In this document: positions 1-33,139 of the stretch, in pieces
Numbering within the stretch: the stretch's first letter is position 1
Layout of the letters: every line of letters begins with the position of its first letter
Source of the DNA: a virus
IMG/VR virus record: IMGVR_UViG_3300034407_002591
Span: 1-33,139 of that record
DNA length: 33,139 nt
Strand: one strand, 5' to 3'
The notes under the pieces: generated by a model
What the model was told of the DNA's origin: nothing
The model's database searches: none
Seen by the model: only the letters and a program-made list of their open reading frames with translations
Program-made: the position numbers and the translations under genes

Positions 1-77
1 CAAGGCCATGCGAGACGGTGACGAGTCATTTATACCAGAAGCGCAAGCGCTAGCTAAACAGTTGCGCCCTATCTATG
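1..77. repeat. 77-bp terminal direct repeat, copy 1
   Basis: These 77 bases are identical to 31725-31801. The identity stops sharply: base 78 is A while base 31802 is C. The repeat lies inside one long coding frame and has no feature of its own. Joining the copies restores an intact gene, so this is best read as the overlap left when a circular (or circularly permuted) genome is assembled. 77 is a standard k-mer length in de Bruijn assemblers, which is an inference about origin. A biological terminal repeat of this size is possible but less likely inside a gene. Confidence 0.9.
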
Positions 78-2017
78 ACGAAACCGCGCGCGTATCGGTT
101 GAGCTTGGCTTGTTATCTGAGGAAGCGCTAAAGGTTAAGACGGCGAAAAGCTACGTAAATCGTGCTTATAACTTTGGGAAGATAACCAAGGAACGCGGCG
201 ACTTTGTGAAGATATTAAAGAATCACTTTCAAGAACAAGACCGAGTGCAGTGGATACACCAGCAAGAGGAGTTGGATATACTGCGTGCTACTGGTGTCAC
301 TGATGACGAACTGGCAATGAATCACGGCGACCTGTTAGGCGACAGATTGGGAGAGATGGAGTTGAACGAAATAGCAAACGCCGTGACAGACAAAATACTG
401 GGCGCGCCTAATGGTGTTGTTGATGAGTACAACATAATGCCAGAGGGATTGGTCAGCAAGGCGGGCGTATTGAAAGAGCGAACGCTAAACATACCAGACG
501 CAGACATCGAAGACTTTCTGGAGAATGACATTACTTTTGTAATGAATCGCTATATCAGGCAGATTGCGCCAGATATCGAAATCACAAAGGCTTTTGGTTC
601 AAAGGATATGAAAGTACCCATTGATGATATCAACCGAGAGTATGGAGAGCTGAAGCTAACCGCAACGGCGGAAGAGGCGGACAAGCTAGAAAAGGCGCGT
701 AAAAAGGATGTTGCAAACCTTGAGCTTATGCGTGACAGATTACTTGGTACGTATGGCCAACCTAAAGATCCAACAACATTTGCATTTAGAGCAAGTCGAG
801 CGGTACGCCAGATTAACTTTCTATCAATGCTTGGTGGAATGGCGATAAGTGCAATTCCTGATATGTCACGCGCAGTTATGCAGCATGGTTTAAGAAATAG
901 CGCCAGCGGCATGGCCAAGTTTGCGCGAGTATCTACAGCGGCATTGCGCAAGGACGCGAAAGGGTTAGCAGCAAAAGCAGAGCTGCAAGAAATGGGGGTG
1001 GCTATTGATTACGTGCTATCAACAAGAGCGCAAGCCTTTGCTGATATCACAGCGGACAATATGCAGCTAACCAAGTTCGAACGCGGAATGGAAAAGGGTT
1101 CCAATATGTTTGGTAACTTTACGCTCATGAATCAATGGAATGATGTTATGAAAATGTGGGGCGGTTTGGTTATTCAGTCGCGCATCATGAAAGCGGCTCA
1201 AAAGGTCGCTAAGGGCGAGAAGCTAGACAAGAAGACAATCCAAGCAATGACGCGCACAGGGCTTGATGAGGAAACGCTGGGGCTAATTGCGGAGCAGTAC
1301 AGTAAGCATGGCGAGAAAGACGGTGGTTTATTCTTGGCGCGCTCTGATGTGTGGGATAATGAAATGTTTGCTGATGGCTCAACGCTTAAACAGCGCTACC
1401 AAAATGCTGTGCTGGGCGATGTTGAAAACGTGATCGTCACGCCGTCCGTAGGTGATAAGCCAGCATGGTTTGATGGCAACGAAGCGCAAAAGCATATAAC
1501 CCAATTTAAAAGCTTTTTCTTGGCGACCAGCTCAAAAATGGCGGGTAACATGCAGCAGAATGACGCCAATTTTTATTCCGGTGTTGTGCTGGCGGTTGGC
1601 CTTGGTTCGCTAACTTCAAACATCAAAGAGATACTAAGAGGTAAAGAGCCGGATTATAGTTGGAATAACCAAGTGAAAGAGGGTTTGGATTATAGCGGCG
1701 TTATGGGTTGGATTGCTGAACCAATGGCGCTGGCAGATAAATGGTCTGGCGGTCGCTTTGGTATGGGAACATTACTTGGAGTTGAGGGGCAAACAACACG
1801 ATACCAATCACGCGGTAATGTTGGCGCATTGCTTGGTGCGTCTGTTAGTACGGGCGAGAACATGATAAATATTGTTAACGGTATTATGGGCGAAGAGTGG
1901 AAAGCTAATCACACGCGCTCGGTGCGAAAGCTTATACCAGCACAGAATCTTTTTTACTTGCGCACCGTTCTGAATGAAGCAGAGCAAGGTGTTAACGAAA
2001 TGGCGGGGATTAAATAA
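2..2017 (+). CDS. Large internal virion (ejection) protein, C-terminal part; T7 gp16-like by position
   Basis: The reading frame is open from the window edge and is the continuation of the gene that starts at 30568: residues K-A-M-R-D-G-D-E occur at both places within the 77-bp repeat. Joined, the gene encodes 1057 residues. This part is mostly polar and helical, with a few glycine-rich hydrophobic stretches, for example one encoded near 1565-1625. It ends with a motif around LIPAQNLFYLR that I associate with the last ejection protein of T7-type podoviruses. In that family the protein forms part of the core inside the capsid and is pushed into the cell envelope to help DNA enter. I see no lytic transglycosylase or other murein hydrolase motif. 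The ATG at 8 is only an internal methionine. The next gene starts on the last base of the stop codon (TAATG). Gene order supports the family; the exact role is inferred. Confidence 0.75.
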   Translation, partial: KAMRDGDESFIPEAQALAKQLRPIYDETARVSVELGLLSEEALKVKTAKSYVNRAYNFGKITKERGDFVKILKNHFQEQDRVQWIHQQEELDILRATGVTDDELAMNHGDLLGDRLGEMELNEIANAVTDKILGAPNGVVDEYNIMPEGLVSKAGVLKERTLNIPDADIEDFLENDITFVMNRYIRQIAPDIEITKAFGSKDMKVPIDDINREYGELKLTATAEEADKLEKARKKDVANLELMRDRLLGTYGQPKDPTTFAFRASRAVRQINFLSMLGGMAISAIPDMSRAVMQHGLRNSASGMAKFARVSTAALRKDAKGLAAKAELQEMGVAIDYVLSTRAQAFADITADNMQLTKFERGMEKGSNMFGNFTLMNQWNDVMKMWGGLVIQSRIMKAAQKVAKGEKLDKKTIQAMTRTGLDEETLGLIAEQYSKHGEKDGGLFLARSDVWDNEMFADGSTLKQRYQNAVLGDVENVIVTPSVGDKPAWFDGNEAQKHITQFKSFFLATSSKMAGNMQQNDANFYSGVVLAVGLGSLTSNIKEILRGKEPDYSWNNQVKEGLDYSGVMGWIAEPMALADKWSGGRFGMGTLLGVEGQTTRYQSRGNVGALLGASVSTGENMINIVNGIMGEEWKANHTRSVRKLIPAQNLFYLRTVLNEAEQGVNEMAGIK

Positions 2018-4566
2018 TGTCAGCACGACTTATACGATACACATTAGACGGAATCAAGCTAACTCATGATATTGGCTTTGGGGTGACAGACGCTGAGGGA
2101 TTCGACGTTTATATCAACCGAACCAAGTTAGACAAAGACTTGGATTATGATGTTGTTGGAACTGTAGAAAAACTAAGAAAGGGTGACGGCCAGATTACCT
2201 TAAAAGCAGCTCACGCAGCGTCTGACGTATTGCTGATCTTGTCTGATACATTGGCGCGCCGTGTAACTAACTTTGCACAAGCGGCGCGATTTGAAGAGGC
2301 AGAGATCGACAACGAGTTCGATAACTTATTGCGTCTACTTGAAGATGCAGCGCTAAATCTACAATCGACACCTTATTTTTCACCGCCGGATATTGGCTTG
2401 GTTAATGGTGAGTTGCCAGCGCTTATTGCTGGTGGTGTGCTGCGAGTTAATGAGCATAAGAACGGGTTCGAGCTGGTGGAATTGGACAAGGTTCCAGAGT
2501 TTCTGGAAGCGCTAAGAAAATGCACAGAGGAAGCAGACAGGGCTGAGCTGAAAGCGAATGAAGCAGCAAACAGTGAGCAGAGCGCAAGGCAGGACGCAGC
2601 AAGCGCAAAGCAAAGTGAAGATAGCGCAGAAGCAAGCAAGAACGATGCGCAGCAAAGCGCAGATAGAGCGGCTGACGCTGTGTTAAAAGCAAAAGGGTAC
2701 GGCACTAACTTGCTAGCTAACCATAACTTTATAGTGCCATCGGAGCTGGTAGTGAATGCAATGCCGCAAGATGTATCAGCGGGTGTGGAAATATTTTCTG
2801 GAGTTTTCGCGGGTGCAACTGGGATTCAGGGGTTGACCTATGTCAATAAGCGCCCGCACTTTAATTCTGGAGACTTTTACATGTCAGTGGCGAACTCTGG
2901 AGCGCTGACGGAGATTGGTGAATTCACGGCGTCAGTCGCCGACTTTGACGGAAAGCCTCGCACGCGCGGCGTGTCTTATGCGCTGGTAGGTGATGAGTAT
3001 CGTGTAACGGTTGGTGTTGATGCGCTTGAGGATGAATTGGCAAATGTTACGCCGCTTGGTTCTGTGAAGCTTGAGCAGGGTGGCGTGGAAACGGGACATG
3101 AGATTGATGATTCGATAAAATCTCAAGTGGTTGGTTACAAAAAGTTCGGTGAGACATTTGGCGGATACATCGCAGCAACTGACGCGCAGGTTGAGTCGGG
3201 TAAGATCTACTTAAATCTAATTCTTACAGATGAAAATTACGGCTCTTACTTGTATTTTGATGCGCCTGAAATGCCCGCATCGCCCGTAGATTACTCCGCT
3301 AGTTACGGTGGTACTGTTAAGAACGGTGTATTCGCAAGCACGGATAGGGATGCGGCAAATAAAAACACCAAGGTTGGGTACAGAGCTGGATTTAACTCTA
3401 CCAGCACCTTGGCTGTATACAATGGATATCAAGCAGGTGAAGGAACTACAGATAAAAAGGTAGACTCACTAACTGGTGGTTCTTGTGCGACTGGCACCAC
3501 TGCGTCATATAAGTCCACATCCAAATCTTCTTGTACGTATGGGATAGAATCCGGCAGCAGACAGACAGGGAATTGGTCAAATTTCTATGGTAGCTATAGT
3601 GGCTCTGTGAACACGGGAGTGGGCAGTGATGGGTTCGGTTTTAAAGTATTGCTTCATAACACAGGTATCTACTGTTCAGGATTTGGCTATGGAGCGTTGC
3701 AAGAAAACACGGGCAACTACAACTACGCGTTCGGTGCATTTGTTCTTGCAGGTGCCACAGGCGAGAAAAACACAGGGGGAGGTGCTAGGTCATTAAATGC
3801 ATGTTCTGGCGACAATAATGCCACATGGGGGTATCGCGCTTGTTTCGTTACTGGAGGCCGTACTGGTTCCAATGGTTCGTACTTCGGCAGTGAAGCAGGG
3901 GAGGAAGATGACTCTACCGGAAGCTCTGGTTTAGGTAGAGGAGCGTCAAAGAATAACACGGGGGATTTCTTTACAGGTTTAGGTTACTTATCTGGTTTTG
4001 GTAACTCATACGCAAGGTCTACAACTGTTGGGCAACAGGCTCAAGTTACAGGGGTAGATCAAATCCAACTGGGCGCACCAAGTACAACAACGTACGCATG
4101 GGGCGCTGTTCAAGATCGCTCTGATGAAAGAGACAAAACAGACTTCAATCCCATAAGTCGCGAACTAAAGCAATTTTTATTTGATGTTGAGTTTCAAACA
4201 TACAGATTTGATTATAGAGACGCGTATGTAGATTATGAGACTGTCCAGGTGGGTATAGATGAAAATGCGTCACCAGTGTTTGAGACTCGCATAGTAAAAG
4301 CAGAAAGAGACGGATCTCGATCAGGTAAGCGACATCATGCAGGTGCTGTAGCGCAGCAAGTGAAAGATGCAATGGATAGGAACAGTGTTGATTTTGCAGG
4401 CTATCAAGATCACTCTGTGAATGGTGGTGAAGATGTTAAATCAATAGGTTATCAGGAGTTCATACCCATAATTGGCGCTATCACCCAAGACCAGCAAGAG
4501 GAGATTAACAATCTAGAATCTAAACTTAAGCTACTAGAAAAAAGACTCATTGCCGCCGGATTGTAA
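2017..4566 (+). CDS. Tail fibre/tailspike with T7 gp17-like N-terminus and C-terminal S74 chaperone
   Basis: Receptor-binding protein of 849 residues. Residues about 1-150 resemble the virion-anchoring domain of the T7 tail fibre (gp17), including the segment EIDNEFDNLLRLLEDA. Residues about 160-225 form an alanine-rich coiled coil with repeated A-x-x-S/A patterns. The middle is beta-rich; between about 450 and 690 there are loose repeats of the type NTG-x-N-(Y/A)-G-x-x-A, as in beta-structured fibre shafts. The end is an intramolecular chaperone of the Peptidase_S74 type: the SDERDK motif begins at Ser702, followed by H-x-G-A-V-A-Q-Q-V and a terminal leucine-rich coiled coil. In that family the chaperone assembles the trimer and cuts itself off just before the serine, which predicts a mature protein of 701 residues and a released 148-residue piece. 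It follows the ejection genes directly, the place of gene 17 in T7. Confidence 0.88.
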   Translation: MSARLIRYTLDGIKLTHDIGFGVTDAEGFDVYINRTKLDKDLDYDVVGTVEKLRKGDGQITLKAAHAASDVLLILSDTLARRVTNFAQAARFEEAEIDNEFDNLLRLLEDAALNLQSTPYFSPPDIGLVNGELPALIAGGVLRVNEHKNGFELVELDKVPEFLEALRKCTEEADRAELKANEAANSEQSARQDAASAKQSEDSAEASKNDAQQSADRAADAVLKAKGYGTNLLANHNFIVPSELVVNAMPQDVSAGVEIFSGVFAGATGIQGLTYVNKRPHFNSGDFYMSVANSGALTEIGEFTASVADFDGKPRTRGVSYALVGDEYRVTVGVDALEDELANVTPLGSVKLEQGGVETGHEIDDSIKSQVVGYKKFGETFGGYIAATDAQVESGKIYLNLILTDENYGSYLYFDAPEMPASPVDYSASYGGTVKNGVFASTDRDAANKNTKVGYRAGFNSTSTLAVYNGYQAGEGTTDKKVDSLTGGSCATGTTASYKSTSKSSCTYGIESGSRQTGNWSNFYGSYSGSVNTGVGSDGFGFKVLLHNTGIYCSGFGYGALQENTGNYNYAFGAFVLAGATGEKNTGGGARSLNACSGDNNATWGYRACFVTGGRTGSNGSYFGSEAGEEDDSTGSSGLGRGASKNNTGDFFTGLGYLSGFGNSYARSTTVGQQAQVTGVDQIQLGAPSTTTYAWGAVQDRSDERDKTDFNPISRELKQFLFDVEFQTYRFDYRDAYVDYETVQVGIDENASPVFETRIVKAERDGSRSGKRHHAGAVAQQVKDAMDRNSVDFAGYQDHSVNGGEDVKSIGYQEFIPIIGAITQDQQEEINNLESKLKLLEKRLIAAGL

Positions 4567-4700
4567 AAACAAAGAGACCCTAGCTAAAGCTGCATTTCCT
4601 TTATGAATAACACTCAAAAAGCCCTAAAGAGATCAATTTAAACATGAAAAAGGAGCGGTTAGGAGTTAGAATTGCCAAGGGAAAACAGCAGGATAGTAAA

Positions 4701-5117
4701 ATGTCAGGTGATATCGATTTAGAGCGGCGTGTAACAGTGCTGGAGCGCCACAGGGAAGAAGACCGACAGCAAAACCAAGAAATCAGGGAAGATATTAGCG
4801 AGCTGGTGGCGGCGGTTCGTGAGTCTAACGTCTATTACAAAGAGAGCTATAAGCGAATAGAAAGAGGGGAGGGGCATAGAGACAAGCAAGACTCGGTGAT
4901 AAATAGACTTAGCGAAAGCATAATCAAAAACCAGCCAGCGGTTGATAGCGTAAACAGAATAAAAGTTGGATTGCTTGGCGTTATGTTTACGGTAATGTCA
5001 GCGCTCATCGTTAATTGGTTTGTAGCAACAACACCGCCACCAATAACAGAGCATGATTACAAAGCGCTGGCTCAGGAATTGAAAGAGCTACGTGCGCATA
5101 AATTAGAAGACCATTAA
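4701..5117 (+). CDS. Small coiled-coil membrane protein, XhlA/holin-like
   Basis: Encodes 138 residues from the ATG at 4701, preceded by AGGA at a suitable distance. An in-frame ATG at 4644 would add 19 basic residues but has no good ribosome site. Residues about 6-80 are highly charged heptad-like coiled coil (LERRVTVLERHREED). A single hydrophobic helix follows (about 87-108, LLGVMFTVMSALIVNWF), then a short charged tail. This layout recalls XhlA-type hemolysin/holin-associated proteins, and the place right after the tail fibre matches the T7 holin gene 17.5. A role in lysis is therefore plausible but unproven, and another holin candidate exists at 15030. The gap before it (4567-4700) shows no convincing signal. 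Confidence 0.6.
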   Translation: MSGDIDLERRVTVLERHREEDRQQNQEIREDISELVAAVRESNVYYKESYKRIERGEGHRDKQDSVINRLSESIIKNQPAVDSVNRIKVGLLGVMFTVMSALIVNWFVATTPPPITEHDYKALAQELKELRAHKLEDH

Positions 5118-5120
5118 ACA

Positions 5121-5146
5121 AAACCCGCCTTAGTGCGGGTTTTTTG
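5121..5146 (+). terminator. Rho-independent terminator after tail fibre/membrane protein unit
   Basis: AAACCCGC (5121-5128), loop CTTAGT, GCGGGTTT (5135-5142), continuing into a run of T. It ends the long virion transcript directly after the stop codon at 5117. Confidence 0.9.
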
Positions 5147-5152
5147 TTTATA

Positions 5153-5167
5153 GGTTAAAATGTAACC
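5153..5167. promoter_or_regulatory. GGTTA-N5-TAACC inverted repeat, possible operator
   Basis: A perfect 5-bp inverted repeat, GGTTA AAATG TAACC, lies between the terminator and the gene at 5190. It carries the same half-site that recurs at the promoters near 9259, 11401 and 15546. A -10-like TTAAAAT overlaps it, but I do not see a good -35 box, so the promoter itself is uncertain. Confidence 0.4.
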
Positions 5168-5189
5168 TTGACAACGAGAGGAAAACGCT

Positions 5190-5528
5190 ATGGCTTCAAA
5201 TATTATTGTTTTTTCGGGTGCGGTAGCTGCTAAGGATTTTATTAGCCCGCAAATACCAAGCTTTGCAACTCGCGGCATTGTTTCACAAACTTTTTACAGT
5301 GATGAAGCAATGCAAACACCAGTATACCCAACGGCGGGAACGGTAACTTACACAGGCTCGGAGGACGGTTTTAATTATGGTTCGCTGGATGATTCAGCAG
5401 TCAATCCGCTAACGGGTAATTACAAGCGCGCATCATGGCAACTGGGCGCGGTCGCATTCATTAAAGCGACAATGGCAGGGATAACAGGCGCAACGCATTT
5501 TAGAATTGTGATTGCGGTATCTGATTAA
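5190..5528 (+). CDS. Small virion-type protein of the second adsorption block, unknown function
   Basis: 112 residues, good ribosome site (GAGAGGAAAA) before the ATG. The composition is beta-rich with many small and aromatic residues and no membrane segment or signal peptide. It is the first gene of a four-gene unit with two fibre-like proteins, so a structural part such as a fibre adaptor or head/tail decoration is a reasonable guess. I do not recognise a named family. Confidence 0.6.
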   Translation: MASNIIVFSGAVAAKDFISPQIPSFATRGIVSQTFYSDEAMQTPVYPTAGTVTYTGSEDGFNYGSLDDSAVNPLTGNYKRASWQLGAVAFIKATMAGITGATHFRIVIAVSD

Positions 5529-5545
5529 ATACTACGGGGTGATTT

Positions 5546-6403
5546 ATGGCTGGTGGTGGATTCGAAAGTAAACGAGTTAAGGGGGCTTATCCTAGCCCAG
5601 AAGAGCAAGCGGGCGCAACTGGTGACGTTACCAGTGTAAATGGTCATAAAGGTGACGTAACGCTAACGGCTGGCGATGTGGGGGCGTACACGCGCGGAGA
5701 GGCGGAAGCAAAGCGCGCAACCGGAACAATTGACGCAAGCGATGACCCAACAACAAAATCAGAGGGTGATTATTACGTACAAGAAAAATTCATAGGAGCG
5801 CCAACAATAGCAAGCGATCAGTATGTTGGTGTAATGCGAATAGATTTAGATTTTGACGGCTCGGACAATGGCGGCCTAATTGAGTATGTAACAGGGGGTG
5901 CGATTTTTTATAAACCCAAGTTTGCTGGTGGGTGGGCTGCCGATTGGATAGAAGCCCCAGCATCACAGGCGGTAATGACCCGCACAATATCAACGTTAAG
6001 CTCAGAAGAAACAACGCTAGAGCAGAAAGTCACGGAGCTAGAAAAGAAAGTAACAGCGCTTGAGGGTGGAGGCTCAGCACCAAAGCCGGACGCATTTAAC
6101 CCAGAAGCGGTGGAGCTAACGGGTGGTTATGCCGATAACTGGCAAGATGCGGTACACGTAAGCACGCACAAGGCGGGTTCGCCAATTACCATAACAAAGG
6201 TAAGTGATGAACCACATAACGCTGTTGTCATGATGCCACCAGAAGCGGCGCTGCATGTTGCTGGTATAACCATTGACGGTGGGTTACCAGCCAAATGGGA
6301 AAGTCACGCCGTAACAATATCGAACAAGCAATACACGGCGTTCATATCACCTTACCAATTCACTAAGCACCCTCTAGAAATTGGCATAGTTTGGAGTAAA
6401 TAG
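5546..6403 (+). CDS. Fibre-like structural protein with VNG-x-x-GDVTLTAGDVGA motif
   Basis: 285 residues; ribosome site GGGGTGA before the ATG. Residues about 28-50 read VTSVNGHKGDVTLTAGDVGAY in form, a signature frequently found in phage tail fibre shafts. A short coiled coil lies near residues 150-172 (LEQKVTELEKKVTALE), which would suit trimer formation, and is followed by a glycine-rich linker and a C-terminal beta-rich domain. It sits between a small structural protein and the 825-residue fibre-like protein, ending one base before that gene. Likely part of a second receptor-binding or decoration structure; the exact place on the virion cannot be told. Confidence 0.7.
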   Translation: MAGGGFESKRVKGAYPSPEEQAGATGDVTSVNGHKGDVTLTAGDVGAYTRGEAEAKRATGTIDASDDPTTKSEGDYYVQEKFIGAPTIASDQYVGVMRIDLDFDGSDNGGLIEYVTGGAIFYKPKFAGGWAADWIEAPASQAVMTRTISTLSSEETTLEQKVTELEKKVTALEGGGSAPKPDAFNPEAVELTGGYADNWQDAVHVSTHKAGSPITITKVSDEPHNAVVMMPPEAALHVAGITIDGGLPAKWESHAVTISNKQYTAFISPYQFTKHPLEIGIVWSK

Positions 6404-6404
6404 C

Positions 6405-8882
6405 ATGACAGTAGAAACGATTGTAAGCGCGCCGCTTGGCGTTGCGGGAGAGTATCCAAGCCATGACAACAAGCTAGGGCTTGGCGGGATTCATGTGTTC
6501 ACCAACATTAAAGAGCGCGATCTGATGTGGGCGACACTGAAAGATAAAAACACGGTGGCACTGGTTGGCAATGGCGAAAACAATTACCCGTCTTGGTATA
6601 AATGGGAGTCTGGAAAGTGGCACTTTTCGGGGTACTTTGGCGGCATGGTATTAGCTGATGTTGATGGAGCGCTAACGCACGTTGATAGTACCGCCGTGTT
6701 TGGTGCTGATTTTGAAATACAAAGCGCGGGCGATACTGGTCAGGGTGTTTTGTTGATGTTAAGCGCAGCGGTTAAGGCTGAAATTGCAAAGAAAGCGGGC
6801 GCGGGCGCGATAACCATAAAGTCACAAAAAGACACAATAGCTGGAGTTGGTCAGTTGACTATTGCAGAGGGCTTGGAGTTAGTGCCAGATAAAGATGACA
6901 AAACCAAGGCGCTAATTCGCATTGATCCCGCTTTCTTCTTTGCAGGCAAGCCTAGCGCGTACTTGGCAGGGCTAAAGAAAAACATTGCAATAACCGCGCT
7001 TAATCCTGATGGCGTTGTATTTTTTGATAAGCCAATGACGCAAGCGGGCGAGGGCGCGATAACCATAAAGTCACAAAAAGACACAATAGCTGGAGTTGGT
7101 CAGTTGACTATTGCAGAGGGCTTGGAGTTAGTGCCAGATAAAGATGACAAAACCAAGGCGCTAATTCGCATTGATCCCGCTTTCTTCTTTGCAGGCAAGC
7201 CTAGCGCGTACTTGGCAGGGCTAAAGAAAAACATTGCAATAACCGCGCTTAATCCTGATGGCGTTGTATTTTTTGATAAGCCAATGACGCAAGCGGGCGA
7301 GGGGATTGAGGTAAATAAAGATAGCTACGGAATACAAGACCCAACAATGGATGATCCCAATGTTACTGGCGGGACACCTACGGAAATTCTATCAACAATA
7401 GGGTTTATCGGTAACGCACCTGAAAGCGGGCGCATTATGTTTTCTGTGAAAGTAAAGCGCATGGGGGAAAGCGAGAAGTTTTTAACCAATCCCAACGGAA
7501 AGGTAATTGTTTATGAGCGTGAAGTGACGCTGGGGCAAAAGCTAAAGCCAATGTTTCTGGCTGGTATTGTTCAGGCAAAAGGTGTTGAGTACATTCGCTT
7601 GCATGTATCGCACAACTTCAAAGCCTCAGAGCTTGTGATCGACCATACAAAATCATTCTTGTGTTTCCAGCAATTAGCAAACGGGTGGCAATCGTCAGTT
7701 GCTCGAAATGCATTTGAACAAAAAGCGGGCGTTGTTTTTACTCCAGAGATTGAGCACTTTGGTGCGGATATCATAAGCGCGGCGGATGAACTGAAAACAG
7801 ACACAGCAATGATTAGCGGAAGTGCTGGCGATAGCTTTGAAGATTTGGATTTGTTGGGATTTAACACGCTGGCACCAGTAAGCGTTGGTATCGTTGGCGG
7901 TAACTTCACAGCTACTAGCAGCGGCTCAGATATCGCAGACTTTATGCTGGATATGGCGGCGGACAATTACAATACAAAATTGTTGCGCGGTCATAATGTA
8001 ACGTTTGATATCGAGCTGGTGGACAAAAACAGCGGTTGGAATTTTGACTTGTACGCATGGACTGGAGAGGTGGACAAACCAACACAGCTCTATGGAAACA
8101 GAAGCAATCAGGCTATAAACGTAAATGCAAACTTTACCAAGATAGCAACTACGTTCATTAGTGAGGATATTGTTAGCGGCGCTCATAAGGCTAGCGTGAG
8201 CGGGGTCATTCCTGATGATGCAAATAACATTGTTGCGGTGATCTACCCAGTCGAAGCTCAAAACCCATTGACGCTAAAAGTTGCAAGCATGGCCATGAGT
8301 TCGGAGCCGTTCACAGCATACGCGGAAACAATGCCAGAACTAGCAAGCGAGCGCCATTTGCACTTGAGCGAGTCATACGCGCGCTTTATCCAAAATACGC
8401 AAGGGTTTGCAGCATTGCGCTATACATACAACGCAAAAGAGCAGCCAGCGCCAACAGGCAAGCAATTTAGAGGTAATGCACCAATTACTATTGATTCGTC
8501 AATAAACTTAATAGCAGGAAGCCAAGCAAGGGGCGGTGAGGGTGTTTACAAGTTTGGCTTTGATGGGATTGTAAAGGTATCAACTAGCGTTAGCGTCTCA
8601 AATGAAACTAATTCAGACACAACAATGTCACTGTTTTTTAGGGGTGTTGATATTGATGGGGCTTTAGGTGGTGAAATTCCAGATAGTAAAGTTACATTCA
8701 CAGTAAAGGCGGGGGATAAAAACGTTGAACACTCACTGCCAGCATTCGAAATTACAGTGCAAGAGGGGTACAGAATTGCACCGCGCATCACCGAAAGTGC
8801 GCAAGATGGCGGCTATCTGGAGTGTGACAGCGACAGACAGCCACTAATCGAAACAACGTTTGATATTAAAAAGCTAATCTAA
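6405..8882 (+). CDS. Large fibre-like structural protein with a perfect internal tandem duplication
   Basis: 825 residues; ATG at 6405 preceded by GGAG. Mostly beta-rich and Gly/Ala/Thr/Asp-rich, like phage fibre or spike proteins, but without a catalytic or chaperone motif that I recognise. Residues about 134-216 are repeated exactly as 217-299, because 249 bp of DNA are duplicated in tandem in frame (see 6803-7303). The junction sequence Q-A-G-E-G marks each unit end. Together with the genes at 5190 and 5546 it makes a second adsorption-type module, separate from the gp17-like fibre at 2017. Confidence 0.7.
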   Translation: MTVETIVSAPLGVAGEYPSHDNKLGLGGIHVFTNIKERDLMWATLKDKNTVALVGNGENNYPSWYKWESGKWHFSGYFGGMVLADVDGALTHVDSTAVFGADFEIQSAGDTGQGVLLMLSAAVKAEIAKKAGAGAITIKSQKDTIAGVGQLTIAEGLELVPDKDDKTKALIRIDPAFFFAGKPSAYLAGLKKNIAITALNPDGVVFFDKPMTQAGEGAITIKSQKDTIAGVGQLTIAEGLELVPDKDDKTKALIRIDPAFFFAGKPSAYLAGLKKNIAITALNPDGVVFFDKPMTQAGEGIEVNKDSYGIQDPTMDDPNVTGGTPTEILSTIGFIGNAPESGRIMFSVKVKRMGESEKFLTNPNGKVIVYEREVTLGQKLKPMFLAGIVQAKGVEYIRLHVSHNFKASELVIDHTKSFLCFQQLANGWQSSVARNAFEQKAGVVFTPEIEHFGADIISAADELKTDTAMISGSAGDSFEDLDLLGFNTLAPVSVGIVGGNFTATSSGSDIADFMLDMAADNYNTKLLRGHNVTFDIELVDKNSGWNFDLYAWTGEVDKPTQLYGNRSNQAINVNANFTKIATTFISEDIVSGAHKASVSGVIPDDANNIVAVIYPVEAQNPLTLKVASMAMSSEPFTAYAETMPELASERHLHLSESYARFIQNTQGFAALRYTYNAKEQPAPTGKQFRGNAPITIDSSINLIAGSQARGGEGVYKFGFDGIVKVSTSVSVSNETNSDTTMSLFFRGVDIDGALGGEIPDSKVTFTVKAGDKNVEHSLPAFEITVQEGYRIAPRITESAQDGGYLECDSDRQPLIETTFDIKKLI
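6803..7303 (+). repeat. Perfect tandem duplication, period 249 bp (83 codons)
   Basis: 6803-7054 and 7052-7303 are identical base for base, giving two full units of 249 bp plus a 3-base overlap. Bases just upstream of the first copy (6793-6801) also match the end of each unit, with one mismatch at 6802/7051. Identity at all third codon positions points to a very recent duplication. Confidence 0.95.
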
Positions 8883-8895
8883 AAGGCGATCAGTT

Positions 8896-9147
8896 ATGGG
8901 TAACTTGCCAAGGTATCACCACAAAGCAGATAGGGAGTTTATAAAGACCAGCGTTAGCAAGCTGCCTGTACATTGGCGTAAGCAGGTCATTGATGTTTAT
9001 AGCGACAAATACAAAGAGACTCTATACAGCGAACCAAACGAAAACATGAGAGAGAACAGGGCGAGAAAGTTTGCTAACGCTTGGTTAAGGGGTTATGTGA
9101 AGAAATACCAAGAGCGATATTTGCAAAAGCCCGCCAATAATGGATAA
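8896..9147 (+). CDS. Small basic protein, unknown function
   Basis: 83 residues, rich in Lys, Arg, Tyr and Asn, predicted soluble and helical (for example NMRENRARKFANAWLRGYVK). It follows the fibre-like gene by 13 bases and is the last gene before the terminator at 9210. No family recognised. Its basic character would suit nucleic-acid or partner binding, but nothing in the sequence decides this. Confidence 0.6.
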   Translation: MGNLPRYHHKADREFIKTSVSKLPVHWRKQVIDVYSDKYKETLYSEPNENMRENRARKFANAWLRGYVKKYQERYLQKPANNG

Positions 9148-9192
9148 TCAACAGGTCGGTACATAACGACTTCTGTTATTGTCTTTTCTATC

Positions 9193-9236
9193 TCTCAATC
9201 TTGAGATGAGCCCAGCCTTTCGGTTGGGCTTTTTTT
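9193..9236 (+). terminator. Rho-independent terminator with a small preceding hairpin
   Basis: GCCCAGCC (9210-9217), loop TTTC, GGTTGGGC (9222-9229), followed by eight T. One G-T wobble in the stem. A second small hairpin, TCTCAA TC TTGAGA (9193-9206), lies just before it. It separates the virion-type genes from the accessory half. Confidence 0.92.
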
Positions 9237-9258
9237 TGCCTATCACGCAAAATTAATC

Positions 9259-9287
9259 TTGACGGTTAAAACATAAAGCTATACATT
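9259..9287 (+). promoter_or_regulatory. Sigma70-type promoter for the first accessory operon
   Basis: TTGACG (9259-9264), 17 bases, TACATT (9282-9287); an alternative -10, TATACA, starts at 9280 with 15 bases spacing. A GGTTAA half-site (9264-9269) overlaps the end of the -35 box and GGTTAC recurs at 9311. It stands directly behind a strong terminator and in front of a run of closely packed small genes. Confidence 0.7.
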
Positions 9288-9319
9288 GGCCTTAAATCAT
9301 TAACTAAATAGGTTACAGC

Positions 9320-9406
9320 ATGACAAAGACAGGGTTTCATTTTCTTATGGTGGCATTGCTTTGTTTCTTTGCTTTGTTCATGAACGCAACTAAGGCGGGG
9401 TTCTAA
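9320..9406 (+). CDS. 28-residue single-span membrane peptide
   Basis: ATG at 9320, stop TAA at 9404-9406, one base before the start of the next gene. The peptide has a short basic start (MTKTG), a hydrophobic helix of about 15 residues rich in Phe/Leu/Val, and a polar end (NATKAGF). It is the first possible gene behind the promoter at 9259. The ribosome site (AGGTTA) is weak. Phages often place such mini membrane proteins at the start of early units, but it could also be only a leader for the next gene. Confidence 0.45.
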   Translation: MTKTGFHFLMVALLCFFALFMNATKAGF

Positions 9407-9407
9407 T

Positions 9408-9929
9408 ATGGCCAACTCAAAATTCAAGTGCTCAAGCTGCAAAGAGTATTTTCCTCAAGCGCAAAAGCTAAGAACCAACACTGGCAGCTTTTGTTCAAAA
9501 GAGTGTTGCAACCAAAAGCGCAACAAACGCCAAGCTGATGACTTTAAAAAGTCGAAAGAGCGCAAAAGCGGTGCGCCAACAGTCGAGCAGGAAAGCGCAT
9601 GGCTTGATCAGATAGCCCAGTTTGTTGTGAGCAACGGCTCATACCCGCGCGGCAATAAGGGCAAATGGCAGCATCACCACTTGTTTGGGCGCAAAGCAAG
9701 ACACGCTGGAAAGGAGATTGGACGCTGGGCTGTGTTGCCAGTTGAATTTAAGTATCACGATGTATCGAGTAGTGATCCTAAAAACATTACTCACTTTCCT
9801 AAGAACTACGTTGAGGCGTTTGGTTCTGACATCCAGCAATTTTTGTTCATGTGCCAAGAAATAGAAGCGGAGCAAGGGCGCTTGGAAATCCCTCGCGAAA
9901 TGCTAGAAGCAATTGCGGAGCTGGCATGA
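9408..9929 (+). CDS. Zinc-finger/HNH-like protein, NinG/Ref-like in layout
   Basis: 173 residues. The N-terminus carries a four-cysteine zinc-binding motif (C8-x2-C11 ... C29-x3-C33), then a basic Lys/Arg-rich linker. The central part contains WQHHHLFGRKARHAGKE, which looks like the His-rich core of HNH/His-Me finger nucleases, followed by RWAVLPVEFKYHD. The layout (N-terminal zinc knuckle plus His-Me-like core) resembles phage recombination accessory proteins such as NinG or Ref, but the match is by eye and the usual downstream Asn/His residues are not clear. Likely DNA-acting. It ends in ATGATG, coupling it to the next gene. Confidence 0.6.
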   Translation: MANSKFKCSSCKEYFPQAQKLRTNTGSFCSKECCNQKRNKRQADDFKKSKERKSGAPTVEQESAWLDQIAQFVVSNGSYPRGNKGKWQHHHLFGRKARHAGKEIGRWAVLPVEFKYHDVSSSDPKNITHFPKNYVEAFGSDIQQFLFMCQEIEAEQGRLEIPREMLEAIAELA

Positions 9930-10150
9930 TGGAAAAGTTTCTGGTAACAACGCACAACCAAGAGGGCGTGCAATCACAAGATGAAGCGCACAAGCCCGCA
10001 ATCGTAGAAGCTGAAACAATGCTACAAGCTGCGGAAGCACTGGGCGGTGTTGTGCTGGTAGATGCAAATCAATTCATTCTGGTTGGTAGAATTGACGGCA
10101 AAAAGGTTATGCGCTTTGTTGTTACACCAATCATAAATACTACGGGGTGA
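9926..10150 (+). CDS. Small conserved-type phage protein, unknown function
   Basis: 74 residues from the ATG at 9926, which overlaps the upstream stop TGA (9927-9929) and has GGAG before it; a second ATG at 9929 is equally possible. The frame extends further upstream, but that part lies inside the preceding gene. Predicted small alpha/beta protein with alternating hydrophobic strands near the end (FILVGRIDGKKVMRFVV). No family recognised. Confidence 0.6.
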   Translation: MMEKFLVTTHNQEGVQSQDEAHKPAIVEAETMLQAAEALGGVVLVDANQFILVGRIDGKKVMRFVVTPIINTTG

Positions 10151-10156
10151 TTAACG

Positions 10157-10423
10157 GTGCGAGTTAGCAGGGTACAAAAGCAAATCTTACTGATGCTTGC
10201 TGCAAGCTTTGTAAGTGGTATTAGGTCAATTGATACCGTCAGTTTGCGGTTAGCAATAGAAAAGAAAGAGGGCGCAAACCTAGACCGCGCCAACTTTCGC
10301 AAGTCTTATTTAAAGCTGGTGGATAACGGACTAATCCAGCGTAGAGAATGCAGGGAAGATATTTATTTAAACATAGCCCCAGACGGGTTTGAAAAAGCAT
10401 TAGAGCTAAGGAATGAAAAATGA
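10157..10423 (+). CDS. Small winged-helix-like protein
   Basis: 88 residues from a GTG start at 10157, with GGGGTGA at a proper distance. The pattern of short helices (VQKQILLMLAASF, FRKSYLKLVDNGLIQRR) followed by YLNIAPDGFEKALEL resembles a winged-helix fold of the type found in phage regulators, where L-V-x-x-G-L-I is the end of the recognition helix and start of the wing. DNA binding is inferred from this pattern only. Its stop overlaps the next start (ATGA). Confidence 0.55.
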   Translation: MRVSRVQKQILLMLAASFVSGIRSIDTVSLRLAIEKKEGANLDRANFRKSYLKLVDNGLIQRRECREDIYLNIAPDGFEKALELRNEK

Positions 10424-10836
10424 AAAAAGTATTATTGCGCAGCGCGTACGTTACAACAGAAAAAGATAGCAATCATGAAATACCAAGAGGCTCAATTGTT
10501 GATGTGATCGAACTTGGTAAGCCAGAGTCAGATAGCCTTGTTTCTCATCCAGATTGTAAAGGGTTTCACTTTTGGAATCGTGACATGGTTGATGCTGGTG
10601 ATTTTTACGATTTAAGCTCGCATGAGTTTGAGCTTTACCAAAATGAAATCCTTTACAGAAAAGCAATGGATGCTGGTTGGCGTCAGCAGATGCCAAAAGA
10701 AAAGGCACTGGCTTTACTGGTTGCTGGCTTGTTCGAGATAAAGCGCGAGAGCGACAAGAAAGAAATCGAACGCATCATGAACGCACCGCAACCAATGCTA
10801 ATTCCGGTTTATGAAATGGGGGACGGGAAGAAATGA
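10420..10836 (+). CDS. Hypothetical protein of early cluster
   Basis: 138 residues, start ATG overlapping the upstream stop (ATGA). Acidic, soluble, with His/Trp/Tyr-rich middle (HPDCKGFHFWNRDM) and a helical charged C-terminal half. I do not recognise a family. The coupled start shows it is translated together with its neighbours. Confidence 0.55.
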   Translation: MKKVLLRSAYVTTEKDSNHEIPRGSIVDVIELGKPESDSLVSHPDCKGFHFWNRDMVDAGDFYDLSSHEFELYQNEILYRKAMDAGWRQQMPKEKALALLVAGLFEIKRESDKKEIERIMNAPQPMLIPVYEMGDGKK

Positions 10837-11015
10837 AAAAAGATTGGGACGGCTTTACAGTTTCAAAGAAAGACAGAACACGCGCCAGCGAAGCCACAGA
10901 GCAAGAAAGAAGAGCAAGCAGAGCTAGAGGTCGAATAGAAGAGCATAACGACCGTGTAGCGCTAGCGGCTGAATTAGGCATAACATTAACTGAACTAAAG
11001 GAAATGGAAAGATGA
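10833..11015 (+). CDS. Small charged helical protein
   Basis: 60 residues, very rich in Arg, Glu, Lys and Ala; almost surely one or two long helices. Its ATG overlaps the upstream stop and its own stop overlaps the next start (ATGA at both ends). The end, AAELGITLTELKEMER, looks like a short helix-turn-helix-like cap but is too brief to judge. Function unknown. Confidence 0.5.
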   Translation: MKKDWDGFTVSKKDRTRASEATEQERRASRARGRIEEHNDRVALAAELGITLTELKEMER

Positions 11016-11371
11016 CGGAAGTAGAATCAAGTCTTTTATTGGGATTGGTAGCTGGCTTTGTACTGGCGCTAATATTCACTGGTATGTGGTTTGTGGCCAA
11101 GATTGAAGAATACAAACAAGCCCATGAAACAATCACGACCAACTATGCGCAATTCATGGAAAAGAAATTGCAGCACACAGCGATTGAGAATTATTGCAAA
11201 GGCTTATCACAGGCTCGAATGATAGTGAAATACCTACAGCGAAAGGATTTTATGAACGCCGACATTGCTTGTGATGCGGTGCTTATGAAGATAGGTGAAA
11301 AGATGAAGCCAGCAGAAGATGAGCTGGAGATTAGACATAAGATTCTAAAAGAACATAATCACCATGTTTGA
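11012..11371 (+). CDS. Single-pass membrane protein, unknown function
   Basis: 119 residues. After a short acidic start there is one strong membrane helix (about residues 7-28, LLLGLVAGFVLALIFTGMWFV), then a helical, charged cytoplasmic or periplasmic part. No signal-peptidase or lipobox motif. The shape (N-terminal anchor plus long helix) would also fit an inner-membrane spanin, but the lysis genes are elsewhere and the gene sits in the early cluster, so I leave the role open. Last gene of the first accessory unit. Confidence 0.55.
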   Translation: MTEVESSLLLGLVAGFVLALIFTGMWFVAKIEEYKQAHETITTNYAQFMEKKLQHTAIENYCKGLSQARMIVKYLQRKDFMNADIACDAVLMKIGEKMKPAEDELEIRHKILKEHNHHV

Positions 11372-11393
11372 TTGAAATCACAAAAAGATACAA

Positions 11394-11444
11394 TTAACCG
11401 TTGTGGTTAAACAAGAAAGTGGCTATATTATCCGTACAGGTTAA
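11394..11444 (+). promoter_or_regulatory. Promoter with TTAACC-N5-GGTTAA palindrome and ACAGGTTAA element
   Basis: TTGTGG (11401-11406), 17 bases, TATATT (11424-11429). The inverted repeat TTAACC GTTGT GGTTAA (11394-11410) covers the -35 box. ACAGGTTAA (11436-11444) starts 12 bases after the first base of the -10 box, exactly as in the promoter at 15546. A repressor bound here would cover both promoter boxes and the start of transcription. Confidence 0.75.
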
Positions 11445-11472
11445 ATATAGTCACTTTTTTATGGGCGGAACA

Positions 11473-11736
11473 ATGGACAAGATTACTTGGTTAGCAACAG
11501 CAGCAGAATTGGAAATGGAATTGCTAGCATTAAAAGGCAAAGTCTTAGCTGGTTGCCTTACTCAAAAGCAAGCAATTGAAGAATGTTTATTGATCGGCTT
11601 GGATGGTGTTTGGCAGTCGCTGGACATTGCGTTATTTGGTGACAGTTCGCTAGCTGGTGGGCTGACAACAGAGTTATGGCTTTCTATCCAATCGTTAGAA
11701 AGTGAAATGGGTTTGCATTTGTGCGTACCGTACTAA
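11473..11736 (+). CDS. Small protein, unknown function
   Basis: 87 residues from the ATG at 11473 (ribosome site GGCGGA); the open frame extends upstream through the promoter, which argues against earlier starts. Leucine- and alanine-rich helical protein with a central segment CLTQKQAIEECLLIGLDGVW. No family recognised. First gene of the second accessory unit. Confidence 0.55.
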   Translation: MDKITWLATAAELEMELLALKGKVLAGCLTQKQAIEECLLIGLDGVWQSLDIALFGDSSLAGGLTTELWLSIQSLESEMGLHLCVPY

Positions 11737-11748
11737 GGGGAAAGAACG

Positions 11749-12144
11749 ATGAAATCAGAAATTAAACAAGCATTTAAGCAAATGGATTGGGAGCACATTT
11801 TCAAATTGTCGGGCGGTATCGCTGGCGCTTTGATGTTAATCGGAATGATGAAATCTGGCATGGATGACATTGATAACAACGTGCGCATGATGCGCGCTGC
11901 CTTTTTTATCTTTGTGTCACTGTTCGCGTTGATCTTCATTGCTTTGATGATTGGTGACACGCAAGCGCTAATCAATCAAAAGCGCCGAGTTGCGGAGCGA
12001 ATAGAGAAGAACAGGCAAGACTTGTGCTTATGGTCAAATGATGACATTCCAACAATGACAGATAGAGAGTTGGAACTATTCGCGGCTGGCATCAAGGCCA
12101 AAAACATTTCAAAGCGCGCAGGGCGCAAGATTAGCGAGGACTAG
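11749..12144 (+). CDS. Two-span membrane protein, unknown function
   Basis: 131 residues; ribosome site AGGGGAAAG. Two hydrophobic segments (about 18-36, LSGGIAGALMLIGMMKSG, and about 50-68, AFFIFVSLFALIFIALMIG) separated by a short polar loop, followed by a charged helical tail. Could sit in the inner membrane as a small hairpin protein. No lysis or exclusion family recognised. Confidence 0.55.
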   Translation: MKSEIKQAFKQMDWEHIFKLSGGIAGALMLIGMMKSGMDDIDNNVRMMRAAFFIFVSLFALIFIALMIGDTQALINQKRRVAERIEKNRQDLCLWSNDDIPTMTDRELELFAAGIKAKNISKRAGRKISED

Positions 12145-12147
12145 GCA

Positions 12148-12522
12148 ATGGCTTGGAAGCAATGGCAATTGGACGTAGTAACGGAGGCTGACGGCAAGCT
12201 GACAGCGTACCAGATAGGCGACAAGGTGGGAAAAGAGCCAGCAACAGTTAGGCGTTATCTCGACAACCACAAAATCCCCTACCTTAAAGCGCGCAACAAT
12301 CGTGATGTTTACACCGACCAGCAAATCAAAGAGGTAGAAGACGCACTGGCAGTTGGTGATAAATCCCATGTAGAAATCGCCAAGATGTTAAACGTTCACA
12401 AATCGTTAGTGTCGTTTGTGTCTTGCGGTCGCCGTACAAGAAGGGGCGCGCAAGAGCAGGAGACTAAGAACGCGCCAGAATCAACAAAGGCAATGGAAGC
12501 ATTTAAAAAGGTGTTCGGATGA
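12148..12522 (+). CDS. Helix-turn-helix DNA-binding protein
   Basis: 124 residues. Two HTH-like segments are visible: residues about 17-50 (LTAYQIGDKVGKEPATVRRYLDNHKI), like a MerR/homeodomain-type HTH, and residues about 70-95 (SHVEIAKMLNVHKSLVSFVSCG), like a resolvase/homeodomain-type HTH. A basic RRTRRG stretch follows. This suggests a phage regulator or DNA-bending protein; no catalytic domain is present. Its stop overlaps the next start (ATGA). Confidence 0.6.
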   Translation: MAWKQWQLDVVTEADGKLTAYQIGDKVGKEPATVRRYLDNHKIPYLKARNNRDVYTDQQIKEVEDALAVGDKSHVEIAKMLNVHKSLVSFVSCGRRTRRGAQEQETKNAPESTKAMEAFKKVFG

Positions 12523-12707
12523 GATACGAAGATTTAACAGAGTTCCAGAAGAAATACTGGCGCGTTGTAAATGGCTTTTGTCACTGGTGCAGAAATTCGC
12601 AAATGGTGCGATCTACTGTGTTCGGGGTGATTCCAATTGATTGCCCTAAATGTGGGGCTAATCCAAAAAAGCGCCAACCAGCACTGGTGACTAATGATGA
12701 TAAATAA
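12519..12707 (+). CDS. Small zinc-ribbon protein
   Basis: 62 residues with two CxxC knuckles, C21-H-W-C24 and C42-P-K-C45, 17 residues apart, which is the layout of a zinc ribbon. The start overlaps the upstream HTH gene (ATGA) and the end overlaps the next gene by 14 bases. Probably binds nucleic acid or a host protein; no specific family recognised. Confidence 0.6.
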   Translation: MRYEDLTEFQKKYWRVVNGFCHWCRNSQMVRSTVFGVIPIDCPKCGANPKKRQPALVTNDDK

Positions 12708-13125
12708 ACAGACTAAAAAATGGGTGTGCGAAATATCCCGCGCTCAGTCGCTTTTCAATGTTGAGCTGTGCGAAGAAATGGTGGAGATAACGAACGCCAA
12801 TGATGCGCAGCTAATAAAAGCATTCGTACTTGACGAAGTGTATGCAGAGGATAGAGAAACGCTAATAAGCGCGATTGTGCCTCATTTACCAGCAACTAGA
12901 AACTTTCGTTATGAATTAAAGGAACGGTTGCAAGGTCGGGAAAAGCTCACAGTTTGGACTAGCAAAGAGAACGCCGACACACTGCGAGAGCTGGCGCGCG
13001 CCATGCTGGAGTATCCGGTTTTAAGTTGTGCAATGTTGCGATGTACAAAGACGGGGCATAACGTTTCACTGGCGCATGTTGACGAGAAGATGAAAGAGCG
13101 CAAGAATAAAGGCTTTTACGATTAG
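12694..13125 (+). CDS. Hypothetical protein
   Basis: 143 residues from ATG 12694 (a second ATG follows at once at 12697). It overlaps the zinc-ribbon gene by 14 bases. Mixed alpha/beta, acidic first half, Arg/Lys-rich end (DEKMKERKNKGFYD). Its four cysteines are scattered and do not form an obvious metal site. Family unknown. Confidence 0.55.
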   Translation: MMINKQTKKWVCEISRAQSLFNVELCEEMVEITNANDAQLIKAFVLDEVYAEDRETLISAIVPHLPATRNFRYELKERLQGREKLTVWTSKENADTLRELARAMLEYPVLSCAMLRCTKTGHNVSLAHVDEKMKERKNKGFYD

Positions 13126-13148
13126 TCACTGGTGACGGGGAAAGAGCG

Positions 13149-13421
13149 ATGGGTAAAGGTGATATCAAGTGTGAAATGTGCAACGGGGCAAGACTGGTAA
13201 AGCAGCTTGTAACCAAAATGCCTTGTTACAAATGCAACGGCGCGGGAGTGCTAAAAGCAAACATGAAACCTTATACAGAGTTTGAAGTTATCAAAGCTTT
13301 GTTGGGTGAGGTTCAAAGCTTAAATAAGAAAAACTATTTATTGCGGTTAACTGGTGGTGATGATGAAGACCTAGACCACCATGACGGCAAAAACCCAAAC
13401 ACTAATTACAGGGGTGATTAA
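13149..13421 (+). CDS. DnaJ-type zinc-finger small protein
   Basis: 90 residues. The N-terminal third has two CxxCNGA motifs (C8-x2-C11-NGA and C26-x2-C29-NGAG), the signature of half a DnaJ cysteine-rich domain, here without a J domain. The remainder is a charged helical tail with an Asp/His-rich end. In phages such proteins occur among antiterminators and small regulators; which of these applies cannot be told. It ends directly before the next ATG. Confidence 0.6.
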   Translation: MGKGDIKCEMCNGARLVKQLVTKMPCYKCNGAGVLKANMKPYTEFEVIKALLGEVQSLNKKNYLLRLTGGDDEDLDHHDGKNPNTNYRGD

Positions 13422-13700
13422 ATGTTACAGATAGCAATAAGCAAGCTAGAGCAACACAAGGAATTTACCATTGTGTTTATTGGTGGTAAAAATGACGGCG
13501 AAATCAGACAAGTAAACAGAGTCCCGCCGTCCGTAAATATGCCAGAGCATTACAAGCGCATTGATTTATCACTGGACAGGTCGCCAAAGAGAAGTAATAC
13601 AGTTGCGATCACTTACGCACACGAAGCGCTAACAGACGCGGAAGTGTTGAACATTCTTTTAACTCGCTACGTACAAGGGGCATCAAAAACCGAATCTTAA
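13422..13700 (+). CDS. Hypothetical protein
   Basis: 92 residues; ATG directly after the upstream stop, ribosome site GGGGTGA. The middle (FTIVFIGGKNDGEIRQVNRVPPSV) looks like a small beta domain, and the rest is helical. No family recognised. Confidence 0.5.
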   Translation: MLQIAISKLEQHKEFTIVFIGGKNDGEIRQVNRVPPSVNMPEHYKRIDLSLDRSPKRSNTVAITYAHEALTDAEVLNILLTRYVQGASKTES

Positions 13701-13705
13701 CCACT

Positions 13706-13724
13706 GGGCGCACTTGCGCCCTTT
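13706..13724 (+). terminator. Weak hairpin in front of the lysis genes
   Basis: GGGCGC ACTT GCGCCC followed by only TTTCT. It could be a partial terminator or an RNA stability element between 13700 and the endolysin gene at 13744. Confidence 0.45.
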
Positions 13725-13743
13725 CTCACATAAGGAATAAGGC

Positions 13744-14085
13744 ATGGCAACATTAGGCCAAAAGCAAAAGATGTTTGTACGCATGATTGCTGATCTAATC
13801 ATGTTTGCGTGCGAGCAAGGCTATGAATTAACGTTCGGTGATACATTTCGAGATCCAAGAGTTCACGGCAAGTTTGGTAACAAGATTGGTTACAGTGCCG
13901 CGCGGTCGGTTCATAAATTAAAGCTGGCTTGTGACTTTAATCTGTTTGTAAAGGGTGTTTACATTCAAACCAGCAACCACAAAGCATGGGACGAATTACA
14001 CGAATACTGGGAGTCGATAGGTGGAGCAAAAAGAATACCTAATGACGCCAATCATTTTTCAATAGAGCATGACGGGAAAAGATAA
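13744..14085 (+). CDS. Endolysin, M15-family zinc peptidase
   Basis: 113 residues, similar in size to compact phage peptidases of the VanY/M15 group. The zinc site is visible: S-x-H57 ... A-x-D64 (SVHKLKLACDFN) and H104 near the end (NDANHFSIEH). In the family these enzymes cut the peptide stem of peptidoglycan; T5 endolysin is an L-alanoyl-D-glutamate endopeptidase of this type. There is no signal peptide or membrane anchor, so it needs a holin to reach the wall. Ribosome site AAGGAATAAGG. Confidence 0.85.
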   Translation: MATLGQKQKMFVRMIADLIMFACEQGYELTFGDTFRDPRVHGKFGNKIGYSAARSVHKLKLACDFNLFVKGVYIQTSNHKAWDELHEYWESIGGAKRIPNDANHFSIEHDGKR

Positions 14086-14372
14086 TGGTAATTAAAGCAA
14101 CTAAAAAACCAGTAACAATTGAGGCGGTATTGTGGGACAAGACCGGAAGAAGTCAGGCGGCAATGAGCAAGTTTTTACCTTGTGAAAGTCGTATTCTTGA
14201 TTATTCAAAATGCGGGACGGGGGATTGTCCTGATTTATCCATAGCAACGCTTGAGGGCAATATGCTTGTTAGTGTTGGCGATTACGTTATCAAGGGCGTA
14301 CAAGGTGAGTTTTACCCATGTAAGCCGGATATTTTTTTAGCTACTTATGATATTGAAGAGAGTGAAAAATAA
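14085..14372 (+). CDS. Conserved phage protein of the GDY-V/I-IKG-x-x-GEFYPCKPDIF type
   Basis: 95 residues, start overlapping the last base of the endolysin stop. It carries the motif VGDYVIKGVQGEFYPCKPDIF in form (residues about 64-84), which I know from many small phage and prophage proteins of unknown function. Beta-rich, soluble. No enzymatic motif. Confidence 0.65.
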   Translation: MVIKATKKPVTIEAVLWDKTGRSQAAMSKFLPCESRILDYSKCGTGDCPDLSIATLEGNMLVSVGDYVIKGVQGEFYPCKPDIFLATYDIEESEK

Positions 14373-14863
14373 TGGATATTGCAAAGTACAAGAAAATCAA
14401 AGCGGCCTATGAAAAAGCTAATAAATCAATCATCGAGCTGGTGGACACTACAAACGAGCTTGATCCTAATTGCTCACTGTTTGGTGACATATTGCTGGAC
14501 TTAGACGGCGTGCAATCATTGCTGGAAATGCAAGAAAAGCTGGCTGATATGGAGAAAGGTTTTAACCGTGAATTTATGCGCCTCCAGAAAAACAAGCTGA
14601 TCGAAAACCAGCACGCCTTGCTGAATCCGCCAGAAGCGGGCGCGCAGTTAGAGATAATAGAAGGTGGGGACGGTTCAGACGACTTTCTATGCAAAGAGGC
14701 AATGGCTCACGTAGCGAACACAGGCCGCGCCAGTGTGTCTGGCTTACAGCGTCATTTAAAAATTGGATACACCCGCGCAGGAAGAATAATGCAAGCGCTT
14801 GAGGCGCTAGGCGTTGTTTCTGAGTGTGGCGATGATGGGGTGCGAACAGTTATAGCAAAATAG
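14372..14863 (+). CDS. Phage protein with C-terminal FtsK-gamma-like winged helix
   Basis: 163 residues. Residues about 1-82 are helical and charged, probably coiled coil; a short linker follows. Residues about 104-163 closely follow the gamma domain of the FtsK DNA translocase (TGRASVSGLQRHLKIGYTRA, then G-R-I-M-Q-A-L-E and V-V-S-E). In FtsK this domain reads the polar KOPS sequence and touches XerD. As I recall the E. coli protein, base contacts are made by Asn1296, Arg1300 and Glu1303; here the matching residues are Thr134, Arg138 and Gln141, so specificity may differ. There is no motor domain. The gene lies between endolysin and holin and overlaps its upstream neighbour by one base. Confidence 0.75.
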   Translation: MDIAKYKKIKAAYEKANKSIIELVDTTNELDPNCSLFGDILLDLDGVQSLLEMQEKLADMEKGFNREFMRLQKNKLIENQHALLNPPEAGAQLEIIEGGDGSDDFLCKEAMAHVANTGRASVSGLQRHLKIGYTRAGRIMQALEALGVVSECGDDGVRTVIAK

Positions 14864-14875
14864 TAAGGAAGCGAA

Positions 14876-15028
14876 ATGGACAAGAAAGAGCGAAGACATA
14901 AAGACAGAGCGCACAAAGCACGCCGTAAGCGCTTTGTAAGGCAAGAGCAGCAGGAAGCGCAATCACGCGGGTTATCAGTCGCACAGCTTAGGGCTGAGAA
15001 ATTCAACACAAACCTATGGGGTAGATAG
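14876..15028 (+). CDS. Small very basic protein
   Basis: 50 residues, ATG 14876 with ribosome site AAGGAAG, stop TAG at 15026-15028, one base before the holin start. The first 22 residues are almost all Lys, Arg, His and Asp/Glu (KKERRHKDRAHKARRKRFV). Ribosome site and tight spacing support a real gene. Function unknown; binding of nucleic acid is possible. Confidence 0.6.
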   Translation: MDKKERRHKDRAHKARRKRFVRQEQQEAQSRGLSVAQLRAEKFNTNLWGR

Positions 15029-15029
15029 C

Positions 15030-15491
15030 ATGGCAGTAGATCCGATAACGGCGGCGTTAAACTTTGGCAGTACACTTTTAGATAAGTTTATTGACGACCC
15101 AGAAGCAAAGGCGGCGCACGCGCTAGAAATGGCAAAGCTCGCGCAAGGTGGGAGCTTGGCAGAGTTAAATGCCTATGTAGCTCAAATGACAGGTCAATTA
15201 AAAGTGAATGCAGCAGAAGCGCAACATGATTCTATTTTTGTTGCTGGCTGGCGTCCTTTTATTGGCTGGGTTGGTGGTTCAGCGATGGCGTATCAGTTCC
15301 TTGTGTATCCAGCCTTAATGTGGGTGTGGCAACTTTGCGCGGCTATGGGTTGGATTCCAAGCGAGGCGGAGCCGCCACCAATAATGGAAACGGGCGCGCT
15401 ATTCTCAATAGTTACCGCCATGCTTGGTGTTGGTGCAATGCGAAGTCATGACAAGGCAAAAGGAGTAAATACAAGAAAGGTAACAAAATAG
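15030..15491 (+). CDS. Holin, 3-TM (GTA-holin-like) family
   Basis: 153 residues. After a helical, soluble N-terminus (about 1-66) comes the segment VAGWRPFIGWVGG (71-83), typical of the phage/gene-transfer-agent holin family with up to three membrane segments. Hydrophobic stretches lie at about 75-105 and 122-138. Such proteins open the inner membrane so that the endolysin can act. The endolysin is three genes upstream in the same unit, and a terminator follows 16 bases after the stop. Confidence 0.8.
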   Translation: MAVDPITAALNFGSTLLDKFIDDPEAKAAHALEMAKLAQGGSLAELNAYVAQMTGQLKVNAAEAQHDSIFVAGWRPFIGWVGGSAMAYQFLVYPALMWVWQLCAAMGWIPSEAEPPPIMETGALFSIVTAMLGVGAMRSHDKAKGVNTRKVTK

Positions 15492-15507
15492 ACGGAAGCA
15501 TAAAAAC

Positions 15508-15537
15508 AAAGGCGCATCTTACGGGGTGCGCCTTTTT
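15508..15537 (+). terminator. Rho-independent terminator after holin
   Basis: AAAGGCGCA (15508-15516), loop, TGCGCCTTT (15527-15535) with further T. It ends the unit that starts at the 11401 promoter and insulates the next promoter. Confidence 0.9.
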
Positions 15538-15545
15538 GATTTGTG

Positions 15546-15589
15546 TTGATAGGTTTAACCAGTTGGGTTATATTATCTAAACAGGTTAA
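15546..15589 (+). promoter_or_regulatory. Promoter with GGTTTAACC and ACAGGTTAA operator-like elements
   Basis: TTGATA (15546-15551), 17 bases, TATATT (15569-15574). The perfect palindrome GGTTTAACC (15552-15560) and GGGTTA (15565-15570) lie in the spacer. ACAGGTTAA (15581-15589) is placed exactly as in the 11401 promoter. It drives the unit that encodes a Cro-like protein, so self-regulation is plausible. Confidence 0.78.
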
Positions 15590-15607
15590 TAATTGGCAGA
15601 GCATAAA

Positions 15608-15871
15608 ATGGCAATAGCAGAAGTTAAAACAACGTACCGCGCGGTTTACTGGCTGAAAAGTGCAGAGAAAACCAAGTGTGAAGTTTATCTGGTTAGAAAT
15701 GGCAATAATAAGTTTGTAGAAAAAAATACCTGTCACTCGGTGTTATGCGCTGATATAAATCTGGGAATCAGAAAGGGCAAAGTAACTGGCGGAATTAAAA
15801 CGCCGACTATGGGTGACGAGGTTATCTATAAGTGGTATTTGTACAACGTTGAAGCAGTAGCAGAATTTTAA
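15608..15871 (+). CDS. Small protein, unknown function, first gene of the regulator unit
   Basis: 87 residues from the ATG at 15608; an in-frame TTG at 15593 would add five residues but lies very close to the predicted transcription start. Beta-rich with aromatic residues (VYWLKSAEKTKCEVYLVRNG) and no HTH or membrane segment. Family not recognised. Confidence 0.55.
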   Translation: MAIAEVKTTYRAVYWLKSAEKTKCEVYLVRNGNNKFVEKNTCHSVLCADINLGIRKGKVTGGIKTPTMGDEVIYKWYLYNVEAVAEF

Positions 15872-15885
15872 GAGGGGAAAGGCTG

Positions 15886-16128
15886 GTGGAGTATTCAGCA
15901 GGACAAATAACAGGCGCGGCAGTATGCGCCCTGATGAAAAGCTTAGATGTAGATGAGCACTGGCTAGCTAAAAAGCTAGAGGTTAAAGTGCCGTACGTCT
16001 ACGGAATCAAAAAGGGAAAGCCAATGTCACTGGAGCAATGCAAAAAGGTTGCTACTTTGTTTGGTTGCAAGTTGTCGGAATTTATCACGATTGGAGAAAA
16101 GAGCCTTGAAGCAGCCGAGAAGAATTAA
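15886..16128 (+). CDS. Cro/XRE-type HTH regulator
   Basis: 80 residues from a GTG start with a strong ribosome site (GAGGGGAAAGG). Residues about 20-68 fit an XRE/Cro helix-turn-helix: DEHWLAKKLEVKVPYVYGIK, where the second helix would read DNA, then MSLEQCKKVATLFGCKLSEFI, the typical later helices. Single-domain size fits Cro rather than a CI repressor, which would carry a dimerisation/cleavage domain. It is the best candidate to bind the GGTTAA-type sites at 5153, 9264, 11394-11444 and 15552-15589. The link is inferred from position only. Confidence 0.75.
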   Translation: MEYSAGQITGAAVCALMKSLDVDEHWLAKKLEVKVPYVYGIKKGKPMSLEQCKKVATLFGCKLSEFITIGEKSLEAAEKN

Positions 16129-16489
16129 GCGCGACCATGATCGCATTCGTGCGAGAATGGAAAAGCAGCAAAAGAACGCCGCGCAACCTGTAGAGATTAC
16201 AGACGCGCAAGTGATAGAAATGCAGGAAAGGACAGACCAACGAGTGTTCGAGCTTATCACGGCGCGCATGGTTCGTTTTTTCGGTGAAGATATGGAAGAG
16301 CGCGAGGAAGAAGTAACCAAGCGAACTGCAATTTTCAGAAAGAAAGGCGCGGCTTTGCTTATGATTGACGGGCAACCAGCGCTGGAAGTAAAAGCACCAG
16401 AGTGGATTCCAAGCGCTGATGGTGTAGATTGTCATATTGAATTTAAAGAATATGATGTTAACGGACAAACCCAATTTTTAAGTAATTAA
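16106..16489 (+). CDS. Hypothetical protein following the Cro-like gene
   Basis: About 127 residues if translation starts at the TTG at 16106 (GGAGA nine bases upstream, overlapping the previous gene by 23 bases); ATG 16157 would give a shorter product of about 110. The frame is open back to 16049, but that part lies inside the regulator gene. The first half is Lys/Arg/Gln-rich and helical, then a helix FELITARMVRFFGEDMEERE and a beta-rich end (ALLMIDGQPALEVKAPEW). Given its place it could act in regulation or replication, yet no family is recognised. Confidence 0.5.
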   Translation: MKQPRRIKRDHDRIRARMEKQQKNAAQPVEITDAQVIEMQERTDQRVFELITARMVRFFGEDMEEREEEVTKRTAIFRKKGAALLMIDGQPALEVKAPEWIPSADGVDCHIEFKEYDVNGQTQFLSN

Positions 16490-16499
16490 GGTGAACAGA

Positions 16500-16892
16500 A
16501 TGATTGAGCAATTAGTAAAAGAACGAGCGCGCAGCATGTATTCAGAGGCGGCGCAGCGCGTACGAGACGCAGCAATTGAAGAGGCTAACAAGCTTGGCTT
16601 AGGTCACAACGCATCGGGCGATCTAATTAAGTACGTTCTGGCTGATAATCCAAAGGTTCCAGATGTGGCAGAGTCCCATTTGATGCGCTCTATTGTTTCT
16701 AGCCTTGAGTTGACGCTAACAAATCAAGATGGCGCTGCGGGCGCTGCGGGCGCGCCTCCGCAGCTCAAGGGTATGAAAATCGCAGAGGTGCGAGAGATTG
16801 CCGAATCAATGGAAATAAAAACCAAGACGGACGGCGGCGAGAGCGTACCGCGCAAAGACCTAGAGGCTGAGATATTGGCCAAACAAAGCTAG
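16500..16892 (+). CDS. Hypothetical protein with Gly/Ala linker
   Basis: 130 residues from ATG 16500 (AAGGTG in front; a GTG at 16491 is possible). Helical N-terminal region, a short GAAGAAGA linker near residue 83, and a C-terminal part (LKGMKIAEVREIAESMEIKT ... VPRKDLEAEILAK) resembling a small SAP/Rho-N-like helix-extended-loop-helix, a fold that often binds nucleic acids. The resemblance is weak. Last gene before a terminator. Confidence 0.5.
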   Translation: MIEQLVKERARSMYSEAAQRVRDAAIEEANKLGLGHNASGDLIKYVLADNPKVPDVAESHLMRSIVSSLELTLTNQDGAAGAAGAPPQLKGMKIAEVREIAESMEIKTKTDGGESVPRKDLEAEILAKQS

Positions 16893-16910
16893 TGAGATAA
16901 ACAAGATTTA

Positions 16911-16937
16911 AGCCAGTTAATAGACTGGCTTTTTTTA
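16911..16937 (+). terminator. Rho-independent terminator before the integrase gene
   Basis: AGCCAGT, loop TAATAG, ACTGGCT followed by a run of T. It closes the regulator unit 23 bases before the integrase start. The integrase therefore needs read-through or a promoter that I cannot see. Confidence 0.88.
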
Positions 16938-16959
16938 GTTCCAGATTTTGTGGTGATGT

Positions 16960-18135
16960 ATGAAGACTAAAAAAGTGACCATTTCCGAAAGAGTGATCAA
17001 GGCATATCTAAACGATTCACAGGTTTATCAACTGAGAGATAAAAACTTACCGCTTGTGTTGCGCTTCAATAAAGCTAGAACTGGCGGCACTTGGTACGCG
17101 GTGAATTATAAAAAAGGAGAGAAGCCATTAACCAAGTTTGCAAGTTATCCACTAGTCAGCACCAGCATAGCAAAGCGAAAATTGCCAGAGCACACAGCAA
17201 GTAAAGAGCGTGTGAGTATCGAGCACTTTTTAACGGTTGGCGATCTTCTTTGTTGGCATCTTGAAAGAATCGAGCTTGATTCAAACATAACGGAAGTTAG
17301 AAAGCGCGGTATAAGGTCGGCAATAAATAAGCATCTAATCCCATTGCTCGGTGGGTTGGAAATAATACAGGCAACCAAGAAAGACATTTTGGATTTGCTA
17401 ATAAAGCCAATGCAGGAAACGCACAAAGTTGCAACCATTCAAAAGACATTTTCAGTGCTGCGCTATTCAATCAAGATAGCTTACGGGTTGGAGTTGGTGG
17501 GAGACTGCAAATTGTTAAACGTCATGTACAAGGATTTTAAACTGGCGCGCCCAGATGTTAGACAGTCGAAGCTTTCTATTGTGGATATCCCAGACTTAAT
17601 GGCGGAATTAAACAGTTACCGCGTAACAACGGAAAGAACATTGGTGATGATGATGCTCTATCATGGAACGCGAGTTAGTGAAACCGCGCTGGCTGAATGG
17701 AAGCATATCGACCTAAAGAACGGGGTTTGGACTATCCCAGCCAAGAACACAAAGACCAGAAAGCAAATAAAAATTCCACTGACTCCACATGCTTACACAC
17801 TTTTAAAAGACTGGCATAAGGAGTTGATTGGAAAGAGAAAATATAGAGGTCGCTACATATTCCCATCAACCATAAGAACGCACATAAGTGATAACCCAAT
17901 AAGCGAACCAAGACGACACCAGTTAATCAAGATGATCTCTAATTGTGATTGGACGGCGCACGATACCCGTAAGTGCTGTGCAACCTCTTGGCTTGAAATG
18001 GGCTTTGACTTCTTCATTATCGAATGCCAATTGAACCACACGAAAAGCGACCAAGTGAGCGCCTATTTCCAGACCGAGATATTCAACAGGCGCAAAGCTA
18101 TGTTGGAGCACTGGCATAAATTCTTGAACTTTTAA
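16960..18135 (+). CDS. int: Tyrosine recombinase (phage integrase)
   Basis: 391 residues, the normal length for a phage integrase. Residues about 1-80 form an N-terminal arm-binding-like domain, about 85-190 the core-binding helices, and about 205-391 the catalytic domain. The catalytic set is complete: Arg238 (YHGTRVSE), Lys265 (NTKT), His334 and Arg337 (AHDTRK), His360 (LNH) and the nucleophile Tyr369 (SAYFQ). It should join phage and host DNA at att sites. It stands between a terminator and the non-coding region before the terminase genes. All neighbours point the same way, and no excisionase or CI-like repressor is evident near it. Confidence 0.92.
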   Translation: MKTKKVTISERVIKAYLNDSQVYQLRDKNLPLVLRFNKARTGGTWYAVNYKKGEKPLTKFASYPLVSTSIAKRKLPEHTASKERVSIEHFLTVGDLLCWHLERIELDSNITEVRKRGIRSAINKHLIPLLGGLEIIQATKKDILDLLIKPMQETHKVATIQKTFSVLRYSIKIAYGLELVGDCKLLNVMYKDFKLARPDVRQSKLSIVDIPDLMAELNSYRVTTERTLVMMMLYHGTRVSETALAEWKHIDLKNGVWTIPAKNTKTRKQIKIPLTPHAYTLLKDWHKELIGKRKYRGRYIFPSTIRTHISDNPISEPRRHQLIKMISNCDWTAHDTRKCCATSWLEMGFDFFIIECQLNHTKSDQVSAYFQTEIFNRRKAMLEHWHKFLNF

Positions 18136-18191
18136 AAAGCCTACACAATGCCGTCATGCGGAGAAAGCCAAAGTGAAGCTATACGATTGAT

Positions 18192-18220
18192 TTGAAACGA
18201 TAAGAGGCGATTAAAATAAT
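18192..18220 (+). promoter_or_regulatory. Possible late promoter before terminase genes
   Basis: TTGAAA (18192-18197), 17 bases, AATAAT (18215-18220), with TAATAT overlapping it. The match is modest, but the unit beginning at 18408 needs a start and no other promoter is visible in front of it. Confidence 0.35.
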
Positions 18221-18245
18221 ATCTAAAGGTGGAAACGGTGCAATA

Positions 18246-18368
18246 GGGCTGTGTGGGTTGTGGCTTGTGATTTGTTGCGCGCACGCGTAAGGAAAAACTT
18301 TTTATTGTGGTTTTGTCGCAAAAGCGCTATTTTTTGTCACGAAAGCAAACCATATTCACACAGCGCCC
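18246..18368. repeat. Long-spaced inverted repeat around the terS upstream region
   Basis: GGGCTGTGTG (18246-18255) can pair with CACACAGCGCCC (18357-18368) with a 2-base bulge. It encloses the 21-bp-period repeats. Ten paired bases with about 100 bases between arms may be chance. Confidence 0.4.
18311..18347 (+). repeat. Two 16-bp direct repeats, 21-bp period
   Basis: TTTTGTCGCAAAAGCG (18311-18326) and TTTTGTCACGAAAGCA (18332-18347) agree at 13 of 16 bases. A spacing of two helical turns places both on one face of the DNA, as expected for protein-binding iterons such as terminase or integrase sites. Confidence 0.55.
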
Positions 18369-18407
18369 ATGCAAAATGGTGGTGCTTTATGGCAAAAGGA
18401 AATATTC

Positions 18408-18857
18408 ATGGCAGGAACAAGAGCAAAGCCGAGAAAGCGCGGCGAACCAACGATGAGCATTAACCAGCGCGAAGCGTTCTGGAAAGACCTCAAGCAAGCT
18501 GCGGCTGGCGGCACGGAATCGGAAAAGGTAACAGAAAAGGAAAAGCTGCAAGCCCAGCGCATTGTTTCTGATCGCGTGTTCCCGAAATTAAAACCAGTCA
18601 GTCAGCGAATGAATTTGAAGCTACCAAAGGATGCGGGCATGGAAACCATGTTGCAACTATTGGTAAGCTCAGCAATGACGGGCGATTGTGACCCAGAGCA
18701 AGCAACTGAAATGATTAAGGCAATCGGCGCGGCGTACAGCGTCAAAGCTGACAAAGAGATCGCGGAGCGCTTTAAGCAAATGGAAGATGAATTTGCAGAG
18801 TTCATGCGATGGAAAGTTACACAAAGCGGTGGTGATGAAGTAAGACACAGCGTTTAG
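18408..18857 (+). CDS. Terminase small subunit (by position)
   Basis: 149 residues from ATG 18408, which has AAGGAAA eight bases upstream; an earlier in-frame ATG at 18369 lacks one. The N-terminus is basic (AGTRAKPRKRGEP), as in many DNA-binding small terminases, and the rest is helical with an acidic coiled-coil-like end (EIAERFKQMEDEFAEFM), suitable for ring formation. It ends 7 bases before the large subunit. Family assigned by neighbourhood and shape. Its likely role is to recognise the packaging site, probably just upstream. Confidence 0.65.
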   Translation: MAGTRAKPRKRGEPTMSINQREAFWKDLKQAAAGGTESEKVTEKEKLQAQRIVSDRVFPKLKPVSQRMNLKLPKDAGMETMLQLLVSSAMTGDCDPEQATEMIKAIGAAYSVKADKEIAERFKQMEDEFAEFMRWKVTQSGGDEVRHSV

Positions 18858-18864
18858 AGGTGGT

Positions 18865-20394
18865 ATGAAAATGCAACAGGCGTTAGAAGCATATAACACA
18901 CAAAGAAAATTAAACCTTTCGCCCGTTAGTCTGCCTCACAACTACACGCCTCGCGAGTACCAGCGCAAGCCGTTGGCTACTTTCTTTGCAATGCTGCGAG
19001 GTGAGAACGAAATAAAAAGTTACTGTCTTTGCTGGCACAGGCGCTGCGGTAAGGACGTTACATTTTTTCAGATGATAGTTGCGGCGGCGATTGGTGAGGC
19101 TGGCGATTATTACTACATGCTACCAAAGCAAGTTCAAGCCAAGCGGGTGATCTGGAATGGCATTGTGGAAGATAAGCACGGGAACCCGTGTAAGTTCACA
19201 GACTTCATTCCACCAAACCGTCTTGTACATGCTTACAACCAAGAAATGAGAATAGAGTTACGCGCAAAGAACGGGCTTAGTAATATCTACGTATGCGGCT
19301 CGGATAACTATGACACGCTGGTTGGTGGCAACGCTAAAGGTGTTATTTACTCGGAATGGTCGCTGTGTAATCCATTGGCGCGCGACTTCCTTAAGCCGAT
19401 GATTAACCAGAACAATGGCTGGCAACTGTTTTGTTTCACACCTCGCGGAAAGAATCACGCGCACAAGACGCTGGTTAATGCTCAAAAGGAAGTGAACAAA
19501 GGTCGATGGATGGTCTCATTATTGGACGTTACGCAGACCAGAAAGCCCAATGGTGATCCTGTTATCAGCGAGGAGGTGATACAGCAGGATATTGATGATG
19601 GCATGGACGAGCCAACCATTAGGCAGGAGTATTACTTAGATTTTGATGCAGCAATACAAGGTGCTGTCTATGGCGACTTAACAACCAAGGTAAGAGCTGA
19701 GGGGCGCATTTATTCGTTCGACATAGACAAGGAAATCCCAGTGATTACATTCTGGGATATCGGTGTAAGTACGGGTAACGCAACAGGCGTCTGGATGATG
19801 CAACCAGCGCGAACGGGTGACAGGCTGCGAATGGTTGGCTATCTGGAGGCGGAGGACGAAAGCTTTGAATTCTTTGATAGGCAGTTAAAGGTCTATTCTG
19901 AATTGCACAATATCAAGTTTGGAAAGATGTATTTTCCGCACGATGGCAAGAACAGGGAATGGATAGCAGGCAAGAAGCGGCACGAGGAGGCCATAGCGAT
20001 GGGTTATGACGTAATCGTGTTACCGCGCATCACAGACCTTGAGCTGGGTATCAGGCAGACACGAAAGATAATGCCGCGTCTAGAGTTTCATGAGGAATAT
20101 TGCTCACTGGGCTTTGGTCACTTGGAGCGATACCGCCGCAAGATACACAAAGAAACAAACGTGAAAGGCTCACCAATACACGATGAAACCAGTAACGCGG
20201 CTGATGCGCTGCGACAGCTAGGGCAGTTCTACGCAGACGAGCATGTGGACGAGCGACACGACAAGCAAAAGGTTAATGATTTAGTTAACAAGTTGAATAA
20301 TCAGAGAATGGGCGACAACAGCAAGGCTTATGATCCATTCGCTAACGATAACGGCGGTTACAATGAAGACTATGACCCATTCGCGACAGATTAG
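18865..20394 (+). CDS. Terminase large subunit (packaging ATPase/nuclease)
   Basis: 509 residues. The ATPase part shows a Walker-A-like HRRCGKD (58-64), a Walker B strand with catalytic glutamate (GVIYSEW, Glu164) and the coupling motif FCFTPRGKNHA (189-199). The nuclease part has FWDIG (Asp about 297) followed by the strand TGNATGVWMM, and the late NAADALRQ motif with its metal-binding aspartate. The protein pumps DNA into the procapsid through the portal and cuts it. A second ATG at 18871 may also serve as start. The end overlaps the following gene in another frame. Confidence 0.92.
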   Translation: MKMQQALEAYNTQRKLNLSPVSLPHNYTPREYQRKPLATFFAMLRGENEIKSYCLCWHRRCGKDVTFFQMIVAAAIGEAGDYYYMLPKQVQAKRVIWNGIVEDKHGNPCKFTDFIPPNRLVHAYNQEMRIELRAKNGLSNIYVCGSDNYDTLVGGNAKGVIYSEWSLCNPLARDFLKPMINQNNGWQLFCFTPRGKNHAHKTLVNAQKEVNKGRWMVSLLDVTQTRKPNGDPVISEEVIQQDIDDGMDEPTIRQEYYLDFDAAIQGAVYGDLTTKVRAEGRIYSFDIDKEIPVITFWDIGVSTGNATGVWMMQPARTGDRLRMVGYLEAEDESFEFFDRQLKVYSELHNIKFGKMYFPHDGKNREWIAGKKRHEEAIAMGYDVIVLPRITDLELGIRQTRKIMPRLEFHEEYCSLGFGHLERYRRKIHKETNVKGSPIHDETSNAADALRQLGQFYADEHVDERHDKQKVNDLVNKLNNQRMGDNSKAYDPFANDNGGYNEDYDPFATD

Positions 20395-20836
20395 ACCGAT
20401 TCAATCGCTATCGATAATCGACCAAGTGGAGGAGGGGAAGCCCCACACCTTTGTCTGCTACTCGAACGGAGATAGTGATCGCTGGTGGTACAAGTACGCA
20501 CAAGACGGATTCCATCATTGTTTTATCATCCACTGGGACGGGCAAATGTGGTTTAGAATTGAAAGGCTTTATGGTTACTTTGATGTGAGGCCGTTGATTT
20601 TTGTTGATAGGCTTTTCGTTGGAATGTTCAATCTTGAACCATACTTTCGTTGTTTGGGTTATACGGTTCAGGTGGTAAGCTTGGATTGTAGACAGGTAGA
20701 GAGGAATAGGGTTTGGCAGATACTAGCGCCCCATTCCTGCGTTGAGTTCGTTAAAGATTTTCTAGGTATAAGTGCGTATTTCGTTATTACGCCTTATCAA
20801 TTATTCAAGCATTTAAAAGGAAAAGCACATGGGTAG
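20363..20836 (+). CDS. Hypothetical protein between terminase and portal genes
   Basis: 157 residues from ATG 20363 (GGCGG in front), overlapping the terminase gene by 32 bases; ATG 20372 is an alternative and the frame is open from 20330. Rich in aromatic residues, His and Cys (DRWWYKYAQDGFHHCFIIHW), beta-rich, no membrane segment. I do not recognise it. Its length, the aromatic core and the 8-base overlap with the next gene support a real gene. Confidence 0.55.
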   Translation: MKTMTHSRQIRPIQSLSIIDQVEEGKPHTFVCYSNGDSDRWWYKYAQDGFHHCFIIHWDGQMWFRIERLYGYFDVRPLIFVDRLFVGMFNLEPYFRCLGYTVQVVSLDCRQVERNRVWQILAPHSCVEFVKDFLGISAYFVITPYQLFKHLKGKAHG

Positions 20837-21275
20837 TAGCGGCGGCGGCGGTCAGAGCGACACGCAGAAGAAAACCGAGCTAATGAATCAAAAAAGCTTG
20901 CTGTTACAGCAGAAGCAAGCAGCAGCACAAGACAAGCGACTAGCTCAAGAGCAATTTAAAACAGAGACTAGTGAGTGGGAAGTTAACCAGATGAATGTGG
21001 CCAGACGCGCAGCGGGAGCAGCTAGGCGCGGCGGTGGTTCGGTGTTTGAGAAGGGTGGTGAAGATGACAGGCCAGTAGAGGGCGGTTACGATGAGTTTGA
21101 CAGCATTATGTCTGATGTTGACAAGCAGCTAAGCGATCTAGATAAGCAGATCGAGAACCTAGGTAAGCCGAAGCCAAAACCACCAACTAACAGCAACTCA
21201 AGCGGTGGTGGCGGTTGGACTGGTAGCGATCAGGATAAGGGCGGGCGAACAAGTGGTAATCAGGGTTTTAGATAA
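20829..21275 (+). CDS. Gln/Lys- and Gly-rich protein upstream of portal
   Basis: 148 residues. Starts with a glycine/serine run (GSSGGGG), then a Gln/Lys/Ala-rich coiled coil (about 10-60), an Arg/Gly patch (RRAAGAARRGGGS), an acidic coil (FDSIMSDVDKQLSDLDKQI) and a Pro/Lys then Gly/Ser-rich disordered tail. Such low-complexity helical proteins near the portal gene may be minor virion or assembly factors. Family unknown. It overlaps the preceding gene by 8 bases. Confidence 0.6.
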   Translation: MGSSGGGGQSDTQKKTELMNQKSLLLQQKQAAAQDKRLAQEQFKTETSEWEVNQMNVARRAAGAARRGGGSVFEKGGEDDRPVEGGYDEFDSIMSDVDKQLSDLDKQIENLGKPKPKPPTNSNSSGGGGWTGSDQDKGGRTSGNQGFR

Positions 21276-21289
21276 CAAGGGGCTAAATC

Positions 21290-22867
21290 ATGCCAATTGA
21301 AGCAGAAATGTTTATCAAGAGATTTAAGAAAGCCAAGCAAGAGCGAGGCTTGTGGGACTCATTACTAGAAGAGGCTTACGACCTCTTTTTGCCAAACCGA
21401 CAAAGCGAGCGAGTGCAAACAAAGGGTAACCGCCGCTTTACTCGCTTATTTGACTCAACAGGCGTTGAGAGTCTGCAAGAATGGGCGGACGTTATTAAAC
21501 AGGGGCTAATGCCATCGAATCAGAAGTGGGCTAACGCACAGCCAAGCGGAAAGATAGAAGCAGAAGTGGAGCTGGGAAACGCTGACAAGGGGCAGCGTGA
21601 CGAACTAGCACGACAGCTTGAGATTATTACTAGCGTAATATTCAAGTACATTCACGCGTCCAACTTTGATCAGGCAGTACACGAAAGCTTGCAAGATGCT
21701 GGTATTAGTACAGGTGCATTGTTGGTGCTGGACAATGATGATGTAAACGACCCAATCCGATTTGTATCTGTACCAAGTAGTCAGGTTATCTTGGAGGGTG
21801 ACGGCAAAGGCGGCTTGTCTGGTGTGTATCGTGAGCACGAACTGAGCGCAGAGGAGATCAAAGCAATGTTCCCAGACGCCAAAGAAGACGCGAACATTGA
21901 AGAAGCCGCACGCAAAGACCCTAAAAAGCAAATGCCAGTGATTGAGGGTGTTGTGTGGGATATCAAGAAGAAAGAGTGGGAGTATGTGATTTACATCAAG
22001 AAAGCACATAACCCAGTCTATTTTCGTGATGTGTACAAGGTGACGCCTTGGTGTATCTTTCGTGCAAATGTTGCGGCTGGTGAAACAATGGGGCGCGGCA
22101 ATGCATTAACAGCACTGCCGACAATGCGAACGCTTAATAAGCTAGAGTCCCAGCTAATTTACAACAATGACATGGCCATCAATCCGCCACTAATCATGGA
22201 CACTAATATGTCTATTCTTGATCCGTCTAATGTGCGTCTGGCGCCTAAGCGTATCTTGCCAGTTAACTATAACTTTGATGGTCAAACGTCAGCTTTTCGT
22301 TATCTGGAGACAAGCGGGACGCGCTTTAATGTTGGTGAGAACATGAAAATGGGCTACCAAAACAAAGTACGTAACATGTTTGCATTGCCAATGCTGGGCG
22401 ATATGACCGACCCAACCAAGTCAGCAACTGAAATGAACATTCGTAACCAGCAAGCCCTATCAAAGCAAGCTGCTATGTTTGGCCGTTTAAGTCAGGAGCT
22501 TGTAACGTCTGTGATCGTTCGTGTGCATCACATCCTTAGCAAGTACGACATTGTTCCAAAGGAGCTTAGTTTTAACGGTGAAGCGGTAGCAATCAAGGCA
22601 ACATCACCACTTGCCCGAGTGCAAGACATGGCAGACCTTGAAGGCTTAATGCAGTACGAACAGTACATGATGAGCAAAGGCGAAATGGGTATGGCTATGA
22701 TGGCGGCTACAATCGACATTGAACAAGCTAACGTATTCACAGCGGATAAGATGGGCGTGCCAGCTCAACTCAAGCTAGATGACAATAAGCGCAAGGCAGC
22801 GTTTAAAGAGCTGCAAGGGCTAGCGCAACAACAAGCACAAGCAATGGCGGGAGGCCAACAGCAATGA
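21290..22867 (+). CDS. Portal protein (T7 gp8-like head-tail connector)
   Basis: 525 residues, the normal length for a T7-type portal. The start resembles the head-tail connector family: a helical segment with W-D-S-L-L-E-E-A-Y-D-L-F-L-P, then RLFDSTGVESLQEWADVIKQ and L-M-P-S-N-Q-K-W. The C-terminus ends in a Gln/Ala-rich helix. The twelve-fold portal lets DNA in and out of the head and carries the tail. Ribosome site AAGGGG; the stop overlaps the next start (ATGA). Confidence 0.92.
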   Translation: MPIEAEMFIKRFKKAKQERGLWDSLLEEAYDLFLPNRQSERVQTKGNRRFTRLFDSTGVESLQEWADVIKQGLMPSNQKWANAQPSGKIEAEVELGNADKGQRDELARQLEIITSVIFKYIHASNFDQAVHESLQDAGISTGALLVLDNDDVNDPIRFVSVPSSQVILEGDGKGGLSGVYREHELSAEEIKAMFPDAKEDANIEEAARKDPKKQMPVIEGVVWDIKKKEWEYVIYIKKAHNPVYFRDVYKVTPWCIFRANVAAGETMGRGNALTALPTMRTLNKLESQLIYNNDMAINPPLIMDTNMSILDPSNVRLAPKRILPVNYNFDGQTSAFRYLETSGTRFNVGENMKMGYQNKVRNMFALPMLGDMTDPTKSATEMNIRNQQALSKQAAMFGRLSQELVTSVIVRVHHILSKYDIVPKELSFNGEAVAIKATSPLARVQDMADLEGLMQYEQYMMSKGEMGMAMMAATIDIEQANVFTADKMGVPAQLKLDDNKRKAAFKELQGLAQQQAQAMAGGQQQ

Positions 22868-23184
22868 TTGACCAATATAAAAACCAGTCACTAACGGCAC
22901 ATATAGACCGAGACTTGTACGGCGACCCAGACAATAAGGTGATAGAGGCCAAGCAAGCTCAAGAACGTCAATTTAATGAAATGGTTCACGCTGCCTTTAG
23001 TGGCAGCAAAGAACAAGGCGCGGCGTTGCTTGAATACCTTGACGGGTATTTAAAATCACCAATCTGGTTTCCAGAAGAAAACACAAACATGATGCCATAC
23101 CGAGAGGGTGCGCGTTCGTTTGTTCAACACCTATTAACAGCTTATAATGCTGGTGGTGTACCTTTAGACCCAAAAAAGAAATAA
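22864..23184 (+). CDS. Small protein between portal and scaffold, Bbp19-like
   Basis: 106 residues, start overlapping the portal stop. The pattern AFSGSKEQGAALLEYLDGYL ... YREGARSFVQHLLTAYNAGG resembles the Bbp19-like phage domain (a short domain with two helices separated by a loop and an E-G-x-R motif), often encoded at this place. Probably a minor head or assembly protein. Function not established. Confidence 0.6.
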   Translation: MIDQYKNQSLTAHIDRDLYGDPDNKVIEAKQAQERQFNEMVHAAFSGSKEQGAALLEYLDGYLKSPIWFPEENTNMMPYREGARSFVQHLLTAYNAGGVPLDPKKK

Positions 23185-23199
23185 CAGGAGCGGAAGCCC

Positions 23200-24039
23200 A
23201 TGTGGACTTTAAATAAACTATTTGCAGCAGTGAAGATGAACGAAGCGGAAGACGGACAAGGCGGCGGCGGTGGTGGTGATGCAACACCGCCAAACTCAAT
23301 GGTTAACGACACGCCACCAGCAAGTGACGACACAAACACGCCACCAGCGGGCGGTGATGATAATACGCCACCAAGTGACGACAACAACGACAACACGCCA
23401 CCAGTGGACGGAGAGCGCCCAGAGTGGTTGCCTGATGGTTATGATAACGCGGAAGACTTTGCGAAAGGTCACGCGGAAATGCTGGAGAAGTTTGGCGGCT
23501 TTACTGGTGCGCCTGAATCCGGTGAATATGAATTATCACTGGGAGAGGGGCAGGAAGACTTCCAATTCTATGAGCACGAGAAAGGTGATATTAAGTCGTT
23601 CATGAATCTAGCCAAGGCTAAGAACATGAGCCAAGAAACCTTTAATGAAGTTGTTCAACTCTATGTTGACTCTAAAATCGTTCAAGACGAACAGAATTTA
23701 GTACAACGCCAGAAAGCAACGCTTGATTTTGTCGGTGGTCAAAACGAGCTGGCAACCATTAACGCAAAAGCAAAGGCTCAACTATCAGCAGATCAGTTTA
23801 AATTGCTACAGCACGCAGCAAGTACGGCGCCAGATGCGGCAGGAGCTGCTATCATGCTAGTTAACAGCTTGGCGCTTGGTGGTGAGACTAAGCCAATCAC
23901 GGGCTTTACAGCTCCACCAGCATCAAAAACAAAGGGCGAACTGCGCGAAATGATGAAAGATTCACGCTATAAGACTGACCCAGAATACAGAAAAGAAATC
24001 CTGCAAGGCTTTGAAACGTTGCAAAAGTCAAGCAACTAA
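23200..24039 (+). CDS. Scaffold (capsid assembly) protein
   Basis: 279 residues placed directly before the major capsid gene, the usual spot for a T7-type scaffold. Residues about 20-72 are acidic and disordered with five T-P-P units (repeated CGCCACCA in the DNA at 23287-23405). Then comes PEWLPDGYDNAEDFAKGHAE, typical of podovirus scaffolds, and a long helical, Gln/Lys/Glu-rich region. The C-terminus (about 235-279) is basic and helical, which would bind the capsid protein. Scaffolds shape the procapsid and leave before DNA enters. Confidence 0.82.
   Translation: MWTLNKLFAAVKMNEAEDGQGGGGGGDATPPNSMVNDTPPASDDTNTPPAGGDDNTPPSDDNNDNTPPVDGERPEWLPDGYDNAEDFAKGHAEMLEKFGGFTGAPESGEYELSLGEGQEDFQFYEHEKGDIKSFMNLAKAKNMSQETFNEVVQLYVDSKIVQDEQNLVQRQKATLDFVGGQNELATINAKAKAQLSADQFKLLQHAASTAPDAAGAAIMLVNSLALGGETKPITGFTAPPASKTKGELREMMKDSRYKTDPEYRKEILQGFETLQKSSN
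23287..23405 (+). repeat. TPP-coding low-complexity repeats
   Basis: The block A-C-(A/G)-C-C-(G/A)-C-C-A occurs five times at uneven spacing of about 24-33 bases, encoding Thr-Pro-Pro within Asp/Asn/Gly-rich spacers. Confined to the disordered N-terminal part of the scaffold protein. Confidence 0.7.
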
Positions 24040-24051
24040 CAGTAAAATAAC

Positions 24052-24079
24052 GGTGGGGCGGTACTTTACCCCGCCATTT
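24052..24079 (+). terminator. Hairpin between scaffold and capsid genes
   Basis: GGTGGGG (24052-24058), 10-base loop, CCCCGCC (24069-24075), one wobble pair, followed only by ATTTC. Probably a weak terminator or RNA-processing/stability element rather than a full stop, since the capsid gene follows without a visible promoter. Confidence 0.5.
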
Positions 24080-24107
24080 CGAATCAATTAGATAGAGAGA
24101 AAACAGC

Positions 24108-25037
24108 ATGGCAAATTTAAATCGTGATGTATCGCCAGCATTTGTGGAACTTTTCGAAAGTGAAGTGCATCAAGCATATCAAGAAGAGGGCGACAAACTA
24201 GCCTCAACGGTACGAACTAAAACTGGTGTATCGGGTACGTCCGTTCACTTCCCTATTTACGGCAAAGGCGCAGCGCAAGATCGCGGCGCTTCTGCGTCTG
24301 ACGTTCCAGTTATGGGTGTTGGTGCGGAGTCTGTTAAGTGCGATCTAGCGCGTAAGATTGCGGCGGATTACTCAGACGTTTTTGACGAAGCGGCACTTAA
24401 CTTTGATGACCGTCAAGAGCTTGCAATGGCTATTGGCTATGCAATGCGCCGTTGTGAAGATCAAATGATCATTGATGCAATGAATGCGGCTCACTTGGCT
24501 GGTGGTGTGAAAGCTCCAAACGTTGTCGCTTTGGATTACGGCGAATCAGCAAATGCACCGCTAACACTCAAGAAAGTTAAACGCGCAAGTAACTTACTAA
24601 ACCGCCAAGGCGTACCGCGTAAAGACCGTTACTTTGTTTACACTCCAGATGGCCTTAATCACCTATTGGATGCGGAAGAAGTAACAACACTCGACAAGAA
24701 CAACGTTAAAGCGCTGGTTGATGGCGACATTGATACTTATCTTGGTTTCAAGTTCATCATGATTAATGACGAAACCGTGAAAGTGATCGACCCTGCGAAC
24801 CCGTCAGCAACGAAAGACATTACAACAGGTCTACCGACTCACACGGTGACGAACTCGCGTAAATACTTTGCATATCACCGCCGCGCGGTTGGTTACGCTG
24901 CAAGCATCGACAAAACGACTATGGCGGACTGGGTAGCTCAAAAAGCCTCTTTCCTCATTCAGTCGCATTTGTATGCTGGCTCGGTTGTAATCGACCCGAC
25001 AGGTTACGTGACCGTTTTGTGTCTTGAAACGCCTTAG
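24108..25037 (+). CDS. Major capsid protein
   Basis: 309 residues, the size of podovirus capsid proteins with an HK97-type fold. It begins with the helix SPAFVELFESEVHQAYQEE, then SGTSVHFPIYGKGAAQDR, and has the late element YFAYHRRAVGYA typical of these proteins. Codons at this gene look well adapted (many CGT, GGT, AAC), as expected for a highly made protein. It is flanked by a hairpin before and a strong terminator after, a setting like T7 gene 10. Confidence 0.88.
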   Translation: MANLNRDVSPAFVELFESEVHQAYQEEGDKLASTVRTKTGVSGTSVHFPIYGKGAAQDRGASASDVPVMGVGAESVKCDLARKIAADYSDVFDEAALNFDDRQELAMAIGYAMRRCEDQMIIDAMNAAHLAGGVKAPNVVALDYGESANAPLTLKKVKRASNLLNRQGVPRKDRYFVYTPDGLNHLLDAEEVTTLDKNNVKALVDGDIDTYLGFKFIMINDETVKVIDPANPSATKDITTGLPTHTVTNSRKYFAYHRRAVGYAASIDKTTMADWVAQKASFLIQSHLYAGSVVIDPTGYVTVLCLETP

Positions 25038-25070
25038 AGTCAAATTAAAACTTGGCTCAATGAAGCAATA

Positions 25071-25097
25071 AGGAGAGCCTAGCGCTCTCCTTTTTTT
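25071..25097 (+). terminator. Strong terminator after major capsid gene
   Basis: AGGAGAGC (25071-25078), loop CTAGC, GCTCTCCT (25084-25091) and a run of T. Same place as the T-phi terminator of T7 behind gene 10. The tail genes that follow must be read by partial read-through. Confidence 0.92.
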
Positions 25098-25113
25098 ATT
25101 TAAGGAAAACAAC

Positions 25114-25704
25114 ATGGCAGTATCAGACAGAATTGATTTAGCGTCTAAAGCATGTGTCTTACTTGGTGCTAACCAGATAAACAGCTTTGATGAAGTTACA
25201 ACAGAGGGATTGGCAGTTAGAACGTTTTACGATCTTGTTTATGGTGCGTGTCTCAAGCATCGAAACTGGACGTTTGCAAAGCGAACCCTACGCCTAAGTC
25301 AAGTACAAGAAGAGCCAACCGACTGGGGTTACAACTTCACATACCGCTTAGATATGGAGATCGCAAAGCTAATCAGCTTGCAAAACACATCAAGCCAATA
25401 CGTGTTAGCGTCCCGTCGCAAGATTTACACTGACATACCCAACGCATTTGCTGTATGCCTTGTCTATCCAGATGAGGCTTTATTGCCGGAGGATTTTAAA
25501 TTGGCATTCATCCATCTACTTGCAGCATCGATGGCTGTAACTGTCACTGATGACAGTAGTCAGCGAGAGCGTTTTAACCTTGAGGGTGCAAACCTAATGA
25601 AACAAGCCGGAACCAATGACGCGGTGCAAAGTGGCAATCTAACCTATCAAACAGGCTCATTGCTGGTGGATACTCACGGCGGCGGCTTTCACGGGGATTA
25701 TTAA
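25114..25704 (+). CDS. Tail tubular protein A (T7 gp11-like adaptor)
   Basis: 196 residues, the length of T7 gp11. The start DRIDLASKACVLLGANQINS and the segment YDLVYGACLKHRNWTFAKR fit the tail tubular A family, which forms the ring between portal and nozzle. Ribosome site AAGGAAAA. Two bases separate it from the nozzle gene, so the two partner proteins are co-translated. Confidence 0.88.
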   Translation: MAVSDRIDLASKACVLLGANQINSFDEVTTEGLAVRTFYDLVYGACLKHRNWTFAKRTLRLSQVQEEPTDWGYNFTYRLDMEIAKLISLQNTSSQYVLASRRKIYTDIPNAFAVCLVYPDEALLPEDFKLAFIHLLAASMAVTVTDDSSQRERFNLEGANLMKQAGTNDAVQSGNLTYQTGSLLVDTHGGGFHGDY

Positions 25705-25706
25705 TC

Positions 25707-27926
25707 ATGCCAGTTACCAAACCAATTCAATCAAGTTTTAATATGGGCGTGCTGTCTCCAGAAATGATGGCGCGAACAGACATAGAGCAATATTACAGAG
25801 GTGCAAAGACCATCAAGAATGGCGTTGTACTTCCTCAAGGCGGAGTGACGAAACGGCACGGATTCAAGTATCTAGCGAATATTGATTACTCAACAATTGC
25901 GCCTCACTTCCAAAATAGCGGTGGCCTTGTGCGTGTCATGCCTTACTTGCATGGTGGTGGCACTTATCTTGTTATCATTTCGTCAAATGGCAATCTATCA
26001 GTATTGACAGATAAAGGCGCAGTGGTTCAAGTGCGCGTTGTTGCTGATGGTGGCGCAAAGTCAACAGCAGCAAATGAGGTTGATATTAGCGGGCGAATAT
26101 TTGGTGATGCCATTGAAGACCTGCAATACAAGCAGATAGTTAACGACCTTGTGATCTTGTCTGAGTTCACAGCGCCTTTTGTTGTGATACGTGATCATGA
26201 TGGCCTGTTTGAAGTGCGCAAGGTTCCAAACCTAACAACGCCAAAGGCAGAGTATCTGGACGAGTGGGCAACCGGAACAACTCGCTGGAGAATTGTTGAT
26301 ATTGAGTTTGAAAACATGAATCAAGGTGATCGGTTTAGTCTTGGCATTCATAGCGGCTCATCACTAGCAACGCATGACATCACATACAGCGTAACTCAAG
26401 AGCCGCTAGACGGAAGTGTTGTAAATGCGGGTGACAATGCAGATGTAATGGCGGCGGCAATCGGTACGGCTACAGGCTCAACGGCTGCGGCGATCTACGA
26501 AGTAACGCCAAGGCAGATAATTAAAGAATCTGACGGAACGCTGATAACGGTTAATCTACGCCAGTTCGCTGGAATAAAACTAACCAGAACGGATGACAAG
26601 CCACTGTTTTGCGTATCAAAGCAAAGTCACAAGTCAAGAATCAAATGCAAACCAGTAAACCCAGCAGCGGCACTATCAAGCGTAAAGGAGCAGCCAAGTT
26701 GGGATGTCAATAGAGGCTACCCAAGTGTTGCGGGTGAGTTTGGCGGGCGCTTTGTTTTGGCTGGCTCAAGCTACCAGCCAGAAACTGTTTGGATGTCAAA
26801 GATTTACCAGTATTACGACTTTCTATTACCAGACAGTCCGGTGGCAACCAGTCCAATAGAGGTAACGTTGGCAACTGAAAAGGCATCACGCATCACTGGG
26901 ATTATTGATTCTAGACGACTAACGATATTCACAGATAGAACGGCTTACATACTGGGTGGGGCTGGTGAGGACGTAATTACTCCAGATACGGTTCGAGCGC
27001 AAAACATCAACATAAAAGGCTCAAAGCTTATTAGGCCAGAATCATTGGATGATGAAATTTGTTATGTGCAACAGTCTGGAGCGGAGCTTAACAGCACTAG
27101 CTATGAGTTCACGCGTGACAGTTACATTTCCAGTCAGAGTTCCATCTATTCCGCACACTTACTCAAACAAGTTCGCCAGATGTCCAAGACGCTATCTAGC
27201 GCTCAGTTCAACGCTGAGTATTTAACGTGCTTAAACTATGATGGAACAATGGCCAGCTTTTCCAGCTTGAAAGAGCAGGAGCTAAAGAACTGGACTGAGT
27301 TTGTGACCAATGGCGAGGTGATCGACATTGTGGGCGTTAAGTCGAGTAACTTTGCACTAGTTAGGCGCGGCATTGCTGGAAAGGAAATCATAACCCTTGA
27401 GCAAATGACGGAAGAGGCAAGTTATTGTGATTACGCTCAAATCTACTTTTCAAGCGTTCCATTCGATAGCATCGCAGGGTTTGAGCACTTAGCAGGGGAA
27501 CACATGGTGGCCATTGCTGATGGTTATGATCTTGACTTGCTGGTTAGTGGTGACGGTCGGGTAACACTGCCATTTAAGGCGAGTTATGTAGTGCTAGGTA
27601 TTCCATTTGACTTTGAGCTTGAGCCGATGCCAGTTAACGTTGACTTTCAAAGTGGCTCAATTGTTAACACTCGCAAACGAATTAATCAGGCAAAAGTAAC
27701 TGTACTAAACAGTCGTGATGTAACGCTTGAATATGCGGGGCGAGACTTTGCAATAGCTGATCGCCATGTTGGATTTAAACTTGGCGAACCACCGCAACCA
27801 TATACAGGTGTTAAAGAGTTGCGTTTAACTGGATGGATTAATAAAGGTAGTGTTAAGATTAAATCAAATCGACCTGTACCAGTTACGGTTCTAGGTTTGG
27901 AAATGAAAGTAAGAGCTAAGGGGTAG
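25707..27926 (+). CDS. Tail tubular protein B (T7 gp12-like nozzle)
   Basis: 739 residues, close to T7 gp12. The start is typical: S-F-N-M-G-V-L-S-P-E-M-M-A-R-T-D-I-E-Q-Y-Y, then G-V-V-L-P-Q-G-G-V-T-K-R-H-G. Beta-rich throughout. It forms the hollow tip of the short tail and carries the fibres, here probably the protein encoded at 2017. Confidence 0.9.
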   Translation: MPVTKPIQSSFNMGVLSPEMMARTDIEQYYRGAKTIKNGVVLPQGGVTKRHGFKYLANIDYSTIAPHFQNSGGLVRVMPYLHGGGTYLVIISSNGNLSVLTDKGAVVQVRVVADGGAKSTAANEVDISGRIFGDAIEDLQYKQIVNDLVILSEFTAPFVVIRDHDGLFEVRKVPNLTTPKAEYLDEWATGTTRWRIVDIEFENMNQGDRFSLGIHSGSSLATHDITYSVTQEPLDGSVVNAGDNADVMAAAIGTATGSTAAAIYEVTPRQIIKESDGTLITVNLRQFAGIKLTRTDDKPLFCVSKQSHKSRIKCKPVNPAAALSSVKEQPSWDVNRGYPSVAGEFGGRFVLAGSSYQPETVWMSKIYQYYDFLLPDSPVATSPIEVTLATEKASRITGIIDSRRLTIFTDRTAYILGGAGEDVITPDTVRAQNINIKGSKLIRPESLDDEICYVQQSGAELNSTSYEFTRDSYISSQSSIYSAHLLKQVRQMSKTLSSAQFNAEYLTCLNYDGTMASFSSLKEQELKNWTEFVTNGEVIDIVGVKSSNFALVRRGIAGKEIITLEQMTEEASYCDYAQIYFSSVPFDSIAGFEHLAGEHMVAIADGYDLDLLVSGDGRVTLPFKASYVVLGIPFDFELEPMPVNVDFQSGSIVNTRKRINQAKVTVLNSRDVTLEYAGRDFAIADRHVGFKLGEPPQPYTGVKELRLTGWINKGSVKIKSNRPVPVTVLGLEMKVRAKG

Positions 27927-27929
27927 AGC

Positions 27930-28424
27930 ATGGGACAGGCAGCATTACCAATCATGATAATGATGACCGTTGCATCAACAGCGGTCAGTGTGTCGCAAAG
28001 TAGAAGTCAGCAAGCGCTATTGAATCAACAGGCGGAAGAGAGCCAAAAAAGCCTAGAGTTTCAAATGTCGCAGCGTACGAACCAAATCAAATCACAAGGC
28101 AAGGAGCAGGAGATAGACAGGCTTAGAAACTTGCGCGCGGTGATTGGACAGAACATTGTAGCGTCCATTGGTTCTGGCTTAACCATTGAGGGGACGCCGA
28201 GCAATATCATAGAAAGTAATATTGAAGATGCGCGGCAAGATATCGACATCATACAAGGCAACGTTGCGGCGTCTATTGCTGGAACGGTGGCTGGTGGTGC
28301 GCAACAATCACAAGCAATTGAATCAGGAAGACGCGCTGGCGTTAAGGCTGCGGGCGACCAAATAACAAGTTCTGTAATTGGCGGAATATCACAAGGTGCT
28401 GGTTATGGAATGGGGAGTGTTTAA
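27930..28424 (+). CDS. Internal virion protein, T7 gp14-like by position
   Basis: 164 residues. A hydrophobic segment near the start (about 5-24, ALPIMIMMTVASTAVSVS) is followed by a Gln/Ser/Glu-rich helix and a Gly/Ala/Ser-rich end. In T7 relatives gp14 is ejected first and forms a pore in the outer membrane. This protein has the right size, place and general composition; sequence identity is not obvious by eye. Confidence 0.75.
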   Translation: MGQAALPIMIMMTVASTAVSVSQSRSQQALLNQQAEESQKSLEFQMSQRTNQIKSQGKEQEIDRLRNLRAVIGQNIVASIGSGLTIEGTPSNIIESNIEDARQDIDIIQGNVAASIAGTVAGGAQQSQAIESGRRAGVKAAGDQITSSVIGGISQGAGYGMGSV

Positions 28425-28426
28425 AA

Positions 28427-30568
28427 ATGTTTGAACGTTTCGAAAAGCGAGCAACAACACAGGTTGACACAACGGCGTCCGATATGGGCGCACAAGCTTT
28501 GAGCTATCAGCAGCAAGCAGAGCGTCAAGCAATGAGCGTGACACATCAAGCCACTCAAAATTTAATGACTGGCTTATCACGCATTTCTGGACAGGCCATT
28601 GATTATCAAAACGCACTGATCGCAAAGGAAAATAAAAACGTCTTAGAAAAGGCGGCGGTTGAGGGTGAATTGTCGGTGAGCTTGGGGCAGTTCCAAGCTG
28701 ACATGCGAGATGGTGACGACCTTTACACCACAGCATACAACAAGGCAGCGCAAGCAAAGGTCTATGCAAATGTTCGAACGTATACAAACAATCGAATGGC
28801 AGAGATAGCCGCGCAGAACCAAGATGACCCCACAGCGTTTAGGGCGGAAGTGTCAGCGCTAACAGAGTCAATGACGGAAGAGTTGCAACTAAGCAATGAC
28901 GGAAACTTGATCTTAACTCGCACTATAGATGAGGGTTACGCACGCTTTGCGCCGCAAGTTATCAAGAATGGTTACAACCTAGCCAAGCAAGAAGAGACGG
29001 CGGCATTCAATGAAACGATGTCCACAACAACCAACATTGCTTTAAACGATATTCGAGCGGGTAACTTTGACCGCCTTGAATCATTGTATGAAGACTGGGG
29101 ATCGGTTTTCGAAGAGGGGGTGGAGCGCGGCATTTATGCAGAGTCGGATAAGGCCAAGGTATTTAATGCTTTGTTGCTTGAGGGTAACGAACAAATGGTT
29201 ATGTCATACACTGACGCAGCCGAGCAAACCAAGGACTTTGCAGGGGCGCGCACAGCGATTGATGCTTGGCGAGAAAGCGCAGCGGAGACGGGGCAATTTA
29301 GCCCAGACCAGATTGATGCAATTGAAGCAAAAGGAAAGGAGGCGATAAATCGAGGCGAATACGCATACAAGCAACAGCTAAAGAACAAGAAAACAGAAAT
29401 AGCAGCGGCGCAGGTTAAGCAAGATTCAATAGACCGCGTTAAAACATCAATGGACACTGGTTACGCATTGCCGAAAAACAAGCAAAATCAAAAGGATATG
29501 GACACTTTTTACGGTGAGTTCATGAGTGATTTTGATTTGCAGAACCCGAAACACATAGCAGCGGGCGCGCAGATAGTCGGGCAAACAAAGCTCATACCAA
29601 CGCAAATGATTGAGAATCTTGATCGTGCCGCCTTGTCTAACAACACTGGAAGTATGTCTGGCGGCGTGATGCTTTACGAGCAGTTAAAAACATTATCACC
29701 GCGCACGCTAGCAAACAGCATGAACCCAGACACAGCGGCATTTTATGAGAATGTAACCCGCTTACAGAAGTCTGGAGCAACGGCAGAAGAGGCGCAGCAG
29801 GTCGCATTTAAAAACGTGTACGCGCAGGACGCGCAGCAAAAGCAAGTCCTAAACACTCGCATGGCAAACACTGAGTATAAAGAAACGCGCACAGACGCAG
29901 CGCAGGACGCCTTTAACGAAAGGGCGGGCGGTTGGTTTGCTCCAGACGATTTAAACGAGCTGGGAGCGTCTGGCTTGGAATACGAGGCGGATTACTACAC
30001 GTTGTTTGATGCTTTCTATAGAAAGACAGGCGGAGACATTGAAGCCGCTAAAAGCATGACCAACGAAAGAATCCAGAGAAAGTGGGCGGTTACTGATATC
30101 AATGGCGACTGGCAGCCAATGAGATTTAGCCCAGAGTCAATCTATGGAAGTGATGGTGATAACTCTTGGATTGGTGATCAGTGGAAAGAGCACGACTTGC
30201 CAGAGCTGCGAACGCAACTTGGATTAGAAGAAGATGCAGAAATAAAACTGATACCACATACAGAGACAGGGCGCAGCAAGCCGACTTGGAAGATTTTACA
30301 AGTTGAGCGAAACGAAGATGGCGCAGTAACTAACCTTGTTGACGTTGCAGACGAAAGCGGGGTTAGCCTTACATGGTATCCAGACTTTAGTCGCTACAGT
30401 GAAAGAATGGGTATTGGCGACAGGGCGGAAAAACGACTGGACGCAGCGAAGCGAGAATGGGAAATGAACAGCGTTAAATCAAGAGAGGGCGCAAGTATTC
30501 CGCGCGCTTATGGATTCTTCCCAGCAGCAGAACAAAAATTTAGCACTAAAGCTATTAAGGGGTGGTAA
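28427..30568 (+). CDS. Internal virion protein, T7 gp15-like by position
   Basis: 713 residues, almost wholly helical, rich in Ala, Gln, Glu, Asp and Asn, no membrane segment and no cysteine-based or enzymatic motif. It is placed between the gp14-like and gp16-like genes and is close in length to T7 gp15 (747 residues, as I recall), which forms a tube across the periplasm. The stop TAA is shared with the next start (TAATG). Confidence 0.78.
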   Translation: MFERFEKRATTQVDTTASDMGAQALSYQQQAERQAMSVTHQATQNLMTGLSRISGQAIDYQNALIAKENKNVLEKAAVEGELSVSLGQFQADMRDGDDLYTTAYNKAAQAKVYANVRTYTNNRMAEIAAQNQDDPTAFRAEVSALTESMTEELQLSNDGNLILTRTIDEGYARFAPQVIKNGYNLAKQEETAAFNETMSTTTNIALNDIRAGNFDRLESLYEDWGSVFEEGVERGIYAESDKAKVFNALLLEGNEQMVMSYTDAAEQTKDFAGARTAIDAWRESAAETGQFSPDQIDAIEAKGKEAINRGEYAYKQQLKNKKTEIAAAQVKQDSIDRVKTSMDTGYALPKNKQNQKDMDTFYGEFMSDFDLQNPKHIAAGAQIVGQTKLIPTQMIENLDRAALSNNTGSMSGGVMLYEQLKTLSPRTLANSMNPDTAAFYENVTRLQKSGATAEEAQQVAFKNVYAQDAQQKQVLNTRMANTEYKETRTDAAQDAFNERAGGWFAPDDLNELGASGLEYEADYYTLFDAFYRKTGGDIEAAKSMTNERIQRKWAVTDINGDWQPMRFSPESIYGSDGDNSWIGDQWKEHDLPELRTQLGLEEDAEIKLIPHTETGRSKPTWKILQVERNEDGAVTNLVDVADESGVSLTWYPDFSRYSERMGIGDRAEKRLDAAKREWEMNSVKSREGASIPRAYGFFPAAEQKFSTKAIKGW

Positions 30569-31950
30569 TGCCATTTATTCCATTAAATGAAAATCCGGTG
30601 TTTTCTCCAGAAAGAAGCATGGAGACAGAAACCGAAAAGCAATCACGATTGCTAGGTGATTATACAGCGGGAAGAGTTGACCCAAACGGCGGCGCATGGG
30701 AAACCATGAAAGCTGCTTTTCGTCTGGATAACAGCTTGGCAAGTTACGCATACAACAAAACAACACAAACCTTTGATGCGCTGGAGGGCTACAGCCCATA
30801 TTCAGAGAAGATAGAAACAGAGGGCTATGATCCAATGTTGTTTGTTGAGTCGCGCAGCCCAGAGCAAACGGCGCACATTAAAAGCCAGATTGATCTAGAA
30901 AGCGAAGACAGGCGCTTTATTGAGTCGCAAGGCGCTGGAGGTTGGGCGGCTAGTATGGCGGCAGGGCTAACAGACCCAATGACATTGGCAACAATGCTAA
31001 TTCCATTTGGTACGGTGGCCAAGGGTGGTTCATTGATAGCTAGCGGTATGCGTGCGGCGGCTGGTGGTGTTGTTGGTTCTGGTGCGACCGAATGGGCTTT
31101 ACATCAATCACAGATAACGCGTACGGCGGAAGAGTCAGCAATAAACATACTTGCAGACGCCACACTGTCTGGAACGCTAGGAACGGCGGCACAAGCCTTT
31201 ATTAACAAGGGCGAGGCTGGCATAGCAAAGCAGAAGCTAAAAAGCTATATGACCGATAGCGGAGAGTATGCAGCAGCAGCAGCGCCGCATAAGTCCGTGG
31301 GTGCTGCGGCAGTTGAGCAAACCACAATGGCGGATGAAACGCTATTACATGCAAAGGCTGTAAAAACAATGGGCTTCTTTTCTCCACAAGTTGCAATGAT
31401 GGAAAGTAAATCACTAGCAGCCCGCAAAGCAGCGCAAGCCCTTGCTGAAAACAATCTGATATTTGCCAAGAACGAAGCAGGAGTGGCAACAAAGCAAGCC
31501 GTTGAAACGAATATAAAGCGTTACAACGGTTTAATTCACAGTGTAAATCGCGATTCAAAAACAATGTACGCGGCATATAAAAAGCGCATAGCAGAAGCGC
31601 AAGCGGCAGGAAGCACACCGGAAGACTTGCTGGCAATGACGCCAAGAGACGACCGACTGAGAGCGGGGCAGGGTGATTCACTACCAAAACCAATGAGTGA
31701 GCAAGAGTTTTATTATCGTGTAACCAAGGCCATGCGAGACGGTGACGAGTCATTTATACCAGAAGCGCAAGCGCTAGCTAAACAGTTGCGCCCTATCTAT
31801 GCCCGGGGTCTGAAGCGCCCTGGGGTTTGCGTGGCTCTGGTTAGTGGATTCCAACCTGGTGTTGGTCGGTCTTGTTTGCAGCATAGAAGGCTGCTTCGAA
31901 CTCGTCAGGTGACGCGTCGTCGAGGTAGCTGTGGATCCGGTCGGTGTTGA
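30568..31950 (+). CDS. Large internal virion (ejection) protein, N-terminal part, with false tail after 31801
   Basis: Start ATG 30568 with AAGGGG upstream (the frame is open from a GTG at 30562). Genuine phage coding runs to 31801, and the rest of the gene is at 78-2017. Joined, it gives 1057 residues, shorter than T7 gp16 (about 1300). Residues about 120-190 are Gly/Ala-rich and hydrophobic (AASMAAGLTDP, AAAGGVVGSGATEW), likely membrane-active on ejection. No transglycosylase motif is seen at the N-terminus, unlike T7 gp16. Codons from 31802 to the stop at 31948-31950 come from the foreign IS tail and encode a meaningless Arg/Gly-rich end. Confidence 0.75.
   Translation: MPFIPLNENPVFSPERSMETETEKQSRLLGDYTAGRVDPNGGAWETMKAAFRLDNSLASYAYNKTTQTFDALEGYSPYSEKIETEGYDPMLFVESRSPEQTAHIKSQIDLESEDRRFIESQGAGGWAASMAAGLTDPMTLATMLIPFGTVAKGGSLIASGMRAAAGGVVGSGATEWALHQSQITRTAEESAINILADATLSGTLGTAAQAFINKGEAGIAKQKLKSYMTDSGEYAAAAAPHKSVGAAAVEQTTMADETLLHAKAVKTMGFFSPQVAMMESKSLAARKAAQALAENNLIFAKNEAGVATKQAVETNIKRYNGLIHSVNRDSKTMYAAYKKRIAEAQAAGSTPEDLLAMTPRDDRLRAGQGDSLPKPMSEQEFYYRVTKAMRDGDESFIPEAQALAKQLRPIYARGLKRPGVCVALVSGFQPGVGRSCLQHRRLLRTRQVTRRRGSCGSGRC
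31725..31801. repeat. 77-bp terminal direct repeat, copy 2
   Basis: Identical to bases 1-77. It marks the point where the phage circle closes and where the foreign tail is attached. Confidence 0.9.
31811..31837 (+). repeat. IS terminal inverted repeat, end behind orfB
   Basis: TGAAGCGCCCTGGGGTTTGC and onward aligns with the opposite end read inward (TGAATCGCACTGGGTTTCGC) with a few mismatches and two single-base gaps. Confidence 0.8.
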
Positions 31951-32749
31951 ACCAGTGCACCCAGCCAAGGGTGGCGAGTTCGACGTCTTCGGCGTTGCGC
32001 CATCGGCCTTGGTGCTCGGGTCCTCGGATCAGCTCGGCTTTGTAGAGGCTGTTGGTTGCCTCGGCCAGGGCGTTGTCATAGGAATCGCCGACGCTGCCGA
32101 TTGAGGGTCGGGCGCCGATCTCGTCGAGACGTTCGCCGTAGCGGATGCTGGTGTACTGAGACCCGGCATCAGAATGAGCGATCAGTCCTTCAAGGATCGT
32201 GCCGCGGTTGAAGCGTGCCATCTCCAGTGCGTCGAGCACCATGTCGGTACGCATGTGATCAGCAGCTCGCCAACCAACGATCTTTCGTGAGAACGCGTCG
32301 ATGATAAAGCACACATAGACCATGCCTGACCACGTCGGCACATACGTGAGATCAGTCACCCACAACGCGTTCGGCCGCTCAGCGGTGAAGTCGCGATCAA
32401 CCAAATCTGGTGGCCGGTCTGCAGTGTCGTCGCGTCGGGTGGTCCGCACCCGTTTCAGCTTCGACACGCCCGAGATCCCGGCCTGTTTCATGAGCCGGGC
32501 GATCTGATCACGCCCGATCTCATGGCCAGCCTTGCGCGCCGCAACCCACATTTTGCGTGCGCCATAGACGCTGTAGTTCGCCTTCCACAGCGCGACCAGG
32601 ATCGGGATCCACACCGCGTCGCTGATCGCCCGCTTCGACAGCGGCCGGGTCTTGGCACTGCGGTAGGTGGACGGAGCGAACTGCAAAACTTCGCAGATCG
32701 GTTCGACTCCGAACTCCTGTCGGTTCTGGTCGATGAAATCGACCATCAC
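31841..32749 (-). CDS. IS3-family transposase OrfB (DDE catalytic subunit)
   Basis: 302 residues from a GTG at 32749 (ATG at 32746 follows at once). An HTH_21-like region (about 55-95, NYSVYGARKMWVAARKAGHE, RLMKQAGISG) precedes the integrase core. The catalytic triad is visible: Asp133 (WVTDLTYV), Asp194 (AHSDAGSQYT) and Glu230 (SYDNALAEATN), with 35 residues between the last two, the classic DD(35)E of IS3. The GTG overlaps the OrfA stop (GTGA), and the frame is -1 relative to OrfA, so the active OrfAB fusion would arise by frameshifting. The gene appears intact. Confidence 0.92.
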   Translation of the reverse strand: MMVDFIDQNRQEFGVEPICEVLQFAPSTYRSAKTRPLSKRAISDAVWIPILVALWKANYSVYGARKMWVAARKAGHEIGRDQIARLMKQAGISGVSKLKRVRTTRRDDTADRPPDLVDRDFTAERPNALWVTDLTYVPTWSGMVYVCFIIDAFSRKIVGWRAADHMRTDMVLDALEMARFNRGTILEGLIAHSDAGSQYTSIRYGERLDEIGARPSIGSVGDSYDNALAEATNSLYKAELIRGPEHQGRWRNAEDVELATLGWVHWFNTDRIHSYLDDASPDEFEAAFYAANKTDQHQVGIH

Positions 32750-33096
32750 TTCTGTTGGCGGTCCAACTCCGCCCCGAAGAAAAGCGCAGCACGTTTCAAA
32801 ATCTCATTCGCGCGTTTCAACTCTTTGAGTTCTTGGCGTAGCCGCTTGTTCTCCTCAGCCTCCGCGGAGCTGGTCCCGGGCCGCATGCCACGGTCAATGT
32901 CGGCCTGCTTGACCCACAGCCTCACCGATTCCACGCCATAGCCGAGTTGCTCAGCCACCCGCTGGGCTGTGCCCGCTTCGGTGCCGAGTTCCTCACGCAG
33001 CGCGAAAACCAGCCGCACCGCCGACTCCTTCTGCTCCGCTGTGTAGCGCCGACGAGTCGGCTTGGATTCCATATCTACATTCATAGCAATCGTCAT
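32746..33096 (-). CDS. IS3-family transposase OrfA
   Basis: 116 residues from ATG 33096; in-frame ATGs at 33084 and 33072 are also possible and no clear ribosome site decides. Residues about 13-65 form the HTH that binds the IS ends (RRYTAEQKESAVRLV, VAEQLGYGVESVRLWVKQAD). Residues about 77-105 form a leucine-zipper coiled coil (EENKRLRQELKELKRANEIL), as usual in OrfA. A possible -1 slip site lies in the last 20 codons (for example T-TTG-AAA or T-TTC-TTC), though the common A6G is not present. Confidence 0.9.
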   Translation of the reverse strand: MTIAMNVDMESKPTRRRYTAEQKESAVRLVFALREELGTEAGTAQRVAEQLGYGVESVRLWVKQADIDRGMRPGTSSAEAEENKRLRQELKELKRANEILKRAALFFGAELDRQQK

Positions 33097-33110
33097 CTTT
33101 CAAAGCTGAC

Positions 33111-33138
33111 GAGCCGACGCGAAACCCAGTGCGATTCA
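33111..33138 (-). repeat. IS terminal inverted repeat, end before orfA
   Basis: Read inward on the - strand it begins TGAATCGCACTGGGTTTCGC. Only one base (G, 33139) of flanking sequence remains, so the target duplication cannot be tested here. Confidence 0.8.
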
Positions 33139-33139
33139 G

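Follow-up and report, generated by a model that had tools for sequence, protein, structure and literature searches.

A paired operator on three promoters and a predicted Ref-like nuclease in the probable early control-and-recombination region of Vibrio podophages

Introduction

The closest described relatives of the locus are Vibrio phages 1.138.O, PG9A-1/-2, 1.179.O, 1.254.O, 1.257.O, the D169 group, K411 and CKB-S2. They share with the window (the whole analysed stretch of 33,139 nucleotides) the gene order of the entire interval, as well as operators, promoters and integrase, whereas the slot at 9929-10833, the zinc gene 12519, the endolysin and the holin are exchanged. Two phage nucleases provide further points of comparison. 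P1 Ref (PDB 3PLW) is a RecA-dependent HNH nuclease, and its gene is a C1-repressed lytic gene promoting SOS (PMC4713147). Gp16 of phage PhiNM1, an early HNH, RecA-dependent nuclease, fuses a NinB-like N-terminus with an HNH domain and halts host replication (PMC12817073). The nin region of phage lambda (ninB-ninG-Q) likewise consists of coupled small genes, among them that of a recombination nuclease, and stops right before the lysis genes.

The window is a Vibrio podophage genome of ~31.7 kb with at least 49 sequenced relatives (INPHARED records). A preliminary description had singled out positions 9320-13700 as one dense stretch of about thirteen tiny genes with a host-takeover or anti-defence make-up. 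The cluster is real but largely familiar, being probably the early region for control and recombination in a known group of Vibrio phages that carry an integrase. An unnamed gene block common to at least 49 sequenced phages thus becomes a testable circuit, in which one candidate repressor would act on a single operator shared by three early promoters, with a Ref-like nuclease as the named early effector and a defined exchange slot.

Results

Gene content and conservation of the cluster

The interval 9320-13700 is filled by 14 plus-strand ORFs, named here by their first position:

9320-9406, plus strand: 28-codon ORF that resembles a signal peptide and shares homology with the N-terminal end of a CKB-S2 PagP-like protein
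9408-9929, plus strand: 173-aa zinc-finger and Ref-like HNH protein
9926-10150, plus strand: 73-75-aa conserved unnamed protein, ATGA-coupled to 9408; 16 of 17 relatives
10157-10423, plus strand: 88-aa winged-HTH-type protein, so annotated in relatives, weak match here; 17 of 17
10420-10836, plus strand: 138-aa unnamed protein in the variable slot; 17 relatives compared
10833-11015, plus strand: 60-aa conserved unnamed protein, ATGA coupling at both ends; 17 of 17
11012-11371, plus strand: 119-aa protein with one N-terminal membrane segment (hydrophobicity, mean KD 2.3)
11473-11736, plus strand: 87-aa conserved unnamed protein; 17 of 17; dN/dS 0.18; start as annotated in relatives
11749-12144, plus strand: 131-aa membrane protein (hydrophobicity, mean KD 2.9)
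12148-12522, plus strand: 124-aa HTH DNA-binding protein (phrog_323, E 3e-6; 49 phage records)
12519-12707, plus strand: 62-aa Cys4 zinc-ribbon protein (C21, C24, C42, C45), optional
12694-13125, plus strand: 143-aa conserved unnamed protein (phrog_11804, E 1e-10); 17 of 17
13149-13421, plus strand: 90-aa protein with a DnaJ/anti-TRAP-type Cys4 zinc motif (C8, C11, C26, C29); weak profile matches
13422-13700, plus strand: 92-aa conserved unnamed protein, the final gene ahead of the lysis cassette; 17 of 17

Gene-by-gene comparison covered 17 related phages, 16 close and one distant (CKB-S2). The gene order of the cluster is kept in all 17, and 12 of the 14 genes form a conserved core present in 16-17 of them. 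Pooled dN/dS is 0.09-0.36 for all testable genes of the interval save the 28-codon ORF. The packed small-gene cluster of the preliminary description is therefore borne out, together with the joining of genes by ATGA. Five such 4-base overlaps are present (9408/9926, 10157/10420, 10420/10833, 10833/11012 and 12148/12519), and 12519 and 12694 overlap by 14 bases. The three small zinc-binding proteins correspond to the Cys4 motifs of 9408, 12519 and 13149 (four invariant Cys in 13149), the two HTH-type proteins to 12148 and, more weakly, 10157, and the three membrane proteins to hydrophobic segments in 9320 (mean KD 2.0), 11012 and 11749. A single-sequence structure model of 12694 is unusable (pLDDT 39).

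The zinc gene 12519 occurs in only two of the 17 relatives, 1.138.O and CKB-S2. Gene 10420 is full length in four, partial in four and absent from nine. In relatives, 9929-10833 is occupied by DNA methyltransferases, a TGT-like enzyme, PAPS-reductase/NinC (a NinC-like gene in two relatives) or a GNAT protein; judged by this cargo, the slot is where relatives exchange putative host-manipulation genes.

One operator paired on three promoters

The following control elements were located:

9208-9231, plus strand: intrinsic terminator, end of the late/tail transcription unit (10-bp stem and T8)
9253-9269, unstranded: operator O1a, TTAATCTTGACGGTTAA, over the P1 -35; one mismatch to TTAACC-N5-GGTTAA; 16 of 16 close relatives
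9259-9287, plus strand: promoter P1, TTGACG-17-TACATT
9300-9316, unstranded: operator O1b, TTAACTAAATAGGTTAC, shortly past the P1 start
11394-11410, unstranded: operator O2a, TTAACCGTTGTGGTTAA, over the P2 -35; perfect match; 16 of 16 close relatives
11401-11429, plus strand: promoter P2, TTGTGG-17-TATATT, read directly from the sequence; conserved in 16 relatives
11428-11444, unstranded: operator O2b, TTATCCGTACAGGTTAA, over the P2 -10/start
11419-11460, plus strand: inverted repeat and T-run spanning P2 (RNA fold -14.2 kcal/mol, z -5.8)
15546-15589, plus strand: promoter P3, TTGATA-17-TATATT, with operators O3a (15555-15571) and O3b (15573-15589)

A 17-bp palindrome, TTAACC-N5-GGTTAA, is paired on three promoters (9.26, 11.40 and 15.55 kb), an arrangement that is new in this analysis. 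Pairs occupy the corresponding places in 16 of 16 close relatives, and CKB-S2 has one diverged copy per promoter. Nine operator matches occur in 33 kb against 1.25 expected, a number reached by none of 100 shuffles; six of the nine fall within the three promoter regions, so that six conserved sites repeat one operator over several early promoters. The P1 -35 reads TTGACA in 14 relatives with unchanged spacing.

Since P2 is a conserved promoter, what had been described as one continuous stretch consists of two transcription units. Terminators are found ahead of P1 and, at 15.5 kb, of P3; another lies at 16.9 kb, and a stem-loop near 13.7 kb. The one at 9208-9231 is kept in 17 of 17 relatives; its loop varies and its stem differs in CKB-S2. 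The stem of the repeat spanning P2 is invariant in 16 relatives, and this repeat would terminate transcription arriving from P1.

A candidate repressor and the early control model

Because the operator is paired on three promoters, we read the region as a repressor-controlled early region. The phage encodes a Cro/CI-type HTH protein within the P3 operon:

15886-16128, plus strand: 80-aa Cro/CI-type HTH protein, candidate repressor of P1-P3

Its profile matches are phrog_1468 'transcriptional repressor' (E 5e-5) and HTH_3 (E 4e-4; 20.9 bits, just below the Pfam cut-off of 23), and its dN/dS, 0.057, is the lowest of the genes tested. From position and constraint only, 15886 is the best candidate for the repressor acting at P1-P3; 12148 or 10157 could bind the operators instead.

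The interval is likely to cover the larger part of the early region in a Vibrio podophage that carries an integrase and is probably temperate. Since P1, P2 and P3 carry one palindromic operator, a Cro/CI-like protein, 15886 being the best candidate, would silence all three operons at once, including its own from P3. Without repression, host RNA polymerase would transcribe them. The products would be the Ref-like HNH nuclease, a partner of RecA in recombination and in host DNA metabolism; whatever gene occupies the accessory slot; small membrane proteins and unnamed proteins; and HTH and zinc proteins, at least one of which probably turns on late genes.

The zinc-finger and Ref-like HNH protein 9408

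Protein 9408 combines an N-terminal Cys4 finger (C8, C11, C29, C33) with a C-terminal domain that adopts the HNH (beta-beta-alpha metal) fold of 3plw in its AF2 model (pLDDT 87). P1 Ref (3plw) is the best structure match, with Z 8.1, barely above the level where the aligner warns of chance matches, and rmsd 3.1 over 92 of 110 residues; the next match has 6.1. This match comes from a second-look aligner restricted to its list of families, and Foldseek of the model against the PDB returned no match at E <= 0.001. The HHxxGR motif aligns with that of Ref, placing H90/H91 on Ref H112/H113. Zinc in Ref is coordinated by catalytic histidines, namely H134, H153 and a third. Counted from the LP pair, H117 of 9408 has the spacing of H134, and the candidate counterpart of H153, perhaps H129, is not shared by all homologues. 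Counterparts of the Ref CxxC/C zinc site (C96, C99, C130) are absent from 9408, and we therefore name the protein Ref-like rather than a Ref.

Both proteins are basic towards the N-terminus (9408 has 15 K/R among its first 56 residues); this part is unstructured in P1 Ref and carries the finger in 9408. Both are also under repressor control, predicted for 9408. We regard 9408 as a fusion of a zinc finger and an HNH domain, the latter folding, in the model, like P1 Ref, and as a predicted RecA-dependent nuclease. PhiNM1 Gp16 is likewise a phage HNH nuclease of the early region (PMC12817073), and homologues of the 9408 HNH domain adjoin NinB in two named phages and in eight of 14 environmental contigs; the window itself has no recognisable NinB. 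In IMG/VR, relatives were found by the HNH-domain profile only; scans with full-length 9408, 12694 and a 27-base operator stretch gave no match. Against the NinG profile (PF05766), three of seven family members matched, with a best E of 0.013, and the profile comparison covered 25 zinc-finger columns (probability 1.5%).

Integrase and lysogeny

The lysis genes and the integrase lie outside 9320-13700:

16960-18135, plus strand: 391-aa tyrosine integrase (Phage_integrase E 6e-24); 17 of 17 relatives

Against a temperate lifestyle, short-pattern scans of 84,980 genomes found no lysogen. The Nahant survey reported prophages for other genera only (PMC8766483). A phage-plasmid was rejected, as the capsid protein has no plasmid match and plasmid integrase relatives are at most ~36% identical. 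A Xer/dif link of the FtsK-gamma protein was also rejected; the best dif-like site has at least 10 mismatches in 28, with two KOPS in 33 kb.

Discussion

The host-takeover or anti-defence character proposed earlier stands in part. The products are early-type, non-structural (profile searches gave no structural-protein match above noise, which the preliminary description had set against its own reading) and mostly unnamed, under a shared operator; takeover is plausible, anti-defence unproven. By analogy with P1 Ref and PhiNM1 Gp16, 9408 offers a plausible, concrete route to takeover. A dedicated island, in which the majority of these small genes would independently inhibit host processes or defence systems, is nevertheless unlikely. 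Operator control, the many unnamed small membrane and zinc proteins and the methyltransferases, TGT-like enzyme and other cargo of relatives agree with it, but a typical anti-defence island is variable, whereas this cluster is mainly conserved core, and part of the cluster at least looks devoted to recombination or regulation, as read from 9408, 10157 and 12148 if not more genes. A PADLOC-DB search with 10 cluster genes gave generic HTH matches for 12148 only, in a library of defence proteins with few anti-defence ones. It is more doubtful still that 13149 and 12694 together act as an antiterminator of late genes in the manner of lambda Q. Gene 13149 is positioned as Q is, immediately ahead of the lysis genes, and its DnaJ-like Cys4 motif is of the kind found in lambda Q; yet Q is one 207-aa protein, and hhalign of the two covers 10 columns only, with a probability of 1.2%. 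NinG and Q have no convincing homology in the cluster.

The scanned window genes and the relatives' annotations include no recognisable polymerase, helicase, primase or known initiator, so that the initiator is either unrecognised or host-supplied. A hidden replication module, compatible with the early-region model, is conceivable though we would not favour it: 12148, 12519 or 12694 would be an origin-binding initiator recruiting the host replisome. Besides the missing replication protein, the adjacency and universal presence of 12148 and 12694 in the group argue for it, but a search for iterons or repeats near 12148-12694 found none, and the HTH matches point to regulators. A far-fetched extension is that this group of dsDNA phages, with at least 49 isolates, uses the repressor-controlled zinc-finger/Ref-like nuclease and host RecA for recombination-dependent replication by the host replisome. 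Replication without a recognisable replication gene is a question testable with isolates in hand.

Returning to the preferred early-region model, the start of the P1 operon deserves comment. Of the short genes proposed earlier, the 50-residue 14876 holds (dN/dS 0.095; 16 of 17), whereas support for the 28-codon ORF as a functional gene is poor, its dN/dS being ~0.6 and its location a likely recombination tract; CKB-S2 has a full PagP-like gene in its place. Synonymous divergence over its first 20 codons, 0.006, is the lowest of 1861 windows, which could suggest that the ORF and the hyperconserved 9292-9460 act as a structured RNA or leader-peptide regulator. We consider this very improbable: the divergence/polymorphism ratio is 1.0 against 2.1-3.8 elsewhere, and since polymorphism is ordinary and between-clade divergence collapsed, the near-identity looks like a recombination tract. 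Moreover, changes occur in all frames and the fold of the region is no better than that of shuffles (z +1.05). For 9266-9460, where several relatives have a minus-strand ORF in their annotation, an overlapping antisense gene or a hidden RNA was discarded on the same pattern of changes, fold and recombination signal.

Genome organization

The window (33,139 bases) represents a Vibrio podophage genome of about 31.7 kb in circularly permuted form, with bases 1-77 repeated at 31,725-31,801 and nearly all genes carried by one strand. A DNA search found similar DNA in 49 Vibrio phage records. The comparison set comprises 17 relatives (16 close ones and the distant CKB-S2), including phages of V. lentus, V. 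splendidus and V. coralliilyticus as well as seawater and oyster isolates.

Genome layout (genes below are named by start position).
About 18.4 kb, past coordinate 1, to about 9.1 kb: late genes for terminase, portal, capsid and tail
9320-13700: cluster interval, between late genes and lysis genes
13.7-15.5 kb: lysis genes
15.6-16.9 kb: small HTH operon
16.96-18.1 kb: tyrosine integrase

The minus strand of 31725-33139, after the 77-bp repeat of the contig start, carries an IS3-type transposase pair; with a G+C of 0.61 versus about 0.46 in the phage, this segment is probably an assembly chimera, not phage DNA. A 249-bp tandem duplication (6793-7303, 99% identical) lies inside the tail protein gene 6405-8882. 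Because the 1.138.O orthologue is shorter by 83 aa (249 bp), the duplication appears to have arisen recently in this genome, unless it is an assembly artefact. Between the integrase and the small terminase, the motif CTTGTGAT..GTTGCGCGCACGCGTAA (18263-18299) shows few changes even in CKB-S2 and is perhaps a packaging (cos) or late control site.

Three putative early operons share a candidate operator

Alignment of intergenic gaps across the 17 relatives revealed three conserved sigma-70-type promoters, each accompanied by two copies of the palindrome TTAACC-N5-GGTTAA.

Promoters and palindromes.
P1: 9259-9287, TTGACG-17-TACATT; palindromes at 9253 and 9300
P2: 11401-11429, TTGTGG-17-TATATT; palindromes at 11394 and 11428
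P3: 15546-15574, TTGATA-17-TATATT; palindromes at 15555 and 15573

At up to two mismatches, the window contains nine palindrome sites against 1.25 expected, a number reached in none of 100 shuffles; the remaining three are located inside late genes. The same six promoter sites occur in 16/16 close relatives, and CKB-S2 has a single diverged site at each of the three promoters. Terminators are located upstream of P1 and of P3. In addition, an invariant stem-loop with a T-run (11419-11460) overlaps P2; it would stop P1 transcripts and spare P2 transcripts, which would be without its left arm.

As read from the sequence, this arrangement is the layout of one repressor switching off three early operons; the interval thus makes up most of two such operons, not a single cluster. 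The Cro/CI-like protein 15886, encoded in the P3 operon, has the lowest dN/dS measured (0.057) and is the obvious candidate repressor, whose binding to the palindromes we infer. The integrase together with the repressor-type control suggests a temperate lifestyle. Scans able to pick up close relatives only found no prophage. The Nahant survey places this integrase family in a genus of four phages, and the only prophages it reports belong to two other genera (PMC8766483). Judging from the count, this genus would be that of 1.138, 1.179, 1.254 and 1.257.

Gene content of the interval

The preliminary description of a dense cluster of coupled small genes was right: 14 ORFs fill the interval, with five ATGA overlaps between neighbours and one further pair overlapping by 14 bases. 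Its zinc, HTH and membrane protein calls are likewise upheld. The cluster belongs to a known kind, the early region of a phage. Eleven of the 14 ORFs are present in all 17 relatives and 9929 (9926..10150) in 16, whereas 12519 occurs in two and 10420 at full length in four. Pooled dN/dS is 0.09-0.36 for every computable gene except the 28-codon ORF, values indicating direction only since the pairwise counts are not independent. The HTH protein 12148 has matches confined to this phage group at the sensitivity used, and 12694 matches an unnamed PHROG. A DnaJ/anti-TRAP-type Cys4 motif is present in protein 13149. Lambda Q resembles it in this motif and in its place ahead of the lysis genes, but a profile comparison of the two aligned only 10 columns, at a probability of about 1%.

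The scanned window genes and the relatives' annotations contained no recognisable polymerase, helicase, primase or initiator; replication therefore relies either on the host alone or on a gene that escaped recognition, most likely one in this early region.

Protein 9408 and the host-takeover reading

Homologues of the C-terminal part of protein 9408 (173 aa) occur in two phages, NF and HS1, and in 14 viral contigs from the environment; in both of the phages and in eight of the contigs they adjoin or lie near NinB, a recombination mediator. A model built from homologous sequences (mean pLDDT 87) gave no significant Foldseek match. In a second-look alignment, the top solved structure is Ref of phage P1 (3plw; Z 8.1 over 92 residues), and two CBASS Cap5 nucleases rank below it (Z about 6). 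The HHxxGR motif aligns with Ref H112-H113-I-A-G-R, and H117 stands at the spacing of Ref H134, whereas Ref's CxxC/C zinc site is absent and no third histidine is clear. On this model, 9408 is called Ref-like. In a non-exhaustive literature search, neither this assignment nor the operator circuit was seen reported for this phage group.

Ref cuts RecA-bound DNA only, is C1-repressed, is a lytic-cycle product and promotes SOS (PMC4713147); C1 operators are present at phage P1 ref. In a staphylococcal phage, an early gene encodes an HNH nuclease that depends on RecA and halts host replication (PMC12817073). By analogy, these parallels are the best concrete support for host takeover. Of the earlier reading as a host-takeover or anti-defence region, early timing stands, as inferred from the operators, and takeover is plausible; anti-defence is unproven. 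Ten of the window's own cluster genes, compared with the PADLOC-DB profiles, gave no anti-restriction or defence-related signal beyond generic HTH hits for 12148. Gene content between 9408/9929/10157 and 10833 varies among phages, and the methyltransferases of relatives are compatible with anti-restriction.

Contents of the accessory slot.
Window: 10420
456E52: Dam-type methyltransferase
416E50 and K411: another DNA methyltransferase
D169: queuine-tRNA-ribosyltransferase-like enzyme
284E43 and 434O48: PAPS-reductase/NinC-like proteins
CKB-S2: GNAT protein

The 28-codon ORF

The first ORF downstream of P1 (9320..9406) is homologous to residues 1-28 of a 149-aa CKB-S2 protein of a PagP-like family (phrog_3600, E 1e-28), and so to a signal peptide. 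The CKB-S2 gene for this PagP-like protein (lipid A palmitoyltransferase family; 13692-14141 in the CKB-S2 genome) opens the P1 operon.

Synonymous divergence in the first 20 codons is the lowest among 1861 windows, suggesting a hidden element, but the pattern of polymorphism and divergence counters this. Within the larger clade, pi at 9292-9460 is 0.031, ordinary for a conserved stretch, and divergence between the two clades is 0.030, giving a ratio of 1.0 versus 2.1-3.8 elsewhere. Given ordinary polymorphism with collapsed divergence, 9292-9460 is probably a short tract exchanged between two otherwise diverged clades, across the P1 start. RNA folding of the ORF region is not unusual (z +1.05).

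Lysis cassette

The lysis cassette (13744-15491) is swapped among relatives, which carry M15 peptidases of two kinds, 113 or 132 aa long, and, optionally, an N4-Gp49-like gene; the window's 3TM holin occurs in only 3/17. The genome contains just two KOPS and lacks any dif-like site. The phage protein at 14372-14863 has at its C-terminal end an FtsK-gamma domain (Pfam E 1e-18; nearest solved chain 2ve8), which is kept in 17/17 relatives and found in 239 phage records, often within other proteins.
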